The notes under the pieces were generated by a model, which saw only the letters and a list, made by a program, of their open reading frames with translations, was not told the DNA's origin and did not search any database. DNA of 64,000 nt from a virus. Shown one piece after another: positions 1-64,000 of the stretch. The DNA lies in IMG/VR virus record IMGVR_UViG_3300046733_001096, positions 1 to 64,000 of that record. The stretch is one strand, 5' to 3'. Numbering within the stretch: the first letter of the stretch is position 1; each line of letters opens with the position of its first letter. The translations under genes were made by a program, and so were the position numbers.

Positions 1-297
1 ATCGGCAATATAATACTTGTTACCAGTACCATATCCGTTTGTACCAGGGGCAACTGTGACTACATAGGTTGTTCCGGTAAATACTATCCCACCGGTCAAA
101 TTTTCATCAACATCAGTTAGATCAGTTAAGTCCACTGGCACATCACTCATTCTTGCCATTGGAATGCCGCCTGCAGTAGTACCATCATGTAATACTATTC
201 TGTTATTTGTTGTATCAAATGTCACTTCAGCCATTTCACCTGTAAAGGCCTCATGTTCTGTCGCAGTTCCTTGACGTAATTTTACTGATTTTGCCAT
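1..297 (-). CDS. Fibre protein, partial (3' end outside window)
   Basis: The first 99 codons of a minus-strand gene; the stop lies outside the window. The N-terminus (MAKSVKLRQGTATEHEAF and on to the HDGTTAGG motif) is almost identical to that of the 992-residue fibre at 418-3396. It matches the short N-terminal module seen in phage fibres of the Mtd/tail-repeat type (RxGT..EH..F.GE..EVT.DTT...I..HDGTTAGG). A virion fibre or spike role is inferred. A perfect T4-type late promoter lies 27 bp upstream. Confidence 0.75.
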   Translation of the reverse strand, partial: MAKSVKLRQGTATEHEAFTGEMAEVTFDTTNNRIVLHDGTTAGGIPMARMSDVPVDLTDLTDVDENLTGGIVFTGTTYVVTVAPGTNGYGTGNKYYIAD

Positions 298-323
298 CTA
301 CTTTGCTCCTAAATTGTTACATG

Positions 324-331
324 TATTTATA
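324..331 (-). promoter_or_regulatory. T4-like late promoter
   Basis: Minus-strand TATAAATA, the exact T4 late consensus, 27 bp upstream of the start codon at 297. It lies between the terminator of the upstream fibre gene and the partial fibre gene. Confidence 0.7.
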
Positions 332-362
332 TTTTTAAGAATTAAAAAAATCGCCCAGAATT

Positions 363-390
363 AAAAAAAGCGTCCTTTGGGCGCTTTTTA
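363..390 (-). terminator. Intrinsic terminator after the 992-aa fibre gene
   Basis: On the minus strand an inverted repeat (AAAAAGCG, CC-aaa-GG, CGCTTTTT) is followed by a run of T. It sits about 30 bp beyond the stop at 418. The A/T-rich flanks make it potentially bidirectional. Confidence 0.75.
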
Positions 391-417
391 GTTGTTATAG
401 AACCTAAGAGAATAAGG

Positions 418-3396
418 TCATTCTTTTTTGATAGCTATGTAAATATACTTTGCACCAGATACGTTTTCGTATCCCCCTCCCGCACCGGTGGACCACCCAG
501 CACTATTTACTTGCGCCCAATTTGCGTTAACGAAGAATTGCTCTGTGCCGAACAGTGTTGGATATAATGTTGCGGCTGTGCCAGAAACAGTCATTCCTCG
601 AGTCGTATCGTGGATCTTCCAGTGGTCATACTGGCCGCCGGTATTTATTCTCTTTGTCATTATGAATTGGGCCTCAAAACCAATATCGATGGTTCTAAGG
701 GCGGTGTCATCGCCTGTATACACACCACATTTAATGATGTCTTGATCAGCATTTGTACCAAATATCCCATCTCCATCATTGTCTGCAAATAAATATGCAA
801 CATATGTTTTTCCATTGCCGTTTGTAGGTGGGGTAGCAAACGGATGACTTGCACTAGAAACATAAAAATGTGTGCTACTAGGTCCACTAGCGTGAAAGAC
901 GTTGTTTAACTCTTCATTAGTAGAGTTACTCAAAGTGATGTTGTGTGAGTTTGAAGTAAGGTCTTTGTGCCATACCCACCACTGGTCTTCAATAGAGGCG
1001 CTGTCGCTGGTACACTTGACCATAATGCAACCCACATCATGATTTAGGTCGTGGGGAAGGCTACGGCTATTAGTTCCGTCTCCGGTCCAAGTTTGAATGT
1101 CAAAGAACGATGCTTGTTTTTTAAATGACCAAGCCACATAATCATTGCCAGAGGTATTGATTGTAGCGTGATTACCTATAGTAAATCCATTTGCATTAAA
1201 AGCAGTTAGACCCGTAGAATTAGTTGCCTCAGAAGTATTCGGAGACCCTGTTGCGAGTGACTTAGTTGCACCACGATTTGTGTCATAAATTTGGTGTTCT
1301 TGGGCTGCACTTTGTGATTTTAGCCAAACCATACCACCATCAGTTGCCATATCAAGGTCATTTACAACCGATCTTGCACCGCCTGAGCTTGTATAAGTAG
1401 AAATGTTAAATACATCCGCAACATCAACTGGGTCAGGGGCAACCTTTCTTGTTGGCGGAGTAAAGCCTGGTGGTGTTGCAAGAAGGTCTGGATTATGTAT
1501 TCCACCACCAGTATAAACTTCTATATCAGTGATCCAAGAGCTAACGCTTCCAATACGTAGGTTCGCCTTGTTTGTAAGTCCGGATAAATCGCTTGCGCTT
1601 TCATTTACAACGACTACACCATTTATATAAACAACTTGTCGCCCATTTGACTGTAGTTCTTCTGCAATATGAAGCCAGCCTTGATCTGGGAAACTCGTAC
1701 TACCATTAGAAGTATGTCCAAAATAGCCATAAGCACCATTGCCAGCCCAAGCCAGTGAATGGACTGCATAAGCTAGACTTATGCTATAAGAATGTGCCTG
1801 ACTACTGCCAGCCTCTACACTATGTAACGCTTCCCACATTGGGGGTTGATTCGCATCAAACTTTATCCAATATTGAGTAGTCATTCCGTCACTAAGATCA
1901 TCAGTTGACCAAATATGTAATGGTCTAGTGGTGGGATCATTCACTAAGTTTGGATTGTTGCGTAAGGCATACGATCCGTCCTCAAGTGCCCAGGTATTTC
2001 CCCTACCGCTCGGGTGGTTCAATGCGACATACGAAGCAGAACCTGTATCTAATTTAGAGTCACTGACAGCTACAAATGACTGACTATCTCCACTCAATGA
2101 CCACATCGGAGTTCCTGCAGGCGCTGGACCAGCGCCGACATCCGCTGCAGTGTAACGATCTTTCAATGCGTTGTAGTTTTGTAATACCTCTGCTTGGCTT
2201 AGCATTTTGCTATATAACGTTAGATCAGAAATATATCCTTTAAAATATTCTTGGGTACCAGGCGCTGGCTGGGAGCCAATACGAATTGATGATCCGGGCG
2301 TCACTGTAGATGTATTCAGATTAGTAGAGGTAGCTACCTGTATTCCATTAATATACAGTTTCATGGTATTACCCTGTCGTGTTCCTGTCATCATTTGCCA
2401 ATCAGAAGTTGCTGTAGTATTTGACTGTAAATCTACTTTGTAACTGTTATTATCAATCTGCCATGATCCTTTACCGCTGGAATCGCTGGAATAATCCAGT
2501 CCAAGACCCCACCATTCACCTGAAGTTCCTGAAGTATAACTGTTCATAATCCAACCCCAGGTGGGCGAAGATCCTTCTTCAGGTTTAAACCAAGCTGATG
2601 CAGACCAATCATCGATACTAGGATTATAACTTGTTGACATGTACTGGGTATTACCATCAAAATAGAACGAACCACCACCTTCAGTAGAATAAGTTGGAGC
2701 GTTTACTAAAGTAGCGTCTTGATTACCAACAAGGTCTGCCCATGTTGTTCCAGTACCAGAGTAGCTCAATGCATTCGCTGCATCTAAATGCCAAACCAAT
2801 GAACTTGTTACGATTGATTCTGTTGCTGCAGGCGCTGGAGCAACGCCCATGCCACTGTGATTTGCGCAATAATAGTATAGCGTAGGTGCACCAACTTCTA
2901 CTGTAATTTCTGTGTATGCGCCGGTTTGCCCTGGAACCCCATTATAAGTAACACCTGTTGTATATTCAGTACCGCCATCATGTGTGCCGTTTGCAGTTGT
3001 GCTAAACTTGAGTAGGTGTGGGGTATTTGTACTGTCACTTTGATCAAATCTGTAAGTTTCGCCTTCAGTTAATGTAACTGTTGGACTGGCGCCTGTCAAA
3101 TCAGTAATATAATATTTGTTACCAGTACTATATGTATTTGTGCCACTAGCAACTGTGACTACGTAGGTTGTTCCGGTAAATACTATCCCACCGGTCAAAT
3201 TATCATCAACATCAGTTAGATCGGTTAAATCAACTGGCACATCACTTAATTTTGCCATTGGGATACCACCTGCAGTAGTACCATCATGTAATATTATTGT
3301 ATTGTTTGTTGTATCAAATGTCACTTCAGCCATTTCACCTGTAAAGGCCTCATGTTCTGTCGCAGTTCCTTGACGTAATTTTACTGATTTTGCCAT
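418..3396 (-). CDS. Large tail fibre / adhesin with LamG-like and cupredoxin-like domains
   Basis: A 992-residue protein, probably a receptor-binding or tail fibre subunit. Residues 1-48 form the Mtd-like fibre N-terminal module. Residues 100-190 look cupredoxin-like, with His127 and the C-x2-H-x2-M cluster Cys177/His180/Met183. Residues 200-410 are a concanavalin/LamG-type beta domain (VWHLDAANAL..., FYFDGNTQY). A second LamG-like region spans about 430-640. Residues 665-992 resemble a repeat common in marine phage tail proteins (GGMVWLKS..., IYDTNRGATKSL). It shares its N-terminal 80 codons with the partial gene at 1-297. A GATAAATA late promoter lies upstream and a terminator downstream. 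The exact position in the virion is not visible. Confidence 0.75.
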   Translation of the reverse strand: MAKSVKLRQGTATEHEAFTGEMAEVTFDTTNNTIILHDGTTAGGIPMAKLSDVPVDLTDLTDVDDNLTGGIVFTGTTYVVTVASGTNTYSTGNKYYITDLTGASPTVTLTEGETYRFDQSDSTNTPHLLKFSTTANGTHDGGTEYTTGVTYNGVPGQTGAYTEITVEVGAPTLYYYCANHSGMGVAPAPAATESIVTSSLVWHLDAANALSYSGTGTTWADLVGNQDATLVNAPTYSTEGGGSFYFDGNTQYMSTSYNPSIDDWSASAWFKPEEGSSPTWGWIMNSYTSGTSGEWWGLGLDYSSDSSGKGSWQIDNNSYKVDLQSNTTATSDWQMMTGTRQGNTMKLYINGIQVATSTNLNTSTVTPGSSIRIGSQPAPGTQEYFKGYISDLTLYSKMLSQAEVLQNYNALKDRYTAADVGAGPAPAGTPMWSLSGDSQSFVAVSDSKLDTGSASYVALNHPSGRGNTWALEDGSYALRNNPNLVNDPTTRPLHIWSTDDLSDGMTTQYWIKFDANQPPMWEALHSVEAGSSQAHSYSISLAYAVHSLAWAGNGAYGYFGHTSNGSTSFPDQGWLHIAEELQSNGRQVVYINGVVVVNESASDLSGLTNKANLRIGSVSSWITDIEVYTGGGIHNPDLLATPPGFTPPTRKVAPDPVDVADVFNISTYTSSGGARSVVNDLDMATDGGMVWLKSQSAAQEHQIYDTNRGATKSLATGSPNTSEATNSTGLTAFNANGFTIGNHATINTSGNDYVAWSFKKQASFFDIQTWTGDGTNSRSLPHDLNHDVGCIMVKCTSDSASIEDQWWVWHKDLTSNSHNITLSNSTNEELNNVFHASGPSSTHFYVSSASHPFATPPTNGNGKTYVAYLFADNDGDGIFGTNADQDIIKCGVYTGDDTALRTIDIGFEAQFIMTKRINTGGQYDHWKIHDTTRGMTVSGTAATLYPTLFGTEQFFVNANWAQVNSAGWSTGAGGGYENVSGAKYIYIAIKKE

Positions 3397-3441
3397 CTAT
3401 TATTCTCCAAATAAAATATATATAAATTGGTTATTTACATC

Positions 3442-3449
3442 TATTTATC
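3442..3449 (-). promoter_or_regulatory. Probable late promoter of the fibre gene
   Basis: Minus-strand GATAAATAG, about 46 bp upstream of the fibre start at 3396, overlapping the last codons of the glutaredoxin gene. Confidence 0.5.
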
Positions 3450-3693
3450 TATCACTTTCAGAAAAAAATAGTGCAAGTTTATCATATCCTCCGATATACT
3501 TGTTATTCAGCCATATTTGTGGAACAGTGCGAGGAACTACATTTTCAAGTGCTGCTGCTTCCAATAACTCAGTTTTTTTATCAGGTTGGTTAGACATATT
3601 GTATTCAACATAACTAATGCCTTTTTGGTCTAATAGATTTTTTGCTGCTACACAAAACCCACACCCATCTTTACTATATATTACTGCATTCAT
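3445..3693 (-). CDS. Glutaredoxin
   Basis: An 82-residue thioredoxin-fold protein of normal glutaredoxin length. It has the redox motif CGFC (residues 11-14), a TVPQIW cis-proline loop and GGYD, which binds the glutathione tail. It probably donates electrons to a phage ribonucleotide reductase or reduces host disulfides; no reductase gene is in the window. An AAAGGAG ribosome-binding site lies 8 nt upstream of the ATG, and the 41-aa gene lies directly upstream in the operon. Confidence 0.88.
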   Translation of the reverse strand: MNAVIYSKDGCGFCVAAKNLLDQKGISYVEYNMSNQPDKKTELLEAAALENVVPRTVPQIWLNNKYIGGYDKLALFFSESDR

Positions 3694-3705
3694 TTAATTC
3701 TCCTT

Positions 3706-3831
3706 TTATTTTATTTTATGAATATACATATACATTTTTACATAATATTCAAATGTTTTTGGATATGTTTCTGGATCTGGTAGTAGACCTTCAAAATATT
3801 CTATAAAATCTTTTATTTGTTCATCAGTCAT
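3706..3831 (-). CDS. Small conserved-looking protein, 41 aa
   Basis: ATG at 3831 overlaps the stop of the upstream nucleotidyltransferase gene by 8 nt. It reads MTDEQIKDFIEYFEGLLPDP... and ends in a Tyr/Met/Lys-rich tail. It fills the gap before glutaredoxin exactly and its stop is followed by that gene's Shine-Dalgarno. Function unknown. Confidence 0.65.
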   Translation of the reverse strand: MTDEQIKDFIEYFEGLLPDPETYPKTFEYYVKMYMYIHKIK

Positions 3832-4237
3832 TATTTGCGCCACATACGAGTTTTCTTAATCCACTGGAACTAAATCGGTGGTCTCGCTCATTGAAATATA
3901 TTTCAATATCTCTTTTTTTACAAATATCTCTACCTGTGAAATCTTTATCACGATATTCTACTCCCAGAATACGTATATCAATGTGCATACCACTAAGAAT
4001 ATCTTCCAAATCTTGCTCAGTCGTATATGGAATAATTTCGTCTACGTATTTACACGCACGTAATTGTAGATATCGTTCTACTACAGTCTGTACTGGTTTA
4101 TTCTTTGTTGGTCTATCCTGTGACGGATCAGTTTGTAATCCGACAATAAGATAATCACAATGTAATTTTGCTTCTTCTAGCATAAGAGTATGACCTGCGT
4201 GAAGTAAATCGAAGGCAGATGCTGTAAAACCTATCAT
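3824..4237 (-). CDS. Cytidylyltransferase-family nucleotidyltransferase
   Basis: 137 residues, the usual size of TagD/glycerol-3-phosphate cytidylyltransferase-like enzymes. It shows the HxGH nucleotide-binding signature (DLLHAGHTLMLEEAK, residues 10-24), an RYLQLRACKYVDEII segment and the terminal FSSSGLRK that replaces the ISTT/ISSS motif of this superfamily. It should transfer CMP or another nucleotide to a phosphorylated substrate, perhaps for surface sugar or lipid head-group synthesis. The substrate cannot be told from sequence. Confidence 0.8.
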   Translation of the reverse strand: MIGFTASAFDLLHAGHTLMLEEAKLHCDYLIVGLQTDPSQDRPTKNKPVQTVVERYLQLRACKYVDEIIPYTTEQDLEDILSGMHIDIRILGVEYRDKDFTGRDICKKRDIEIYFNERDHRFSSSGLRKLVCGANND

Positions 4238-4239
4238 TA

Positions 4240-4464
4240 TTATAACCTCATTAAAAAATCTGCTGCATCTATTTCATTTCTGAAATTAATAGTTGCAGTA
4301 CTAATATATTTGTCTATATGACAAGAAAAGTCTCTCGATTCATACCGAGAGACTAGATCATTTCGTAGTTCTGTATCACTAGCACCATCATACATAACAA
4401 CTACTGCATACGGTAGTTTTACATCTTTAGTCGTTAATGATTTTACTAATTTTATTCTAAGCAT
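4240..4464 (-). CDS. Hypothetical protein, 74 aa
   Basis: The ATG at 4464 is chosen because the only longer frame would need a TTG at 4497. It overlaps the end of the upstream membrane gene by 13 nt and ends 2 nt before the nucleotidyltransferase start, so it is part of that operon. It has a beta-alpha-beta feel (YAVVVMYDGASD...) but no motif I recognise. Confidence 0.6.
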   Translation of the reverse strand: MLRIKLVKSLTTKDVKLPYAVVVMYDGASDTELRNDLVSRYESRDFSCHIDKYISTATINFRNEIDAADFLMRL

Positions 4465-4706
4465 ATTTCGTTCATGCCAGTCATGACTTCCAAACAAGTT
4501 TGGTCTAAATTAAATTCTAAAATTGAAGTCCACATCATTGGTAAAAATGCTGCTGTAATTATTGTTATAATAACACCAGATATAGTTAGAATCATATCTT
4601 CTGGATTTTTAGGCAATGATACTATCATCATTATCACTGCAATAATCATAATTACTAAACAAATAGTAAGTAACATTGTCAACCATACCATGAATGTTTC
4701 TTGCAT
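4452..4706 (-). CDS. Small two-helix membrane protein
   Basis: 84 residues with two strong hydrophobic stretches (about residues 8-30 and 38-62) joined by a short polar loop (SLPKNPED). Probably an inner-membrane protein. It sits between GMP reductase and the nucleotidyltransferase in the same operon. Function unknown; a holin-like role cannot be excluded, but nothing shows it. Confidence 0.6.
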   Translation of the reverse strand: MQETFMVWLTMLLTICLVIMIIAVIMMIVSLPKNPEDMILTISGVIITIITAAFLPMMWTSILEFNLDQTCLEVMTGMNEICLE

Positions 4707-4716
4707 TATTAATTAC

Positions 4717-5832
4717 CTATAGTTTAGTAGTCGAGTTTGCATATACCGAATTGAATTGATTATTTACTCTAACAAATGTTGTACACTTTGTCAACTGTTT
4801 TAATTTTTCAGCACCTGCATAAGTACAAGTTGATCTAACACCACCTAATATTTCCTGTATAGTAATATTAACTTCTCCACGAAACGGTACTAGAACTTCA
4901 CGGCCTTCACTACTGCGATAGTCTTTTAGTCCACCAAAATGCTTTGTGTTTGCTGCATCGCTACTCATACCATAGAATTTAATAAACTTTTTTTCTTCTA
5001 TCTTACGTACACGATTATTTAAATGATTGCCTACTTCATATTCTAATTGATTTGTTTCATAATATCTTGTAATAACATCACCACCGCCTTCAATGTGACC
5101 AGCAAGCATACCGCCAAGCATCACAAAGTCCGCTCCACCTGCAAATGCTTTTGCTACATCACCAGGACAAGTGCAGCCACCATCCGCAATGATATGGCCA
5201 CCAAGACCATGAGCAGCATCAGCGCACTCAATAACAGCGGAAAGCTGAGGGTAACCAACACCAGTTTGGATCCGTGTTGTACAAACACTTCCAGGGCCGA
5301 TGCCCACTTTAACAATATCTGCGCCATTTAGTATCAACTCCTGTGTTTGATCCGCAGTAACAACGTTTCCAGCAATGATTGTTATCCTAGGATACATCAT
5401 ACGAAAATCAGCAACAAAATTAGTAAAGCGTTCACTATACCCATTCGCTACATCAATACATACATAATTTAATTCAGCGTATTTACTTACCTCTTTGAAT
5501 TTTTTTAGGTCATGTTCGCCAATACCAATACTCATTGCTATGTTTTTTTTGTAGTCTGTATTTGAGTTGAAGAACTCGATTAATTCTTCAGAAGTATATG
5601 TTTTTACTAGGCACGTAAAGATATTTTGTTCTGCTAGTGTTGACGCCATAGCAAATGTTCCAACACCATCCATATTGGCTGCCATAATAGGTAACCCACT
5701 ATAATCAATGGTGCTGTTTCTAAATGTAAACTGTCTATTCAAGTCTACATCTTTACGAGATCCTAATGTACTGCGTTTAGGACGAATTAACACATCACTA
5801 TAATCTAGTAATACTTCATTCTCAATGCGCAT
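4717..5832 (-). CDS. guaC: GMP reductase (IMPDH/GMPR family)
   Basis: 371 residues, close to bacterial GuaC (about 347). It converts GMP to IMP with NADPH and would feed purine salvage during phage DNA synthesis. The catalytic loop [11 protein letters not shown] carries Cys184, and it is followed by [27 protein letters not shown] and the flap FYGMSSDAA...KH.GG..YR.SEG, which is GuaC-like; no CBS domains are present, unlike most GuaB. The start overlaps the upstream stop (TAATG). With glutaredoxin, DHFR and MazG-like genes it makes a nucleotide-metabolism group. Confidence 0.93.
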
Positions 5833-6422
5833 TATATGGTTGCCTCTACTTCTTCGACTTGACCATGTTCATTACACTCAACAACAGTAACTGGACAATG
5901 AATTTCAATGAAGTTATCAATGAATTCCCATCCAAGTGCTTCTACACCTTCTTCATATTCTTCGTTATATGCTTCTTCAATTTCTTCCATCATTTCGTCA
6001 GTATCAGAAAGTTTAGGACCACCTGTTCTGATATCCCAGTCTTCCCAACATCCATCCCAACATTCAAGCATTTCTGCATCGTAGTCTTCTGTCAGGTCAA
6101 CGAAAGCGTCTTCAGTGCTTGGTAGAAGATGTTCTTCAAGTGATGGCGATTGAGTAATAATATCATCATCTCCCCAATAGTCAGCGAGATAATGTGCTAC
6201 GCTCTCATATTCACCACGTTCTTTTAGGAACTCTGTGATTTCTTCTTCCGTATCTGGAACTGAAATCATGAATGATCCCCAACGCCATCCTAATTCTTTA
6301 CGCAGATACGCAAACTTGCCCTTGTGTTCGTCATTGCCAGTTAGTTCTTCTAATGGACGACGAAAAGTTGTTAGTTCAACTACAGACTTTTTGTAAGTTG
6401 GTTCAATTCTATAATGTTTCAT
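5832..6422 (-). CDS. Acidic hypothetical protein, 196 aa
   Basis: Strongly acidic: runs of Asp/Glu around residues 55-65, 85-120 and 140-160, with many Trp ([17 protein letters not shown]). No recognised catalytic motif. It is translationally coupled to GMP reductase by TAATG. Its leader carries a strong GC-rich hairpin with a nested palindrome at 6452-6491. The high negative charge could suggest a DNA-mimic or a host-protein-binding inhibitor, but that is only a guess. Confidence 0.7.
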
Positions 6423-6451
6423 TTAGTTTCCTTTGTAAATTATATATTGTT

Positions 6452-6491
6452 CCCCAGGCAAAGTCTTACCGGTAAGGATCTCTGCCTGGGG
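6452..6491 (-). promoter_or_regulatory. GC-rich hairpin with nested palindrome in a 5' leader
   Basis: Nine-bp perfect arms (CCCCAGGCA at 6452-6460, TGCCTGGGG at 6483-6491) enclose the perfect 12-bp palindrome CTTACCGGTAAG (6465-6476). It lies between the genes at 6505-6783 and 5832-6422. No T-run follows on either strand, so it is unlikely to be a simple terminator; an RNA-processing, stability or operator role is possible. Confidence 0.6.
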
Positions 6492-6504
6492 TTATGAAAC
6501 AGTG

Positions 6505-6783
6505 TTATGAATTTTGAGTCTGCCCCATAACATCTTTAAACTCAGTGATGATTTCACTGTCTACAAGTTCAGAACGATATAGCGCATATCGTTTTGTATT
6601 GCCGTTATATACGCCTACCTCGGTTACATCACCTCGGTCGTTTGTTGACATCATGCCGTAAAGTTTATCACGGCCTCTCAAATTTTTCACCAAACGAACT
6701 GCTTCTTCCATAGAAGGTGTCATTCGTCGCGGTGATCGTTTGCCCTTATAATTATTAGTGCGGGCATTTGGTTGATTTGTCAT
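6505..6783 (-). CDS. Hypothetical protein, 92 aa
   Basis: A basic N-terminus (NNYKGKRSPRRMTPSMEEAVRLV) followed by a small alpha/beta region (GDVTEVGVYNGNTKRYALYRSEL). No family recognised. It has its own sigma70-like promoter upstream and begins the run that leads into GMP reductase. Confidence 0.6.
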   Translation of the reverse strand: MTNQPNARTNNYKGKRSPRRMTPSMEEAVRLVKNLRGRDKLYGMMSTNDRGDVTEVGVYNGNTKRYALYRSELVDSEIITEFKDVMGQTQNS

Positions 6784-6829
6784 TTATACATTCCTCTTAT
6801 GACAAGTTACATTTAAGTTTAACAATATT

Positions 6830-6858
6830 ATTATTGCATATATTGTAGGAGAAGTCAA
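6830..6858 (-). promoter_or_regulatory. Putative sigma70-type promoter
   Basis: Minus-strand TTGACT (6853-6858), 17-bp spacer, AATAAT (6830-6835), about 47 bp upstream of the start at 6783. Confidence 0.5.
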
Positions 6859-6867
6859 GAACTATTT

Positions 6868-7497
6868 TTAGTTCCAACGATAAAAAATATGTGATCCAAT
6901 ACGTCCAATCAAATCCATACCACGGTCACTGCGCCATGCAGGTTTAACATAGGTAGCGTGATAATGTGTGGCACCTTCTGTAATACCACGAAAACGTTCA
7001 TCGTGCATCATTTCCCATGCAACCATTTGTGCACGAACCCAATTTTCAGAACCTTCTGGCACTTTATCTGATTTGCCGTCACAATACCAAGAGAACTGAC
7101 ACCGATTTCGGCGCATATTACCATTGCTATCTTTTTGTCCATCATAAACCACTTCACACACAGTACTAGGATAATGCGAGTGTAATACTCGATTTAATAC
7201 TACATCTGCAACTGCAGCCATACCAGCGTGATTATCTATGCCACTTTCAAAGAAAATATTCTGTGCCATACAAAACTCTTGCTTATATTTTTCAGGAGAA
7301 TACAGAAAAAATTCCTTATCTTTACGTGAGTTGTAATCGGATGCTGCAGCCAATACTACAGTATTTTCTATTGTTTGCTCAATGGTTTGAGCAATAGTAG
7401 TTTCATTTTTTACACTTGCCTGTGGTGTTGTTACACTTACAAGTGTTGCTATGATTGCTACATTTACTGAGTATGCTATTACATTATTCAGTTTCAT
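6868..7497 (-). CDS. Cell wall hydrolase, SleB/Hydrolase_2 family, exported
   Basis: 209 residues. An N-terminal hydrophobic segment (residues 5-30) looks like a signal peptide or anchor. From residue 75 it matches the SleB-type cell wall hydrolase pattern: FCMAQNIFFESG, GMAAVADVVLNRV, FSWYCDGK..., ATHYHATYVKPAW and IGSHIFYRW; the Glu in FFES is the expected catalytic acid. It probably cuts peptidoglycan glycan strands or amide links. Expression from a canonical early-type promoter is odd for a late lysis enzyme and suggests a role in wall remodelling during infection. Confidence 0.85.
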   Translation of the reverse strand: MKLNNVIAYSVNVAIIATLVSVTTPQASVKNETTIAQTIEQTIENTVVLAAASDYNSRKDKEFFLYSPEKYKQEFCMAQNIFFESGIDNHAGMAAVADVVLNRVLHSHYPSTVCEVVYDGQKDSNGNMRRNRCQFSWYCDGKSDKVPEGSENWVRAQMVAWEMMHDERFRGITEGATHYHATYVKPAWRSDRGMDLIGRIGSHIFYRWN

Positions 7498-7531
7498 TTT
7501 ATACCTGCTCGGTTGTTTCTGTTATATAAGT

Positions 7532-7560
7532 TTTATATAGTGATTCGTTTTAAATGTCAA
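7532..7560 (-). promoter_or_regulatory. Early promoter with the conserved spacer
   Basis: Minus-strand TTGACA (7555-7560), 17 bp containing AACGAATCACTA, then TATAAA (7532-7537). The spacer matches those at 35420, 51487 and 52066. Confidence 0.8.
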
Positions 7561-7563
7561 CCA

Positions 7564-8109
7564 TTATTTTACATATATTTTTAAAACTTCATATTCAATA
7601 ACATCATCACCACGAATTAGTTCAGCAACATCGCCTACTCTCAGTCCTAATAGTTCCTTACCAAGTGGAGATTTAAAACTAATGCTACCCTGTCCTGGAT
7701 TACTTTCAGTTTCACCAAGTATTGTATATGTTACAATTTTATCAACAAAATAGTTTTCTAGTTCGACTGTGACGCCAGGAATAATTTTCTCATATGTGCC
7801 AGGTTTGGGAATTTCTAGTATTGTGCTTTTTTCAATGATTGATTGTAGCCTAGAGATTTCGATATCAACCCGGTTCATTTCATCCAATGACATATGTAAT
7901 TCTTCATTTTCTTCAACGCCGCCATTTTCCCGGGCAGCCGAAAGCTGTTCTGCAATGATGGGTTTCTTTTTATTTAAAATTATAATTTTGTTTTCTAGAT
8001 CAGTACGACCATTTTTAGTTAATAAGTCCATATTTTTATTATATTCCTGATCATTATTATTGTCGGTATATTTATCGTTTTGTGCCGTTTTAAAGCCAGT
8101 AACAATCAT
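7564..8109 (-). CDS. GreA/GreB-like transcript cleavage factor
   Basis: 181 residues. The N-terminal half is a long coiled coil resembling the GreA N-terminal domain: LLTKNGRTDLE..., KKPIIAEQLSAARENGGVEENEELHMSLDEM, where GreA has AR.HGDLSENAEY. The C-terminal half has the Gre FKBP-like domain (ILEIPKPGTYEKIIPGVTVELE, GSISFKSPLGKELLGLRVGDVAEL, YEVLKI). Gre factors insert the coiled-coil tip into the RNA polymerase secondary channel to restart backtracked complexes. The tip acidic pair is present as EEN. The start overlaps the upstream stop by ATGA; Met27 is an alternative. It probably helps host polymerase on phage DNA or resists a block. Confidence 0.82.
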   Translation of the reverse strand: MIVTGFKTAQNDKYTDNNNDQEYNKNMDLLTKNGRTDLENKIIILNKKKPIIAEQLSAARENGGVEENEELHMSLDEMNRVDIEISRLQSIIEKSTILEIPKPGTYEKIIPGVTVELENYFVDKIVTYTILGETESNPGQGSISFKSPLGKELLGLRVGDVAELIRGDDVIEYEVLKIYVK

Positions 8110-8528
8110 AGTAGTTCCTCTAGTTTAATGCTTTTTCTAATTTCTTCAAAATGTTTATAAAAGGTGTTTAGATCCCCATTACTTTTTTCATACGATTTTG
8201 TCTGACTTTCAAGTATTGCTGTCTCATATAACATTGTGAGTATTACCATATCATCAGCAAGATTCTTTTCACTTGGGTCATCACCCGAAGAATATAAATC
8301 TCCGACTAAAAAGGTTGCCATACGTGATGCAGGTGAATTATCTAGAATATATTCTAATTCATCGGGAATGCTTGTTGGCCATGGAACATCAATTGATTTA
8401 TTTTGACCAATTGAAAAATCATATGTTTCATTTATGATATCGTCCAAGTTTTTCCAAAAATCTTCTTCTAACATTTCATTGTTTTTTGCTTTAACAATAT
8501 CGCTGAAATTAATAATGTTATCAGTCAT
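8106..8528 (-). CDS. Hypothetical protein, 140 aa
   Basis: A mostly helical, acidic protein (IINFSDIVKAKNNEMLEEDFWKNL...). The central motif SPASRMATFLVGDLYSSGDDPSE is the most family-like part, but I cannot name it. It is ATGA-coupled to the GreA-like gene and overlaps the upstream 58-aa gene by 8 nt. Confidence 0.65.
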   Translation of the reverse strand: MTDNIINFSDIVKAKNNEMLEEDFWKNLDDIINETYDFSIGQNKSIDVPWPTSIPDELEYILDNSPASRMATFLVGDLYSSGDDPSEKNLADDMVILTMLYETAILESQTKSYEKSNGDLNTFYKHFEEIRKSIKLEELL

Positions 8529-8697
8529 TGTATTCTACCACCTTAGTATTTTTTTGTTTCCATATAGATGCGAATTGTTCAGCATCTTTTATATTATCAA
8601 ATATCTTAACTGTCAAATCCCAACAGTTCTCACTGTTATCTTCAGTTATATAAATCCAATCATCTTCTGCTAACTCTAATTTAACTGCATATTTCAT
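8521..8697 (-). CDS. Small hypothetical protein, 58 aa
   Basis: The ATG at 8697 forms ATGA with the stop of the gene at 8694-8885, and the gene ends inside the start of 8106-8528. Sequence MKYAVKLELAEDDWIYITED... with a helical FDNIKDAEQFASIWKQ segment. A small alpha/beta fold is likely; function unknown. Confidence 0.7.
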   Translation of the reverse strand: MKYAVKLELAEDDWIYITEDNSENCWDLTVKIFDNIKDAEQFASIWKQKNTKVVEYND

Positions 8698-8885
8698 CGT
8701 TTATTCTTTGTTTCTTGATTAATTCTAAAGTTAGTATAACTGGTATTCCATAGATTTAATATAAAGTATATACTCAATCCACCTACCACTGACATAAGAA
8801 TATTTCCAGTAAGTAATAGTCTAATGTTCATAAAAATAAAATCAGCAGCAAGAAATGCTACTGGATAATCATACCATCTAATCAT
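8694..8885 (-). CDS. Small membrane protein, 63 aa
   Basis: Two hydrophobic helices (about residues 8-28 and 31-47) after MIRWYDYP, ending in a polar tail (NFRINQETKNKR). ATGA overlaps at both ends. Similar two-helix proteins are frequent in marine T4-like phages. Function unknown. Confidence 0.65.
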   Translation of the reverse strand: MIRWYDYPVAFLAADFIFMNIRLLLTGNILMSVVGGLSIYFILNLWNTSYTNFRINQETKNKR

Positions 8886-9049
8886 CTAAACTTCCTATCT
8901 ATCCATTTCTTTCCGACATATAATATCGCAATTACAAAGACAATAACACCTAGTAAAATGCTTTCTAATATTATATCACCTTGGCTACTATCAATTTCAA
9001 TACCGTCAGTTGTCACTGCTATTCTACAATCTTCGCAAGTATTATTCAT
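8882..9049 (-). CDS. Single-pass membrane protein, 55 aa
   Basis: Starts at ATG 9049 and reads MNNTCEDCRIAVTTDG..., with one transmembrane helix (residues 27-46, ILESILLGVIVFVIAILYVG) and a basic C-terminus. The CxxC near the N-terminus may bind metal or form a disulfide. ATGA coupling to both neighbours supports it. Confidence 0.65.
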   Translation of the reverse strand: MNNTCEDCRIAVTTDGIEIDSSQGDIILESILLGVIVFVIAILYVGKKWIDRKFR

Positions 9050-9435
9050 CGGCGCATACTTGCAATATCTTTTGCATCTTCTTTTTTATCTGCAAAGATA
9101 GGAACCATATTTGATTTGTGCATTGTAGCAATTCCAAGTAGTTGTCGTTCACCACTGTAGGTATGTGATTCTTTTGCAGGACCGTGTGATGCAATTTTGT
9201 TACTCAGTTCAACATTTGGCTTGTTCTCTGTATAATCAGGAATATGGCTCATGTGCTTGCGCTTGCCATATTTGTCATACAATTTCCCATCAAGTTGATC
9301 TTGACTTACACCCATCTTGCGCATAAACTTTTCGTGTTCTACTTCGGCTGCTATAAGTTTCTTTGATTTTTTCTTGACTTTGCGCTTACGTGTGTTTGTA
9401 GTATTGTAAGCATGTCCCATTAATTGCATTGTCAT
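9046..9435 (-). CDS. Basic conserved phage protein, 129 aa
   Basis: A Lys/Arg-rich N-terminus (TRKRKVKKKSKKL), then a C-terminal GERQLLGIATMHKSNMVPIF...AKDIASMRR block that I associate with small proteins conserved in marine T4-like phages. Function unknown. It heads the operon that runs leftward to the GreA-like gene and has a sigma70-like promoter 35-65 bp upstream. Confidence 0.7.
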   Translation of the reverse strand: MTMQLMGHAYNTTNTRKRKVKKKSKKLIAAEVEHEKFMRKMGVSQDQLDGKLYDKYGKRKHMSHIPDYTENKPNVELSNKIASHGPAKESHTYSGERQLLGIATMHKSNMVPIFADKKEDAKDIASMRR

Positions 9436-9470
9436 TATTATGCTCCGTAGTAAATTTGACTGTTGCCGTT

Positions 9471-9499
9471 AATGTATCATAACTGATTCTGATTGTCAA
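9471..9499 (-). promoter_or_regulatory. Putative sigma70-type promoter
   Basis: Minus-strand TTGACA (9494-9499), 17-bp spacer containing GAATCAGT, TACATT (9471-9476). It drives the leftward operon starting at 9435. Confidence 0.6.
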
Positions 9500-9601
9500 G
9501 AGTTAATTTTTAAAATACGTGCAGTTAATTTGAGTTAACTACCACTAAATACTGTTGAGAGAATAAAAATGAGAGAAACTAGTAATTACTAGGAGAGGGT
9601 A

Positions 9602-10063
9602 ATGATTGATCCAGTAACCGCCATTGGCTTGGCGACTACTGCTTTTAATGGTATTAAAAAAGCTATTGAAACAGGGAAAGAAATATCTGATATGGGGACG
9701 CAACTTGGGCAATGGGCAAAGGCCAAGTCCGACTTAGATTTTGCACACCAAAAAGCAAAAAACCCCCCACTATTCAAAAAAGTGCTTAGTTCTAATATAG
9801 AACAAGATGCCTTGGAAGCATGGGCACATAAGAAAAAGGCAGAAGAAATGCGTGAGGAATTACGGCAGTATATTTCTCTATATTATGGGCCATCGGCTTG
9901 GGATGAAATAGTAACTATAGAATCTAAAATGCGCAAACAACGTAAAGAAATGGTTTATGCTGCTGAAGAACGTAAAGAAATGATTTTTGCTTGGATCATA
10001 GGTGGTGGTATTTTTATATTCGCTGCTATTATTTTTGCTATCGGTGTATCATACATTACCTGA
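9602..10063 (+). CDS. Tail-anchored marine-phage protein, 153 aa
   Basis: Begins MIDPVTAIGLATTAFNGIKKAIETG, an amphipathic N-terminus typical of a recurrent marine phage family. The middle is charged and helical (AKNPPLFKKVL, EMREELRQYISLYYGPSAWDEI). A C-terminal transmembrane helix spans about residues 129-151. GGAGAGGGTA gives a strong ribosome-binding site. It is the only plus-strand gene for 6 kb, divergent from 9435; ACTAAATAC about 60 bp upstream may be its late promoter. Function unknown, possibly virion-associated. Confidence 0.7.
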   Translation: MIDPVTAIGLATTAFNGIKKAIETGKEISDMGTQLGQWAKAKSDLDFAHQKAKNPPLFKKVLSSNIEQDALEAWAHKKKAEEMREELRQYISLYYGPSAWDEIVTIESKMRKQRKEMVYAAEERKEMIFAWIIGGGIFIFAAIIFAIGVSYIT

Positions 10064-10068
10064 TAAAC

Positions 10069-10461
10069 TTACTTACAAAGTCCTGCAATCATTTGATAAT
10101 GATTCCATGCTTGCTTTACTGATGGTAAGTTTTCTAAATCATCAACTGGGACTGCACAATCTAACCAAACATACGGAACTATTGGGAAACTATCGATTGA
10201 TCCTGAAGCACGTGGCATATGCAACTTTCCCAAATCATCTAATGTTATAACTAATTTTCTAAATTCATTTGGTAATTTGTCATATATATTACGTGATCCC
10301 TTGATACCATCTAAAAAAGAATGCCAAGCACGATCCCATTCACTTGTCTTTCTGGGATCAAATCTATATATCCTAACCATAATAACTAATACTTCGTCTG
10401 GCGTAACACGACCCTCGTATAAGTCAATTAGACATTGACTAAAATTCATTCCTATTTTCAT
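10069..10461 (-). CDS. Hypothetical protein, paralogue of its upstream neighbour
   Basis: 130 residues ending in AWNHYQMIAGLCK, almost the ending of the next gene (AWDHYQLLAGLCK). Both begin with a short GxNxxxC(L/V)xDL motif. The tandem, ATGA-coupled pair must come from duplication. No function recognised. Confidence 0.65.
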   Translation of the reverse strand: MKIGMNFSQCLIDLYEGRVTPDEVLVIMVRIYRFDPRKTSEWDRAWHSFLDGIKGSRNIYDKLPNEFRKLVITLDDLGKLHMPRASGSIDSFPIVPYVWLDCAVPVDDLENLPSVKQAWNHYQMIAGLCK

Positions 10462-10865
10462 TTACATAATCCTGCTAACAACTGGTAATGATCCCACGCT
10501 AGTTTCACTGCAGGTTCCATATCTTTTTCTCTTAAATTTATCTGATACCAATGAGCAGATGATGCCATAGTCTGAATTTCTATCGCTCTACTAGGATTAA
10601 CTTTATCTCTTGTAACAATAGTTCCGTTATCTTTTAACTCAACAATTAAATTATACACAGTATCATAATCGAACAAGTGCAATAAATTTTTACCTTGACT
10701 CCAGTGTACTGTCATTGGATCTAATTGATTATTCCACCAATTTTCTGCCATACTTGAGTTAGAGAAATTAATATTATAAGTTATAATTGAAAACACTTCG
10801 GAGATATCTACTTTTTCACAAAGTAAATCACTCACGCAAAATTCAAGATTTGTACCCAATATCAT
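10458..10865 (-). CDS. Hypothetical protein, paralogue of its downstream neighbour
   Basis: 135 residues (MILGTNLEFCVSDLLCEKVD...). It shares N-terminal and C-terminal motifs with the gene at 10069-10461 while the middle has diverged. ATGA overlaps link it to both the exonuclease gene and its paralogue. Confidence 0.65.
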   Translation of the reverse strand: MILGTNLEFCVSDLLCEKVDISEVFSIITYNINFSNSSMAENWWNNQLDPMTVHWSQGKNLLHLFDYDTVYNLIVELKDNGTIVTRDKVNPSRAIEIQTMASSAHWYQINLREKDMEPAVKLAWDHYQLLAGLCK

Positions 10866-11398
10866 CTTGTCAATTGTAACTCACTGTAAACTTCTTGGAT
10901 GCACATACTTTGTACTCTGCAATCTTCTAGTGCATTATGTGCTGCAAACTTAAACTTTTTACGAGGGTCTTCAGGCATTAAACCAAATAAGGTTCTACTA
11001 TCTCGTATGTTCCAGAATACCCAATTAAAGTGGGCATCATATTGCCTATATAAGTTTTCTAATATACATATATCAAAGACAGGGCCTTGACACCAAATTT
11101 TATCTGCACCAGTTAACCATTTATTTAACTCTTTTAGTGTGGTTTCAACACTTGTACGATTGTGATCGCCCAATGCTTCATCAACAATTTCATCGGGCTG
11201 TGTTCCCCACCACTGTAAAGTGTCAGATTCTATATCTCTGCCTTTAGAAGTTTGGTCTTCTATTTCTAACCTATAGTAAAACTCACTATGTGGATCTACT
11301 TTTGTAAATGGATCAAATTTGATACCACCGATAGTTAACACAACCGCATCTGGCTTTGTACTCAATGTTTCAATATCAATCGTTGCGTGTGTGGTCAT
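10862..11398 (-). CDS. DEDDh 3'-5' exonuclease (Rv2179c-like / DexA-like)
   Basis: 178 residues. The DnaQ-fold signature is intact: Asp8 and Glu10 in ATIDIETLS, Asp109 in GPVFDICIL, and His154/Asp159 in AAHNALEDC. The N-terminal layout (DIETL...AVVLTIGGIKFDP, GRDIESDTLQWW) is that of the Rv2179c-like 3'-5' exoribonuclease group, to which T4 DexA-type enzymes are related. It may degrade RNA or single-stranded DNA for nucleotide recycling. It overlaps the UDP-sugar dehydrogenase gene by 23 nt. Confidence 0.82.
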   Translation of the reverse strand: MTTHATIDIETLSTKPDAVVLTIGGIKFDPFTKVDPHSEFYYRLEIEDQTSKGRDIESDTLQWWGTQPDEIVDEALGDHNRTSVETTLKELNKWLTGADKIWCQGPVFDICILENLYRQYDAHFNWVFWNIRDSRTLFGLMPEDPRKKFKFAAHNALEDCRVQSMCIQEVYSELQLTR

Positions 11399-12128
11399 CT
11401 ATACCTCTTAGTGTGTTATTCGTTTTTATAACTTGTCTTATGATATCACTGTCCGAAAATTCTAAAAATGCTTCTGTATCTTTGGGAAAACAATGTCCGC
11501 CGTATCCTAATCCACCTTCATCATTTGGTGCACTCATATGTGATGGACCAATATTTTCAAATTTGCTTAGAATACTTATCATACTTGAATGGTCATATAT
11601 ATCATTTAGTTGATTATATATTTCATGGAAGAACGCAACCTTTAAAGCAAGCCAATTATTGTGAACATATTTCACCATACTAGCAGTGCTACGATCTGTA
11701 TATATAAATTCTGCATTAGGAAGATAATTAAAAACTTGTTCCCATTTGTAGCATTGCATTTGATTGCCGCCAAGAATAAAATGAGTTTGGTTATCAAAGT
11801 CTTGTTGCGCAGAATTTGCTCTTATAAATTCTGGATTATATGTTACATTTTTCCCATATGTGTTTAACATTGATGGTATCACGGTAGACTTTAGAAGCAC
11901 AGAGAGGTCCCCTAATTGCGCTAGTACTGAAAGTATCATACTATCATCACACTTACCGTTAACAGTTGGCGTAGGCAAGCATACAATCGCTCCGCTTGCT
12001 TGTTCTAAATAATCTTCTATTTTATTATCATTGTATTTGGGATCAATACGAATGACATTGGTGCCATTATCTTCCAAACTTTTTGCTACTACTTCACCTA
12101 CATAACCACATCCAACAATGAGTATCAT
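11376..12128 (-). CDS. UDP-glucose/GDP-mannose dehydrogenase-like, lacks C-terminal domain
   Basis: 250 residues against roughly 390-450 in the full family. The NAD-binding Rossmann motif GCGYVG (residues 6-11) and the central dehydrogenase domain with active-site Cys213 (YGGHCFPKD) are present, as is YNPEF.R. The C-terminal UDP-sugar-binding domain is missing, so it may be a minimal phage form or need a partner subunit. It would oxidise a sugar nucleotide to a uronate, perhaps for surface-sugar change. ATGA-coupled to the upstream coiled-coil gene. Confidence 0.8.
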   Translation of the reverse strand: MILIVGCGYVGEVVAKSLEDNGTNVIRIDPKYNDNKIEDYLEQASGAIVCLPTPTVNGKCDDSMILSVLAQLGDLSVLLKSTVIPSMLNTYGKNVTYNPEFIRANSAQQDFDNQTHFILGGNQMQCYKWEQVFNYLPNAEFIYTDRSTASMVKYVHNNWLALKVAFFHEIYNQLNDIYDHSSMISILSKFENIGPSHMSAPNDEGGLGYGGHCFPKDTEAFLEFSDSDIIRQVIKTNNTLRGIDDHTRND

Positions 12129-12406
12129 TTATCATCCTCTTTTAACTCTTGCAATGTTTTCTTTTCTCTAATTGCATCCTGCAAGTCTAAGACTTGTTCA
12201 TTCTCTATCATTTTTATAATAGTATTTGTTGTGCCAATCTCTTGCTGAACCATGCCCAACTTGAACATTAATTTTTCTAATTCTAACTGATAAAATTCAA
12301 GTTCTTTTTCTTTTAGAGCACGTTTTTCATAAATGTCTGCCAAATTAATAATTAATTTTGGTGTGGGTATTTCTATTTCTGTTTCAGGTTGTATTATTTT
12401 CTTCAT
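12125..12406 (-). CDS. Coiled-coil protein, 93 aa
   Basis: After a short polar N-terminus (KKIIQPETEIEIPTPK), residues 25-90 form a heptad-rich coiled coil. Function unknown. ATGA overlap with the sugar dehydrogenase gene. Confidence 0.65.
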   Translation of the reverse strand: MKKIIQPETEIEIPTPKLIINLADIYEKRALKEKELEFYQLELEKLMFKLGMVQQEIGTTNTIIKMIENEQVLDLQDAIREKKTLQELKEDDK

Positions 12407-12437
12407 AATGAATTACTCCTATTACTATTAGTAATTA

Positions 12438-12668
12438 TCATTTTTTTAAAATAGCCCACATCTCCTCAATTTTATGATTTTTAATATATTCATCTTCATT
12501 GGCATATGTGCTTGTTTGTTTTAATTTTTCTTCAACATACCATAAAATTTGATATAATTCTTTTTTGGCATGCCAACAATTGTATCCATCCATAGCGTGG
12601 TTACTTTCTTGAAATGCAATCTTATCTATTTCATTCTTAATACACTGTAAATCCCAATCCGTAATCAC
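12438..12668 (-). CDS. Hypothetical protein, 76 aa, GTG start
   Basis: A helical protein with several Trp and Cys residues (MITDWDLQCIKNEIDKI..., YNCWHAKKEL). The start is GTG at 12668, overlapping the dihydrofolate reductase stop as GTGA. Function unknown. Confidence 0.6.
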   Translation of the reverse strand: MITDWDLQCIKNEIDKIAFQESNHAMDGYNCWHAKKELYQILWYVEEKLKQTSTYANEDEYIKNHKIEEMWAILKK

Positions 12669-13144
12669 AGTCTAGACCACACATCAACATACACACCATC
12701 TTTATGTCCACTTTCAGTCAATGTGAAATTCTCTTCAATCAACGTGCTGGGCAAAAAGGTATCACAATCATATGATCCACGAATGCGGCTCAAATGAAAT
12801 TCATCAATAATTGAAAATAATCCCATAACTAATTTTGCACCACCTATGATCCAAACATCCTGCAGTTTATTCATGTTGGTAAGTTCAGTTGCAGCTTTAT
12901 CAAACTTAATATAATGATATCCGCCCTTATCTTTGTCCTGTTCACTACTGGTAACGACAATATTATTACGATTGGGCAATGGCTTTATGGGCAAACTATC
13001 CCATGTACTTTTTCCCATCGCTATAACGCAACCAGTTGTAGTATCTTTAAACCACTTCATATCAGCAGAATTATGTGGCCACGGAAGCCCACCATCTTTG
13101 CCGATACCCCAATTTTCATCGCATGCTAGTATTACTCTAATCAA
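12665..13144 (-). CDS. folA: Dihydrofolate reductase
   Basis: 159 residues, the size of E. coli FolA. It reduces dihydrofolate to tetrahydrofolate with NADPH to support thymidylate synthesis. Family features: VILACDENWGIGKDGGLPWP, MGKSTWDSLPIKPLPNR, VWIIGGAKL and the terminal YVDVWSRL. The start is TTG, overlapping the upstream stop as TTGA; no in-frame ATG is available before the conserved core. Confidence 0.93.
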   Translation of the reverse strand: MIRVILACDENWGIGKDGGLPWPHNSADMKWFKDTTTGCVIAMGKSTWDSLPIKPLPNRNNIVVTSSEQDKDKGGYHYIKFDKAATELTNMNKLQDVWIIGGAKLVMGLFSIIDEFHLSRIRGSYDCDTFLPSTLIEENFTLTESGHKDGVYVDVWSRL

Positions 13145-13383
13145 TGATACGTTCTCCCTTTAATAATACCCAATTGGTTTTGTCTAAAATCTGTTACTAA
13201 TTTTAATACAGCATCTATCTGGTTTGGTAATTCATCACTATCTTCTAAATGATATGGAAGTTGAATACATCTTATGTCACCATCAATATCAAATATAAAT
13301 GCATAGTCAGTAGAATCTAAATCACTCTCTTCAGCCAACCGTGTAATTTTATATTCCTTCAGCATGTTTTTGTTTTTACTCAT
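13141..13383 (-). CDS. Hypothetical protein, 80 aa
   Basis: A small acidic protein (LAEESDLDSTDYAFIFDIDGDIRCIQLPYHLED...) ending in KGRTYH. TTGA-coupled to dihydrofolate reductase and overlapping the MazG-like gene by 8 nt. Function unknown. Confidence 0.65.
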   Translation of the reverse strand: MSKNKNMLKEYKITRLAEESDLDSTDYAFIFDIDGDIRCIQLPYHLEDSDELPNQIDAVLKLVTDFRQNQLGIIKGRTYH

Positions 13384-13657
13384 TGATTAAACTACTCCAG
13401 AGTTTTAATTTATTTCGCTTAACTTCTATTCTATCACGTAAATCGGCATCTGTCAATAGTCCATGTTCTACCATTAATTCAATCATACATAAAACATCGC
13501 CTGCCTCTTCTATAAGTTTATGATCCCATTTTTCATTAACTTCTTTTTTGTCACTATACTTACGAATGTGCTTCATACACACTTGTGTTAGTTCCCCACA
13601 TTCTTCTGAGGTAATAGCCATTAACTGTTGATATGTATTTATTGGTGTATTATTCAT
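13376..13657 (-). CDS. MazG-like nucleotide pyrophosphohydrolase
   Basis: The ATG at 13657 is preferred over a longer start at 13696 because it forms ATGA with the stop of the 52-aa gene and gives a standard all-alpha NTP-PPase core of 93 residues. Metal-binding glutamates are visible in SEECGELTQ (Glu18, Glu19, Glu22) and IEEAGDVLCMIE. It should hydrolyse NTPs or dNTPs to monophosphates. Marine phage MazG has been linked to changes in nucleotide pools of starved hosts. Confidence 0.8.
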   Translation of the reverse strand: MNNTPINTYQQLMAITSEECGELTQVCMKHIRKYSDKKEVNEKWDHKLIEEAGDVLCMIELMVEHGLLTDADLRDRIEVKRNKLKLWSSLINE

Positions 13658-13812
13658 CCGAATATTGCCAGAACTATAATAATTAATAAAATCCATCCCA
13701 ACAAATTTTCTCCATCAACAAGACCTTTCTTTTTAGCACAATTATAACAGTATCTATATTTCTTTGGTGTTTTATTACTGCAAAAAAATGCATCACACGT
13801 TTTTTTACTCAT
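13654..13812 (-). CDS. Small zinc-ribbon-like membrane protein, 52 aa
   Basis: Starts at ATG 13812. It reads MSKKTCDAFFCSNKTPKKYRYC, then YNC, so four Cys are spaced like a zinc ribbon (C6, C11, C22, C25), and it ends in a hydrophobic helix (residues 38-52). ATGA overlaps on both sides make it a confident gene. Function unknown. Confidence 0.7.
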   Translation of the reverse strand: MSKKTCDAFFCSNKTPKKYRYCYNCAKKKGLVDGENLLGWILLIIIVLAIFG

Positions 13813-14264
13813 TTGTATGCCTTTCCAAATCCTTCTACATATAATCTATGGGTTTCAATAAACTTCCATACATTGAAATCATTGAATTTTCCATACATTC
13901 TCGCACCACGATCTCTACGTTCAAATGCAGATAATATATCATCTGATTTGTTGTCGTATAGTTCTAGTTTACCAGATAAGGTAACACGTGCATTATTCAT
14001 TTCAGTTTTATGTCTATTTTCTCCAGCGAAATAAAGTGAAACATTCTCACTGATAGTTTTAATATTAGTGGTGTGTTGACTCAAATCACTTAGCAACAAA
14101 TATATATTATCATCATCTAATAATACTGGCGTAACTTTTGATATCTCTGGAAACTTTTTACCAGTTGTGGCCATGGCAGCTTGTTGATAGTATACTAGTA
14201 AGTTCGCCACCTCGTCCTTAACTGTTTCAATATCATGATACATCAGTTTGTCTTCGTTTTCCAT
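13809..14264 (-). CDS. Pyridoxamine-phosphate-oxidase-like (FMN split-barrel) protein
   Basis: 151 residues with the split-barrel pattern of PPOX/HugZ-like proteins: AMATTGKKFPEISKVTPVLLDDDNIYLLLSDLSQHTTNI, SLYF, ARVTLSGKLELYD, then a helical tail MYGKFNDFNVWKF. These proteins bind FMN, heme or F420 and act as oxidases or heme handlers; which applies here cannot be told. The start may be Met8 (14243). ATGA-coupled downstream. Confidence 0.7.
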   Translation of the reverse strand: MENEDKLMYHDIETVKDEVANLLVYYQQAAMATTGKKFPEISKVTPVLLDDDNIYLLLSDLSQHTTNIKTISENVSLYFAGENRHKTEMNNARVTLSGKLELYDNKSDDILSAFERRDRGARMYGKFNDFNVWKFIETHRLYVEGFGKAYK

Positions 14265-14406
14265 CGCTTACACCAGTTCCTACTACCTTTTTACTTCCAC
14301 AATTCTTACAATAACTTATATTAACAACAAAATTTAACCCATCAGCATTGATTATCTGGCAGGTTTTGCTTAATTCTAAATTCATACAACAATGCATAAT
14401 ACTCAT
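14233..14406 (-). CDS. Small Cys-rich protein, 57 aa
   Basis: ATG at 14406 forms ATGA with the upstream stop. It reads MSIMHCCMNLELSKTC..., then SYCKNCGSKKVVG, a C-x2-C-G-S zinc-ribbon knuckle. Its end overlaps the PPOX-like gene by about 30 nt (11 nt if Met8 is used). Likely zinc-binding; function unknown. Confidence 0.6.
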   Translation of the reverse strand: MSIMHCCMNLELSKTCQIINADGLNFVVNISYCKNCGSKKVVGTGVSDGKRRQTDVS

Positions 14407-14624
14407 TTTGTTATGAACATTCCCTCACTTTTATTTAAAGCAAGTAAAAATTCACTGAACATTTTTTGATTTATACAAATAGTCCAATGTCTATTTTCAG
14501 ATTCAACCCATTGAGAAAAATATATACCATCACTTGCAAATCTAATAATAAAATCATCGACATTATTATTTTCATCCATAATTGTTACTTTAGATAGATC
14601 AAATTCATGTTCTACTGTAAACAT
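14403..14624 (-). CDS. Hypothetical protein, 73 aa
   Basis: MFTVEHEFDLSKVTIMDENN..., likely a small beta-rich domain with a helical end. TAATG-coupled to UvsE and ATGA-coupled to the Cys-rich gene. No family recognised. Confidence 0.6.
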   Translation of the reverse strand: MFTVEHEFDLSKVTIMDENNNVDDFIIRFASDGIYFSQWVESENRHWTICINQKMFSEFLLALNKSEGMFITK

Positions 14625-15637
14625 TATCGTGTTTCCTCCTCAAATGGAATACTTGCTAAATTTTTTGCTTTTGCTTCTACCATGATATCAAAGTCATTGC
14701 GGAAACTACCAGCCCATTCATTAACTGCTGAATTCCACATATAATCACTGTGCGCCCTAAGTTTGCCTTTCTTATGTCCAGTTTCAATTAGTTGTTGGAA
14801 ATCTGGCTTTACATCTGTTTTATGACCAATAAGATAATCCTCACGACTACAACTGTAATGCATTGCAGGACGAACTCCGCGCCAACTGTCAATAACACGT
14901 TTGACACGGTCATCATTTGCTTCTATATACTCGCCTTCGCGGCACCAATGATGATGAATATCTAGGACAAGAGCAACATCTTTTTCTAGTTCTAAGCTAT
15001 CACTGATACCCCATTTGTTTTCGTCATTTTCGATGGTAATGCAGTTCCTTGCCTCTTGTGAGAGTTGGGGTAGGATGGCTTTGATACCGGCTGGACCTTG
15101 TCTGCCGGAGATGTGGACATTGATTTTGAAATCCTGAAATTGCTTACCATAGCCCATGTACCGTGCGATATCTGCATGATATTCAAACTCCTCTACTGAA
15201 CGCTGAACAATGTCAGGATTGTCACTTGCAAGAACACAGAATTGTCCAGGATGCATTGACATTCTAACATTGTTCAAACGTGCTTTATCACCGATATTAC
15301 TTAGCTTAGTTGCAATCATATCTGTGATATAGTTTGTTTTTGTAAGATGCCCAAAGTTTGCTTCTGTGTAAGCCGGTAGCATATCACTGCCAATACGAAG
15401 CATACGTTGTGATAGAGGAAGAGTAGAAACGTAATCAATCAAACGCTCAGTTGCATTCAGATTATGTTCAACAATATCATATACACGGTCTTGTGCTTCT
15501 TCTTGGTGTTCACGCATCCACCTGATAGTAGTACCACGATAGTTCAGTGGACCTTCTATCTCTTTGAGCATCTTGGGCTTTAGCGTTCTATCATTATGCA
15601 TGAATTTACACGCAAAGCCAACTCTTTTAATCGTCAT
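14624..15637 (-). CDS. uvsE: UV damage endonuclease (UvsE/UvdE)
   Basis: 337 residues, a TIM-barrel nuclease that nicks 5' of UV photoproducts. Diagnostic segments: RVGFACKFM, LRIGSDMLPAYTEANF, VRMSMHPGQFCVLASDNPDIVQRSVEEFEYHA, INVHISGR, ITIENDENKWGI, LVLDIHHHWC and RPAMHYSCSRE; the His, Glu and Asp residues of the metal site are all there. T4 uses DenV instead, so this phage has another route of photoproduct repair, fitting sunlit surface water. TAATG-coupled to its neighbour. Confidence 0.9.
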   Translation of the reverse strand: MTIKRVGFACKFMHNDRTLKPKMLKEIEGPLNYRGTTIRWMREHQEEAQDRVYDIVEHNLNATERLIDYVSTLPLSQRMLRIGSDMLPAYTEANFGHLTKTNYITDMIATKLSNIGDKARLNNVRMSMHPGQFCVLASDNPDIVQRSVEEFEYHADIARYMGYGKQFQDFKINVHISGRQGPAGIKAILPQLSQEARNCITIENDENKWGISDSLELEKDVALVLDIHHHWCREGEYIEANDDRVKRVIDSWRGVRPAMHYSCSREDYLIGHKTDVKPDFQQLIETGHKKGKLRAHSDYMWNSAVNEWAGSFRNDFDIMVEAKAKNLASIPFEEETR

Positions 15638-15897
15638 AGTGAAGCCTTTTCATCTGTGTGAATAAATCGAATCATAGCTTCAACATACATCATTTCAGCA
15701 GGGACTACAACCGTTTTATTTATAGGAGGGTTAAACCAATGGGTGTGATAAGATTGAAATCTTTCATTACGCTTTAACCCTTTTAAAACTTTGCCACGAA
15801 TAGTCCATTTTCGTTTACCACACTCTTGATTTAATAGTTTTACAATACCGTAGAATTGTGCTCGACTTGTAAAACCAAATTCAAATTCATATGTCAT
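15634..15897 (-). CDS. Hypothetical protein, 87 aa
   Basis: A small basic alpha/beta protein (MTYEFEFGFTSRAQFYGIVKLLNQE...), ATGA-coupled to UvsE. It has a near-consensus sigma70 promoter upstream and so is the first gene of the long leftward early operon. Function unknown. Confidence 0.6.
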   Translation of the reverse strand: MTYEFEFGFTSRAQFYGIVKLLNQECGKRKWTIRGKVLKGLKRNERFQSYHTHWFNPPINKTVVVPAEMMYVEAMIRFIHTDEKASL

Positions 15898-15924
15898 AGT
15901 TCACCTTTAAGTTCTATAGAAATA

Positions 15925-15953
15925 TTATAAATGATAAATACTTTAAAGTCAAG
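15925..15953 (-). promoter_or_regulatory. Early promoter overlapping a divergent late promoter
   Basis: Minus-strand TTGACT (15948-15953), 17 bp, TATAAT (15925-15930). Its spacer contains the oppositely directed late element at 15934-15941. Confidence 0.75.
15934..15941 (+). promoter_or_regulatory. T4-like late promoter
   Basis: Plus-strand GATAAATAC, 36 bp upstream of the virion gene at 15977. Confidence 0.65.
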
Positions 15954-15976
15954 AAAAAACTTAAAGGAATTCAAAA

Positions 15977-17272
15977 ATGTCAAACATGAAAAATTGGAAA
16001 AACATTGTCCAATCTGCCAATCTAAGAGAATCAGATTCTGAGGACGTAAATTATACAGATCATGAAGTTTCTATGGCAAAATCTCAATTGTTGAGTAGTG
16101 TAAAAAGTTCAACACGAATTGCTAAACACCTGTCAGACAAATCTGAAGATGAAGGTATTCCAGGATGGGTAGCAAGTAAATTAACAGTAGCAGAAGATTA
16201 TTTACAAGCAGTTGCAGACTACATGGATGGCGAAGAATTACAAGAAGGCTATAAAGTTATGCCTCCAATGGATCCTAAGTATGTAGAGCGTAAAGGACTA
16301 GAAGGTCCATTCACTACACTAAGCGGTAAAGTAGTTTATTATGATCCAAAGGAAGGTTCATACTACGATCCTGATACTGATATGTATATATCATATGACG
16401 AATTCCAAGACTATGATAAAGATTATTCCGGTATGAAGAATGATAATAACGAAGTTGAAGAAGGTAATGAATTTAGTGGCGCACTAGCAAATGCTAAAAA
16501 ATCTGGCAAAAAAGAATTTAACGTTGGTGGAAAAACATACAAAGTAAAAGAAGTAGTTGAGGCAGAGGCAGAAAATGATACAAAATATGGTATTGTACGC
16601 TACCCAGATACAGCAATCTCATATATCAAAAATGATGGCAATGGCTGGGAACACATCTTTGATAAGTCATACGGCTTTGAAGGTCCTGTAGATAAAGAAG
16701 ATTTACAGTACGCAAAGAAGATTGCAAAAGAAAAGATTCCATCACGTATGTTTGAAGCAACAGACACATGTGAATGCGGATGTAACTGTGGTAAAGACGT
16801 ATGTGAATCATGCGGCAAGAAACATAGTGTAAAAGAAGATACAGTTAAGTATGAAGACCACGAGGATGACCGTGTAATACTAACAGTAGAAAAAGACAAA
16901 CTACTATACAATGGTAACCCAATTCAGAATTATGACTGGAACTCATCAGCAAAGCATATTATTTCTGATAAGTTTTATGGTCGTGCTAAATCATGGAAAG
17001 AAGTACATCAGTATCTAGTAAGATTTTTAGACAACCCAAAGGGTTTGCAATCTGCTGTTCGTCAAGTATTCAATACAAATGACGAAGGTATCCAAGTAAA
17101 TGAAACTGTAATGTTTTCAGAAGCACAGTTCGATGAAGCGGCAGGCGAAAAAGATGCTTGCTATCGTAAAGTAAAATCACGTTACAAAGTATGGCCTTCA
17201 GCGTATGCATCGGGTGCATTAGTTAAGTGTCGCAAAGTTGGTGCCGCCAATTGGGGAAATTCAAAGAAATGA
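15977..17272 (+). CDS. Putative virion structural/internal protein, 431 aa
   Basis: An acidic multi-part protein. The N-terminus (KNIVQSANLRE|SDSED) contains an LxE site of the kind cut by T4-type prohead protease. Residues 60-90 have the GWVASKLTVAEDYLQAVADYMDG block. Residues about 265-285 are a Cys cluster (CECGCNCGKDVCESCGKKH) that could bind zinc. The C-terminus (KDACYRKVKSRYKVWPSAYASG...KCRKVGAANWG) is a short domain found on several marine phage virion proteins. It is expressed from a late promoter and ATGA-coupled to the GNAT gene. The exact role is unknown. Confidence 0.7.
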   Translation: MSNMKNWKNIVQSANLRESDSEDVNYTDHEVSMAKSQLLSSVKSSTRIAKHLSDKSEDEGIPGWVASKLTVAEDYLQAVADYMDGEELQEGYKVMPPMDPKYVERKGLEGPFTTLSGKVVYYDPKEGSYYDPDTDMYISYDEFQDYDKDYSGMKNDNNEVEEGNEFSGALANAKKSGKKEFNVGGKTYKVKEVVEAEAENDTKYGIVRYPDTAISYIKNDGNGWEHIFDKSYGFEGPVDKEDLQYAKKIAKEKIPSRMFEATDTCECGCNCGKDVCESCGKKHSVKEDTVKYEDHEDDRVILTVEKDKLLYNGNPIQNYDWNSSAKHIISDKFYGRAKSWKEVHQYLVRFLDNPKGLQSAVRQVFNTNDEGIQVNETVMFSEAQFDEAAGEKDACYRKVKSRYKVWPSAYASGALVKCRKVGAANWGNSKK

Positions 17273-17682
17273 AGATCCGTGAAATCATTATAGAGTCTAA
17301 AGAGATTCGTACTCAAAAGCGTGACAATGGATTTACCATTGATTTGTATGATAACGGCAAGCATGTTGGACAATATACACATGCACGTGAAGATGATATT
17401 GTTCGCAATCAAGCAGAGATTTTTCCTGAGTATCGCAACAAAGGTTACGGCACAATGCTATTACTTGCCGCAATAAAAACAGCAAACGATTTAGGTTTAG
17501 ATTTTGAAGAAGATACACAAAGCCTAACACCTGCAATGAGTAGAATATATGACGAACTAGATGATAGTGGAATGATTTATGGCGGCCGTGGTGCATGGGC
17601 TATTAGTCCAAGTGGCGAAGTTGAACTTGAAGATTTTTTAACCGAAGACTTACGTGCTTGGTTTGGCAAAGGTAAAAAGTAA
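17269..17682 (+). CDS. GNAT acetyltransferase with capsid-targeting-like N-terminus
   Basis: 137 residues from the ATG that forms ATGA with the preceding stop. The N-terminus MKIREIIIE|SKE resembles the T4 capsid-targeting peptide ending in (I/L)xE. Residues 40-115 look like GNAT motif A/B: AEIFPEYRNKGYGTMLLLAAIKTANDLGL with the acetyl-CoA loop RNKGYG. The end EDLRAWFGKGKK is repeated in the next gene. It may be packaged in the head and acetylate host proteins early in infection; this is an inference. Confidence 0.75.
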   Translation: MKIREIIIESKEIRTQKRDNGFTIDLYDNGKHVGQYTHAREDDIVRNQAEIFPEYRNKGYGTMLLLAAIKTANDLGLDFEEDTQSLTPAMSRIYDELDDSGMIYGGRGAWAISPSGEVELEDFLTEDLRAWFGKGKK

Positions 17683-18311
17683 TGCTTATTAAAGAAATTA
17701 TCACTGAAGCAAGAGCTACACTTTACCACGCTACATACAAACCGTTCCTAGAAAGTATTATGAAGAACGGGCTTGGTGGTAGTGGTGCTCAAACACAATG
17801 GGAAGATAGTAAGCCTGGTTATGTATACCTTGCTAAAGATCCTGAAGTTGCTCGTAGTCATGCTGAAGCAAACGAAGAAGTGCCAGACGAATACATTGAC
17901 GACATTGTTGTGTTGAGTATTGATACTAGTCAACTTGACCAGAACAATCTAGAAGATGATCCAAATGTGATGGATGACGACAGTACATTAGCATACAAAG
18001 GCGTTATCCCTACAAGTGCTTTTGTTATCAATGAAGACTTACGTGCATGGTTTGGCAAAGGCAAAAAAGGCGGTGCTGGCGGAGGTGGCTGGGATCGTTA
18101 CAATACCAAAGGCGAACGTATTGGAAAATGTGGTGATGCAAAGGATGGCGAAGGTAAGCCCAAGTGTTTATCTAAATCACGTGCTGCATCTCTGCGTGCA
18201 AGCGGTGGTAAGAAAGCAATTGCTAATGCAGTGAAACGTAAAAAAGCAAATGACCCAAATCCTGACCGTCGAGGAAAAGCAAAGAATGTGAATTCACATC
18301 CAAAAAAGTAG
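17682..18311 (+). CDS. ADP-ribosyltransferase-fold-like protein with capsid-targeting-like N-terminus
   Basis: 209 residues, TAATG-coupled to the GNAT gene. MLIKEIITE|ARA matches the (I/L)xE|A cleavage pattern. Residues 12-110 read TLYHATYKPFLESIMKNGL...GYVYLAKDPEVARSHA...VVLSIDTSQLDQNNLEDDPN...YKGVIP, which fits the RNA 2'-phosphotransferase/PARP-type ART fold (His in YHAT, Tyr in VYLA). Residues 115-209 hold the repeated EDLRAWFGKGKK, a Gly-rich linker and a Lys/Arg-rich DNA-binding-like tail. T4 also packages an ART, Alt. Activity is unproven. Confidence 0.65.
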   Translation: MLIKEIITEARATLYHATYKPFLESIMKNGLGGSGAQTQWEDSKPGYVYLAKDPEVARSHAEANEEVPDEYIDDIVVLSIDTSQLDQNNLEDDPNVMDDDSTLAYKGVIPTSAFVINEDLRAWFGKGKKGGAGGGGWDRYNTKGERIGKCGDAKDGEGKPKCLSKSRAASLRASGGKKAIANAVKRKKANDPNPDRRGKAKNVNSHPKK

Positions 18312-18323
18312 AGTAATTATTAA

Positions 18324-18521
18324 ATGGCAATACAAATACCAACCAATGACCATGCAGTAACATACTGCCAGAACTGCGGGGCAGGCTCGCATTGTGGTAA
18401 TAGCAAGTATACACAATTTAAAGATTATGAATGCGATGGTGGTGAAATAAGAGAAGTAATTACATGTGGCCATTGTAATTGTAAGAAATGCAAAGGCAAC
18501 TATATACAAAAAAAGGTATAG
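18324..18521 (+). CDS. Small zinc-ribbon protein, 65 aa
   Basis: Nine Cys arranged in knuckles (YCQNCGAGSHCG, then TCGHCNCKKCKGNY), so almost certainly zinc-binding. Function unknown. It lies between the ART-like gene and a 43-aa gene on the plus strand. Confidence 0.65.
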   Translation: MAIQIPTNDHAVTYCQNCGAGSHCGNSKYTQFKDYECDGGEIREVITCGHCNCKKCKGNYIQKKV

Positions 18522-18525
18522 AACT

Positions 18526-18657
18526 ATGTATGATTCAAAGTTTGTAAATGATTATGTTTTTTATTTAAAATTACACGAACAATTACGAATGTCAACTAAT
18601 GACAGAAATAAATTTTGGTCAAAATATATGAAGGATAAAGAAAATGAAAATAAATGA
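18526..18657 (+). CDS. Small hypothetical protein, 43 aa
   Basis: ATG at 18526 after an AAAAAAAGG ribosome-binding site (MYDSKFVNDYVFYLKLHEQL...); the in-frame upstream ATG lies inside the previous gene. Charged and helical, ending in KYMKDKENENK. It overlaps the next start by 14 nt. Function unknown. Confidence 0.5.
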   Translation: MYDSKFVNDYVFYLKLHEQLRMSTNDRNKFWSKYMKDKENENK

Positions 18658-19042
18658 TATTTTGAATGAGCAATCAAGTGACATTATTGAAGAAATTACA
18701 CTTGAAGAGACACAAGATTTTCATGAAGAATTTGGATATCTTGGCTATAGTGAAGATGATAGTGATTTATTTGAAGCAGAATATCAAGGGCGCACGGTTA
18801 AACTAAACAAACCTATGCGTGGCGATGTTAAAAAGTTTAAAGTATATGTAAAGAATGACAAAGGAAATGTAATCAAAGTCAACTTTGGCCACGGCGGCAC
18901 AAGTGCTAAGTCTAAAGGTGAAAAGACTATGAAAATTCGTAAGTCAAATCCTAAAGCACGTAAGAGTTTCCGTGCAAGACATAATTGTGATAATCCAGGA
19001 CCAAAAACCAAAGCACGTTATTGGTCTTGTCGTAAATGGTAA
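18644..19042 (+). CDS. Putative internal head protein with capsid-targeting-like N-terminus
   Basis: 132 residues. MKINDILNE|QSS again ends in LxE. After an acidic stretch (residues 15-46) comes a conserved basic domain: GRTVKLNKPMRGDVKKFKVYVKNDKGNVIKVNFG...KARKSFRARHNCDNPGPKTKARYWSCRKW. That block recurs in marine T4-like phage proteins and looks nucleic-acid-binding. A packaged, processed internal protein is a reasonable guess. Confidence 0.65.
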   Translation: MKINDILNEQSSDIIEEITLEETQDFHEEFGYLGYSEDDSDLFEAEYQGRTVKLNKPMRGDVKKFKVYVKNDKGNVIKVNFGHGGTSAKSKGEKTMKIRKSNPKARKSFRARHNCDNPGPKTKARYWSCRKW

Positions 19043-19054
19043 ATGGTAAATGGT
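19034..19054 (+). repeat. Three tandem copies of AAATGGT
   Basis: Three perfect 7-nt repeats start in the last codons of the preceding gene (Lys-Trp-stop) and run into the spacer, so slippage would change only the untranslated part. Confidence 0.8.
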
Positions 19055-19071
19055 AATATACGGAGATAAAA

Positions 19072-19926
19072 ATGAATGATTATCAACATCCAAATTTAGA
19101 TAGAAACCTAATGGGAGTTCAAAATGCAATGGAATACAACGTTGCAGGTGAACCTGCTCTAAGAGTAATTGGAAATAATTTTGGTTGGGGTATTCACCTA
19201 GCCGATGGAAATATCGATGGCGTAAGTCACATTGAAAAGTTTGGCATGAATATTGATGTTGACAATGATAAAGAAACTATCTGGGACGGTGGTGGAATTT
19301 ACACATACATCGAAACAGCCGAAACACTCACTGTAACAAGTGATAGTATAAACGATGCTCCAGCAGGTTCAGGTGCTCGTACTGTAGAAATACAAGGCAT
19401 GAACCAATCAGGCGAAGTTGTTATTGAAACAGTAGACGTAGGTGCTACAACAATTGGAGCATTTAAACGTGTGTTTCGTGTTAAGGCAGTATCAGTAGGC
19501 GCAAGCGGTGTTAACGAAGGTACTATCAGTATTACTAGTGATGATACTTCAACAGTATTAGCAATCATTGGTGTAGACGGTACAGGCGCAAATGCCGCAG
19601 GACGTGGACAAACATTTATGGCACAATATACAATTCCAGCAGGCAAAACAGGATACATTACACAATGGACTGTTGGTGCTGGTAAACAAAACACAGATGC
19701 TATTGCAATGCTTATGACACGTGATCCAGATGCATCAGGCAACGGCGCTTGGAATGCACGTGATATCATTACAGTGAGTGCAACAACGTATGCAAAGAAC
19801 TATAACGTTCCTATCAAAGTAAACGCAGAAGATGATATTGAAATTCGTGCTTATAGTAGTGTAAACAATTCACTAGTAAGTAGTTCATTTTGTGTGATAC
19901 TAATTGACATTCCAGAAATAGAATGA
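19072..19926 (+). CDS. Virion structural protein, beta-rich, 284 aa
   Basis: A Gly/Thr/Val-rich beta protein with features of a family common in marine phage virions: HIEKFGMNIDVDNDKETIWDGGGIYTY, then GSGARTVEIQGMNQSGEVVIETVDV, and a C-terminal domain with YTIPAGKTGYITQW. It probably decorates the capsid or forms a head/tail fibre. A strong CGGAG ribosome-binding site precedes it. No signal peptide or catalytic motif. Confidence 0.7.
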   Translation: MNDYQHPNLDRNLMGVQNAMEYNVAGEPALRVIGNNFGWGIHLADGNIDGVSHIEKFGMNIDVDNDKETIWDGGGIYTYIETAETLTVTSDSINDAPAGSGARTVEIQGMNQSGEVVIETVDVGATTIGAFKRVFRVKAVSVGASGVNEGTISITSDDTSTVLAIIGVDGTGANAAGRGQTFMAQYTIPAGKTGYITQWTVGAGKQNTDAIAMLMTRDPDASGNGAWNARDIITVSATTYAKNYNVPIKVNAEDDIEIRAYSSVNNSLVSSSFCVILIDIPEIE

Positions 19927-19930
19927 CACT

Positions 19931-20455
19931 ATGTTTTCATTTGATATCGAAAATATAACCAAAGGTATAGGTATAGTGAGTGCATCATTAGCAATGCTAG
20001 GCGGTGGCTATACATTTTGGGATAAAGTGTCTAACAAAGATATTCTTACTTGGGAACCTGAATATTTTGTGATATCTGATGCGCCAGTCAATGGCGAATT
20101 TAAAGTAATTGTTGCTAGAGAAAAGCATAGAGATGATTGCACAGTTAAAAACTTTACATTAGAAGTACGAGATGTAGACTACATAGTACATCCTGCAAAA
20201 CCAAGTGTAACAAAATTCTCTGGCCCGGCAAGTGATAAAGTTGATAAGTTTGGATTTTCTTTTGTAATAGAAGGTAATCATTTAGAGCATATTACAATAG
20301 GCAATGCAACGTTGTTGGCACAAATACATTATCTATGTCCTGAAGGAGATGTTTTTATACATTATCCAGACCATGATAATTTAAGATTTGAAATTGAAGA
20401 ATTTGATAATAGTATAGAGGATCCTAGAAAAGCAAAACATCATATGGGTCACTGA
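19931..20455 (+). CDS. Hypothetical membrane-anchored protein, 174 aa
   Basis: Residues 8-30 form an N-terminal hydrophobic helix (ITKGIGIVSASLAMLGGGYTFW), followed by a soluble beta-rich domain. It starts 4 nt after the structural gene. Function unknown; it may sit in the host membrane or the virion. Confidence 0.6.
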   Translation: MFSFDIENITKGIGIVSASLAMLGGGYTFWDKVSNKDILTWEPEYFVISDAPVNGEFKVIVAREKHRDDCTVKNFTLEVRDVDYIVHPAKPSVTKFSGPASDKVDKFGFSFVIEGNHLEHITIGNATLLAQIHYLCPEGDVFIHYPDHDNLRFEIEEFDNSIEDPRKAKHHMGH

Positions 20456-20478
20456 TAAGATAATAGAGGGGAAATAAT

Positions 20479-20658
20479 ATGTGGATTTTATTATGGATAG
20501 CATTAGTGCCCAATACACAAAAAATGGAAACATATCATATTGGCACATTCGCTACTAAAAGCGAATGTGCGGAGGCATTTAAACCTGCAATTGTATTAGT
20601 ATCAGATAAAAATCAGACACTAGATTGTATTTGGATAGATCCTAGTATTAAACCATAA
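20479..20658 (+). CDS. Small hypothetical protein, 59 aa
   Basis: ATG at 20479 after GAGGGGAAATAAT. Hydrophobic N-terminus (MWILLWIALVP), then a small domain with two Cys (Cys30, Cys50) that could be a secreted disulfide-bonded protein. Its end converges on the endolysin gene with a 5-nt gap. Confidence 0.6.
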   Translation: MWILLWIALVPNTQKMETYHIGTFATKSECAEAFKPAIVLVSDKNQTLDCIWIDPSIKP

Positions 20659-20663
20659 GAGAA

Positions 20664-21488
20664 CTAAAGACCCATTGCTTTTTGTGTATTTACACCAACA
20701 ATGCCATCTGCAACTAAACCATTTTCACGTTGCCAGTCCATAACTGTGCGTTCTGTTCCTGAACCAAAGATACCATCAGCACTTTCTCCCAATACTTTTT
20801 GCATTGCTGCAACATCACTACCTCGATCACCTTTACGCAATGTACGTTTCTTAGGAGTATAATGTCCTCCCAAAACTTCTAGTGCATGTTCCCAGTGCTT
20901 TGTTCTGTCTTCTAACCCAATCGTGCCGCCATTAATTCGTTTGGTCATTGTCACAATATCTTGATTATCACAGTAACGATTAATTCTATTTGTATCCCAG
21001 AACCAACATGCACTTGCTAACGCACCAATAGGTGTACGAACAAAGTCAGTTGCATCTTCTGCGCTCATATCTTCTGCTTTACCGAATTGTGTATAATTAT
21101 GCCGTCCAGTAAGTTGAAGAATACCGCCACCTCTAAATCGCCAGCCATCACCACTATTGGTGTCACCATTATCCATTCTATTTGCGTAAATTACATTTGC
21201 AATTTTTTCTGGCTGCCTATGATAATCATCTGCATTTCTACCTGCACGTTCAAAATATTTTGGAAAAATAGAGTTTAATGCTTTAGAACTATAGTTTAGA
21301 TTTTCAGTTAACACCGTATATCCAGCACTTTCATGGCCAGTCTGTGCAATAAAACCTGCTACTCTGTTTTCAGTATCAATATCCCATCTGGGCAATACTC
21401 GCTCCATTGCATCAAACCATTCGCCTGCATCAATGCGTGGTAACAATTCTGCAACATGTTCTACTTTAAAATCAAATTTAAATCCCAT
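20664..21488 (-). CDS. Endolysin: GH19 chitinase/lysozyme domain plus peptidoglycan-binding domain
   Basis: 274 residues. Residues 1-200 are a GH19-type muramidase/chitinase-like domain: the acid in TGHESAGY (Glu53) and Glu62 in LTENLNYSS are the likely catalytic pair, followed by FRGGGILQLTGRHNY and TKRINGG. Residues 213-274 are a PG_binding_1 domain (LRKGDRGSDVAAMQKVLGE..DGIFGSGTERTVMDWQR). No signal peptide, so a holin or the SleB-like enzyme would have to help. It degrades the cell wall for lysis. Confidence 0.88.
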   Translation of the reverse strand: MGFKFDFKVEHVAELLPRIDAGEWFDAMERVLPRWDIDTENRVAGFIAQTGHESAGYTVLTENLNYSSKALNSIFPKYFERAGRNADDYHRQPEKIANVIYANRMDNGDTNSGDGWRFRGGGILQLTGRHNYTQFGKAEDMSAEDATDFVRTPIGALASACWFWDTNRINRYCDNQDIVTMTKRINGGTIGLEDRTKHWEHALEVLGGHYTPKKRTLRKGDRGSDVAAMQKVLGESADGIFGSGTERTVMDWQRENGLVADGIVGVNTQKAMGL

Positions 21489-21489
21489 G

Positions 21490-21915
21490 TTATATCTCCT
21501 TCAATATAATAGATTTATTTTCTATTAAAATTTCTCTGTTGTGTAAATGTTCTTTTTCAACATCATCTTTGGACTGACCGTGATAACGAACAGCCAAGTT
21601 TTTTTCAATCATTATATCAGTAAATAGTTTATCATCAATACTAAAATCCCCAAGTATGCGACCAAACTTCCCAGTTTTATCTTTGGTAGTCATTATGATC
21701 TGTGATGATCCTACTGGCATTAGTTCTTTTACAAATTCTTTTGCTAATATACCAAACTGTTTTTCTACCAAATCCCTGGTGCGAGTTTCTGGAGTATCAA
21801 TCCCCATAATCCGAATACGTTCTTTATGTAACCATACTCCAAATCCTAAGTCAATATCTACGTCAACTGTATCCCCATCAACTACTCTGAGTATTTTGCA
21901 CCTATATTTATACAT
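21490..21915 (-). CDS. Thermonuclease (staphylococcal nuclease family)
   Basis: 141 residues. SNase core: VVDGDTVDVDIDLGFG, then RIRIMGIDTPETRTRD (Arg35, Asp40, Glu43) and KTGKFGRILGDF (Arg86), so the catalytic Arg/Glu/Arg set is complete. It probably degrades host DNA or RNA. No export signal is seen. It lies 1 nt from the endolysin gene. Confidence 0.88.
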   Translation of the reverse strand: MYKYRCKILRVVDGDTVDVDIDLGFGVWLHKERIRIMGIDTPETRTRDLVEKQFGILAKEFVKELMPVGSSQIIMTTKDKTGKFGRILGDFSIDDKLFTDIMIEKNLAVRYHGQSKDDVEKEHLHNREILIENKSIILKEI

Positions 21916-22215
21916 TTACCAAAACTTCAGTGATTTTGTTGCTTTCTTGGCAGCATTATATGCAGCATCAGCAGATTTTTCAATCGCACCGGTAGTTGCT
22001 TTTTTCGCTGTTTTTGCAACTGCGGTGGCTTGCTTCTTAGCATCCTTGACACCTGCATCTGCTGCTGCTTTCGCTGCTGCTGCTGCTTCTACTGCTAATT
22101 GCTCATTTTTTTGTGCTGCTTTAGTTGCTGCCGCTGCTGCTTCTGCTGCCGCTTTTTCAGCAGCCTTAATTGCAGCATTCATTTTTTTATCCCAATCTTT
22201 TGGCATTTGTGACAT
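21916..22215 (-). CDS. Alanine-rich helical protein, 99 aa
   Basis: About 45% alanine with Lys/Glu/Gln in an amphipathic coiled-coil pattern (residues 12-85), ending KKATKSLKFW. It resembles the Ala-rich coiled-coil parts of the S74 fibre protein two genes upstream (which ends its helix in SVGKSFKKLF), suggesting a shared origin or assembly partner. Function unknown. Confidence 0.65.
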   Translation of the reverse strand: MSQMPKDWDKKMNAAIKAAEKAAAEAAAAATKAAQKNEQLAVEAAAAAKAAADAGVKDAKKQATAVAKTAKKATTGAIEKSADAAYNAAKKATKSLKFW

Positions 22216-22216
22216 T

Positions 22217-22801
22217 TTATTTCTCCTTAGTTTCTTTAATTTTAAAATTCATACTAATAACAATTCGTTTATCATTGGTATGGTTCTTTGTAACAAAGTG
22301 ACTTATTGTACTATCAAACATTACAAATTTGTTTGGCTCCGCTTTAATAGTTGTTTGTTCAGTTATATACGGATTTTGTTTGTATTGAAATACCAAGTCT
22401 CCACTTCTTGGAGGAACTTGTACATAATATGCTGCACTAACGTGTGCGCCTTCTGCATAATTTTCTTCTGATTCATGAGTATGTAAATTAGTAGATTCAT
22501 TCTTGCCATGCACCACTGACCAAAAAGCAGTGTTTGGGTCTTCTGTACTACTAGTATTCCAACATAATTCAATTTCTGTGCCAAATGCATCAAACCATTC
22601 TTTTTCTAAACTTGATGCAATCCTTTGTACCTGAGCGTTAAACTCAATCCTAACATCTTCCTTTCGTATATGGTCATCATCTTCTGCCATGAAGTTATTA
22701 TTATAATAACTATTCATTATCATAGCAGAAAGTCCTAGTAGGTCTTCATTAAGAAATCCTACTAGGTACTCTTGCTTGAAAAGTGTAATCTTTTCAGTCA
22801 T
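22217..22801 (-). CDS. 2OG-Fe(II) oxygenase
   Basis: 194 residues of the 2OG-Fe(II)_Oxy_5-like type: NLHTHE (His107, His109), GAHVSAAYYVQVPPRSGDLVF, FVMFDSTISHFV (His168) and RIVISMNF (Arg179, 2OG contact). It would hydroxylate a protein or small molecule. It lies between the Ala-rich genes, so modification of virion proteins is one possibility. Confidence 0.8.
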   Translation of the reverse strand: MTEKITLFKQEYLVGFLNEDLLGLSAMIMNSYYNNNFMAEDDDHIRKEDVRIEFNAQVQRIASSLEKEWFDAFGTEIELCWNTSSTEDPNTAFWSVVHGKNESTNLHTHESEENYAEGAHVSAAYYVQVPPRSGDLVFQYKQNPYITEQTTIKAEPNKFVMFDSTISHFVTKNHTNDKRIVISMNFKIKETKEK

Positions 22802-22806
22802 ATATA

Positions 22807-24564
22807 TTATCTAGTGCCGTTTGGTAGTAGAGAATAGTCAACCTGATAGAAACCATTTTCATGTAATGTAACTGCATTGGCATACTTTGTTTCAAGTAAT
22901 TCTTGTGCCATTACACCTTTTTGTTCTACACTATCACCAACATAGTTATAAGTATAAACACTAAGACCATCAACTGTGTTGACTAGTTTTACATTTTCTT
23001 TAAGACGGGTATCACTGAATAATTTCTTAAATGATTTACCTACAGATTTTGCTGCATCCTTGGCTGCTTTCGCTGCGGCATTTGCTGCATCTTCTGCGGC
23101 TTTTGCTGCGGCATTTGCTGCATCAGTGATTGCCTTCGATGCATCATTGATTGCATTATTACAAGTATTGATAGCATCATTACAACCTTTAATTGCTGTA
23201 TTCGCACCATTCAGCATATTTTGTGCGCTGAATGTTTTTTCTGTCCAGTTAGCAACATCATTTGCTGCATTTGTTATTGCCTTGCCTGCATCCTCAATAG
23301 CCTGACCTGTATCGTCTACCGCTTTTTGTGCACCTTTATAAGTTTGTTCCGCTTGTTTCGCCACATCGTTTGCAACTTTTTCAGCATCTTTGGCTGCTTT
23401 AATTGCTTCATCTTGTGCCTTATCAATTCCATCAGTTACGTGATCCATTGCATCTTCAATTGTTCCGCCAGCATCAAGGATTGCTTGTGCCCCATCTACT
23501 AGTGGACCAATATCAACGTCAACGTCAACATCAATATCTAATCCAACAAGTAATGCAGCCTTGCCATCAATACCGAAACTGATTGTGTCATCCTCATATG
23601 TAGCGTGTGCAGAACCTTGTGCCCCAACTTGTGCACCAACACTCACTTCAGTACTACCTGATACTTCAGCACCGCCCAAATGTGCTGATCCACTTGCTTC
23701 TGCACCTACACTTGCACCTGCAATAGCACCTGCTTCTACTGATGCACCATGTTCACCAATACTTGCACTTGCTCCCGCTTCCGCATATGCTTCAGCATGT
23801 ACATTTGCTTCGCCGTCTGCGCCCGCATCTACTGAAATATCGCCTAATGGTGTATCTAGGCCTACACTTGCATCTACTGATCCACTTGCTCCTGCTTCTG
23901 CACGTGCACTGGCGCCAACTGATGCAGCGGCAGTTGCATCACTACCATCCCAGCCTCCACTTGCATTAGCGTGTGCTTCTGCTTCTGCACTTGCATGTGC
24001 TTCTGCTTCACCTTCTGCACCAGCGTGTGCTGTTCCTAATGGACCTAAGTCTTGCTCTGCATGCGCTTCACCACTTGTGCTTGCACTTGCTTCTGCACTT
24101 GCATGTGCTTCTGCGCCTGCTGCAAAAGAACTACCATCTGATTGAAATCCTGCACTTGCGCCTGCCTCTGCACTAGCACTTGCTTGCGCACTACCGCTTG
24201 CGCCAGCCTGATCGTTTCCCACTGATCCACCAGTTTCAACTGATGCACCTGCAGCAACACTAACAGTATATTGTGGTTTTGAAACTTTTACAACATTCGC
24301 TTGTGCATTAGCAACAGCGGCAGCAGCAGCATTATAATCTGCCTCTGCTTGTTTTTCCGCTGCCTCTGCGGCAGCATGATCTGCCTCTGCTTTATCATGT
24401 GCTGCTTGTGCATCACGTTGTTGTTGTTCTGCATTTGCTTTTTTGGCTTCTGCATCTGCTTTGTCTTTTTGTGCTTGTGCCTTATCTGCCTGTGCTTGTT
24501 GCTTCTTTTTTTGTTCTTGGGCTTTTTGTTGTTCTGCCCGTTTCTTGTCGTCCTCTGCGCTCAT
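22807..24564 (-). CDS. Ala/Ser/Gly-rich fibre with C-terminal S74 intramolecular chaperone
   Basis: 585 residues of very unusual composition. Residues 1-95 are a Lys/Gln/Ala coiled coil. Residues about 95-340 are a low-complexity region alternating small residues with Ala/Ser/Glu/His (AHASAEAEAHANASGG), suggesting a repetitive beta or silk-like fold. Residues 375-510 are Ala-rich helical repeats. Ser517-Arg585 (SDTRLKENV..., KGVMAQELLE) match the Peptidase S74 domain, which trimerises fibres and cleaves itself off before the Ser. It is probably a trimeric adhesin or tail spike. A sigma70-like promoter stands upstream, odd for a structural gene. Confidence 0.75.
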   Translation of the reverse strand: MSAEDDKKRAEQQKAQEQKKKQQAQADKAQAQKDKADAEAKKANAEQQQRDAQAAHDKAEADHAAAEAAEKQAEADYNAAAAAVANAQANVVKVSKPQYTVSVAAGASVETGGSVGNDQAGASGSAQASASAEAGASAGFQSDGSSFAAGAEAHASAEASASTSGEAHAEQDLGPLGTAHAGAEGEAEAHASAEAEAHANASGGWDGSDATAAASVGASARAEAGASGSVDASVGLDTPLGDISVDAGADGEANVHAEAYAEAGASASIGEHGASVEAGAIAGASVGAEASGSAHLGGAEVSGSTEVSVGAQVGAQGSAHATYEDDTISFGIDGKAALLVGLDIDVDVDVDIGPLVDGAQAILDAGGTIEDAMDHVTDGIDKAQDEAIKAAKDAEKVANDVAKQAEQTYKGAQKAVDDTGQAIEDAGKAITNAANDVANWTEKTFSAQNMLNGANTAIKGCNDAINTCNNAINDASKAITDAANAAAKAAEDAANAAAKAAKDAAKSVGKSFKKLFSDTRLKENVKLVNTVDGLSVYTYNYVGDSVEQKGVMAQELLETKYANAVTLHENGFYQVDYSLLPNGTR

Positions 24565-24709
24565 ATTATTATTCCTTTGCTTTTTTTTATTTTAAGATTA
24601 ATCTTATTTGTATTTTCCATCAATGTCATAATATGCGGAATTATATATTGCCCAAGATATACTATTATGTATTTTGTGTTCTTGTTTTCTTAACTTTTTA
24701 TACCATTGT
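24565..24709 (-). other. Long untranslated leader
   Basis: About 145 bp between the predicted transcription start near 24709 and the S74 fibre gene. It contains the perfect palindrome TAAGATTAATCTTA (about 24592-24605) but no coding frame I believe. Confidence 0.45.
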
Positions 24710-24715
24710 GAGTAA

Positions 24716-24744
24716 AGTATAACACGTTTTTTCATTATTGTCAA
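24716..24744 (-). promoter_or_regulatory. Near-consensus sigma70 promoter
   Basis: Minus-strand TTGACA (24739-24744), exactly 17 bp, TATACT (24716-24721). Confidence 0.75.
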
Positions 24745-24751
24745 CAATTTT

Positions 24752-25726
24752 TTACTTTTTCCATTCACCTAATAAACTTCCATCTTTTAAATGTTGCAAT
24801 CTATCATTCCACTTTACTTCTTCGCCTTGTTTGATAATATTATCAATATTTTCAATGTAAGAATCCATAAAGTGATCCGGTAATTCTTTGCCTATTTCAT
24901 AAAATGAAAAACTTTCTCTTGCTGCAAATAACCAAAAACTATTTACACCAAAATTTAAACTATCGGGCTCTTCAAGGTAACAATACTTCCCATCTTCTAA
25001 TAGTTTTATTAGTTCGCCTGTATGTGCATATCTATGCATATGTGTGCCTGCTGGGGGGACTAGAGAAACAACATCTGTTTCATTTACTACACGTGTAAGT
25101 TTAATCTTACCGCGCATTTTGCGAATACCCTGTGATGATGTAACTTTAGGTTGTCCAAAATTGATACATTCCGCTACATTGTAACCTGAGTAGTCTAAAT
25201 ACCAACTAACAATTAATGCTTCTGCTGCGCCTAAACTATGACCGGTTACATATGTTGTCCATGTTTTATCCAATCGTGAAATTAGATCATCTGCAATCAT
25301 TTCTGCAGTTTTATGAAATCCTTTATGCAGTTCTATACCAAGTCTAAAACTTTTACTACGTAAGAAATTTATGTCTTGCATAGCATTATGTGAATTGCAC
25401 GTGCCACGAATAGAAATGTATTGTTTTTTATTCATTTCATCAAGTAATACTATATACTTAATATCATTGATTTCATTTATATACAGTTCATATCCATCAT
25501 ATAAGTTTCTTATAATATCATTATCTTTTTTATATGAGGCTCTAGCAAAATTAGCAAACCATTTTATATTTTCCCAATCAACTTCGTGTGATTTTGTAAA
25601 ATTTTGTTTGAATTTACTCTCAAGTGAATAACGTTTAATCATCCACTTACGAACTCTTTTTGCAATTTTAGATATTATCCATCCTTGCACGATCCATCTA
25701 ATCATATATGACATTATAAAACTCAT
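24752..25726 (-). CDS. Class 3 lipase
   Basis: 324 residues. The N-terminal 30 residues are hydrophobic and basic and may bind membrane (MIRWIVQGWIISKIAKRVRKWMIKR). The alpha/beta-hydrolase core has the nucleophile elbow TGHSLGAAEA, a Phe-Gly-Gln-Pro segment typical of fungal-type class 3 lipases, and NETDVVSLVPP for the Asp; a His near HMHRYAHTGE may complete the triad. It probably hydrolyses membrane lipids, perhaps to weaken the envelope before release. An exact TATAAATA late promoter supports late expression. Confidence 0.82.
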   Translation of the reverse strand: MSFIMSYMIRWIVQGWIISKIAKRVRKWMIKRYSLESKFKQNFTKSHEVDWENIKWFANFARASYKKDNDIIRNLYDGYELYINEINDIKYIVLLDEMNKKQYISIRGTCNSHNAMQDINFLRSKSFRLGIELHKGFHKTAEMIADDLISRLDKTWTTYVTGHSLGAAEALIVSWYLDYSGYNVAECINFGQPKVTSSQGIRKMRGKIKLTRVVNETDVVSLVPPAGTHMHRYAHTGELIKLLEDGKYCYLEEPDSLNFGVNSFWLFAARESFSFYEIGKELPDHFMDSYIENIDNIIKQGEEVKWNDRLQHLKDGSLLGEWKK

Positions 25727-25748
25727 TATAGTACTCCTACACTGAGTG

Positions 25749-25756
25749 TATTTATA
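25749..25756 (-). promoter_or_regulatory. T4-like late promoter of the lipase gene
   Basis: Minus-strand TATAAATA, 23 bp upstream of 25726. Confidence 0.7.
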
Positions 25757-25760
25757 ACAT

Positions 25761-27167
25761 TTAGTATTTCATATTATCGTCAATAGGTTTAGTTTCAGTT
25801 GAGGATTGTACCATTGTAAAAAGTGTTCTAACACCAAAACCCACTGCACCAGATGGAGTAATATCATTGCCACTTTCAGTCCATGCCATACCAGCAATAT
25901 CCAAGTGTGCCCAATTACGATGGTTATCTACAAAACGGTATAAAAACTCTGCTGCTGTGGTTGAACCTCCGCCCTTACCACCAATGTTTTTCATATCTGC
26001 AATCTTTGAGTCAATCATTTTATTCCAGTTTTTGCCCATTGGCATTCTCCAGAACCCTTCTCCTGCCAACTCGCCATGCTCAATAATAGTGTTACCGAAC
26101 TCTGTAGAATTTGTAAATAGACCTGCCATTTCGTGTCCTAAAGATACAAGTATTGCACCTGTTAATGTCGCAAGATCAATAATGCGGTTTGGATCATATT
26201 CTGATTGTACGTAAGTTAAAATATCTGCCAGAACCAAACGTCCTTCTGCATCAGTATTCAAATTTTCTACAGTTTGACCACTCAATGAAGTAACAATATC
26301 ACCAGGCTTAATTGCATTACCATCAGGCATATTTTCAACAAGTCCGACAATACCAACCACATTAGTTTGTACATTTTGTTCAGCGATTGCATGCATTGCT
26401 CCTACAACTGCAGCACTGCCTCCCATATCGAATTTCATATCGCCCATACCTGCACTTGGTTTAATAGAAATACCACCTGTATCAAATGTGACGCCTTTGC
26501 CCACTAGAGCAATAGGTTGTTCATCTGATCCTGCATTCCATTCCATTACTACTACATACGAATCTTTACGTGAACCTTGCCCGACACTCAGTAGCAAATC
26601 AAACCCCATTGTTTCTAATTGTGATTGGTGAAACACTCTAACATTAATACCCAATGGTGTTAGCACTTGATTTATACGTTGTGCATAGGTTGCGGGATAT
26701 AAAACATTACCTGGTTCAGATACAAGGTCACGTGCAAATGTAATACTGTTGTGAATTGATACCTCACGAACCGCATCGATATGAACTGCCAACGTGTCAT
26801 TATCTTTCTTAGATTTATATTTCTCAAAATTATATAATGCTAATTGCGATCCTTCAAAAATAGATTCATTAAAATCATTATTGATTTCAAAGTAAAGATT
26901 ATCAACATTGCCTTTATACTGCTTTGCTAGTTTGCCACCAAAGTTACGCCATTCATTATGGGTATGAGCATTTGTTTTTATTACAGTAATAGAATCAACA
27001 TTAATTTTAGATGGGAATGATATTGTGACTTCTCCAGTATCTTTTGTTGCCAGAGATTTTAGTCCACACACGCTAGATACTGCGCCACCTGATTTTTTAT
27101 CAAGTGCTTTATATTCCTTGGAATCATATAATACTACAATTGCGGAGTTGGGTTCATAGGAACTCAT
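25761..27167 (-). CDS. Leucyl/cytosol aminopeptidase (M17)
   Basis: 468 residues, near the size of bacterial PepA (about 500). The C-terminal catalytic domain is intact: VGKGVTFDTGGISIKP, MKFDMGGSAAVVGAM, NTDAEGRLVLADIL and DLATLTGAI supply the two-metal ligands and the catalytic Lys/Arg. It removes N-terminal residues from peptides. Next to ClpS, ClpX and tmRNA it would finish recycling of peptides made by Clp. PepA can also bind DNA in some bacteria, so a regulatory role is an alternative. 1-nt contact with the HIT gene. Confidence 0.9.
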   Translation of the reverse strand: MSSYEPNSAIVVLYDSKEYKALDKKSGGAVSSVCGLKSLATKDTGEVTISFPSKINVDSITVIKTNAHTHNEWRNFGGKLAKQYKGNVDNLYFEINNDFNESIFEGSQLALYNFEKYKSKKDNDTLAVHIDAVREVSIHNSITFARDLVSEPGNVLYPATYAQRINQVLTPLGINVRVFHQSQLETMGFDLLLSVGQGSRKDSYVVVMEWNAGSDEQPIALVGKGVTFDTGGISIKPSAGMGDMKFDMGGSAAVVGAMHAIAEQNVQTNVVGIVGLVENMPDGNAIKPGDIVTSLSGQTVENLNTDAEGRLVLADILTYVQSEYDPNRIIDLATLTGAILVSLGHEMAGLFTNSTEFGNTIIEHGELAGEGFWRMPMGKNWNKMIDSKIADMKNIGGKGGGSTTAAEFLYRFVDNHRNWAHLDIAGMAWTESGNDITPSGAVGFGVRTLFTMVQSSTETKPIDDNMKY

Positions 27168-27607
27168 TATTTAAATCCTCTTTCTTTCATTAATTCATTA
27201 TGTTTTTCTATGTATTCATCTTTAAATTTTGGATGTTGTGCATAATAATTTGCACCTTTACCACCAGTATGTGCAAGTCTCACACTGCCTGGAAAACCAT
27301 CAACATCATTTTTATGTCTAGGGATAAAATGAATATGAGGCCACATAACTGTTTGTCCTGCTGCTTCGCCCATATTCATACCAAAGTGGTAAGCATCAAT
27401 TTCACCTTTACTTCTAAGTTTATCTCCATACTCTACTGTTGCTTCTAATGTAAGTGTGATAAACTTTATATTATTTTGTTTAGGAATAAACAGTAAATGA
27501 CCATCACACACTGGCCATTTGTCTTCATATATTGCATAGTAATATTCATTTTGAAGTTGTAGATGTTCTGATTGTTCAAACGGAGTGTCTTCAAATTTTT
27601 CAATCAT
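27167..27607 (-). CDS. HIT-family hydrolase
   Basis: 146 residues from the ATG that overlaps the nucleosidase stop by 8 nt. A longer frame exists but lies inside that gene. The histidine triad is WPHIHFIPRH (H-x-H-x-x-x-H, slightly unlike the canonical HxHxH), with LLFIPKQNNIKF upstream. HIT enzymes cleave dinucleoside polyphosphates or AMP-linked substrates. It belongs to the operon of nucleosidase and aminopeptidase. Confidence 0.8.
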   Translation of the reverse strand: MIEKFEDTPFEQSEHLQLQNEYYYAIYEDKWPVCDGHLLFIPKQNNIKFITLTLEATVEYGDKLRSKGEIDAYHFGMNMGEAAGQTVMWPHIHFIPRHKNDVDGFPGSVRLAHTGGKGANYYAQHPKFKDEYIEKHNELMKERGFK

Positions 27608-28316
27608 GCCAAGCATCCAATATTGGCAATAAATGTGAAACAACTGTTGCTGATTTTTTTGAACTTTCATCCACAAATGTATCAAAATCTGTATGCGAAT
27701 CATTGCCTGCAAGATCGCTTAATACTCTGACAACCATGAATGGCACATTACATTGACAACATACTTGTGCCAATGCAGCGCCTTCCATTTCTATAGCATC
27801 AGCATTAAATTGTATATGAAACATTTCTCTTGTCTGCGCACAACTAAGATATGTGTCACCTGTGATTATTGTTCCAAATTTTACATCTTTGCCCAAATGA
27901 GATTGTAAATAGTTTTGCATTTCGCTACTCATTTCAAATGAGATTGGATCAGTTGTATCCTCTAGTGATGGAAAACTTCCTGGTAAACTGGAGTATACTT
28001 CTCCGTTTACGATAGCACCATAATCGTGTTGAATAAGTTTGTTAGCAATTATAACATCGCCGATATTTAAGTTTGGATTTAATCCACCGGCAACCCCACT
28101 GAATACAATACCCAAACATCCAAAGTGTGAAATTAATATTGTTGTTGTGACTGCAGCATTTACTTTTCCAATACCACACTCCGCAGCAATAACATCGATC
28201 CCATTAATCTTACCAATTTGAAATTTCTTTTTCATAACTGTTTTAGTTATTGGGGCATCATCCCATTTAATTTTTGAATACTCTTCTGGAATAGCGGAAA
28301 TCATTCCGACTGTCAT
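27600..28316 (-). CDS. mtn: 5'-methylthioadenosine/S-adenosylhomocysteine nucleosidase
   Basis: 238 residues, matching E. coli Pfs/MtnN (232). Catalytic features: ISAIPEE at the N-terminus, FSGVAGGLNPNLNIGDVIIA, DAIEMEGAALAQVC (substrate Glu) and VRVLSDLAG (catalytic Asp). It cleaves adenine from SAH, MTA and 5'-deoxyadenosine, removing inhibitors of methyltransferases and radical-SAM enzymes. A phage with heavy methylation demand would benefit. Confidence 0.9.
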   Translation of the reverse strand: MTVGMISAIPEEYSKIKWDDAPITKTVMKKKFQIGKINGIDVIAAECGIGKVNAAVTTTILISHFGCLGIVFSGVAGGLNPNLNIGDVIIANKLIQHDYGAIVNGEVYSSLPGSFPSLEDTTDPISFEMSSEMQNYLQSHLGKDVKFGTIITGDTYLSCAQTREMFHIQFNADAIEMEGAALAQVCCQCNVPFMVVRVLSDLAGNDSHTDFDTFVDESSKKSATVVSHLLPILDAWHD

Positions 28317-28319
28317 TAA

Positions 28320-29054
28320 TTAATCCTCTTCAACATTATATTCTAGCATATAACTTATTGCCAGATGTCCTTGTATACTTCTATCTATGTTTTTATTATA
28401 TACTATTACATCAGAAATGTCAACATCTATATTACTTACCAACTTGTCTAAATTAAATGGATTTTCTTCTGGTTTAATATAAGTATTATATTCATCTAAG
28501 TGCGATTTATAATTATATTTCTCTAATAAAAATGCAGTAGTTTTATCTTGTGGTGATCCAGGAATCGTATGAAAGTCGCCAGCAATAATAGTAGGCCTAT
28601 CTTTATATAGATTTAATAAAAACTCAATATCAGACTTTCTATCTAAATCATTGATAAGTGTTGAATTAACATCACTAGTATCTTGTGGATAACAAGGCAA
28701 AAACGTAATAATATTTACACCGTCAAGTTGCGCTCTTAATGCAGTGCACCCTTGAGACTTATGATTTTCACCAATTTTTACCACCTTTTCATAAGATGGT
28801 AATGTAATACTTTTCATCTTTGAAAATAGATGACCTGAATGATTTTTCCCCATTGCAACACATAAATTACCTACACCAGGTGTAGATTCCAAAAAGAACA
28901 ATCTGCAACCTATTATGGATTCTATCTCTTTTTTTGCTTCCATTGGTACACGTTGTAGTAGGAATACATCTACATCTTTGGCTGCATTGCGTAAATATTC
29001 TATTCCCCACTGCATGCCATCCATATTATATTGTAATACTCTAATATTAGGCAT
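28320..29054 (-). CDS. Endonuclease/exonuclease/phosphatase-like protein, active site altered
   Basis: 244 residues with the EEP fold pattern: RVLQYNMDGMQW, then TIIAGDFHTIPGS, and a final QGHLAISYML. But where the family has LQE for the metal-binding Glu it reads LLQRV, and the usual SDH near the end is QGH. So either another residue substitutes or the enzyme is weakened. It may act on DNA, RNA or inositol/lipid phosphate. Confidence 0.65.
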   Translation of the reverse strand: MPNIRVLQYNMDGMQWGIEYLRNAAKDVDVFLLQRVPMEAKKEIESIIGCRLFFLESTPGVGNLCVAMGKNHSGHLFSKMKSITLPSYEKVVKIGENHKSQGCTALRAQLDGVNIITFLPCYPQDTSDVNSTLINDLDRKSDIEFLLNLYKDRPTIIAGDFHTIPGSPQDKTTAFLLEKYNYKSHLDEYNTYIKPEENPFNLDKLVSNIDVDISDVIVYNKNIDRSIQGHLAISYMLEYNVEED

Positions 29055-29058
29055 TAAA

Positions 29059-29373
29059 TTATTCCGCAGGCTCTATACTAGTTGAAAGAGAGAATCCATT
29101 ATTTCTAGCAGCACGGGTTGTTTCTTCTACTTTTTGTTCTGCTATTTCCATATAATACATTCCAACAATTGCGCTACCTTCTTGATGAATTTTACCTGCT
29201 AGATCAGATGATGTTTCCATGGTATGACCAAATAGTTTCATTAATACTTCAATCACAAAATCAAATGGAGTAGTATCATCGTTATGCATGACCACATAAA
29301 ATCTTTTGGGCGAATCTAATCCCAAATCTATTTCATCAAGACTTGATGTTAATGTTCTTTCATCTGCTATCAT
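29059..29373 (-). CDS. clpS: ClpS N-end-rule adaptor
   Basis: 104 residues from the ATG at 29373; E. coli ClpS has 106. An open frame extends to 29454, but that extension contains a terminator and a late promoter and has no family match. The degron pocket is clear: HNDDTTPFDFV (His30, Asn31, Asp32, Asp33) and KIHQEGSAIVGMYYMEIAEQKVE (His63), ending SIEPAE. The gatekeeper Met of TPMEFV is Phe here, which may shift substrate choice. ClpS brings proteins with bulky N-terminal residues to ClpAP; no clpA is in the window, so host ClpA is the likely partner. Confidence 0.9.
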   Translation of the reverse strand: MIADERTLTSSLDEIDLGLDSPKRFYVVMHNDDTTPFDFVIEVLMKLFGHTMETSSDLAGKIHQEGSAIVGMYYMEIAEQKVEETTRAARNNGFSLSTSIEPAE

Positions 29374-29401
29374 AATTTTTTGTCCGTATTTTTGTGCTGT
29401 A

Positions 29402-29409
29402 TATTTATC
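29402..29409 (-). promoter_or_regulatory. T4-like late promoter of clpS
   Basis: Minus-strand GATAAATA just after the terminator hairpin and 29 bp before the proposed clpS ATG at 29373. Confidence 0.65.
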
Positions 29410-29439
29410 AAAAAAGAGAGGGATATTACTATCCCTCTC
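29410..29439 (-). terminator. Intrinsic terminator of the hsp20 gene
   Basis: Minus-strand GAGAGGGAT, loop of 6, ATCCCTCTC (29416-29439), then TTTTTT. It is 21 bp after the hsp20 stop. Confidence 0.9.
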
Positions 29440-29459
29440 CTGATATAATATCACAATTA

Positions 29460-29876
29460 TTATCTAATTGCAATAGTTTTAGGTTGTTTTTCTTCAGGAA
29501 CTTTTCGTTCAAGAGATACAAATAATAATCCATCTTCCATAGTTGCATCAATTACTTCAACATAATCAGCAAGTTTCCATTCTCTGGTGAATGCACGATT
29601 TGCAATTCCACGATGGATGTATTCACGGCCCTCTTGATCAATTTCAGGTTTTGAACCGGAAATAGTTAGTAGACCTTCTTTAACCGTGATTTCAATATCA
29701 CCACGACTAAAACCTGCTAGTGCTAATGTAATTTGATATTTGTCTTCATCAATAGACTCTACATTATATGGTGGATAACCAGTGTTATCCAAACGATTGA
29801 AATCATTTAGTAGTCTATCAAAACCCAATACTGAGCGATGAAAATCTGGTAAGTTTAATGTTGTTACTCTTGTCAT
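29460..29876 (-). CDS. Small heat-shock protein, Hsp20/IbpA type
   Basis: 138 residues from the ATG with an AAAGGAG site. The alpha-crystallin domain has PPYNVESIDEDKYQITLALAGFSRGDIEITVKEGLLTISG, then GIANRAFTREWKLADYVEV and ATMEDGLLFVSLERKVPEEKQPKTIAI, as in IbpA/HspA of alphaproteobacteria. It holds unfolded proteins for refolding or degradation. Marine T4-like phages often carry Hsp20; here it lies beside ClpS and close to ClpX. Confidence 0.92.
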   Translation of the reverse strand: MTRVTTLNLPDFHRSVLGFDRLLNDFNRLDNTGYPPYNVESIDEDKYQITLALAGFSRGDIEITVKEGLLTISGSKPEIDQEGREYIHRGIANRAFTREWKLADYVEVIDATMEDGLLFVSLERKVPEEKQPKTIAIR

Positions 29877-29943
29877 TTTGTTTCTCCTTTTAATAAGCAA
29901 GAATATAGAATCCCAATAGGCGATTCCAGTTAAACAGATGTTA

Positions 29944-30480
29944 CTACTCTTTAGTAACACCTGAAAGTTTTTGTAGGCGGCGGATGAAACCTTCATCATC
30001 ACGTTCACCTTCAAAAACAAATGTGTTTGACTTTTTGTTGTTTCGCAACTTAGTATACATTTCGCCTGCTTTGCCAGGACTTAATGTACCTACGTCAAAC
30101 ATTTCGTCACCAGATTTATCATAGACTTTTGCGCCCTTATTATCTTTAATAAGTACACCGTCTTGATTATAACTTGCACCAAGTTCAATCATCTGTTGAC
30201 GAAACTTTTCGTCTGTTCCCTCTGGAGCAATAACGAAAAGTGAATCTTCTGCCACATGTACTTCTTCTGGAGTGCCTTGATTTTCAATCCAATAGCCGTC
30301 CACAAAAAAGAAGCCATAACCTAACTTACGAATAGTTGCCGCAAGTTGCTTGTTACGCCTTACATTCTCTTCACGGTCATACTCGCCACGAAATGCTGTT
30401 AAAAGAGCAATAGGTCTATCTGACTTTGCGTGTTGCCAAATACGTGATAACGATGCCTCTTGTACATGTGTCTGTGTCAT
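29944..30480 (-). CDS. Conserved phage protein, 178 aa
   Basis: Alpha/beta protein: residues 20-60 (SDRPIALLTAFRGEYDREENVRRNKQLAATIRKLGYGFFFVDGYW) look like a nucleotide- or sugar-binding fold also seen in other tailed phages, followed by ENQGTPEEVHVAEDSLFVIAP. No catalytic motif that I can name. Overlapping early (30498-30526) and late (30507-30514) promoter elements lie upstream. Confidence 0.65.
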   Translation of the reverse strand: MTQTHVQEASLSRIWQHAKSDRPIALLTAFRGEYDREENVRRNKQLAATIRKLGYGFFFVDGYWIENQGTPEEVHVAEDSLFVIAPEGTDEKFRQQMIELGASYNQDGVLIKDNKGAKVYDKSGDEMFDVGTLSPGKAGEMYTKLRNNKKSNTFVFEGERDDEGFIRRLQKLSGVTKE

Positions 30481-30497
30481 TTTATCTCCCAGTAATT

Positions 30498-30526
30498 AAT
30501 ATAATGTATTTATTTAATAATGTCAA
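30498..30526 (-). promoter_or_regulatory. Early promoter with a late element inside its spacer
   Basis: Minus-strand TTGACA (30521-30526), 17 bp, TATATT (30498-30503). The spacer contains AATAAATAC (late-type) in the same direction, so the gene at 30480 could be expressed in both phases. Confidence 0.65.
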
Positions 30527-30528
30527 TA

Positions 30529-30765
30529 CTATACACCAATTTTTTCTGAAAAAAGTTTAATTTCTTTTGCAGGACCAATATTACAAGGTAAATCACCATG
30601 TTCATCAATGTAATGCTGTATTACTGCTTTATACCATAATTGGCTATTATGATGTGCTTGTTTGTTGAATTTAGCAATGCCACCTGAAGAACCATCCATG
30701 GTAAGTAACGCTCTGGATGATTCTTTCTGCAATGTTCTTAAATCTAGTGTATCTAAATCTATCAT
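30529..30765 (-). CDS. Hypothetical protein, 78 aa
   Basis: MIDLDTLDLRTLQKESSRALLTMDG..., a mostly helical protein with an HHNSQLWYKAVIQHYIDEHGDLPC middle. ATGA-coupled to the bS21 gene, so it belongs to the translation operon. No family recognised. Confidence 0.65.
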   Translation of the reverse strand: MIDLDTLDLRTLQKESSRALLTMDGSSGGIAKFNKQAHHNSQLWYKAVIQHYIDEHGDLPCNIGPAKEIKLFSEKIGV

Positions 30766-31016
30766 ATATTATCTTGTTGGCGTTTCATTTTTTGCCAACG
30801 CTTGCGTCCTGCATCTTTTGCTTTACGTTTGATTTCACTTGGCTTTACGAATTCTTTTCTAGTTCTAATTTCTTGTACTAGTCCCTCTTCGGTGCATTTC
30901 TTTTTAAATCTACGAAATGCCTTTTCAAAGTTTCCATTTTTTACTTCTACTGTCATGCCAGACTTCGCATATCTGTCAGCGTCATTTCCTTTTACATAGT
31001 GATTATTTTTAGTCAT
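30762..31016 (-). CDS. rpsU: Ribosomal protein bS21
   Basis: 84 residues (E. coli 71). It matches bS21: TVEVKNGNFEKAFRRFKKKCTEEGLVQEIRTRKEFVKPSEIKRKAKDAGRKRWQKM, a helical Arg/Lys-rich protein that sits near the 3' end of 16S rRNA. Phage bS21 homologues, including in SAR11 phages, are known and are thought to replace host bS21 and favour phage mRNAs. The first 20 residues are extra relative to the family. It overlaps the end of IF3 by 8 nt. Confidence 0.92.
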   Translation of the reverse strand: MTKNNHYVKGNDADRYAKSGMTVEVKNGNFEKAFRRFKKKCTEEGLVQEIRTRKEFVKPSEIKRKAKDAGRKRWQKMKRQQDNI

Positions 31017-31533
31017 TTTTTTGTATTAAACCTGTAATTCTATTGCCATTTAATTTTAATGGCTGTTCATATTTCCAGTTGGCCAGACTGTTAGAAATCA
31101 TTTCTATAAAATATGCCAGTACATCTTGCGACTTGGCATTTTCACGGCCTTTCATTTGTATTGTTATTTTAACTTTAGAACCATTATCAATAAACTTTTG
31201 TGCTTGGCGCATCTTTATTTGCAAGTCATGGATACCAATGCCGGGTCTAAATTTAACTTCTTTAACTTCAATAGCATTAGCCCTAGCAGATTTTGCTTGT
31301 GCCTTTTGTCGCTTTTTAAGTTCGTAGTTATATTTATTAACACTTACAACACGTGCCACTGGAGGGTTTGCATCTGGAACAATAAGAACCAAGTCAAGGT
31401 TTTCATTTATTGCAATGTGTTGGGCATCAGCATTTGACATTACGCCAAGTGCCTCGCCATTATTTCCAATGATGCGTAACTCGCTACTAGTAATATGCTC
31501 ATTGATTATTAATGTGGATTTGTTTTTATCCAT
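31009..31533 (-). CDS. infC: Translation initiation factor IF-3
   Basis: 174 residues (E. coli 180), full length. N-domain: LIINEHITSSELRIIGNNGEALGVMSNADAQHIA, DLVLIVPDANPPVARVV. Linker: NKYNYELKKRQKAQAK. C-domain: VKEVKFRPGIGIHDLQIKMRQAQKFIDNGSKVKITIQMKGRENAKSQ. IF3 keeps ribosomal subunits apart and checks start-codon/initiator pairing. With bS21 next to it, and many TTG/GTG starts here, it may tune initiation toward phage messages. It starts directly after clpX. Confidence 0.93.
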   Translation of the reverse strand: MDKNKSTLIINEHITSSELRIIGNNGEALGVMSNADAQHIAINENLDLVLIVPDANPPVARVVSVNKYNYELKKRQKAQAKSARANAIEVKEVKFRPGIGIHDLQIKMRQAQKFIDNGSKVKITIQMKGRENAKSQDVLAYFIEMISNSLANWKYEQPLKLNGNRITGLIQKND

Positions 31534-32790
31534 TTATAATTTTTGTTTAACCTTCGCTTGTTCATCGAATACCAATATTGGTTCTTCATTTCCTAAAATA
31601 AATTCATCTGTAATATGTACAGAACGTAGTCCTTGATTTGCCAATTTTGGCAATTTGAATTGTATTTGTAAAAGTGATTTTTCAATTACACTTCTCAATC
31701 CTCGAGCGCCCGTTTCATCTGTTGTTGCTTTTCTCGCAATCTGGTTTAGCGCCGAATCTGAAATGATTAATTCTACACCATCAAGTTTAAACAATTTTTC
31801 AAACTGTGCAACAATACTATTTTTAGGCTCAGTTAATACTTGTACTAACTGATTTTCAGTGAGAGCATCAAGGCCAACAATAATTGGAAATCTTCCCATA
31901 AATTCTGGGATGACTCCATATTTTATTACATCCTGTGCTTCTACTTGCTCACGGATATTTATCTTATTTGTCGATTTATCATACACAACAGCACCAAAAC
32001 CAATACCTGCATTGGATGTTATTCTACGTTCAATAACTTTATCAATGCCAACAAATGCGCCACCAACTACAAATAGAATTTTACTTGTATCAACTTCAAT
32101 CATATCAGTGCCTGGGTGCTTACGTCCGCCCCCAGGCGGAACACGAACAACTGAGCCTTCTACAATTTTAAGTAGTGCTTGTTGAACACCTTCGCCACTA
32201 ACATCTTTTGTGATTGAAATATTTTCGCCTTTTTTCGCTTTCTTATCAATTTCATCAATATATATAATACCACACTCGGCTTTTTTAACATCAAAATCTG
32301 CTGCCATAAGCAATTTCTGTACTACATTTTCTACATCGTCGCCAACATATCCACTTTCAGTAAGTGATGTTGCATCAATTTGTGCAAATGGCACATCTAA
32401 AAATTTTGCAACTGTTTTAGCAAGTAATGTTTTACCAGTACCAGATGGTCCCATAACCATTACATTGGATTTATCCAATTCAACGCCATCAGAATCATCA
32501 GCGTTTATACGTTTGTAATGATTATATACTGCCACACTAAGGACTTCTTTAGCTTCGTCTTGTCCAATAATGTGCGCATCTAAGAATTCTTTAATATCTT
32601 CCGGTCCAGGAAGAGAACTCATATCCGTTTCGCTTGTAGTGGCAAACTTTTCTTTTGAGTCATGTATGATTTCATAGCATAAGTCAACACACTCATTGCA
32701 AATAAACTGATTTGGTCCAGCAATGAGTGTTTTAACTATATCCTTTTCTTTGTTACAAAATGAACAAGTATAATCTTTAGTATCAGTCAA
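31534..32790 (-). CDS. clpX: ClpX unfoldase
   Basis: 418 residues (E. coli 424). The N-terminal C4 zinc domain has Cys9/12/31/34. AAA+ core: Walker A GPSGTGKT (114-121), Walker B IIYIDE (175-180), pore-1 loop GYVG (147-150), RKHPGTDMIEVDTSKILFVVGGAF, GRFPIIV, and the ClpP-docking IGF tripeptide at 263-265. So it should dock on host ClpP and unfold ssrA-tagged proteins; no clpP is in the window. The start is TTG with AGGTGAT upstream. It is followed directly by infC and rpsU. Confidence 0.95.
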   Translation of the reverse strand: MTDTKDYTCSFCNKEKDIVKTLIAGPNQFICNECVDLCYEIIHDSKEKFATTSETDMSSLPGPEDIKEFLDAHIIGQDEAKEVLSVAVYNHYKRINADDSDGVELDKSNVMVMGPSGTGKTLLAKTVAKFLDVPFAQIDATSLTESGYVGDDVENVVQKLLMAADFDVKKAECGIIYIDEIDKKAKKGENISITKDVSGEGVQQALLKIVEGSVVRVPPGGGRKHPGTDMIEVDTSKILFVVGGAFVGIDKVIERRITSNAGIGFGAVVYDKSTNKINIREQVEAQDVIKYGVIPEFMGRFPIIVGLDALTENQLVQVLTEPKNSIVAQFEKLFKLDGVELIISDSALNQIARKATTDETGARGLRSVIEKSLLQIQFKLPKLANQGLRSVHITDEFILGNEEPILVFDEQAKVKQKL

Positions 32791-32802
32791 ATATCACCTA
32801 TA

Positions 32803-34173
32803 TTATTTCTTGTCTAACCAGCCTTGACGCTGTACTAGACTTGTGTTTCGGTTTCTAGTTTTGTCTTCTTCAGTTAGTTCGTTATCCTTTTCTTCCATAC
32901 TAGTATCGTCTAAATTAGTATGAATGTCAAGTTCTTTTTTGTCTTTTTTTGAAAATAGTGCATCGAAGATTTCTTCTTGGCCGCCTCTGCTTATATGACG
33001 ATTTTGAAAACTATAGTTTGCAGAAATTAGTAACAATACTGCTAATGGATCAAACACAAAAATGAATACAATAATTAGCCAACGAACTGCATCATCTATT
33101 GTATTTCTTTCTGTATTACCATAAACTAGTTCTGCAATATATTTAATTGGTCCAATTTCTGCTTCTAACATACGCACTTCAGTTTCTAATTCAAATTTAG
33201 TAACTAGTAATTCAGATATGCCAATTTCAGATACTTTGACTGTTTCTAATAATTCTGTAATTTTTTTAGTATTATCTATTTCTGCAACACGTTCTAATTG
33301 TTTGCGCAGCCTTGTAATAGTTTCTTGTGATTTTTGGACATCACGGTCGGCAATAGAACGCAGACGTTTTATTTCAATTCTTGCTTGTTCTATAGCTGAC
33401 GTATCAATACTTGTACGGATATCTTCTACAATACTAACTAAACGTTGCTTTTCTGATTGTTGTATTGAACGAAATTCATCAACTTTATTTGCAGTGCGAG
33501 GACCATAATTGCCATCCGTCTTAACACCAACTAATGCTTGCAATTTTTTAATTTCATCATTTACAACAAATGATTGTAGATTTTCAAGTGTGATATCTAT
33601 TTTTTTAATTTGTGTTAAGTATGATTCGACTTGGTCTTCTGATCCAGTTTGTTGGTCTAAGATAATAGCAAGTTGTTCATCGATTGCAGGTTGAACTCTT
33701 GCGTATGCTTGGTCCATACGTTGTTGTTCAGTATCAATCTGCGTTTGAATTTCATCTGTATTATTTGTATTCTGAGTTTCAAGTTTTTCAATCTTAATTT
33801 CTGAACGTGTAATAGTATCTTCATAACGAACTATATCATTATCTATACGTTCTACACGTGCCTGCGATTGTAAACTTTCACTTGCCTGTTCTAAGTGCGC
33901 ACGTGACAAAAAGCCAAAAATGCCCATCGAAGTGATGAACATTAATACAACTACTGCAAATGTAAGATAAGATTTTAATAGAAACGGCGCACGTTTCCAA
34001 TTACGGTAGACCCAAGATGCAGCAACTAACTTGCCTATTTCTAAAGATCCAGCCATGATAGCAACTGGTATTGCTGATGCGGCAAAAATTGCCATAAGTC
34101 CGGCAACTGAAAACCATGCTGCAACCGCGGCTATAGTTAAGGCTACTACGAATACCAAAAGTGGGAAAAACAT
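32803..34173 (-). CDS. Large membrane protein with coiled coil and peptidoglycan-binding-like motif
   Basis: 456 residues. Three hydrophobic segments at the N-terminus (residues 3-22, 26-48, 68-90), a long coiled coil (95-330) interrupted by a PG_binding_1-like motif (LQALVGVKTDGNYGPRTANKVDEF, about 213-236), then one or two transmembrane helices near 365-390 and a charged tail. It probably spans the inner membrane with a large periplasmic domain that may touch the wall. Its ribosome-binding site pairs with a sequence upstream of its late promoter. A superinfection-exclusion or lysis-timing role is possible but unproven. Confidence 0.75.
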   Translation of the reverse strand: MFFPLLVFVVALTIAAVAAWFSVAGLMAIFAASAIPVAIMAGSLEIGKLVAASWVYRNWKRAPFLLKSYLTFAVVVLMFITSMGIFGFLSRAHLEQASESLQSQARVERIDNDIVRYEDTITRSEIKIEKLETQNTNNTDEIQTQIDTEQQRMDQAYARVQPAIDEQLAIILDQQTGSEDQVESYLTQIKKIDITLENLQSFVVNDEIKKLQALVGVKTDGNYGPRTANKVDEFRSIQQSEKQRLVSIVEDIRTSIDTSAIEQARIEIKRLRSIADRDVQKSQETITRLRKQLERVAEIDNTKKITELLETVKVSEIGISELLVTKFELETEVRMLEAEIGPIKYIAELVYGNTERNTIDDAVRWLIIVFIFVFDPLAVLLLISANYSFQNRHISRGGQEEIFDALFSKKDKKELDIHTNLDDTSMEEKDNELTEEDKTRNRNTSLVQRQGWLDKK

Positions 34174-34174
34174 T

Positions 34175-34233
34175 TTACTCTCCTAAGGATAATTACAGCC
34201 CTCTTCATCTGTATTTATCATTTTGGAGAGTAA
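34175..34233 (-). promoter_or_regulatory. Late promoter inside an RBS-sequestering inverted repeat
   Basis: A perfect 9-bp inverted repeat (TTACTCTCC at 34175-34183, GGAGAGTAA at 34225-34233) has GATAAATAC (34212-34219) in its 41-nt loop. The gene-proximal arm is the ribosome-binding site, 1 nt from the ATG. Read-through RNA would hide the site; RNA from the late promoter would not. The layout is that of T4 gene e. Confidence 0.7.
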
Positions 34234-34243
34234 GATTCATATA

Positions 34244-34747
34244 TTACATATCTACATTTAAGTATACAGTAGTGCCCTTTTTAAACCACTGTTGTGTGTA
34301 TAAACGAACTGTTTGTCCACCAATATCAACAGTTACCATGTTGTCGCCACGTACTTGTGATACTTTATTAGTATATGTTGTGCGACATTGACGTTCTTGA
34401 CGATATCCTACAATAACAGTTTCTTGTTTACCTTTTTTATTAACTTTATCAGCACCAATAATGGCACCTAAAACAGTCATTGCATCTTTGCCACTACCGT
34501 TACCAAGTTGATTACCGATTGCACCGCCGATAATTGCACCAACTAGGGCATCACCAGAACTTGCTTGTCCAGTTCGGCGTGTCTCATAAATTGGAACATC
34601 TACATTATTACAAGTTTGAATTGGAACTTCACGGACAACATCACGATATGTTTCTTTCATTCCTATTACAGTTCCCCGAACCTGTTCAGAATATGAAGCA
34701 GTTGCAGTTACTAGAAGTGCAACAGTTAGTGCCATAATATTTTTCAT
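34244..34747 (-). CDS. Exported glycine-zipper (17-kDa surface antigen-like) protein
   Basis: 167 residues with a signal peptide (KNIMALTVALLVTATASYS|EQ). The middle GDALVGAIIGGAIGNQLGNGSGKDAMTVLGAIIGAD is a glycine-zipper 2TM domain like the Rickettsia 17-kDa antigen. Conserved Cys (QTCNN, RQCRTTY) may form a disulfide. It probably sits in the periplasm or outer membrane. ATGA-coupled to the 30-aa leucine zipper gene. Confidence 0.8.
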   Translation of the reverse strand: MKNIMALTVALLVTATASYSEQVRGTVIGMKETYRDVVREVPIQTCNNVDVPIYETRRTGQASSGDALVGAIIGGAIGNQLGNGSGKDAMTVLGAIIGADKVNKKGKQETVIVGYRQERQCRTTYTNKVSQVRGDNMVTVDIGGQTVRLYTQQWFKKGTTVYLNVDM

Positions 34748-34836
34748 TGGTTAAGTCCTTTTATAATATTTTCAAGTTTTTCTACTCGTTCTTCAAGTAG
34801 AATAATTTTTCTTTCTAGTAGTTGAGTTTCCTTCAT
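34744..34836 (-). CDS. 30-aa leucine-zipper peptide
   Basis: ATG at 34836 with AAAAAGG upstream; its stop forms ATGA with the next start and its start forms TAATG with the previous stop. Sequence MKETQLLERKIILLEERVEKL and on is a perfect heptad coil of Leu/Ile. It may dimerise or regulate another coiled-coil protein. Confidence 0.6.
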   Translation of the reverse strand: MKETQLLERKIILLEERVEKLENIIKGLNQ

Positions 34837-34997
34837 TAATTAATCCTTTTTAAGTTATATTCATTAATGCCCCATCGACAAGGCGATCCGTGTTTTCTTT
34901 TTGTATTAGCAAGAGCACCGGTGATGTCATTGGCATATTCATATCCTAAAAACAAATCATCTGCCCAAACTTTCCAAGTATATTGTATAGTAAACAC
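34836..34997 (-). CDS. Small hypothetical protein, 53 aa, GTG start
   Basis: The frame opens after a TAG and its best start is GTG at 34997 (MFTIQYTWKVWADDLFLGYEY...). It fills the gap between the genes at 35000 and 34744 with a 2-nt gap and a TAATG overlap. Function unknown. Confidence 0.55.
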   Translation of the reverse strand: MFTIQYTWKVWADDLFLGYEYANDITGALANTKRKHGSPCRWGINEYNLKRIN

Positions 34998-34999
34998 TA

Positions 35000-35389
35000 T
35001 TAACTACCTGTTACAAGTTCAAGTGTACCATCTTCACCAAACTCAAAATCTTCGATATAAGAATGATGTGTGCCACTTTGTTTGATACATGATTCAGCAG
35101 CAGCCCATAATGCCTTGATTGAGCCATTTACTGCAAGAGAACTAACTTGCATCATTGTGTTGTTAGTGCCATTACGCAAATCTGCGTTAATTTCTTCAAC
35201 AGTCGCATCAGGACGAACAAACTCATAAGTTACTTTACGAACTTTATTAGAGAACAATTCAAACTCAGGACCCTTTGTACCGAATTCATACATACTCCAA
35301 ACAGTTGTCATACCAAGTTCTTCTTGCATTGCAAAGAAATGATCCATTGCGATAGTGAATTCATCGATTTGTGTTTGTGAATTTGTCAT
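35000..35389 (-). CDS. Hypothetical early protein, 129 aa
   Basis: Alpha/beta protein (FTIAMDHFFAMQEELGMTTVWSMYEFG...). No family recognised. It stands behind one of the five early promoters with the conserved spacer, so early expression is likely. Confidence 0.65.
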   Translation of the reverse strand: MTNSQTQIDEFTIAMDHFFAMQEELGMTTVWSMYEFGTKGPEFELFSNKVRKVTYEFVRPDATVEEINADLRNGTNNTMMQVSSLAVNGSIKALWAAAESCIKQSGTHHSYIEDFEFGEDGTLELVTGS

Positions 35390-35419
35390 TTTTAGTCCTT
35401 CTCTCTAACTTATACACTC

Positions 35420-35448
35420 TTTATATAGTGATTCGTTTAAGATGTCAA
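35420..35448 (-). promoter_or_regulatory. Early promoter with the conserved spacer
   Basis: Minus-strand TTGACA (35443-35448), 17 bp with AAACGAATCACTA, TATAAA (35420-35425). Confidence 0.8.
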
Positions 35449-35473
35449 GTACTAATTAAGGTAATCATGCTTT

Positions 35474-35812
35474 TTAATCATATTGATCTAACAAATTTGT
35501 TTTATCTTCTGTGTATCCTTTAGAAGGATTAACATCATCTGCTCCAGGTAATGGTTCTTTCTGGTCTACAATTACTTCCCATTGCTCAGACCATTTCGCA
35601 TTGATATCATATAACCGCTGTGTGAATAGTGGATCGGTATCTGCTATAATTGCATCAGCAGGACATTCCGGTTCACAAACGCCACAATCAATGCATTCAT
35701 CTGGATTGATTACTAACATTTCTTCACCTTCATAAAAGCAATCTACTGGACAGACTTCTACACAATCAGTATACTTACATTTAATGCAATCCTGAGTTAC
35801 TACATAGGTCAT
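35474..35812 (-). CDS. fdxA: Ferredoxin, 7Fe-8S type (FdxA-like)
   Basis: 112 residues, the length of bacterial FdxA. N-terminal cluster ligands [21 protein letters not shown] supply the 3Fe-4S and one 4Fe-4S Cys; [12 protein letters not shown] supplies the rest; the terminal region is WSEQWEVI. It carries low-potential electrons, for example to a reductase or oxygenase. The next operon downstream encodes Fe(II)-oxygenases, and a desaturase lies further on, though neither class is proven to use it. It has a near-consensus sigma70 promoter. Confidence 0.92.
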
Positions 35813-35867
35813 CGTGGTTCTCCGTTAATTATATCGTCTATCTAATTTGAAATTGCTATTATAGTCT

Positions 35868-35896
35868 ATAGTAAATGAAAAAGTAGTTATTGTCAA
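35868..35896 (-). promoter_or_regulatory. Sigma70-type promoter of the ferredoxin gene
   Basis: Minus-strand TTGACA (35891-35896), 17 bp, TACTAT (35868-35873); TATAAT also occurs 8 bp further on. The remaining 196-bp gap before 36009 shows no coding frame. Confidence 0.65.
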
Positions 35897-36008
35897 GTAC
35901 TTTTATCAAGTATCCATAATTTACTACAATAATAACATGCTGTCCATGGTTTACTATATCATCATCCGTATATTGATTATGTAATTATGGTATCTCTCTT
36001 GTTGTAGA

Positions 36009-36683
36009 CTATCCATGTTTTTTACTTTGAACTTTCATTTTTCTTGTTTGCCATGGCACTGTATCTTCAAACATATTCACAACTTCGTCACCTTGATATG
36101 CTTCGATAAGTTTCCACCAAGGCACAATTAACAAGTGTGATTTGAGAATCATACGTTCATTTTCTGTATCATTTACAATACCATGATAGCGATTTACATT
36201 TAAAAAGTTAGGATTAAAATATTCATGTGTTTCTAATTTTTCACCGACACTATGCGTTCCGTCTTCTTGTTCCAAATGTTCATAAAAACTTATTTCTGTT
36301 TTGCCGCGCAATGGGGTATTGAATGCACTTAGTGCTCTAAAGTGATGTGCAGTATGCGGCTCTAAATTACCGCCAGGAGGCATCCAAATAAATGTAAAAC
36401 GCATACAGTGTTTAATTTCATCCCAATTCAATGTTACACCGCAGTTATTTGCAATGTTTGTAATCCTTTGAAATATTTCATTCCAAATTTGAATGTTACA
36501 GTCATAGCAGACATTGTAAATTTTTTGCTTGGTGCTATCCATTCCTACCGTACCGTGATCGCCAAATTTGTCTTTAATTTTTTGGTCAAAGAAGTTATTG
36601 AGTTCGTCTTGATCTGCTAAAAATCCATCATAACCTTTGGTTTCAGCAAACCTATCCTCATATCTATATCTTAGTTCGTTCAC
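36009..36683 (-). CDS. Fe(II)/2OG oxygenase-like, aspartyl-hydroxylase type
   Basis: 224 residues from a GTG start that forms GTGA with the previous stop and has GGAGGA 5 nt upstream (a TTG 18 nt earlier is less likely). Metal-site candidates: LEPHTAHHFRALSAFNTPL and NRYHGIVND...RMILKSHLLI. Probably a protein or peptide hydroxylase. Last gene of the 36-42 kb operon. Confidence 0.7.
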   Translation of the reverse strand: MNELRYRYEDRFAETKGYDGFLADQDELNNFFDQKIKDKFGDHGTVGMDSTKQKIYNVCYDCNIQIWNEIFQRITNIANNCGVTLNWDEIKHCMRFTFIWMPPGGNLEPHTAHHFRALSAFNTPLRGKTEISFYEHLEQEDGTHSVGEKLETHEYFNPNFLNVNRYHGIVNDTENERMILKSHLLIVPWWKLIEAYQGDEVVNMFEDTVPWQTRKMKVQSKKHG

Positions 36684-37525
36684 TTTATTCCTCCATAACA
36701 ATGTTCATAATCAAAACTTAATCTATACAAATAACGATCACCTTCTACTGCATTACGTTTATGAATACTATGAAACTGATCCATAAAAATAAAATCGCCA
36801 GGCTGCCAATCGTCATGGTGCCAAATATATTTGTCTTGGAAAATATGTGCCATTAGTTTGTCAATAATAAGTTCTTTATCCAACTTCTCTTCTGGTTTGT
36901 CTCTTAACCACATCTCTCTAATATAATGAAATGTAAAATATAATCCTTCGTCCCCATCGTATGGATGCGTATATACCAAAGGCTTTGTTACGCCATATTT
37001 AAAATCTCTTGTGGCACCTTGAAACATTTTAAGTTCTTTATCGTCTTTGTCTAAGTCATAGAATGTTCCATTTTCAAATTTAAATGTACAATCTATTTGC
37101 TTATAGAAATTTTTATCTTCATCACATAAATCTTTGTATGCTTGTCTTGTGTCACAAAAACTAGTTACACTATTTTCGCCTGGTCTGACACAGTAAAGAG
37201 CCACACAGCATTCTTTACCACTTTTCCTGCCATTGCCATTACTATGCCAGTCTAATTCTTTGTCTGCAAAGATACCAATCTTGTCGCCATCTTTGCGTTC
37301 GTTTGTTACTCTAAACAAACCAGGATAATCTGGGTGCATAAAAAATTGATTTGGTTTAAGTACATTGCCAATTAATTCACATACTCTTAGTATACCAGAT
37401 TCATCTAGATTTTGATTTCTAACGAGTACTACATTATCTTTTACAATGTTTTTACCCCAATCTCTAATTTCTGAGTCACTCATTGTGTTAAAGTCTACGT
37501 TATATTGCACAGCATCCATTTGCAT
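36680..37525 (-). CDS. TauD/TfdA-family dioxygenase
   Basis: 281 residues from the ATG preceded by AGGAGAAGAG. TauD-like: LVRNQNLDESGILRVCELIG, FRVTNERKD, and ELDWHSNGNG (His100), then DFIFMDQFHSIHKR. The usual HxD is His-Ser-Asn, so the metal site may have a changed ligand. The leader is almost the same as that of the gene at 38618 (both begin MQM), suggesting copying of the translation-start region. Confidence 0.75.
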   Translation of the reverse strand: MQMDAVQYNVDFNTMSDSEIRDWGKNIVKDNVVLVRNQNLDESGILRVCELIGNVLKPNQFFMHPDYPGLFRVTNERKDGDKIGIFADKELDWHSNGNGRKSGKECCVALYCVRPGENSVTSFCDTRQAYKDLCDEDKNFYKQIDCTFKFENGTFYDLDKDDKELKMFQGATRDFKYGVTKPLVYTHPYDGDEGLYFTFHYIREMWLRDKPEEKLDKELIIDKLMAHIFQDKYIWHHDDWQPGDFIFMDQFHSIHKRNAVEGDRYLYRLSFDYEHCYGGIK

Positions 37526-37548
37526 TAATTCTCTTCTCCTCAATTTAT

Positions 37549-38043
37549 TTATGATAATATTATACTAACTGCATTTTCTACTGTGATATACTCTGTAGTG
37601 GATATATTAGGATACTTTTGTAATATGCGTTCAGTTCCTACATATCCAAAATGAGTATATTTTAAATTTAAAGGTGTGTCTAGATTAATCAAATCATTGT
37701 GCAATACACGTAATGATTTTTTTTGTATTTGATATTCTAGTAAATGTTCGTAGTTTTTTAATATAGTTTCATCTTCTGCTACATTACTACCAACATTAAT
37801 TATTGTTTTGTTAGTATCTTTAAATGCATGGAACAAATCTAATAACATATAAGTTTGTCCAAACCCATCATGTGCATTGTTTATAAAAACATCAACGTCA
37901 TTGCATTGTTTAATAATACGTTTTCTGTCAATACGGTTATTAATGTCGTAGCTAGTACTTTTACTAAATCCAATAAAGTTTACAACTGATTCAGATATAG
38001 CTTTTCCTATACCCGATGTATGTCCTGTTATTGCGTATTTCAT
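37549..38043 (-). CDS. Short-chain dehydrogenase/reductase
   Basis: 164 residues, shorter than the usual 250. NAD(P) motif TGHTSGIG (residues 7-14), VFINNAHD for NNAG, and YQIQK as the YxxxK catalytic pair. It would reduce or oxidise a small-molecule alcohol/ketone, so the operon probably modifies a metabolite or nucleotide. ATGA-coupled to the upstream oxygenase. Confidence 0.75.
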   Translation of the reverse strand: MKYAITGHTSGIGKAISESVVNFIGFSKSTSYDINNRIDRKRIIKQCNDVDVFINNAHDGFGQTYMLLDLFHAFKDTNKTIINVGSNVAEDETILKNYEHLLEYQIQKKSLRVLHNDLINLDTPLNLKYTHFGYVGTERILQKYPNISTTEYITVENAVSIILS

Positions 38044-38618
38044 CTATCACCTAATATTGTAACTACTAAATGTAATCTTTCATCCGTACTACCGTTAAAT
38101 GCAGTATGAGGAACAACTGTATTTGTCCAATACCATTGATTTTGCTTTAGATGTTTACTTTCGTTTTCGATTACCATATAACACCCGTCTTGTGTTTTTA
38201 TTGGATAATGTAATCTTGGAGTGTTATCGTTATGCCATGTTAAACAAGTCTTTGGTCTAGAATTCATTATTCGTATTCTACCAACTTTGTATTTTTTAGT
38301 TATACTATTGTATACATCTTCGAACAATGAATCTTTAAATCCTGTACAAAGTACTTCAAAACTATCATCTTTCAAAGGAACTTCTCTACGAGGTACTATA
38401 ATTTTTCCGTGTTCAGTTGTGTAAGAGTTGTCCCAATCTAAAAATAAACTTCCTCTTCCTGTTAGGCAATTTGACGGATCGTCTTTGGTTGCATTTAAAC
38501 AAATTTGATCTTTGTCATTTTTATACCACCAAATCTTTTTTTCGTTGAGTAGTTTTAAAAACTCTGTATGCAAATCATATACAGGAAGATCGTTAAGTTC
38601 GACAAAATTCATTTGCAT
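38040..38618 (-). CDS. Fe(II)/2OG oxygenase-like protein A
   Basis: 192 residues. The motif CLTWHNDNTPRLHYPIKT gives HxD (His-Asn-Asp), followed by TNTVVPHTAFNGSTDERLHLVV with the distal His and the Arg that binds 2OG. Aspartyl/asparaginyl hydroxylase-like. Start MQMNF behind AGGAGAAAAGAAC. Confidence 0.78.
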   Translation of the reverse strand: MQMNFVELNDLPVYDLHTEFLKLLNEKKIWWYKNDKDQICLNATKDDPSNCLTGRGSLFLDWDNSYTTEHGKIIVPRREVPLKDDSFEVLCTGFKDSLFEDVYNSITKKYKVGRIRIMNSRPKTCLTWHNDNTPRLHYPIKTQDGCYMVIENESKHLKQNQWYWTNTVVPHTAFNGSTDERLHLVVTILGDR

Positions 38619-39349
38619 TAGTTCTTTTCTCCTACTAGTATTTTATTTGGAGTTTCACGGTCACTGTTAACATAATCTCTCCAAAGTGTTGCGTTTTCAA
38701 GTTCTTGTTCATATTCTTCTTGTGTATATTTGCCAATACTAAAGTTACCATCTAAGTCCCAAACGTCTGCTACAAAATGCCATCTATCAGTATTACTTCT
38801 ATTTAAAACATTGTGGTATGGATGTACATATGCAAGATAACTATTTCCCTCTTCAAGTATGTAACTTTCGTTCCCATGAATAAAATCAGTGCCTGCATCT
38901 GTTATAATAGGAATATGGAATCTATAAAAGTTACCATCAGTATGCTTTTTAATTTCTCCACTTGGATGAATATATGATAGTCTTGCTCTTCTAGGATTCA
39001 TATTTTTTTCATGTAGAAAATCTAAGATTTCTTTAAAATATCCAGTACATGCACTTGTTTCTATACTATAGTCTAACATGTGATAAATTTTATGTTGCCT
39101 AGCATAGTCTAAATTAAAATATACTTTCGGATCAGGATCTGTCATATCTTGTTCATCATATCGCGGATATTGTATTTCTACATTAAAATTGAATCCGCTT
39201 TGCAAAGAACCGTCTTGACTAGATAATGCAATACCATGTAATCCACCATCTCTTTGTTCGTTAACATTGTTATACTCTAATATACGATACAGTTCAGACT
39301 TTAATCTATCTTTGTTAAACTTCCAATCATTTTTTACCACATGAGTCAA
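38618..39349 (-). CDS. Fe(II)/2OG oxygenase-like protein B
   Basis: 243 residues. IHPSGEIKKHTDGNFYRFHIPI contains HTD, then SYILEEGNSYLAYVHPYHNVLNRSNTDRWHFVADVWD with the second His and Arg. Same family type as A and C but diverged. TTG start overlapping the previous stop as TTGA. Confidence 0.78.
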   Translation of the reverse strand: MTHVVKNDWKFNKDRLKSELYRILEYNNVNEQRDGGLHGIALSSQDGSLQSGFNFNVEIQYPRYDEQDMTDPDPKVYFNLDYARQHKIYHMLDYSIETSACTGYFKEILDFLHEKNMNPRRARLSYIHPSGEIKKHTDGNFYRFHIPIITDAGTDFIHGNESYILEEGNSYLAYVHPYHNVLNRSNTDRWHFVADVWDLDGNFSIGKYTQEEYEQELENATLWRDYVNSDRETPNKILVGEKN

Positions 39350-40005
39350 ATCAGCAACCTTTCTTTGTTTGGTAAATTATCATAATCCACTCCAAATATT
39401 AAAACGATTCTAGTGTTATCGCTACTGTTTGTTACTCTATGTAACCAACCTGTATTAACAAAATAGCTTTTACCTCTTTGCATATCCAAACTAATTTCTT
39501 CGGTTTTTGTTTTCCATTGGAACAAACTTCCGGCTGTATTAACAGGTATTTGTACTCTACACAACACACTTGTATCAGTATCTATATGATAGTTTAGTTC
39601 ATTGCCTCCATGCATAACACTTATACGTGCTCTATAGGGTGCGTTAAATTTATCTTTAAGGTATTGTTGTATAGCAGTTGTTTTTAAATCATCTCTCCAA
39701 CTGTTATAATTTTTTTCATCAATTTCACTGTCCGCATTGTTATCTAGTTGCTGCAATAGTATTTGACTGTATGTTTCACTAGCAGTAAATGCACTTTTAA
39801 CATCACAATGTTGTGATATCTGATAATTGTCACCGCCCAAATCATTACCTGTGTAGTTATTGGCAATTTCCAATATCTCATCTAACACTGATTCGGGAAC
39901 GTTATCTGTTACTTGTCCGTGAGTTTGCATCTGATGCCTACGTGGTCCATTTTTACCACTTACTCTGCTTCTTCTTGTATCGTGTATAAGGCAATTATCG
40001 GTCAT
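39346..40005 (-). CDS. Fe(II)/2OG oxygenase-like protein C
   Basis: 219 residues. MHGGNELNYHIDTDTSVLCRVQIPVN contains HID, then MQRGKSYFVNTGWLHRVTNSSDNTRIVLIFGVD. The N-terminal 35 residues (RRSRVSGKNGPRRHQMQTHGQ) are basic and lack the fold. Overlaps the possible GNAT gene by 11 nt. Confidence 0.78.
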   Translation of the reverse strand: MTDNCLIHDTRRSRVSGKNGPRRHQMQTHGQVTDNVPESVLDEILEIANNYTGNDLGGDNYQISQHCDVKSAFTASETYSQILLQQLDNNADSEIDEKNYNSWRDDLKTTAIQQYLKDKFNAPYRARISVMHGGNELNYHIDTDTSVLCRVQIPVNTAGSLFQWKTKTEEISLDMQRGKSYFVNTGWLHRVTNSSDNTRIVLIFGVDYDNLPNKERLLI

Positions 40006-40585
40006 AATTTTCCTTCCATTTTTGAATACTTATACTTTTTAAAGGCAGGCTATAATTATTAGAACAAATAACTTGCCAACTTGCAGGATCATCGTCCTGT
40101 GGATAAGTTTGATACAGTCCTTCTAAGACTTTCCATTCATTTTGTTTCTTATATTTATTGTTTAGTTTTTCGGCTAACAATGCCAACGTTCCTCGTCTAC
40201 GTTGAAACTCCACACTGAAAAATAATCTGGTAATATTATTTTGTTTTGCCCATTCTAATTGTGGATCTAACATTAGTGTTGCTGGTGTTTCAGTATCTCT
40301 TTCATAATTCATATTTTTACGTCTGTATTGTGGATTGTAATATGTTCTAGTTAGTAATCTTGCACAACCTTCTGGAAACATATGAGTTTGTACACAACTC
40401 ATAGCAATCATTTCATCATTATCTTCTACTAGGAAAGTCCATAGTGGATATTTTTTATATCGGTTTGGTATGCTCCATGCTAGATTTGGATTGAACCAAT
40501 CTTTATTTCTATCATTATTTGCATAAAATTTCTTACAGTAATGTAAGAATTCCAACTCATAATTTTCTAATGTAAGTATTTTCAT
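39995..40585 (-). CDS. Possible GNAT-fold acetyltransferase
   Basis: 196 residues. The layout (PLWTFLVEDNDEMIAMSCVQTHMFPEGCARLLTRTYYNPQYRRKN..., LEWAKQNNITRLFFSV) is like GNAT strands beta2-beta5, but no clear R/Q-x-x-G-x-G/A loop is seen. It sits between two oxygenase genes, so it probably acts on the same pathway. Confidence 0.5.
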   Translation of the reverse strand: MKILTLENYELEFLHYCKKFYANNDRNKDWFNPNLAWSIPNRYKKYPLWTFLVEDNDEMIAMSCVQTHMFPEGCARLLTRTYYNPQYRRKNMNYERDTETPATLMLDPQLEWAKQNNITRLFFSVEFQRRRGTLALLAEKLNNKYKKQNEWKVLEGLYQTYPQDDDPASWQVICSNNYSLPLKSISIQKWKENYDR

Positions 40586-41241
40586 TTTTTAACAAACGCA
40601 GGATCAAGCCATTCGTTTAATGTATCAGGTCTAGAAACTACTACAATATAATCTGCGTTGGCTTTAAGTTTGCTATATGCGTCAGTCAACTGGCCTTTCC
40701 ATGGAGCACCTACGCAGAGTGTAATCTTTTCTTGTGGATCAGGATCAATACTGTGAGCATGACTTCCATCTAATACGTAACTATCATAGTTTCCTGGCAT
40801 GTAAACTTTGTTTAGTTTTTTATCTAAAAAATATAGTTTATTAATAGCACCATTTAGCACTAGTCTATATTTGTCCTGCAATGTACCAATTTCTTCTTTT
40901 GTACTGTCTAAATGTGTATGTAATCCTGTATTAGGAGCAGTTCGTAGAATTGTAACTCTACCCGGAGGCTCCATCCATGGAAATATTTTTTCTTCTAATA
41001 CATGTTGCATAACAGGACATTGATTGCCGGCTGACGTATAATTAAATTCACCGTTTGTAGTATTATGATTGGGGTCCCTACCACCTAGTCTACCACCACC
41101 GTTCCATATTGCAATCATTCTGCAACCTCTGAATTCATTGTAGTGGTGCACATCATCAGAAAGTGCAAGCACTTCATCAAGCATTGCTTGTTTCTCTTCT
41201 TTAGTTACACCTATGTCAACTGCACCAAACGTAAATTTCAT
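40582..41241 (-). CDS. Fe(II)/2OG oxygenase-like protein D
   Basis: 219 residues. RVTILRTAPNTGLHTHLDSTKEEIG gives HLD, and YVLDGSHAHSIDPDPQEKITLCVGAP gives the distal His. Resembles Asp/Asn hydroxylase or prolyl hydroxylase domains. ATGA overlap with the possible GNAT gene. Confidence 0.72.
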   Translation of the reverse strand: MKFTFGAVDIGVTKEEKQAMLDEVLALSDDVHHYNEFRGCRMIAIWNGGGRLGGRDPNHNTTNGEFNYTSAGNQCPVMQHVLEEKIFPWMEPPGRVTILRTAPNTGLHTHLDSTKEEIGTLQDKYRLVLNGAINKLYFLDKKLNKVYMPGNYDSYVLDGSHAHSIDPDPQEKITLCVGAPWKGQLTDAYSKLKANADYIVVVSRPDTLNEWLDPAFVKK

Positions 41242-41249
41242 GTTGCCTC

Positions 41250-41966
41250 TTAATTAGTTTTGATTAATTTAATAAACCATTTAGTTGGATCAAACTGCCA
41301 CCATTCTTGTCCAATAGCCCAACTGCCTGCCCGTCTGTGATGATTTTTGTGCCAACCTTCACCTGCTGTTAAGATATTTGCTATCCAACTATTATTAGGT
41401 TGAGCACCTCTGTGTCCTAGTATATTAAGTATTCCATATCCATGAAATGCTAGTACAACCGGTATTGCATATCCAAATATCATAAACAATGGATCAATTG
41501 CTGTAAACAATATAATAATGGCAATATTTAAATAAAAGTAATATTTGTGGAACCATCTTAGGATTTTGTCTTGTAATAAACGTTTAATGAATTTGCGTTT
41601 AATTTTAAAACCATATCCCCATGTGTTTACATATACTGCCCACATACCTTTGACACTGTGACTGTGTGGGTCTAGTTCTGTATCACTATGAGCATGATGT
41701 TGTCTGTGTGTAGCAGCCCAAGTCATTGCAGGACCAGCACCAGCAAACATACCTAATATATTTACTGCCCACGGATACCATTTGCCTGTTTTAAAACTAT
41801 TGTGCGAATAGTATCGGTGATAACCACCACTAATTGCTACAATTGCGATAATATACCACCAAAATAAAGATATAGAAAACATCCACAATTCACCATATAA
41901 AAATGCTGGAATCAACATTACGTGACAAAATGTATGATTTATAAGTAATTTTGTTGTATTTTCCAT
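41250..41966 (-). CDS. Fatty acid (acyl-CoA delta-9 type) desaturase
   Basis: 238 residues from ATG 41966 (AGGAAG upstream; a GTG 6 nt earlier is possible). All three histidine boxes of the integral-membrane desaturases are visible: GGYHRYYSH, THRQHHAHSD and EGWHKNHHRR, with four hydrophobic stretches around them. It would add a double bond to membrane acyl chains and so change host membrane fluidity. The electron donor could be the phage ferredoxin. Confidence 0.88.
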   Translation of the reverse strand: MENTTKLLINHTFCHVMLIPAFLYGELWMFSISLFWWYIIAIVAISGGYHRYYSHNSFKTGKWYPWAVNILGMFAGAGPAMTWAATHRQHHAHSDTELDPHSHSVKGMWAVYVNTWGYGFKIKRKFIKRLLQDKILRWFHKYYFYLNIAIIILFTAIDPLFMIFGYAIPVVLAFHGYGILNILGHRGAQPNNSWIANILTAGEGWHKNHHRRAGSWAIGQEWWQFDPTKWFIKLIKTN

Positions 41967-41975
41967 ATACACTTC

Positions 41976-42323
41976 CTAATAATTCATTTGTGATTCAGTT
42001 GAGTTGTATTCTGCCTCTGTTATAGTCTCGATGTCACTTATTACTAAATATTCATCAAATGATTGCAATAACATTGTTAGATCATAATGCATAGCAGATG
42101 CGTGATTCTCATATCGGTAGTAATTGGTCTGGACAACCCTACAACCGTCATCTATTCTGGTAGTTTTTCTATTATCACTAGTTTCAAGCTCTTCTTCATC
42201 AGCTAGCCGATCTAACAGTTTAGTGAACTTAGGTAAACCAATTTTTTCTTCAAACCACACCAGGTATTGGTCATGTGTTTTTCCATCGGGGTAATCTATT
42301 GTAACTGTAAATTTATATGCCAT
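41976..42323 (-). CDS. Hypothetical protein, 115 aa
   Basis: Start at ATG 42323 (MAYKFTVTIDYPDG...) with AAAGGAAAAC upstream; it overlaps the kinase gene end by 11 nt. A beta-alpha-beta fold is likely. Function unknown. Confidence 0.6.
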   Translation of the reverse strand: MAYKFTVTIDYPDGKTHDQYLVWFEEKIGLPKFTKLLDRLADEEELETSDNRKTTRIDDGCRVVQTNYYRYENHASAMHYDLTMLLQSFDEYLVISDIETITEAEYNSTESQMNY

Positions 42324-42762
42324 TTTTGTTTTCCTTTTGTTCATCATGCCATTTACTATATCTGTCTACTGCAAGCATAAGTGTATTATGTGTATCATCA
42401 AACCAATCTTGAACACGATAGTCTATATTAATTGGTGGTTGAAATATTTGATTAGTATCATCATATATGCTTTCTTTGATGGTGTCCATCCATACTACGA
42501 AATCTGCATTAAATGCTTTTCTATTTTCATCCAATGGACAGATAAAGTCTGCAACAACAGTTTTTCCGGCAAGTTCAATTCCATCTGCTAAATGACGCAT
42601 ACGTTCTGCTTGTCGTATACGTCCTTGTATACTAAAGTCCCAATCATCATACATTGTTCGCACATTATCTGCATTTAGCCATACTCCATTAATTAGTTTT
42701 GAAAAGGGTTCGGCCAACGTCGATTTGCCACTTCCTGGTAATCCACAAATTAATATTTTCAT
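42313..42762 (-). CDS. APS-kinase-like P-loop kinase
   Basis: 149 residues. Walker A GLPGSGKSTLA (residues 7-17), WLNADNVRTMYDDWDFSI, KTVVADFICPLDENRKAFNADFVVWMDTI, as in adenylylsulfate kinases (CysC). Related small kinases are found in marine phages; the substrate may be APS, a sugar or a polynucleotide 5'-OH. First gene of the oxygenase operon. Confidence 0.75.
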   Translation of the reverse strand: MKILICGLPGSGKSTLAEPFSKLINGVWLNADNVRTMYDDWDFSIQGRIRQAERMRHLADGIELAGKTVVADFICPLDENRKAFNADFVVWMDTIKESIYDDTNQIFQPPINIDYRVQDWFDDTHNTLMLAVDRYSKWHDEQKENKNGI

Positions 42763-42788
42763 ATGTTATTATATCCAAAAAAGTAAAA

Positions 42789-42825
42789 TGGTCTGAACAT
42801 TGTTCTGAACATTGTTCAGACCATC
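42789..42825 (-). terminator. Hairpin terminator built from a tandem repeat
   Basis: Arms ATGGTCTGAACA and TGTTCAGACCAT enclose a second copy of TCTGAACATTGT, so the site can form alternative hairpins. On the minus strand it is followed by a T-rich stretch. It ends the unit that begins at 43181. Confidence 0.75.
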
Positions 42826-42830
42826 ATTTA

Positions 42831-43181
42831 TTATTTTCCTTTGTTTACGAAATTGTAAAATTGTTGCGCTGCTTCAAGAATTTGTTCTGTTCCTGGAACT
42901 TCTGGCATTTCTACCTTTGTCACAACTTCATCGTGCTCTTTTCGAACAGATGTTTCAAACATGCCATATTTTGCATAATAGTCTTGCCACATTTGTGATT
43001 GTGCCATTTCTAATACTTGAGTACGAATTTCATAACCATTTTTATTAAAAGTTACTTTAGGAAGTGAAGGAGGTGTCATTTTCTGAAATGCTTCTGTAAA
43101 TGCCTCTGGTTTCATTCCTGTGTTTTTGTATAAATCGCTGAATTTTTCAGCCATTTCTGTCATTTGTTTAATATCGAACAT
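42831..43181 (-). CDS. Hypothetical helical protein, 116 aa
   Basis: An all-helical protein (FDIKQMTEMAEKFSDLYKNTG..., VLEMAQSQMWQDYYAKYGMF). The amphipathic helices recall phasin-like proteins only weakly. It starts directly after the tmRNA and ends at a terminator, so tmRNA and this gene may share a transcript. Function unknown. Confidence 0.6.
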   Translation of the reverse strand: MFDIKQMTEMAEKFSDLYKNTGMKPEAFTEAFQKMTPPSLPKVTFNKNGYEIRTQVLEMAQSQMWQDYYAKYGMFETSVRKEHDEVVTKVEMPEVPGTEQILEAAQQFYNFVNKGK

Positions 43182-43204
43182 ATTGTTTTCCTTTGTGTTT
43201 ATGT

Positions 43205-43480
43205 GTGTGTGTAGTGTAACTATTCTGTTGCTAGGTCAGTTACCAACCCCCACGTGCTTAAATTAAGCCGCTAATGCCATTTCTGGCGCATAATTTGCGT
43301 TTGCAATTATAAAGTTTGTTCGCGGTAACGGCGCTTACATCCCGGTAACTCCATTCATCTATCTTGTCAGTCGATCCTAGTTCAGCCCCATCAAAAGCAC
43401 ACTTATCTAAATGTGTTTATGGTGGAGCTGCGCGGTACTGCCCCGCGGTCCTGTCCAATCATCAAATCACTTCAACGTTA
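43205..43480 (-). ncRNA. ssrA: Permuted two-piece tmRNA (ssrA)
   Basis: The gene order is acceptor piece, then coding piece, as in alphaproteobacteria. The acceptor piece ends CAGCTCC-A-CCA (43430-43420) with a T-stem CGCGG/CCGCG (43447-43443, 43435-43431). Its loop GGCAGTA is not the usual TTCGANT. The coding piece starts GGGGCTGAACTAGGATCGAC (43389 down) and pairs with the acceptor strand over 7 bp, including the G3-U70 alanine identity pair. The tag frame (43304-43263) encodes ANANYAPEMALAA-stop, with the ALAA end read by ClpX. A 30-nt spacer (43390-43419) separates the pieces. Ends are approximate. Confidence 0.93.
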
Positions 43481-43485
43481 CATTC

Positions 43486-43516
43486 TATTTATAACATATT
43501 TTAATAGCGTTGTCAA
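43486..43516 (-). promoter_or_regulatory. tmRNA promoter, sigma70 plus late element
   Basis: Minus-strand TTGACA (43511-43516), 17 bp, TATAAA (43488-43493); the same -10 reads TATAAATA (43486-43493), an exact T4 late promoter, so tmRNA could be made early and late. Confidence 0.8.
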
Positions 43517-43521
43517 TAGAA

Positions 43522-43547
43522 AAGGCAGTGCGTCGATTCACTGCCTT
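43522..43547 (-). terminator. Intrinsic terminator of the phosphate permease gene
   Basis: Minus-strand AAGGCAGTG, 8-nt loop, CACTGCCTT (43522-43547) followed by TTC TATT. It lies just upstream of the tmRNA promoter. Confidence 0.85.
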
Positions 43548-43553
43548 CCACTA

Positions 43554-44525
43554 TTAAAGTCCGTTAGGTACAATGATATAATGAATCATCAGTACTAGTG
43601 CCACAGAAGCACCAAGTCCTACCATCATTTTACCAAAGTCTTTTGCTACTAGCGGAAACACACTCTTTGTTTTCTTCTTGCCAAAGTATGTAGCCATAGC
43701 CAACTCACGTCCTGCTAATAAGCCAACAAACACCCAAGTTGTACTCATTGGAATGTCGTTTAGTTCTTTAAAGAAGTACAAGCACAACCAATAGAACAAG
43801 TCAATCAGCGTTGCACTGCGCACATAACGTGTGTTATGTTTCTCTAATACAATCTGTTGTATCTTACCGCCACGTTCTCTAAACATAAAGAACAAGCCTA
43901 CTACAAACACTGCACTGATAAACACCATTAAGTCAACTGGAATAACTCTTGGTAAGAACACTGCAATATTGGCAATGTCGTGTGATAACCAAGTCCACCA
44001 CAAGCCGCCTGTTGCTACCCATTGTGCAATACGCCAGTAGTTCTTGTTGCTTTCGCTAACTGGCTTTGTTTCATCGTACCATTTGCCAAAATATTTGTGT
44101 ATTGTAAACCATACTACATATGCAAAGCCTGCTGCAACACCATAGCCCATGATTGATTTCATCAGCATCTTCTCAAGCACAAAGGTACTTGCGAACACAG
44201 ACAACACTAGAAATGATGTTGATACTGGCACACCCATTCTAGTTAGTGCAACTAGAATAAGAGGTGCTGCTGCATGATACCATTGCACTTCTTGCCAGGG
44301 TATCTTGTTTAGTCTTCCGTAACTGATGTCTCCACCATTTACACTCCAGCCATACCATAGTGTGGCTAATAGGACAGCGGATGCTGCGATCCATAATGTT
44401 TTGTAGTTAAATCTCTCATTGTTTGATGCCATCCATGTACCGAGAGTTTGTACTGAATCATTTGCTATTACTGCATAGGCAGCAAGTAGGAACCCTGTCA
44501 GGCTCCATAAAGTGAGTGCGTCCAT
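43554..44525 (-). CDS. PiT/PHO4-family phosphate permease
   Basis: 323 residues with about nine hydrophobic helices. Two PiT-like repeats: AVIANDSVQTLGTWMASN near the N-terminus and WLSHDIANIAVFLPR in the middle; also GVPVSTSFLVLSVFAS and DIPMSTTWVFVGLLAGRELA, the paired STS/STT motifs. Imports inorganic phosphate with a cation, useful in phosphate-poor ocean water. Shorter than most PitA (about 420-500). It has its own promoter and a structured leader. Confidence 0.85.
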   Translation of the reverse strand: MDALTLWSLTGFLLAAYAVIANDSVQTLGTWMASNNERFNYKTLWIAASAVLLATLWYGWSVNGGDISYGRLNKIPWQEVQWYHAAAPLILVALTRMGVPVSTSFLVLSVFASTFVLEKMLMKSIMGYGVAAGFAYVVWFTIHKYFGKWYDETKPVSESNKNYWRIAQWVATGGLWWTWLSHDIANIAVFLPRVIPVDLMVFISAVFVVGLFFMFRERGGKIQQIVLEKHNTRYVRSATLIDLFYWLCLYFFKELNDIPMSTTWVFVGLLAGRELAMATYFGKKKTKSVFPLVAKDFGKMMVGLGASVALVLMIHYIIVPNGL

Positions 44526-44543
44526 ATTATTTCTCCTCTGCTT

Positions 44544-44592
44544 GATGGCTTTACCCCATCGCTCACGTTAAAGATAGGCTCGACGTTGCCTA
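44544..44592 (-). promoter_or_regulatory. Structured mRNA leader with predicted pseudoknot (riboswitch candidate)
   Basis: On the minus strand: hairpin 1 TAGGC (44592-44588)/GCCTA (44579-44575) with loop AACGTCGA; hairpin 2 GATGG (44560-44556)/CCATC (44548-44544) with loop GGTAAAG; and CTTTA (44573-44569) complementary to TAAAG in loop 2 (44553-44549). It lies between the promoter and the permease ribosome-binding site (AGAGGAG, 44538-44532). Confidence 0.6.
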
Positions 44593-44597
44593 CACAT

Positions 44598-44628
44598 TAT
44601 TTATAACATATTATAATGGTAATTTCAA
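44598..44628 (-). promoter_or_regulatory. Promoter of the phosphate permease, sigma70 plus late element
   Basis: Minus-strand TTGAAA (44623-44628), 17 bp, TATAAA (44600-44605), which is part of TATAAATA (44598-44605). Confidence 0.7.
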
Positions 44629-45203
44629 GTGTTAAATTTATTCTTAATAATTTCAACCACTCTGTCAGATAGAACTATCTCATAATGATTTCTATCTACT
44701 TCTGCATATTCTATATCGTCACGGCAAGTCATACTTTTACGTGTGACAATACCATCATTCTTACCTGATATCCATGGTACATCGCCAACTGTTGTGACTA
44801 CCTGAAGCCAATTACACGAAATATCAATATTACGACTGCCTCTGATAAATCTACTATGTGTTGTAATGTCACTAAACATTTCATAGCCTGAAAAGAACTT
44901 CATAGAAGCACCCCACACAGCAATCTCACTGCCATTAAAAGGTGTTGCCAAACTAACAACATTCTTTATTGTATCAAATTCACTTTGTAAATAAGTTGCA
45001 TATACACCGCCAAGACTATGTGCTATTACAAAAAATTCATCGTCTATATTATTTAAAGTTTCCATCATTATAGCAAGATTATCAATTGCTGCAGTATATT
45101 TACTATAATTCAAATATATAGGATCTTTACAATTCAACGATTTCTGAATGAAGGCAAAACTTCGTTCACTTGCAGTTGCACCATGTATATACACTATTCT
45201 CAT
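44625..45203 (-). CDS. Alpha/beta hydrolase (lipase/esterase-like)
   Basis: 192 residues. VYIHGATASERSF is the oxyanion strand and FFVIAHSLGGVYA the nucleophile elbow with Ser; Asp in GKNDGIVT and His in DRNHYEIVLS complete a triad. A small lipase or esterase, perhaps acting on membrane lipid. No signal peptide. Its start lies 4 nt after the corrinoid gene. Confidence 0.8.
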   Translation of the reverse strand: MRIVYIHGATASERSFAFIQKSLNCKDPIYLNYSKYTAAIDNLAIMMETLNNIDDEFFVIAHSLGGVYATYLQSEFDTIKNVVSLATPFNGSEIAVWGASMKFFSGYEMFSDITTHSRFIRGSRNIDISCNWLQVVTTVGDVPWISGKNDGIVTRKSMTCRDDIEYAEVDRNHYEIVLSDRVVEIIKNKFNT

Positions 45204-45207
45204 TCAT

Positions 45208-45903
45208 TCAAGTCCTGATAATGTTATGCTTGCGATCCATAAACATCTTTGCTGTTTCAACTGCTACTGCTGCATCCCTGCAATACGCATCTGCGCCAAT
45301 TGCTTTTCCAAATTCTTCATTCAATGGAGCACCTCCTACTAATATAGTATAATCATCACGCATACCCTTTTCAGTCATTACATCAATAACAACCTTCATA
45401 TATGGCATCGTTGTTGTAAGTAACGCACTCATACCTAATATATCTGGATTATGTTCTTCAATTGCATCAAGGTAAGCCTGTACATCATTATTAATACCAA
45501 TGTCATATACATCAAACCCAGCACCTTCCATCATCATGCCAACTAGATTTTTGCCAATGTCATGTATGTCACCTTTAACTGTACCGATAACCATAGTTCC
45601 AACTTGTGGTGCACCAGTCTCAGCAAGAAGCGGTTTGAGAATAGACATTCCACCTTTCATTGCATTTGCTGCTAGTAATACTTCTGGAACAAATAATATA
45701 CCATCACGGAAGTCTATGCCCACAATAGTCATTCCAGCAACTAATGATTCTGTCAATACACGATATGGTTCCCAACCACGTTCTAAAAGAATATTAGTAC
45801 CGTCTTCGACTTCCTCTTTGAGTCCATCGTAGAGATCATCCCCCATTTGAATTACAAGTTCATCATCAGATAACTCTGACAATATAATATCATCATCTTC
45901 CAT
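45208..45903 (-). CDS. Corrinoid (B12-binding) methyltransferase protein
   Basis: 231 residues, the size of MtbC/MttC-type corrinoid proteins. Residues 15-95 are the helical cap (GLKEEVEDGTNILLERGWEPYRVLTESLVAGMTIVG...FVPEVLLAANAM). Residues 100-225 are the cobalamin domain: VKGDIHDIGKNLVG with the axial His114, then SALLTTTMPYM and ILVGGAP. It would carry a methyl group from a methylated amine, methoxy or methyl-folate donor to an acceptor, but no methyltransferase partner is seen here; a host one may be used. A late promoter lies 33 bp upstream. Confidence 0.9.
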   Translation of the reverse strand: MEDDDIILSELSDDELVIQMGDDLYDGLKEEVEDGTNILLERGWEPYRVLTESLVAGMTIVGIDFRDGILFVPEVLLAANAMKGGMSILKPLLAETGAPQVGTMVIGTVKGDIHDIGKNLVGMMMEGAGFDVYDIGINNDVQAYLDAIEEHNPDILGMSALLTTTMPYMKVVIDVMTEKGMRDDYTILVGGAPLNEEFGKAIGADAYCRDAAVAVETAKMFMDRKHNIIRT

Positions 45904-45935
45904 TTCTGTTCCTCACTTATATAGATTATTATATC

Positions 45936-45943
45936 TATTTATA
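45936..45943 (-). promoter_or_regulatory. T4-like late promoter of the corrinoid protein gene
   Basis: Minus-strand TATAAATA directly after the porin terminator and 33 bp before the ATG at 45903. Confidence 0.65.
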
Positions 45944-45949
45944 AGCAAT

Positions 45950-45983
45950 AAAAAAAGGGGACTGTTATAAACAATCCCCTTTT
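45950..45983 (-). terminator. Intrinsic terminator of the porin gene
   Basis: Minus-strand AAAAGGGGA ... TCCCCTTTT with an inner TGTT/AACA pairing, followed by a T-run, about 20 bp after the porin stop. Confidence 0.88.
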
Positions 45984-46004
45984 ATAATTTATAACTTTAT
46001 TATA

Positions 46005-46778
46005 TTAGAATGCAAAACTTAGTGTAACTGATGGTGTTACTGTTTCATCATCTACATTATAGTTAACATCTGTTTCTACAACAACATCAGAAAAACCAAA
46101 CTCATGTCCTACACCGACGTTTTCTAGTAAATCGTCTTCATCACCATTGATATATGTTGTTAGACCATATGTACTAACAGTAGAATCTAATTCATATGCG
46201 AATGTATCTGTTTCATATGATACAGTCGTACCAAGTGCAACACCTGTAACTTCTACAGTATCAACCCGTGCACCCCAAGTATATTCTTCAGATGTGCGAT
46301 TATAATCCATAGATGCAGTTACATCTGCAACTACCAAATCAACATTATATGCAAGTTGTACATTTGACACTTCGGTAACATCAGTTGTGATATCAGTGAA
46401 ACCAACTGCTACAGCGGCTGGGCCGTATGATAATGCCAATGATTCATCAATAGTTGGTTCTGCGATTGATGAAAAGTCGGATGTTGCTTCTACAAAAATA
46501 CCGTCTTGGTCACCAAATGTTACGGTTGCATCTGCAACTTCTGTGCCAACATGCCATTTATCTAGTTCGATTGTGTCACCGTCAACTGATTCAAAATCTA
46601 GTCCAAGAGTTGCTACGCCTTCGCCCGCATCAACATCAATACCGATTGTGGTTGTTGCTTCATACTTATCAGTTGTTTCATTTTCAGCAACTTTCATTTC
46701 TACAGAAGCACCAAGATCAGCAGAAAATGAAGTTGTAGCCATTAAAATAGTAGCTACTGTTGTTAGTAATAGTTTCAT
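46005..46778 (-). CDS. Outer-membrane beta-barrel porin-like protein
   Basis: 257 residues. A signal peptide with likely cleavage SFSA|DLG, then alternating beta-strand pattern through the whole length (VATLGLDFESVDGDTIELDKW..., VVVETDVNYNVDDETVTPSVTLSFAF) ending in Phe, the signal read by the BAM machine. It is acidic, as in marine porins. It would insert in the host outer membrane, perhaps to block superinfection by replacing a receptor, or to raise nutrient entry. Own terminator downstream and an attenuator-like hairpin in the leader. Confidence 0.82.
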   Translation of the reverse strand: MKLLLTTVATILMATTSFSADLGASVEMKVAENETTDKYEATTTIGIDVDAGEGVATLGLDFESVDGDTIELDKWHVGTEVADATVTFGDQDGIFVEATSDFSSIAEPTIDESLALSYGPAAVAVGFTDITTDVTEVSNVQLAYNVDLVVADVTASMDYNRTSEEYTWGARVDTVEVTGVALGTTVSYETDTFAYELDSTVSTYGLTTYINGDEDDLLENVGVGHEFGFSDVVVETDVNYNVDDETVTPSVTLSFAF

Positions 46779-46794
46779 TATTATATTTCCTTTT

Positions 46795-46829
46795 AAACAA
46801 AAAATATGAGCAGGTATTAACTGCTCATA
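46795..46829 (-). terminator. Terminator-like hairpin in the porin leader (possible attenuator)
   Basis: Minus-strand TATGAGCAG, 7-nt loop, CTGCTCATA (46805-46829), then TTTTTTG. It lies between the sigma70-like promoter at 46846-46874 and the porin start, so transcription would stop unless regulated, or else it serves the upstream operon. Confidence 0.75.
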
Positions 46830-46845
46830 CTACTCTACTTATACT

Positions 46846-46874
46846 AATATAATACATTTTTGCTTAATTATCAA
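46846..46874 (-). promoter_or_regulatory. Sigma70-type promoter upstream of the porin attenuator
   Basis: Minus-strand TTGATA (46869-46874), 17 bp, TATATT (46846-46851). A TATAAATA late element lies 30-40 bp further upstream (46906-46913). Confidence 0.65.
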
Positions 46875-46925
46875 GAGGGTATGAAACTAATACTGACGAT
46901 TGTGTTATTTATATCACACCTTAAA

Positions 46926-47177
46926 TTATGCTTTTGTTTTTTTCTTTGCCTTGGGTTTTGCCTTAGATTTAGTTTTGGTGGCTATCTTTTTTGGTTTAGT
47001 AGTTGATATGATTTTTTTATCATACCAACCCCACCGTTTTAATAATGGTTCAACCGCGTGTTTAACCTGCGAATCGTTCCAATTATATAACTTTTTGACA
47101 TCATTAAAAAGTTTATCTTTATCATCATAGATATCTATCATATTAATAATGTTTTTATCTATGTCTATCCAATTCAT
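46926..47177 (-). CDS. Lys/Ala-rich tailed hypothetical protein, 83 aa
   Basis: Residues 1-52 form a helical domain (IDIDKNIINMIDIYDDKDKLF..., WNDSQVKHAVEPLLKRWGWYDKK). The rest is a histone-H1-like tail of Lys/Ala/Thr/Pro. Such a tail could bind nucleic acid. ATGA-coupled to the 51-aa membrane protein. Confidence 0.6.
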   Translation of the reverse strand: MNWIDIDKNIINMIDIYDDKDKLFNDVKKLYNWNDSQVKHAVEPLLKRWGWYDKKIISTTKPKKIATKTKSKAKPKAKKKTKA

Positions 47178-47329
47178 TCAGATTTCCAGATAGTCCAGAT
47201 GCCATAAGCAATCGCTGCATACGCAATTAAATCAACTGGTACAATAAGCATTGCGATCCCAGTTGCAACCAATGCAGCACCGTCGAGTGTTGTACGTTCT
47301 TTTAGTCTATTTTTAATCCAATTAATCAT
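47174..47329 (-). CDS. Small membrane protein, 51 aa
   Basis: ATG at 47329, overlapping the transporter stop by 8 nt (MINWIKNRLKERTTLDGAALV...). One or two hydrophobic helices (residues 18-46) and an aromatic end YGIWTIWKSE, like small conserved proteins in marine T4-like phages. Function unknown. Confidence 0.65.
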   Translation of the reverse strand: MINWIKNRLKERTTLDGAALVATGIAMLIVPVDLIAYAAIAYGIWTIWKSE

Positions 47330-48251
47330 TTTTTTTCTCCTCTAATAATTTATTATAAAATAGTTCTTCATCTGGACAATTATTATGTTCAATTTGAATA
47401 GTTGTATGTACTATTTTATAATTATCGATTAACAGTTTCTTGGTATTATATATTGTATCATCACATTCGCCATCATCCAATATATTAATGTGCATAGCGG
47501 CTGAAATTTGCCCGCTTGCTAATTCCCATATATGTATATGGTGAACATTATTAACATGATCCACATTTGTCATAATGTCTTTTACTATAACATCAATGTC
47601 GATATGTTCTGGTTTTCCAGTCATTAGTATTCTAATACAATCTTTTAATAATTCCCATCCACTTTTTAATATTAAACTGGCAAGGACTACACTTATAATA
47701 GGATCAATATAATACCAATCAGTAAAGTATATAACAATACCACCAATTATAGCACCGACACTGCCTAAAATATCAAGTAAGATATGAAGTATCACCCCAC
47801 GCATATTGATATTGTGTCCATCATGATGATGATGCACTACTTTAAATAATATCAAATTAACGATTAGTCCAGTGATTGCGATTGGCAACATCCAATATAT
47901 ATCAACCATTTCAGGATTTAATATTCTATATATTGCTTCATATATTATATACGCAAATAGTCCTATCCACATTAACGCATTTAAAAATGCAGCAATAACT
48001 TCCGCTCTCATAAATCCATATGAGTATGTTTCAGTTGGTGGTTTGCGACCTATCCAAAATCCAAATACTGCGATAATCATTGCCAATGCGTCAGTTGAAA
48101 GATGTAATGCATCACTTAGTAATGCAAGTGAATTACTTATATGAGCACCAAATAATTCAATGACAACAAACATTACTAAAATTAAAATGCTTATTTTTAG
48201 TGCACGTTCTTCTTTGCCTGCTTTTCTGATATGATACTGATTATGTTTCAT
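47322..48251 (-). CDS. Cation diffusion facilitator (Zn/Co/Cd efflux)
   Basis: 309 residues, the usual CDF length. Six transmembrane helices, with metal-site motifs SDALHLSTDA in helix 2 and ILHILLDILGSVGA in helix 5 (His/Asp pairs), a His-rich loop HHHHDGHN typical of zinc transporters (ZitB/CzcD), and a cytoplasmic C-terminal domain (VHHIHIWELASGQISAAMHI). It exports divalent metal using protons. Transporters are rare in phages. It overlaps the epimerase gene by 11 nt. Confidence 0.9.
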   Translation of the reverse strand: MKHNQYHIRKAGKEERALKISILILVMFVVIELFGAHISNSLALLSDALHLSTDALAMIIAVFGFWIGRKPPTETYSYGFMRAEVIAAFLNALMWIGLFAYIIYEAIYRILNPEMVDIYWMLPIAITGLIVNLILFKVVHHHHDGHNINMRGVILHILLDILGSVGAIIGGIVIYFTDWYYIDPIISVVLASLILKSGWELLKDCIRILMTGKPEHIDIDVIVKDIMTNVDHVNNVHHIHIWELASGQISAAMHINILDDGECDDTIYNTKKLLIDNYKIVHTTIQIEHNNCPDEELFYNKLLEEKKND

Positions 48252-49164
48252 TAGTTTTTTTCTTTATATTATATAGTTCTCTGATACCATTTTCAATACT
48301 GATAGATGGGCTCCATCCAAGAAGTTTACTTGCTTTAAATATGTCAGCAAGTGTTTCACTCGCATATCCTTTGGGTTTCTCTTGATATTCTATTTCTAGA
48401 TTAGGAAAAAACTCTCGCAATATTTCAACTACTTGATTTACAGAAACGTTTTCTCCTGTCCCCACATTAAAAATTTCACTCTTTACTTTAGATTCCATAC
48501 TTGCAATACATGCACGTGCTACATCACTAACGTGTATGTAATCTCTTCTATATTCACCATCACCGTGGACTGTCAATGGTGTATTTTCATTAGCCATGCG
48601 ATAAAATCTACTAATCATTAATCCATTGGTATCATCCGATGGCTGTTCATCGCCATATACTGTGAAAAAACGCAATACATTATAATTTAGTCCAAAAACG
48701 TTTTTATATTGTTTACACAATTGCTCACCAAATAACTTAGTCATTGCATAATAATTTAATGGATCAGGTTTATGAAATGGTTTATGAGGTATGGGATTAT
48801 TTCCATATATACTTGATGAACTTGAAAACACAAATTTACGAATTCCCACCGCGTGTGATGCAGTCAACATATTACGTGTTCCAGTAACATTTATATCAAA
48901 ATATAAGTCCGGATCAATAAAACTATCTGGTATTCGTGTCTTTGCTGCCAGATGAATAACAAAATCTTTGCCAGCAGTTGCCATTATGCACTTGGCGGCA
49001 CTTTGTATGTCGCCCTTAATATACTTTACCATTTTAAAATCATTGGGCTTTTCAGCAATGTCCAAAACAGTTACTTCATAACCTTTTCTTAATAATTGCC
49101 TGACAACTTCTCTGCCCACAAAACCAGCGCCGCCAGTTACAAGAACTTTACCTTTTGCTAACAT
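48241..49164 (-). CDS. NAD-dependent sugar epimerase/dehydratase
   Basis: 307 residues of the extended SDR family. TGGAGFVG (residues 11-18), FVIHLAAKT, SSSSSIYGNN and YYAMTK (the YxxxK pair), then LRFFTVYGDEQP and RRDYIHVSDVARAC. GalE-like UDP-glucose epimerase or related. It works on nucleotide sugars, so with the UDP-sugar dehydrogenase and glycosyltransferase it may change surface sugars or modified DNA sugars. Confidence 0.88.
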   Translation of the reverse strand: MLAKGKVLVTGGAGFVGREVVRQLLRKGYEVTVLDIAEKPNDFKMVKYIKGDIQSAAKCIMATAGKDFVIHLAAKTRIPDSFIDPDLYFDINVTGTRNMLTASHAVGIRKFVFSSSSSIYGNNPIPHKPFHKPDPLNYYAMTKLFGEQLCKQYKNVFGLNYNVLRFFTVYGDEQPSDDTNGLMISRFYRMANENTPLTVHGDGEYRRDYIHVSDVARACIASMESKVKSEIFNVGTGENVSVNQVVEILREFFPNLEIEYQEKPKGYASETLADIFKASKLLGWSPSISIENGIRELYNIKKKTNET

Positions 49165-49454
49165 ATGAATTCTTTCTTAATTTCTTGATTCAACATATTT
49201 AGTCTATTAACGTTTGTATCATTATAACAGAATAATAACCAAATAGCAAGCATTATTTAACTTGACGGAGTGTCACAGTTGCACTACACGCATACCGAGT
49301 CTTCGCAAAATGCAGTTGTTTTTAGTGTTTTTTAGTGTTATATTACTATAAATAAAAGTGTAAGATAAGCGACCTCAGCTTATAAAAAATGAGTGGCACT
49401 GGGAAAGACTAGGGTATTGCTTCCCTCAAGCATCAAACAATTTGGAGAAACTGA
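49165..49454. other. Divergent intergenic region with structured leader
   Basis: 290 bp without a gene. On the plus strand an exact TATAAATA (49347-49354) is followed by two hairpins: ATAAGC/GCTTAT (49365-49383) and GGGAA/TTCCC (49401-49425). On the minus strand a TATAAT box (near 49220) may drive the epimerase gene. A TTTTAGTG motif is repeated at about 49319 and 49330. Confidence 0.55.
49347..49354 (+). promoter_or_regulatory. T4-like late promoter of the plus-strand cassette
   Basis: Plus-strand TATAAATA, about 100 bp upstream of the first gene at 49455. Confidence 0.65.
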
Positions 49455-49649
49455 ATGACACTAAACCTATTTAGTGCCCTAGCAAATCTTTTTGGAGGAT
49501 TTCCTAATAGGGCAACAAAACGCTCAGACTTAATGACTTGGGCAAAAACAGAGTATGCACGTGATTGGGAATTTGCTTACCAATACATGCTTGATAACAG
49601 TGGCAAAGCGCCATCACACAGACACACACAAGGAATAACACATGATTAA
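49455..49649 (+). CDS. Small hypothetical protein, 64 aa
   Basis: MTLNLFSALANLFGG..., with a helical AKTEYARDWEFAYQYMLDN segment. It starts after TTTGGAGAAA and overlaps the DUF1127 gene by 8 nt. Function unknown; first gene of the cassette that contains subunit c. Confidence 0.6.
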   Translation: MTLNLFSALANLFGGFPNRATKRSDLMTWAKTEYARDWEFAYQYMLDNSGKAPSHRHTQGITHD

Positions 49650-49878
49650 TAAACTAGTAATAGCATACAAAAATTTTAGAACCGAAATGGATTATAGAAA
49701 GAAAGTTCGTACAACAATCAAAGAACTGTCTGCACTTTCAAACTATGAACTAAATGATATCGGAATTTCACGTGGTGAAATATATAATATTGCAATCACA
49801 TCATATAATAAACCAGAACGTCTAGTAGTTGAAGATATTGAAATAACAGTAAATGAAAATCTAAGAGGGGCAGTATAA
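49642..49878 (+). CDS. DUF1127 (YjiS-like) protein
   Basis: 78 residues. TTIKELSALSNYELNDIGISRGEIYNIA matches the DUF1127 signature (ELSxLSDxELxDIGISRxEI). Small DUF1127 proteins in alphaproteobacteria are stress-linked and affect RNA turnover and phosphate or central metabolism. A phage copy could adjust host RNA decay. TAATG-coupled to the next gene. Confidence 0.85.
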   Translation: MINKLVIAYKNFRTEMDYRKKVRTTIKELSALSNYELNDIGISRGEIYNIAITSYNKPERLVVEDIEITVNENLRGAV

Positions 49879-50054
49879 TGACTACATTAGTAATGGAATA
49901 TACGGTAAATCCTTTTTGGAATGCTCTTAAAGTATTTGGTCGTGGCACATGGAACTTCTTAGAGTCAGTGGGATATGCAAGAGCCGCTGCTGAACTACAT
50001 CGTCAAGGCTTCTACAAAGAAGCTAAAGACTTGATGTTAATGGACAGGAGTTGA
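49878..50054 (+). CDS. Small YKEA-motif protein, 58 aa
   Basis: [20 protein letters not shown]..., ending [22 protein letters not shown]. This A..EL...G.YKEA motif is shared with the gene at 50506-50640 and loosely with YjiS-like proteins. TAATG start overlap. Function unknown. Confidence 0.65.
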
Positions 50055-50058
50055 TACA

Positions 50059-50283
50059 ATGACAGGTGATATAGCAACTATGGGCGCAATGATTGGCGCC
50101 GGACTAGCAACATTAGGAATGGGTGGTGCTGCAATCGCAGTAGGAATTATTGTCGGTAGTGTATTTAAAGTTATGCCTAAAAAGCCTGACAACGGAACAA
50201 TGTTTATTGGTGTTGCATTTGCAGAAGCATTAGGTATCTTTGCATTCTTAGTAGCACTACTACTAATGTTTGCAGTTGTATAA
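50059..50283 (+). CDS. atpE: F0F1 ATP synthase subunit c homologue
   Basis: 74 residues, the normal length. Helix 1 is GxGxG-like ([25 protein letters not shown]), the loop is [12 protein letters not shown] instead of the usual A-R-(N/Q)-P, and helix 2 is [23 protein letters not shown], with the ion-binding Glu56 and the exact GIFAF(L/V)VAL pattern of alphaproteobacterial subunit c. It could enter the host c-ring and change or block proton flow. The loop that touches F1 gamma/epsilon is changed. No other atp gene is near. Confidence 0.9.
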
Positions 50284-50504
50284 TGGTTGGTGAACAACAT
50301 ATGGAAATATCAGCACAAGTAGTGCAGAAGTTAGGTTTCTATATGTTTGTGATAATGACTTCACTACTAATAATATGCATAGGATTTGGTTTCTATGCAG
50401 TAATTGATAAGTTCAAAGAACCAAATTGGAAAGAGGCATGCCTTGAAAAGGGTGGAGTACCAGTTCAACTAGATAAATCAATGTTTGATTGTAAAGGAAT
50501 ATAA
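50283..50504 (+). CDS. Single-pass membrane protein, 73 aa
   Basis: A TAATG start directly after subunit c; Met7 is an alternative start. One transmembrane helix (residues 18-40, FYMFVIMTSLLIICIGFGFY), then a soluble tail with two Cys (EACLEKGG..., FDCKGI). It may be a partner for the subunit c homologue, since they are translated together. Confidence 0.65.
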   Translation: MVGEQHMEISAQVVQKLGFYMFVIMTSLLIICIGFGFYAVIDKFKEPNWKEACLEKGGVPVQLDKSMFDCKGI

Positions 50505-50505
50505 T

Positions 50506-50640
50506 ATGTTAAAAAGATTTGTAAAAGCAATGGAATACCGTTCATACTGTATGGCAATTCGTGAATTACGCAACAAAGGCTTATATAAAGAAGCACAACG
50601 TGTCAGTGAATATAAGCACAATATGTATCCTACTACTTAG
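50506..50640 (+). CDS. Small YKEA-motif protein, 44 aa
   Basis: ATG 1 nt after the preceding stop. MLKRFVKAMEYRSYCMAIRE and then LRNKGLYKEAQRVSEY; it shares the GxYKEA helix with the gene at 49878. Function unknown. It ends at the weak palindrome CTACTACTTAGTAGTATG, where the minus-strand genes converge. Confidence 0.6.
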   Translation: MLKRFVKAMEYRSYCMAIRELRNKGLYKEAQRVSEYKHNMYPTT

Positions 50641-50654
50641 TAGTATGATCGAAG

Positions 50655-50906
50655 TTAATTAGGACCAGCAATGAAATGTAGTTTGAGCATTATGCCTTCT
50701 ACATCTGCTGGTTCAAGATAAGGTATAACATCATCTCCGGTATGTATACCAGGTAGTTGAACAAAATTATTATCCTTGAACACTGCAATTTCATAAAGTT
50801 TTTTGCCTGGTTCTTGAATCACACTCAAATCATAATTACCAAAAGACCGTTTGGCTTGAAAGTGTTGCGGTCGTATTTCATTAAATTGTAAATCACAAAA
50901 ATTCAT
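50655..50906 (-). CDS. Hypothetical protein, 83 aa
   Basis: NFCDLQFNEIRPQHFQAKRSFGNYDLSVIQEPGKKLYEIAVFK..., probably a small beta protein, with a C-terminal YLEPADVEGIMLKL. It overlaps the SWIM protein gene by 14 nt. Function unknown. Confidence 0.6.
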   Translation of the reverse strand: MNFCDLQFNEIRPQHFQAKRSFGNYDLSVIQEPGKKLYEIAVFKDNNFVQLPGIHTGDDVIPYLEPADVEGIMLKLHFIAGPN

Positions 50907-51114
50907 CTAACGTATCCTCAAATTTTTCTTCTATTAATTTAATATGCTTGCATTTTTTAAATGCCGGGCAATCACAAGTAAACCCCTTATCAGTCATTTT
51001 AATTGTATATATATTACCCTTGCTGCCTGATACATACCATTCAGTATCAACTGCCCAATGACCCTTAGTATTAATCAGGTCACTGGGAAATATACGTGGT
51101 CCATACTTTGCCAT
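50893..51114 (-). CDS. SWIM zinc-finger protein
   Basis: 73 residues. The SWIM motif is FTCDCPAFKKCKHIKLIEEKF (C-x-C, then C-x-H, around residues 48-60), after a beta-hairpin WYVSGSKGNIYTIKM. SWIM domains bind DNA or protein. It is small enough to be little more than the finger. It touches the next start. Confidence 0.8.
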   Translation of the reverse strand: MAKYGPRIFPSDLINTKGHWAVDTEWYVSGSKGNIYTIKMTDKGFTCDCPAFKKCKHIKLIEEKFEDTLDEFL

Positions 51115-51455
51115 TATATAGTTTCAAATCCAAAGTTTGCTACAACTGAACGATTGCCATCAGCATCTTCAATAATATTTCCAACTGAAATACTAGACAT
51201 TTTTCCAAACCGCTCAATACGATCTTCTGGTCCAATATTTCCTACTTCAAAAACATGATCAAGGCTGTCAGCAATAATGTTTGCAACATGAGTATAACAT
51301 TCATCAAATTTCATAGCAGCCTCTTTAAAATTTCCAAATGTGGCATCTGCATATGCAGTTGCTTTTTCGTGACAATTCCAGCCCTCTTTATTAACTAGTT
51401 CTACTAGTTTTTCATCTAATTGAATTTGATAAACTTTGAAAACTTGAACTGACAT
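51114..51455 (-). CDS. Hypothetical early protein, 113 aa
   Basis: Alpha/beta protein with a C-terminal pattern (VFEVGNIGPEDRIERFGKMSSISVGNIIEDADGN...VANFGFETI) typical of small proteins encoded in several marine phages. It sits behind an early promoter with conserved spacer. Function unknown. Confidence 0.65.
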   Translation of the reverse strand: MSVQVFKVYQIQLDEKLVELVNKEGWNCHEKATAYADATFGNFKEAAMKFDECYTHVANIIADSLDHVFEVGNIGPEDRIERFGKMSSISVGNIIEDADGNRSVVANFGFETI

Positions 51456-51486
51456 ATGAGATTTCCTTGTTGCTATCTATACATTC

Positions 51487-51515
51487 TTTATAGACTGATT
51501 CGTTTGAATTGTCAA
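51487..51515 (-). promoter_or_regulatory. Early promoter with the conserved spacer
   Basis: Minus-strand TTGACA (51510-51515), 17 bp with AAACGAATCAGTC, TATAAA (51487-51492). Confidence 0.8.
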
Positions 51516-51538
51516 GTATTATTTCACACTTTTAAATA

Positions 51539-51724
51539 TTAAGCCTCGTCAATTAGAGTAAAATATTCCTCTTCATCTTTGCTCAAGTAAATCGCATCAA
51601 AAAGATTTTCTGGCACAACGCCTAGACCAACTGCACGACGAGTTTGACAATAGTGTGCATAATCTTCACACTCTTTAATTTCTGGTAGATATGGGTGTGA
51701 TGAAACGATGATTTCTTGTGTCAT
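51539..51724 (-). CDS. Small hypothetical early protein, 61 aa
   Basis: MTQEIIVSSHPYLPEIKECE..., acidic end (LSKDEEEYFTLIDEA). One gene per early promoter here. Function unknown. Confidence 0.6.
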   Translation of the reverse strand: MTQEIIVSSHPYLPEIKECEDYAHYCQTRRAVGLGVVPENLFDAIYLSKDEEEYFTLIDEA

Positions 51725-51755
51725 GTGATTCTCTTTCTTGTTAACTTATACATAC

Positions 51756-51784
51756 TTTATATCAGTCGTATGTTAGGTTGTCAA
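51756..51784 (-). promoter_or_regulatory. Early promoter, variant spacer
   Basis: Minus-strand TTGACA (51779-51784), 17 bp (ACCTAACATACGACTGA), TATAAA (51756-51761). Confidence 0.75.
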
Positions 51785-52032
51785 GCAAAAAGTGGTTGCA
51801 TTGTTTCGAAAACTTTGTTGTAAGCATTAACTTCTGCTTCATAGTATTCATAAAAATCTGAGTCGTCAGTAAAATGTGCATGGTCACAATTATAACTGGC
51901 ACAATGTTCATCCCATACACGATTCATTGCTTCCATGCCTTCAAGCAAATCGCCACGACCATAAGAAGTCATTACTGTTTTAGCATCTTCAAAGGTAGTA
52001 TCAAACTTATAAAAACTAGGGATTCTAAACAT
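51781..52032 (-). CDS. Small acidic early protein, 83 aa
   Basis: MFRIPSFYKFDTTFEDAKTV..., with Asp/Glu/Tyr-rich middle (HAHFTDDSDFYEYYEAEV). Function unknown. Its stop overlaps the -35 box of the next early promoter. Confidence 0.6.
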   Translation of the reverse strand: MFRIPSFYKFDTTFEDAKTVMTSYGRGDLLEGMEAMNRVWDEHCASYNCDHAHFTDDSDFYEYYEAEVNAYNKVFETMQPLFA

Positions 52033-52065
52033 ATTACATTCTCCGTTTTCTCAACTTATACATTC

Positions 52066-52094
52066 TTTATAAAGTGATTCGGTTAGAATGTCAA
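52066..52094 (-). promoter_or_regulatory. Early promoter with the conserved spacer
   Basis: Minus-strand TTGACA (52089-52094), 17 bp with AACCGAATCACTT, TATAAA (52066-52071). Confidence 0.8.
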
Positions 52095-52101
52095 GTAAAA
52101 A

Positions 52102-52926
52102 CTAAGAAAAAATATTGTTTATATTGCCTTCAAATATAAAATGTCCAGTGTGGTCTAATTTTACCAAAGGATCAAGCCATATCTTACCATCAAGATTTTG
52201 CCATCGTCTACAAAACGCATAGTCTTCTGATAGATATCTTTTTGTATCAGGTTCTAGATATGTATCAAAGAATAAGTATGTCCATTTTGCAAACTCTGGA
52301 TCCATATTCAAATCATTATTAAAATAAAGATCGGGATATTCTTCAATCATTTTTATAATTACTTCACGCTTAATTAGCATGAAACCAGTTGCCGCATCTT
52401 TTAACTCTGTAAGACCATCTGTCATTTGTATTTGTGGTTCATCGCCGTCTAGATTATATCTAAAATTAAGTGCATAGTTTGAACCAACTGAATTTAATAA
52501 GTTTGCATCAATTGATGTATTATTTACAACATTATGTTTTATATTATTCCAGTTCAAATCTTTTTTAGGATATGCACCAACAATAATATCTTTATCATGT
52601 TGTAGCATATGTAAGATATCAAGTGCATCAAAATTTATATCTGCATCAATAAACATCATATGTGTTGCTTCTGGATTAGCCATGAAATATGCTACCATAT
52701 GACATCTAGCACGTGATACTAAACTTTCGTTTGCACTAGTAGTCAGGGAGTATGGTATTTCATGTTTTGTGAACATCATATGTGCACGTGTCCATGATCT
52801 AAAAAACGGTTCTGTTACCTGTCCTCCATAGCAAGGAGTACAGTAATGAACATGTGTTTTTCTTATGAAATCTAAATCAATTTCTTTTCTAAATTGCAGG
52901 CAATGTTCTAATGCGCTATTGTTCAA
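52102..52926 (-). CDS. GT-A-type glycosyltransferase-like protein
   Basis: 274 residues, TTG start. HYCTPCYGG..., ANESLVSRARCHMVAYFMA, THMMFIDADINFDALDIL (DxD-like metal motif), VGAYPKK and TGFMLIKREVI are as in phage and bacterial GT-A enzymes. It could glycosylate host surface sugars, phage proteins or modified DNA. It has an exact consensus sigma70 promoter upstream. Confidence 0.78.
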   Translation of the reverse strand: MNNSALEHCLQFRKEIDLDFIRKTHVHYCTPCYGGQVTEPFFRSWTRAHMMFTKHEIPYSLTTSANESLVSRARCHMVAYFMANPEATHMMFIDADINFDALDILHMLQHDKDIIVGAYPKKDLNWNNIKHNVVNNTSIDANLLNSVGSNYALNFRYNLDGDEPQIQMTDGLTELKDAATGFMLIKREVIIKMIEEYPDLYFNNDLNMDPEFAKWTYLFFDTYLEPDTKRYLSEDYAFCRRWQNLDGKIWLDPLVKLDHTGHFIFEGNINNIFS

Positions 52927-52961
52927 TTTTTATCCGCTTCATCAATTTATAGTTATATTAT

Positions 52962-52990
52962 ATTATACACGATTCTAAAGTATTTGTCAA
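52962..52990 (-). promoter_or_regulatory. Exact consensus sigma70 promoter
   Basis: Minus-strand TTGACA (52985-52990), 17 bp, TATAAT (52962-52967), overlapping the stop of the kinase gene. Confidence 0.85.
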
Positions 52991-53664
52991 CTTCTTTGAT
53001 CTTTAATCCAGTTCTTGGCCTGTGGCATAGATGGGGACTTAACTAAAAATTTATCAATTGCTCTATCAACTTCTAAGAAATTTGATTTACGTTCTGGATC
53101 TTCTAGGCCACCAGAGTTATCAACAATATGAAAATTTCCTGCGCCGAATAACTGCTGAAACTTCATAAGATTCTGCTGTACTGCTTGCCACATCTTAGTC
53201 ACTTGTTGTCTTGGTAAACTTCTAGGACGATTTTCATTGCGCTCTTGTGCGACATCTTCACTTGTATTAACAAATAACATCATTGTTTCATAGCCAAGTT
53301 CTTTTAATTGTTCATTTGCTTTTTGAACTTTTGCTACATCTTTGCCAGTGCCATCAATAATAAGTCCTAGACGGCCTTCGATATGCAATTGTTGTTTATT
53401 CTTTGTAATCTGTTTTGCACGATTACGAATTTCTTGTCCTTCATCAGAATAGATATCATCTGGAGTCAATTCTTTTCCTGCTTTATCCATCATATATTCA
53501 TAAATGTCATCTGAATTTACTGTTCTGAGACCAGTTCCTTTGAGCATCTTATTAGCAACAAAACTTTTGCCACTGCCAGGGCCGCCTGCCAGAAATACGG
53601 CTTTGAAAATATGAGGATCATTCACACCCTCTTCAATTGATTGTAGGATTTCATTGACACGCAT
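52987..53664 (-). CDS. P-loop kinase (zeta-toxin-like) with capsid-targeting-like N-terminus
   Basis: 225 residues. MRVNEILQSIE|EG at the N-terminus has the same shape as the packaged-protein leader. Walker A AGGPGSGKS (residues 26-34), VNSDDIYEYMM, GLIIDGTGKD, LFVNTSEDVAQERNENRPRSLP. Similar kinases occur in marine T4-like phages. If injected it may phosphorylate a nucleotide-sugar or RNA in the new host. GATAAATAC late promoter at 53694-53701. Confidence 0.75.
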   Translation of the reverse strand: MRVNEILQSIEEGVNDPHIFKAVFLAGGPGSGKSFVANKMLKGTGLRTVNSDDIYEYMMDKAGKELTPDDIYSDEGQEIRNRAKQITKNKQQLHIEGRLGLIIDGTGKDVAKVQKANEQLKELGYETMMLFVNTSEDVAQERNENRPRSLPRQQVTKMWQAVQQNLMKFQQLFGAGNFHIVDNSGGLEDPERKSNFLEVDRAIDKFLVKSPSMPQAKNWIKDQRS

Positions 53665-53693
53665 TTATACTTACTCCAATAATTTGTTACAGG

Positions 53694-53701
53694 TATTTAT
53701 C
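53694..53701 (-). promoter_or_regulatory. T4-like late promoter of the kinase gene
   Basis: Minus-strand GATAAATA, 30 bp upstream of 53664. Confidence 0.6.
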
Positions 53702-55793
53702 TAGGATTCAAAACTGTTTGTGATTTTATTGATTCCCACGATGTGATACTATTTGCTATTTTAGGAGAAACATTATTAATAATTCTAGTATGGCGTGGTT
53801 TTATACTATTAGTAAATAGAATACGCTTTTCTTCTTCTTTAACCGCATTAAAATCTGCGCCCGGCGATTCATATGTTAGTTCATTTCTCACACTATATAA
53901 GTCACGTAAGATTTTCTTATATCCAGAAAGTTCTTCAATTATTATCATTGCTTGTTTTTTTTGTCCAGTTTGGAATATAACTGAATCTGATTCAGTATAT
54001 AATCTAATATCACTAATTGTATTTCTAATTAATGTCTGTTGTTCAGTTACATCTTTTCCTATAGTGGGTCTCCACTGTGATTTAAATGTTTTAGCGAGAA
54101 CTGACACTAGTGGTAATTTATTTCCTTTGTTGTCAGTAGTTATATGATTGCCCGCGGTATCTATAATATCTGCATCTGATGCAGCAGATGCAATTTGTGG
54201 ATTGGATGCAACACCTCTTAGGTCTGGTGTAACAATATTAGGCGCGGACCCACCTTGTGAAATACCAGCAATATCTTGGATACTAGGCGGTGAATCTAAC
54301 TCAGGAATAGGCAATTGAGGTGTTTCTCCTCTGGATGCAGCAGAAATATTAGATGATGTTGCTGATATTGAATTACTACCAGTTAACGGTTTTTTAACGA
54401 TACGTTCTGATCCATCAGATGAAGTAATGGTTTCAAATTCTGAACCTAATCCATTATTACCATTATATAAATCAAATAAGTATGAGTCTATTGGCTGATA
54501 GATACTTGCTGCTAAACTGAATGGCGATTGAGGGACTCCTGGCTGTGAAGATGCATTATCTATTGCACTACCAAGGATTGAGTCAACATCACCGGCAAAC
54601 GCACGAGGATCTACCGAGGTAGGGATATTAAATCCAGAATTACCTGTTGGCAACGGAGCATTTAATAGTCCAGCAGCATTTTTTAATGCAGGTGATCCCG
54701 TATTCATCAATACTGCTAATTTGCATGGATCCAACATCGCACCAGCCATTGTCATTGCTGCTAGTTTATCTGCTATCTGTGATGCCATATTTGCAATATT
54801 TGCTATTTCTCCAAAGATTTGGTTTGCCACACTTGATACAGCATTCATCGCACTTGATGCCATGTTACCTAAATCACCTAGTATGCCTTTAATATTTGGC
54901 AATGCCCCTATCACAGAAGCCAATGCTCCATTAACTACGCTAGATATATTACTTATTAATAAATTAATATTATCAGATATCGGACCAACTAATCCTGAAA
55001 TTATATTTGAAATATCACCTGAGATTCCATTAAAGAAATCCATAACACCAGTTTGATTGAGTATATTCAAGAGTGACGATTTTGCGCTATCCAATAGATT
55101 AAAGGCACTATCAAAACTACCTGACATTACACCCATTAATTCGTTGAATAGGCTACAACTATTATCTTGCTCACCAAAAGATTTATTAAGGCTTGACAAG
55201 GTGTCAGCATCTTGCAATGTCTGTGGTAAGTCTTGGATCTGTTGTTCAGTATGTAAATTTAAATTATTAAACATATCAATTGCAACAGTCCCCAACGTTG
55301 CACCAAGTAATATTTTATTAAAATCTAATCCAGTTTCCGCTAGTACTCCAGTAATAATTGTACTTTTAGCAAGAACGCTACCGCCATTACTGGTATCAGA
55401 TAACAAATTAAAAGAATCATTTGCACTACTTAATGATGAAACACCTGGACTTGAATTGTATTCTGTATAGTTTGCAATACCATCTGTAGAAATTATACTG
55501 TATGGATTAGTAAAGTTATTATCGGATAGTTCACTTGATATAATAGATAATGCTTCCTTTCTATTATATTGCTCTTCAGCCGCGTTTAATTCTGCTAACC
55601 GAGAAGGCGACAATTCAATTTTATTTGTTTCATCATAGTATTCTACCGGTGTATTAACTGTTTCGCCCAAAGACTCAAATATAATATCGTTTGCAGTAGG
55701 GGTATTTGATCCGGTTAGACTACCGCCACCTTTTCTTATAAATTCTTGATATAGTCTTTCAAATTCTGCTTCACTCATTGACATCTTATTCAC
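53697..55793 (-). CDS. Large virion protein, 698 aa
   Basis: A long protein with Gly/Ala/Ile-rich helical regions at about 145-175 and 240-370 (GVMDFFNGISGDISNIISGLVGPISDNI..., NMASSAMNAVSSVANQIFGEI), suggesting membrane-active or coiled parts, then Ser/Pro-rich linker and a soluble C-domain (LAKTFKSQWRPTIGKDVTEQQTLIRNTI). GTG start, GTGA-coupled to the PAAR tip gene, so baseplate/tail association is likely. Exact role not visible. Confidence 0.65.
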   Translation of the reverse strand: MNKMSMSEAEFERLYQEFIRKGGGSLTGSNTPTANDIIFESLGETVNTPVEYYDETNKIELSPSRLAELNAAEEQYNRKEALSIISSELSDNNFTNPYSIISTDGIANYTEYNSSPGVSSLSSANDSFNLLSDTSNGGSVLAKSTIITGVLAETGLDFNKILLGATLGTVAIDMFNNLNLHTEQQIQDLPQTLQDADTLSSLNKSFGEQDNSCSLFNELMGVMSGSFDSAFNLLDSAKSSLLNILNQTGVMDFFNGISGDISNIISGLVGPISDNINLLISNISSVVNGALASVIGALPNIKGILGDLGNMASSAMNAVSSVANQIFGEIANIANMASQIADKLAAMTMAGAMLDPCKLAVLMNTGSPALKNAAGLLNAPLPTGNSGFNIPTSVDPRAFAGDVDSILGSAIDNASSQPGVPQSPFSLAASIYQPIDSYLFDLYNGNNGLGSEFETITSSDGSERIVKKPLTGSNSISATSSNISAASRGETPQLPIPELDSPPSIQDIAGISQGGSAPNIVTPDLRGVASNPQIASAASDADIIDTAGNHITTDNKGNKLPLVSVLAKTFKSQWRPTIGKDVTEQQTLIRNTISDIRLYTESDSVIFQTGQKKQAMIIIEELSGYKKILRDLYSVRNELTYESPGADFNAVKEEEKRILFTNSIKPRHTRIINNVSPKIANSITSWESIKSQTVLNPR

Positions 55794-56095
55794 CCATTAA
55801 TATATGTTTTGGCTGCACCAGATGCTACTTTAATTCCACACGAATGAGAGTCATTGACTCTACCAAGTGGTCTACCGTTGACATAAACGTTAGGAGAACC
55901 TTGCACTAATGGAGTTACATGTGGAACACAAGACGGTGGTGATCCCATGGGTATATGGTGAGGAAAAGTTTTATCCCCTAGCCTATATGCAAGTTTACCT
56001 TCAATAATAACATTCTCACTGCCCATACCACACTTCCCAGGAGCACAAGGCGCATGGGGCGTTAACATATCTGTTGTTCTTGCAGCCTGTGGCAT
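55790..56095 (-). CDS. PAAR-domain tail spike tip
   Basis: 101 residues, the size of T4 gp5.4. PAAR features: AARTTDMLTPHAPC near the start, NVIIEGKLAYRLGDKTFPHHIPMG, SPNVYVNGRPLGRVNDSHSCGIKVASGA. His and Cys residues in these loops bind the metal at the cone tip. It should sharpen the central spike that pierces the outer membrane. One-nt overlap with the 103-aa gene. Confidence 0.9.
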   Translation of the reverse strand: MPQAARTTDMLTPHAPCAPGKCGMGSENVIIEGKLAYRLGDKTFPHHIPMGSPPSCVPHVTPLVQGSPNVYVNGRPLGRVNDSHSCGIKVASGAAKTYING

Positions 56096-56406
56096 TATGT
56101 AATTAATCCTGGTGTATCTGGCACAACTAATCCGCTTGTTGCGGCTCTATATGCATCAGTTGTTTCTTTATTTGTTTTTAACACTGCTACTACTTTGTCT
56201 GCACTAAATGCCACTTCACCTTCTGCATCACCTGTAATAGTGAAAGGCTGAAATGCAGCACCTTGTGGTCCAATTGCGATAGTCAGCGGGCGGGCAAGAA
56301 CAATTGTTTCAGTATTTTCACTTATCAATTTTCCTAATGCCTCTTGCCCACTCATAAGAGCAATGGTAACAATATCGTTTACTTTGTGTTTCGCTTGTAC
56401 TAACAT
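56095..56406 (-). CDS. Conserved small beta-barrel-like protein, 103 aa
   Basis: KVNDIVTIALMSGQEALGKLISENTETIVLARPLTIAIGPQG... reads like an Sm-like barrel, as seen in a family conserved in marine T4-like phages near the tail genes. Function unknown. AATAAATA late element upstream (56430-56437). Confidence 0.65.
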   Translation of the reverse strand: MLVQAKHKVNDIVTIALMSGQEALGKLISENTETIVLARPLTIAIGPQGAAFQPFTITGDAEGEVAFSADKVVAVLKTNKETTDAYRAATSGLVVPDTPGLIT

Positions 56407-56457
56407 TTTATCCTCATTCTATTATGTTATATTTATTCTTTTAATTAACTTATACTA

Positions 56458-56901
56458 TTATATGTCTCTGAATTTCAACGTATCTAAGATAAATTCTTTG
56501 GAGAAACGTTTCAAAACATCGAAGTCAGTGAGTGTATCCTCTACACGCTCAAGTATTCCACTACTCCTGTTTAATATCCATCCATCCACAACACATATAA
56601 GGTAGATATCACCGTATAGTAAATCGTGTATTAATAAAAGTTCAGGATCTTTATCTGGGCATGCATGATACACCGTATGGAAACAACCTAAACCGTTTCC
56701 ACTGTTAGTGTAAAATTCTTCACTGATATATTCCCATACATCAGGCCAAGTCGAGGGATTATCATAGTTAAATCCGTGACTATGATATTTTAAACTTTTC
56801 CACCAATCTACTACTTCTTGTAAGTTAGTTTCTGTGAAATTGTTTTTAAGTTCAAGTCTTCTCTGACGCCACTCATAAAGAAGTGTCGATTTGTCATTCA
56901 T
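56458..56901 (-). CDS. Hypothetical protein, 147 aa
   Basis: MNDKSTLLYEWRQRRLELKNN..., Trp-rich (WWKSLKYHSHGFNYDNPSTWPDVWEYISEEFY). Its start touches the end of the fibre gene, so it belongs to the tail operon. Function unknown; a tail-assembly role is possible. Confidence 0.6.
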   Translation of the reverse strand: MNDKSTLLYEWRQRRLELKNNFTETNLQEVVDWWKSLKYHSHGFNYDNPSTWPDVWEYISEEFYTNSGNGLGCFHTVYHACPDKDPELLLIHDLLYGDIYLICVVDGWILNRSSGILERVEDTLTDFDVLKRFSKEFILDTLKFRDI

Positions 56902-58908
56902 TTACATTGACCATCTTTTTATTGTATAACTAATCTCAGTTGTATAAGTTGCATCCTGTACAAAGTGTATTATTAATTCATCATTTTCAACTTTAACATC
57001 AAATGTAATGTTAGAAAATTCTAACTCAGGTGCTACTGGTGGAGCAGGAACAGCAGGTGGTGTAGGATATAATGGATTAGGATACATTTCTGCTATATTA
57101 TCAGCATTAAGATCCTGCCATAATTCTGTACTTTCATCTGTTAACTTAACTTGATTTACACCGTGTGGATAACCATTAATTACTTTCATAGTTCCTGTAC
57201 GTAAGAATAAATTTCCTTCTACTGTACTTTCTTGCTTTAATGAATAATCAATAAAGAAAGTACTACATAATTCATAATGATATTTTAAGAATGCATCTTC
57301 AGTTATTTCAAATGTTTTCTTAAATAAACTAGAACGTTTGCCGCTATGGTGGGAATGTGATGATAGGTGTTGATCTGCGAATATTTGATTATATGTATTC
57401 TCAGTCAATACTTCTAAATTTTTGCGGGACCTTGCATAAAATGGCGCAGTAAATTCTGGGATTTCAATAAAACCAACATTTGTAGTATCAGCATAGTCAA
57501 CATCTGATGGACTACCAACTAATGACTTTGTATAATAATATGCTCTATGTGTATTACTATAATCATATAGAGTATAATCATTTGAACCTGGTTGATCTTT
57601 TTCTTTAATATAAATTGTAGCAAGTCCAACTTCGGATGTTTCCGGTTCTGCGTATACTAACTGATAGTCTAATGTATTTAGAACTGCGATTGCCTCAGTT
57701 CTATAAGTTGGTAAAGTAGTATCATCATATCTATAATAGTTATTAATTTCTTCTATTGTCATCGAAGACAAATCAGAACCAAGCGGAACAGTTGCAACTC
57801 TAGGAGATAGTAAATCAAACTCTGATAACACAAGTGATAACCCATTCTGTATATCTCTGCTATAATCTATATAGTAATCACCATTTACAAGTTGTGATCC
57901 ATCACTTCGTAGTGATGGCGTTGAAAGTGGAGTTATATCCAAGTCCTGTGTTTCAATATCAGTTGTGTGAAATTGAAAATCTTGATCACCTGTTCCCAGA
58001 TGTTGCCATTCTCCTGCATCACTTCTATGCCAATAAGTAACTCTGTCCGGTCCAGTAATAACTGCAACATCACCATTTGCGCCGAGACCAGAATCTGGCT
58101 GAGACGGCGTTGTTGTGTAGTCTATGCTTGCGTTTAATGGATGATAATCAAGAATGTGATCTATGACCTCTGGTACCCATTCAGTATTATCCCACTTGAA
58201 TAATCCAAAATTTGATTTATTCATATAAGTTGAATTATCATTGGGAGCAATATCCTGTGACGGCATCGCATCATTGTGTTTCATATATAAGGAAGTTACA
58301 GTTACATCTCTTACAGAATCGTATGTTACAGATGTTATAGTGCCTTGTGTATAATCTTCAACACCAATAACTTCTAATACTTCGCCATCTCCATTTAATG
58401 GACCAAGTGCAAGCGATGTAAACTGTACATTAACATCATTTGATGCGGCGCCCATAGTTCTATATTCAGTGTTGCCAATCTTTTTTATAATATATGTTTT
58501 TCCAGGATCAATTTCAGAAGATGGTATTCTGTTATTATCATATTTGTATTCTTTTAGATATACAGTTTCGCCAACTGTAAAATTCACATTGCCTTTCCAT
58601 TCTACATTTTGTAAATAAAAATGCATTGCTTCAATTAAAGAATCAACGTCTTGAATATTTCTTATTACTAAATCTTCATCAATTTTTAAACCAGGTTCAG
58701 GATTATCATCACTATCTAACCAAGTTTGTATAACTGCATGAGCATTTGCAAATGCATCAAATTGAACTTCATCAATTGCATCATCTATGCCAACGAACAA
58801 TTGGTTAGTATCTGTGGTGAAACCCATTTCACCTGTTTCTAATGTATCAACGCCTATTTCCTCACGGAGGCCGCGTCTTAGTAGAATTTTTACGTTTGTT
58901 ATTGCCAT
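56902..58908 (-). CDS. Fibre/structural protein, 668 aa
   Basis: Residues 1-50 form the fibre N-terminal module (VKILLRRGLREEIGVDTLETGEMGFTTDTNQLFVG), related to but not the same as that in the 992-aa fibre. The middle is beta-rich (residues 95-500). A His cluster HLSSHSHHSGKR (near 525-540) and a Pro-rich linker (PNPLYPTPPAVPAPPVAPE) precede a small C-terminal beta domain. Late promoter GATAAATAC upstream. Confidence 0.7.
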   Translation of the reverse strand: MAITNVKILLRRGLREEIGVDTLETGEMGFTTDTNQLFVGIDDAIDEVQFDAFANAHAVIQTWLDSDDNPEPGLKIDEDLVIRNIQDVDSLIEAMHFYLQNVEWKGNVNFTVGETVYLKEYKYDNNRIPSSEIDPGKTYIIKKIGNTEYRTMGAASNDVNVQFTSLALGPLNGDGEVLEVIGVEDYTQGTITSVTYDSVRDVTVTSLYMKHNDAMPSQDIAPNDNSTYMNKSNFGLFKWDNTEWVPEVIDHILDYHPLNASIDYTTTPSQPDSGLGANGDVAVITGPDRVTYWHRSDAGEWQHLGTGDQDFQFHTTDIETQDLDITPLSTPSLRSDGSQLVNGDYYIDYSRDIQNGLSLVLSEFDLLSPRVATVPLGSDLSSMTIEEINNYYRYDDTTLPTYRTEAIAVLNTLDYQLVYAEPETSEVGLATIYIKEKDQPGSNDYTLYDYSNTHRAYYYTKSLVGSPSDVDYADTTNVGFIEIPEFTAPFYARSRKNLEVLTENTYNQIFADQHLSSHSHHSGKRSSLFKKTFEITEDAFLKYHYELCSTFFIDYSLKQESTVEGNLFLRTGTMKVINGYPHGVNQVKLTDESTELWQDLNADNIAEMYPNPLYPTPPAVPAPPVAPELEFSNITFDVKVENDELIIHFVQDATYTTEISYTIKRWSM

Positions 58909-58925
58909 TTCGTGTAACTCCTAGA

Positions 58926-59615
58926 TTACATGTATTTATCAAAATACTCTTGAACCTTAGTAGCCCATAACAATGAATACTTGTCAAATTCTTCACCTTC
59001 TACAACAAACTCTTGATAATTCCCAAGATTATCTGCCTCAGCATCCCACCCAATCATCATAATAACAATAGTGCGGATATCAGTGCCATATAATTCATTA
59101 TGTGCTGCTGCATATGCTGCGCCTTGCAAGAAGTAATCATCAATCCAAGCACGTTTTTTAGGCTTACGAGTTGTTTTGAAATCAATAATTGCTTGTTGTC
59201 CTTTATACACGCCAATACAATCTGCAGTTCCAGCATACAATCCTGGATAGTATAATGGCACTTCAGTTCCCCATACTTCACTGATCTTACTAAGTCCATC
59301 TTTGATAACAATATCTGATAATTCTTTAGCCATCTGATGTATAAGGTTTGATCCACTTGGTCTATCTTCTTCAAGAATAAACTTTTCTAAGTGTAGGTGT
59401 ACTTGTGTGCCAATGCCAGTAGCAAGGTTCATAATACGATTGGCTTCTTCATTTCCGACACGTTTTCGCCATTCATGTAACGCAGTTTTATCCGCAAGTG
59501 CACTCAAAACTGTCGTGACACTTGGCAAGGGCTTACCCTCAGGTGTTTGATAATGACGGGACCCGTCAAGATTGACACGTGATAGGGGAGCATAGGTATA
59601 AGTTTCTTTTAACAT
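58926..59615 (-). CDS. PD-(D/E)XK nuclease (RecB/Cas4-like)
   Basis: 229 residues. VHLHLEKFI (His), LYAGTADCIGVYKGQQAIIDFKTTRKPKKRAWIDDYFLQGAAYAAAHNELYG hold the Asp, Asp-Phe-Lys core and QxxxY helix of this nuclease superfamily. No Cys cluster is seen, unlike Cas4. Similar genes are found in marine T4-like phages. It may process DNA ends in recombination or packaging. Confidence 0.85.
   Translation of the reverse strand: MLKETYTYAPLSRVNLDGSRHYQTPEGKPLPSVTTVLSALADKTALHEWRKRVGNEEANRIMNLATGIGTQVHLHLEKFILEEDRPSGSNLIHQMAKELSDIVIKDGLSKISEVWGTEVPLYYPGLYAGTADCIGVYKGQQAIIDFKTTRKPKKRAWIDDYFLQGAAYAAAHNELYGTDIRTIVIMMIGWDAEADNLGNYQEFVVEGEEFDKYSLLWATKVQEYFDKYM
58933..58940 (-). promoter_or_regulatory. 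T4-like late promoter
   Basis: Minus-strand GATAAATAC, 25 bp upstream of 58908, just inside the end of the nuclease gene. Confidence 0.6.
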
Positions 59616-59686
59616 AGTCTTATTATACTATACTTTCATACAAATTACAAGTCTTTATTTACTATAACACTCCGTTTTCAAGAAAA

Positions 59687-59712
59687 AAGCGTAAGAGAAA
59701 ACCCTTACGCTT
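59687..59712 (-). terminator. Intrinsic terminator of the 59.7-64 kb operon
   Basis: Minus-strand AAGCGTAAG, loop GGTTTTCT, CTTACGCTT then TTTT (59687-59712), 27 bp past the stop at 59739. Confidence 0.85.
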
Positions 59713-59738
59713 CAATATATTATAATTTTTTAAATTAA

Positions 59739-60221
59739 TTACAAATGTTTTTTTAATTCTTCAATCATAGTTACTTTTGTATGTCTACGATCTAGTTGAA
59801 CGCCTAGATTTTCATCTGCCCATACATCTATTTCCTTCTTAGTCATAGATGTAAAATCAGGAGTAGTTTTTTCTTTTTTATCATTTTTAGTTTCTACTAC
59901 TATACTTGGTGCGGCCATGTCTACTGTAATTGGAGCAACTGTTTCAACTACTGCATCTTTTACTTTTTCTTCAACTGCAACTTGAATTTGTTCTTTTTCA
60001 AGTTTTTCCGCTACAGATGCTGCCTGTGACTCTGCAATTAGTGCAGCATTTTCTCTTGCTGCTTTATTTGCAAGTGTCTCTCTGCGTCTTTCTGCGACTT
60101 CTGGAGATAACGTTTTCAAAACTTCTTCAGTTGTATTATTCTCAATAGATTTAAGTAAATCCTTCATTTCTTTTTTAGAAACTATTTTCGGTTCTTTACC
60201 GCCTTTAATAATAAGTGGCAT
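59739..60221 (-). CDS. Coiled-coil protein with HeH/SAP-like C-terminus
   Basis: 160 residues. Residues 15-95 are charged and helical with Ala-rich coils. The end (MTKKEIDVWADENLGVQLDRRHTKVTMIEELKKHL) is a helix-extended-helix fold like HeH/LEM or SAP domains, which often bind DNA ends. Its location beside head/core genes suggests it is packaged or acts in DNA packaging. Confidence 0.65.
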   Translation of the reverse strand: MPLIIKGGKEPKIVSKKEMKDLLKSIENNTTEEVLKTLSPEVAERRRETLANKAARENAALIAESQAASVAEKLEKEQIQVAVEEKVKDAVVETVAPITVDMAAPSIVVETKNDKKEKTTPDFTSMTKKEIDVWADENLGVQLDRRHTKVTMIEELKKHL

Positions 60222-60541
60222 TATTTGATTCTCCTTGATGTTGCTTTAGTAGCGAGTTTTTTTACAGTATCTCTAGAATCATCATCGTTATTTGATGTGG
60301 GGACAAACTCTAGATCAATACTATTTAAACTTGCATTACTAACATATTTACTATTTGATAACATATCAATTAAACTTTCAGCAGTCATTGAATGACCTAA
60401 ATCATTTAATTCACGCACCATTATATCAGTTCCAATGGTATTAATATCATTCGCTTTTAAGCGAACAAGATATACATTTATATCATTAATAAGTTGTGAC
60501 TTATAATTTTCATTTTCGCTTAAAAGTGTTGAAATTTTCAT
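60221..60541 (-). CDS. Putative internal head protein, 106 aa
   Basis: MKISTLLSE|NEN has the capsid-targeting shape. Then NDINVYLVRLKANDINTIGTDIMVRELNDLGHSMTAESLIDML, a helical domain. The tail KKLATKATSRRIK is basic. One-nt overlap with the coiled-coil gene. Function unknown. Confidence 0.6.
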   Translation of the reverse strand: MKISTLLSENENYKSQLINDINVYLVRLKANDINTIGTDIMVRELNDLGHSMTAESLIDMLSNSKYVSNASLNSIDLEFVPTSNNDDDSRDTVKKLATKATSRRIK

Positions 60542-60545
60542 ATTA

Positions 60546-61700
60546 TTATCTCTTTGCTCTGCCTAGAGGTTCATCATCAGGTCCAGATGCTGCCTCATCA
60601 CCACCTGCAAAATCTACTTCGACATCATCTTCAAAATCATCTTGCATATCACCGCCGATTACATCACCAGCAGACATATCATCTGATGGTTTTTCGCCAT
60701 TTAAAACCAAAACTGCATCATTTACAGCATCTTTTGTTGAACGTGCTTGTCCAAGTAATCCTGCTACTGCATCGTTCACTGCGTCTTTAAATGCTGCTGC
60801 ACTGTCTGCACCGTGTGAATATGCCATTTCGTCCGTAAGTGGACCAAGTTGATCGTTTTGTAGTTTACCTAATTTTTCAATCATATCCTGTAGTTCATCT
60901 ACCATACCACGTGCCGCCATCAGAACTTCTGCTTCTGCTGCATCACTTTCAAGCAACGTATTAAGTTGTGCAAGTAGGCCTTCTTCTAATTTTTCTCTTT
61001 TCATTGTATATTCCTTTGGCTCTTCATATGAATTTTCATATTTTGTAGCATTATTTTCATATGATGGCACATCGCCTTCATTTGCTTTTTCTGCTTTAGC
61101 TGCATGTACTGCTTTACGCTGTGCGTCAGACTTATATTTGCCTTCAGTTGCTACTTTTTCTTCAATGACTTCGTAATCGCCGCCTGATGATGCAGATTTC
61201 ATTACTGCGGCGTCTTGTGCTTCTTTACGGGTTTTATATGTTTTATCTGATACGCCATATCCACGTGTTTTGTCACGGATTTTAAAGCCCTCTGATACTG
61301 ATTCATTCTTTAAGAATGCTGGCTTATCATCTTTGGTGCCCATCTTGCCATCTTTGCCGGCATCCATTGGCATCTTATCTGATTTGGCTTTCTTCTTAGC
61401 CGGCGCTTTGCCTTTTTTCTTTGCATCTTGATATGCTTTTAAACCTGCTGGTAATTCACCTTCTGCAACGTGTGCTTTTAGTAGTGATTTGATTGTTTCA
61501 ATCATAAGCATGTTTTCGACATATGCACGATCCTGATGGTCTGCTGTCATTTCACGCTTTTGTGCTTCTAATTGTGCTTTCGCTTCTCTTAGTGATTCAA
61601 GATCACCATCTACTTCATAACCAAAGTTGCTTTTCATATACTCATTCATTTTTGAAGAGATAGCAACTGGGTTAGAGTTGTAAAAAATTGTTTTTCTCAT
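60546..61700 (-). CDS. Putative prohead core/internal protein, 384 aa
   Basis: N-terminal domain (residues 1-90), a Lys/Ala linker (AKKKGKAPAKKKAKSDK), a mid region with SDKTYKTRKEAQDAAVMKS, then LEEGLLAQLNTLLESDAAEAEVLMAARGMVDELQDMIEKLGKLQNDQLGPL, a helical block common in marine T4-like phages, and an acidic end (DDFEDDVEVDFAGGDEA). LxE sites (LEE, LLESD) are candidate prohead-protease sites. GATAAATA at 61734-61741. Confidence 0.65.
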   Translation of the reverse strand: MRKTIFYNSNPVAISSKMNEYMKSNFGYEVDGDLESLREAKAQLEAQKREMTADHQDRAYVENMLMIETIKSLLKAHVAEGELPAGLKAYQDAKKKGKAPAKKKAKSDKMPMDAGKDGKMGTKDDKPAFLKNESVSEGFKIRDKTRGYGVSDKTYKTRKEAQDAAVMKSASSGGDYEVIEEKVATEGKYKSDAQRKAVHAAKAEKANEGDVPSYENNATKYENSYEEPKEYTMKREKLEEGLLAQLNTLLESDAAEAEVLMAARGMVDELQDMIEKLGKLQNDQLGPLTDEMAYSHGADSAAAFKDAVNDAVAGLLGQARSTKDAVNDAVLVLNGEKPSDDMSAGDVIGGDMQDDFEDDVEVDFAGGDEAASGPDDEPLGRAKR

Positions 61701-61733
61701 GGTATTTGCCCCAATACATTAAGTTATATTATG

Positions 61734-61741
61734 TATTTATC
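61734..61741 (-). promoter_or_regulatory. T4-like late promoter of the core protein gene
   Basis: Minus-strand GATAAATAC, 34 bp upstream of 61700. Confidence 0.6.
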
Positions 61742-61762
61742 TTTTTAGTTTCATTTTCTAAT

Positions 61763-62389
61763 TTACTTAATTGACTCATATATAGATTTAATACTACGTT
61801 TAGCACTTCCTGCTTCTGATTTTGCTCTAGTAAATCTAGCCTCAGCAATATCCATTTTACTAATATCTTTACGCTTTTTTGCTTTTGCATATGTATCTTT
61901 ATATTGAATTGCATCAAAATAGAACTGCTCAAATATAGCATTAGCTGCCATTATTTTTGTTAACTCCGGTGAGTTTATTTTTTTACCAGAATTCATATGT
62001 TTCGTAATAACATATGCAGTCTCATATAAACAAATGTTCTCAAATAATGTATCGTTTGAACGATGGTCTCTGATATCATAAAACCCGTCATCTGTTTTTT
62101 CAACACTAAACATTCCTACTTTTACACCGTTTAGTGTCTTCGTAGACTCATTCATTGTTGTTGCAACCTTTTTACTAACATTTGCACTTGCATTATTAAA
62201 TGCACTCATAATGTTTTCCATTGCTTTGATATCCGCAGTTTTGACACCGTGTGATACATCAATATGCCCAGAATCTTCCATTACTTGTTTTTCATGGGCG
62301 ACTTGTTCTTTTAATGCAGTTTTGTCACCGTTAAGTGCCTTCATTAAATTAGACATTGCATTCACATCTTGTTTACTAGGTGCTGTCAT
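61763..62389 (-). CDS. Virion-associated protein, 208 aa
   Basis: A helical N-terminus (NAMSNLMKALNGDKTALKE, AMENIMSAFNNASANV), then VGMFSVEKTDDGFYDIRDHRSNDTLFENICLYETAYVITKHMNSG, a beta-strand plus helix domain, and a basic helical end. The family is widespread in T4-like marine phages but unnamed to me. Likely a structural or core protein. Confidence 0.6.
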   Translation of the reverse strand: MTAPSKQDVNAMSNLMKALNGDKTALKEQVAHEKQVMEDSGHIDVSHGVKTADIKAMENIMSAFNNASANVSKKVATTMNESTKTLNGVKVGMFSVEKTDDGFYDIRDHRSNDTLFENICLYETAYVITKHMNSGKKINSPELTKIMAANAIFEQFYFDAIQYKDTYAKAKKRKDISKMDIAEARFTRAKSEAGSAKRSIKSIYESIK

Positions 62390-62400
62390 TTTGTCCTCCG

Positions 62401-62595
62401 TTAGTTGACTCTATATCCACGTAGTGTTGGTACTAACACGCCCTTATGTACTAATTTATCAGCAATAATTACTGAGCGGTCACTTAATTGAGATTCATTA
62501 ACGTATTCATTTTCTGAAAAAAACTGGTTTAATAAATCACTTTCTTCTTCGGTGATCATAACATAAATGCCACCTAAAACTTCTTGTAATTTCAT
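62401..62595 (-). CDS. Hypothetical protein, 64 aa
   Basis: MKLQEVLGGIYVMITEEESDLLNQF, then LSDRSVIIADKLVHKGVLVPTLRGYRVN, which looks like a winged-helix fragment. It sits between virion-associated genes with an AAAAGGAG site. Function unknown. Confidence 0.6.
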   Translation of the reverse strand: MKLQEVLGGIYVMITEEESDLLNQFFSENEYVNESQLSDRSVIIADKLVHKGVLVPTLRGYRVN

Positions 62596-62607
62596 TTTAA
62601 ACTCCTT

Positions 62608-63159
62608 TTATTTATTGAGTTTATTTAATAGACTTCTAAACTGTTGTGCTGTTTTTGGATCATTGGCAAGTGCACTAACAGACTTAGCTTGCTGTGACAT
62701 TGCAAAACGCTGAACAGGTGTTAATACTTTGCCTTGTTCGGCTCTATCTAGTGCTTTCGCTGCTTGTTGGCCGCTAATGCCGCCCAAAGCTTTCTTGCCC
62801 AATCGTTGCATTGCTTGTGCTTTCTTTGACATTGTAGAAGGATCAGCATCTGCATCTGGCTGTTGTTGTGCTTGAGCCTGCTGCACGCCCTTCATTTCAC
62901 CTGGTGTTAATGAAGTACGAGTTCCTTGTGATCCTGTCGAATAGGCTTCATCAATACTAAGACCCAGAACCTCTTTAGCGACATCTTCGTTTCTATCACG
63001 TAATGCCCTCATTAATTCAACATACTTACCAAAATCAAGAGTTTTCATTCGTTTACGGACATCATCATCGCTCGATCCAACTAAATCTGCGATACCAGTC
63101 AATCTTGTATTATAAGTTTCAGTGACCATTGCGTTTTCTATACTATCTTTTAATCCCAT
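62608..63159 (-). CDS. Hypothetical structural-region protein, 183 aa
   Basis: Helical and Gln/Ala-rich (VQQAQAQQQPDADADPSTMSKKAQAMQRLGKKALGG), N-terminus MGLKDSIENAMVTE|TYN. No catalytic motif. Position suggests a head or core role. Confidence 0.55.
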   Translation of the reverse strand: MGLKDSIENAMVTETYNTRLTGIADLVGSSDDDVRKRMKTLDFGKYVELMRALRDRNEDVAKEVLGLSIDEAYSTGSQGTRTSLTPGEMKGVQQAQAQQQPDADADPSTMSKKAQAMQRLGKKALGGISGQQAAKALDRAEQGKVLTPVQRFAMSQQAKSVSALANDPKTAQQFRSLLNKLNK

Positions 63160-63166
63160 TATTTCT

Positions 63167-63451
63167 CTACCTATTCAGCATTTTTAAGCGTTTACTTGCT
63201 GGATTCATTCGCTTAGTCATTTTTGATTTTCGTGCCATACGAGAACCCATTTTTGCTTTAGTTTTTGCTAATGTAAATCGTTTCTTAACATTCACTGGCT
63301 TAAAACATGCAGTAGGATTAGCAACTGTCTTACCTTTTAATCTACCAGATGAACAACGATATTTACGTACTACCTTTTTACCACTACGGGCATAAACAAG
63401 TTTTGCTTCATAAAACTCTTCATCAGTTGTTACAATTTCTTCTATAAGCAT
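63167..63451 (-). CDS. Basic virion-type DNA-binding protein, 94 aa
   Basis: MLIEEIVTTDEE is a leader of the same shape as those of the packaged proteins. Then AKLVYARSGKKVVRKYRCSSGRLKGKTVANPTACFKPVNVKKRFTLAKTKAKMGSRMARKSK..., Lys/Arg-rich with two Cys, conserved in marine T4-like phages. It may condense DNA inside the capsid. Confidence 0.65.
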   Translation of the reverse strand: MLIEEIVTTDEEFYEAKLVYARSGKKVVRKYRCSSGRLKGKTVANPTACFKPVNVKKRFTLAKTKAKMGSRMARKSKMTKRMNPASKRLKMLNR

Positions 63452-63699
63452 TATATCACCTTAAACACAGAAGTCAATAGTGCAATTAGCAATGTACCAA
63501 ATAATGTTGAACTTGCCCATACAACTATCTTTTTTAACTCTGTAAATTGTTCCTTTGTATCTAATGTTTGACGTTCTACTAATGTTTCTAACCGCCTAAT
63601 TGAATCATCTAATTTCTTAAATCGTTCATGATTAACTGCTACATGAGTTTCTAAACTCTGCATCTCAAGTGCTGCTAATTGCGGTTCATTTATAGACAT
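63451..63699 (-). CDS. Coiled-coil protein with C-terminal membrane helix, 82 aa
   Basis: Residues 10-60 form a coiled coil (NHERFKKLDDSIRRLETLVERQ), residues 62-80 are a transmembrane helix (IVVWASSTLFGTLLIALLTSVF), as in XhlA-like holin-associated proteins. It touches the 63167 gene. A lysis accessory or virion role is possible. A GATAAATA late promoter stands at 63726-63733. Confidence 0.6.
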   Translation of the reverse strand: MSINEPQLAALEMQSLETHVAVNHERFKKLDDSIRRLETLVERQTLDTKEQFTELKKIVVWASSTLFGTLLIALLTSVFKVI

Positions 63700-63725
63700 C
63701 GTTCTTCTCCACTAAATGTTATATG

Positions 63726-63733
63726 TATTTATC
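63726..63733 (-). promoter_or_regulatory. T4-like late promoter
   Basis: Minus-strand GATAAATACAT, 27 bp upstream of 63699; it opens the last virion operon of the window. Confidence 0.65.
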
Positions 63734-63765
63734 ATTTTAGTTTAGAAGAATTATCCACATATAAA

Positions 63766-63795
63766 AAAAACCCAGTAAAACTGGGTTTTTTCTTT
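63766..63795 (-). terminator. Bidirectional-type intrinsic terminator
   Basis: Inverted repeat AAAAACCCAG (63766-63775)/CTGGGTTTTT (63781-63790) with T-run on both sides, between the partial gene at the right edge and the late promoter. Confidence 0.85.
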
Positions 63796-63891
63796 ACATT
63801 CACTGCTTAATGGGGTATCTCCACATTCTATTTCATTATGCGAATGATTCCAAGACCATACTAGGTAGTGGGCGCTCATTAGAATGTAGAT

Positions 63892-64000
63892 TTATAGTAG
63901 TTCTGACATCTCAAATTCCATTGTGATAGGATCAATTGGCACACCATCAATATCTACACCGTAGAATATTTCTTTAAGTAATGCGACATTATCGCCACTA
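63892..64000 (-). CDS. C-terminus of an unidentified protein (partial)
   Basis: 36 codons to a TAA at 63892: SGDNVALLKEIFYGVDIDG, then VPIDPITMEFEMSELL. The rest lies beyond the window. It is followed by about 100 bp and the terminator at 63766. Not identifiable from this part. Confidence 0.6.
   Translation of the reverse strand, partial: SGDNVALLKEIFYGVDIDGVPIDPITMEFEMSELL

Follow-up and report, generated by a model that had tools for sequence, protein, structure and literature searches.

Five genes of a marine T4-like phage begin with short leaders of a single type, and these leaders are real. The window that we analyzed covers 64,000 nucleotides (bases 1-64000 of a virus record of 78,946 bases), and 136 genes were called on the contig. 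We consider it very likely that the leaders are capsid-targeting sequences (CTS) of the T4 type, cut by the prohead protease, and that they sit on cargo which relatives encode as polyvalent proteins with the same sites at the junctions. The enzymes are tagged like the proteins that T4 loads into its head, and the phage therefore probably packs them in the head and injects them with its DNA. The original prediction had recognized the T4 capsid-targeting plan in these N-termini, and this holds up wherever it was checked: all four CTS positions established by mutagenesis have counterparts in the leaders, an S77 prohead protease and an LxE site in gp23 occur in the lineage, similar sites precede the kinase and tag domains, and like leaders are found on virion enzymes of the cyanophage S-CREM2.

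The five N-termini are present exactly as first quoted (Table 1). The positions originally given for the kinase and the 60221 gene are not their starts; both genes lie on the minus strand and begin with start codons at 53664 and 60541. A fixed regular expression, M-x(1,2)-h-x-polar-h-h-...-[hydrophobic]-x-E, matches 5 of the 136 genes on the contig, exactly the five named. At their starts, the GNAT and ART-like genes overlap the preceding gene in ATGA and TAATG, and the starts of the 18644, kinase and 60221 genes are preceded by purine-rich or GGAG/AAGGA-type sequence. Mullaney and Black are said to have described in 1996 the T4 capsid targeting sequence of IPI-III and Alt. In the CTS of IPIII, mutations defined positions 4 and 7 as targeting positions and positions 8 and 10 as processing positions (PMC9026906). 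The window leaders have 9, 9, 9, 12 and 9 residues compared with about 10 in T4, and they carry I/V at position 3 and I/L at position 6, which correspond to the targeting positions in a frame one residue shorter. All end in a processing site of the form I/L-x-E (IIE, ITE, LNE, IEE and LSE). Furthermore, in the window and its relatives they are found on unrelated proteins: GNAT, ART fold, kinase, PG-binding/transglycosylase-like and zincin-like.

Table 1. Leader-bearing genes of the window, with their leaders and predicted cut sites (slash, predicted cut)
Feature	Position	Strand	Basis
First gene of the cassette, 431 aa; looser candidate leader MSNMKNWKNIVQSANLRE/S; C-terminal KVKSRYKVWPSAYASG domain	15977..17272	+	PHROG_727 and 38880
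GNAT leader MKIREIIIE, predicted cut after E9 (then S)	17269..17295	+	Regex match; G001 ortholog MKISEIISE
GNAT acetyltransferase gene, 137 aa, C-terminus FLTE/DLRAWFGKGKK	17269..17682	+	PF00583 E 8.5e-6, over cut-off
C-terminal tag DLRAWFGKGKK of the GNAT gene, after FLTE (predicted second site)	17647..17679	+	26 tag contexts
Leader of the ART-fold gene, MLIKEIITE (then A)	17682..17708	+	Residues 1-10 pLDDT below 50
ART-fold gene, 209 aa: ART domain followed by the VINE/DLRAWFGKGKKGGAGGGG tag and a basic tail	17682..18311	+	Foldseek vs KptA/Tpt1 E 1.2e-4; alignment
Tag domain DLRAWFGKGKK... and basic tail, behind the VINE site of the ART-fold gene	18036..18311	+	G002: leader MKITEIINE directly on tag domain
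Leader of the 18644 gene, MKINDILNE (then Q)	18644..18670	+	Regex match; kept in G001 and G002
18644 protein, 132 aa, small basic C-terminal domain (RARHNCDNPGPKTKARYWSC)	18644..19042	+	PHROG_7595; tblastn to Melnitz
P-loop kinase (Zeta_toxin/AAA_33) gene, 225 aa	52987..53664	-	PF06414 E 2.6e-14, PF13671 E 2.8e-14
Kinase leader MRVNEILQSIEE, predicted cut before GVNDPHIFKA	53629..53664	-	53 distinct contexts
60221 protein, 106 aa, within structural gene cluster	60221..60541	-	Orthologs in G001, G002, G006, G014
Leader-like N-terminus of the 60221 gene, MKISTLLSE (then N), weak case	60515..60541	-	Regex match, but modelled as one helix 3-30

The enzyme assignments proposed from the start are mostly confirmed by profile matches: the 17269 product is a GNAT protein, and the 52987 gene is a kinase of the Zeta_toxin/AAA_33 type. 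For the 17682 gene, described as ART-like, no Pfam match was obtained, and the claim is right at the level of the fold, with a Foldseek match to the KptA/Tpt1 2'-phosphotransferases at a probability of 1.00 and a TM of 0.53. These phosphotransferases have an ART-superfamily fold, which the 17682 protein, as modelled, shares; its first ten residues are disordered in the model. The C-terminal domain of the 18644 protein also occurs at the end of a 650-aa protein with a leader in phage Melnitz. For the KVWPSAYASG domain, the name DUF6321, taken from a neighbour's annotation, was unconfirmed in a Pfam search. No fold match was obtained with the structure model of the 60221 protein, and its predicted leader is part of a continuous helix; it is thus the weakest of the five cases and may be an ordinary helical protein. 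The 15977 gene, with a leader-like start that is kept in the relative G001, is a sixth and looser candidate by its sequence.

The same type of site recurs where the cargo domains are embedded in longer proteins. Among 53 distinct contexts of the kinase domain, E is found at position -1 and one of [VLIMF] at position -3 in every case, followed by G, while positions -2 and -4 to -12 vary. The domain lies behind an N-terminal leader of about 9-17 residues in more than half of these contexts and otherwise 77 to 969 residues inside the protein; the E in front of GVNDP may in part reflect conservation within the kinase domain itself. Likewise, DLRxWFG, the tag found at the end of the GNAT gene and behind the ART domain, has E at -1 in all 26 of its contexts and [LIV] at -3 in 25 of them. 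In G002 a leader is joined directly to the tag (MKITEIINE/DLRAWFGKGKK). A 338-residue protein in G001 combines GNAT, a further domain and the tag, with LNE/DLRAWFGKGKK occurring twice, and G001 has two extra leader genes, one with MKINDIIVE on a PG-binding protein and the other with MKINEIIIQE on a protein that contains a HETIH motif.

Yet longer proteins, of 1,029 to 1,215 residues, contain the ART domain of the window together with the kinase domain in the relatives L052-L055, and some of these add a metallopeptidase-like HELVH, a transglycosylase-like segment or DGHHRW (ParB-like by eye). With at least two unrelated effector-type domains per chain, the proteins of L038 and L052-L056 are polyvalent, whereas the window genes encode a single domain or a domain plus the tag. 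In an alignment with polyprotein homologs, residues 1-10 of the ART-fold protein are exchanged for unrelated sequence ending in hxE. A boundary test on 129 cargo ORFs identified hxE at 70 of 95 domain starts with at least four partners, against 20.4 expected (z 13), in a test whose own window was set after a first pass and in which a few families dominate the sites. None of hxD, hxK, hxQ, hxN, hxS, hxT, hxR, hxA and hxG was enriched at the domain starts. The first pass, which used raw BLAST starts, was noisy, with hxE at the top (z 2.9) and hxG (2.5) and hxI (2.4) close.

The terminase is of the T4 type, although neither an S77 prohead protease nor a gp23 capsid gene was found on the contig or on G001 (155 kb) and G002 (146 kb), two long relatives colinear with it. 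The relative G014 shares synteny with the window, including orthologs of the kinase, the 60221 gene and many others, and carries a full T4-type head module with the portal (gp20), the S77 prohead protease, gp22 and gp23. The lack of S77 and gp23 in the other three therefore appears to reflect missing sequence; S77 is also present in G016. In gp23, an LxE is located near the T4 cleavage site in 10 of 10 aligned phages (FLTE/A in T4, FLSE in Melnitz, LLTE in S-CREM2, and ALNE/S, as in G014, YLTE/S or YLAE/A in the window clade), and this conservation at the sequence level supports a hydrophobic-x-E cut specificity. We also considered a ClpP-like protease outside the window (L001:10959-11645, minus strand; record 73958-74644), which matches "head maturation protease" PHROGs, as a replacement for S77. 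This idea was set aside because the syntenic G014 holds both the S77 head module and a ClpP-like gene.

In the T4-like cyanophage S-CREM2, 52 proteins were detected in virions, and the authors noted that contamination during the CsCl purification could not be excluded (Table 3 in PMC10665884). According to the genome, these include a SAM hydrolase starting with MKDFDSFLEE, an APH/ChoK-like kinase with MKRFDAFLTE, a cytidylyltransferase with MKNFSSFLTE and two proteins of unknown function with MKDLHSFLTE and MQTFSMFFSE. A relaxed regular expression, chosen after these N-termini were seen, identified leaders on 5 of the 52 detected proteins versus 2 of the 164 other genes (Fisher P 0.0097); with the earlier fixed expression the numbers were 3 of 52 and 1 of 164 (P 0.044). 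A text search of the S-CREM2 paper gave nothing on targeting, N-terminal or internal protein, and its sole "prohead" is the table entry of the protease (PMC10665884). An NMNAT has been reported in the virions of S-SCSM1 (PMC9602691). It is apparently the S-SCSM1 protein that starts with MKSFLQFLKE/A and is homologous to the S-CREM2 cytidylyltransferase. S77 is present in both phages. Published data thus support the view that such leaders mark virion-detected enzymes in another phage, S-CREM2.

Another possibility, which we consider unlikely, is that the N-termini act as helices for packaging or docking to some other part of the virion, for instance the baseplate or tail hub, without being cut by the prohead protease. 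The kinase and 60221 genes sit in a baseplate/tail-type gene cluster, and several of the virion-detected leader proteins in S-CREM2 are not located to the head. However, the pattern closes with hydrophobic-x-E, as do the gp21 sites in T4 and the clade's gp23 sites, and an N-terminal dock would leave the recurrence of the same site inside long proteins unexplained.

It is very unlikely that the pattern is due to chance, with five N-termini picked by eye from AT-rich phage genes, which often begin with MK-I-N/S-E/D-I-L. On the contig by itself the enrichment above chance is moderate: the expression, written with the five leaders known, matches at 0.98% of internal Met residues, giving a binomial P of 0.012 for five matches, and shuffles within the leaders of the 136 genes gave a mean of 0.76 matches. 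Since the expression was written with the five known and set before counting in the control genomes, the independent checks are T4, G006, G016 and phages in which S77 gave no match. In T4, 8 of 281 genes match (P 3e-6); judged by their sequences, these include IPII, IPIII, Alt and gp24, all of them known substrates of gp21. The contigs G006 (P 3e-4) and G016 (P 2e-3) are also enriched, whereas phages without an S77 match are not (SPO1 1/210, N4 0/75, HTVC010P 0/71). No enrichment was obtained with the fixed expression for S-PM2, Syn9, HTVC008M and Melnitz, in which such leaders as were seen follow a slightly different pattern, MKxFxxFLxE. A coincidence would agree with the moderate P value on the contig and with the unenriched S-PM2, Syn9 and HTVC008M, but not with shuffles of which 0 of 500 reached five, with the absence of a match in the pelagiphage HTVC010P, or with a site retained before the kinase in all 53 contexts while the surrounding residues change.

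The least probable explanation, that these are ordinary late intracellular enzymes whose folds each begin with a helix of this pattern, would suit the 60221 protein, which is modelled as one helix and whose N-terminus evolves with its body, but not the disordered and exchangeable first ten residues of the ART protein, nor the single leader type shared by the unrelated folds of GNAT, ART, kinase and transglycosylase.

We therefore favor the hypothesis of CTS-type leaders cut in the prohead. During head assembly, the amphipathic leader of 9-12 residues would dock the protein to the prohead core, and the S77 prohead protease would then cut it after hydrophobic-x-Glu. The freed GNAT, ART-fold enzyme, Zeta-like kinase and small basic protein would remain in the head and enter the host with the DNA, and the 60221 and 15977 products may possibly also belong to the head cargo. 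The leaders, predicted sites and domain architectures, and the protease and gp23 site of the syntenic relative, can be read from the sequences; docking, cleavage, packaging and injection in the window phage we infer. Related phages carry the same cargo as polyvalent proteins that reach about 1,200 residues, with [LIVM]xE at the domain junctions. Given these shared sites, a genome could specify the cargo in two ways, as a single polyprotein to be cut in the head or as a set of individual ORFs with one leader apiece.

A broader hypothesis, to which we assign even chances, is that across a broad marine T4-like group the prohead protease matures effector polyproteins at LxE junctions in the head, and that genomes switch freely between polyproteins and single ORFs that regain a leader. 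If so, the junction signature would make it possible to tell from sequence which proteins any such phage injects. Most genes in marine phages have no known role, and a signature of leader and cut site would sort many of them at once. It also provides candidates for proteins acting in the first minutes of infection, namely an acetyltransferase, a KptA-like ART and a Zeta-like kinase, and cutting by the prohead protease offers a testable processing route for polyvalent proteins.

The function of the T4 CTS and its four key positions are established, and a review has already proposed that the CTS may let T4-like phages load various proteins (PMC9026906). The detection of ip genes in T-even phages by their signal sequence is also known (PMC12373910), as are polyvalent proteins, which are multidomain cargo of the ART, GNAT, ParB-like and metallopeptidase types for which packaging and injection have been predicted (Iyer et al. 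2017, PMC5512222). Our searches of an open-access library yielded no paper that joins the CTS and polyvalent proteins via prohead-protease sites. The window leaders resemble the T4 CTS in their length of about 10 N-terminal residues, hydrophobic targeting positions, terminal I/L-x-E, unrelated carrier proteins and an S77 protease in the lineage. They differ in being mostly one residue shorter or two longer and rich in I/L rather than Y/F, in being carried by a GNAT, a KptA-like ART and a Zeta-like kinase, and in that the same sites also occur inside multidomain proteins. The cargo is of the same domain types as in the polyvalent proteins, but it is split in the window into single ORFs with leaders, and whereas processing of polyvalent proteins has been ascribed to their own metallopeptidase domains (PMC5512222), the junctions here bear sites of the prohead-protease type. 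The head proteins of SPN3US and phiKZ likewise have an N-terminal part that is cut after x-x-E, in their case by a gp21 relative and in the window by prediction, but theirs are mostly propeptides of over 100 residues with A/S-x-E sites (PMC5694885). A further counterpart is seen in the T4-like cyanophages S-CREM2 (PMC10665884) and S-SCSM1 (PMC9602691), in which the genes for the virion SAM hydrolase, kinase and NMNAT/cytidylyltransferase bear the same type of leader.

The phage encodes a Clp-type set alongside its own tmRNA: a ClpX-like protein, a ClpP-like protease located beyond the window in the same virus record and, in the long colinear relative G002, a large ATP-dependent protease. A tmRNA gene is also present in the comparison phage Melnitz, where homologs were found for the Hsp20-like and bS21-like proteins that in the window are encoded together with an IF3-like protein.

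Several adjacent genes encode proteins resembling 2OG-Fe(II) oxygenases, and the gene content of the long relatives G001 and G002 differs from that of the window at this stretch. The C-terminal segment of an Ala-rich protein resembles, as judged by eye, an S74-type intramolecular chaperone domain.

Features discussed in the text and their positions
Feature	Location	Strand	Details
Ala-rich protein	window 22807-24564	-	585 aa
Hsp20-like, bS21-like and IF3-like proteins	window 29460-31533	-	read by eye
ClpX-like protein	window 31534-32790	-	sequence read by eye
2OG-Fe(II) oxygenase-like proteins	window 36009-41241	-	likeness by eye
tmRNA	window 43172-43512	-	tag ANANYAPEMALAA
ClpP-like protease	L001:10959-11645	-	PHROG_94, PHROG_1827
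Large ATP-dependent protease (G002)	L184:2144-4387	-	PHROG_4871
Annotated Cas9 nuclease (S-CREM2)	L390, 7704-10313	-	
Gene 61.1 (T4)	NC_000866, 18966-19130	-	54 aa

Sequences resembling the capsid-targeting leaders were also seen in other phages. In the T4-like cyanophage S-CREM2, a protein that was detected in virions and carries a Cas9 nuclease annotation contains the leader-like core RFASFMAE|A (bar, predicted cut) near residue 25 and not at residue 1. In T4 itself, the hypothetical protein of gene 61.1, which is located apart from the matched internal-protein genes, begins with the CTS-like leader MKTFKEFIKE.
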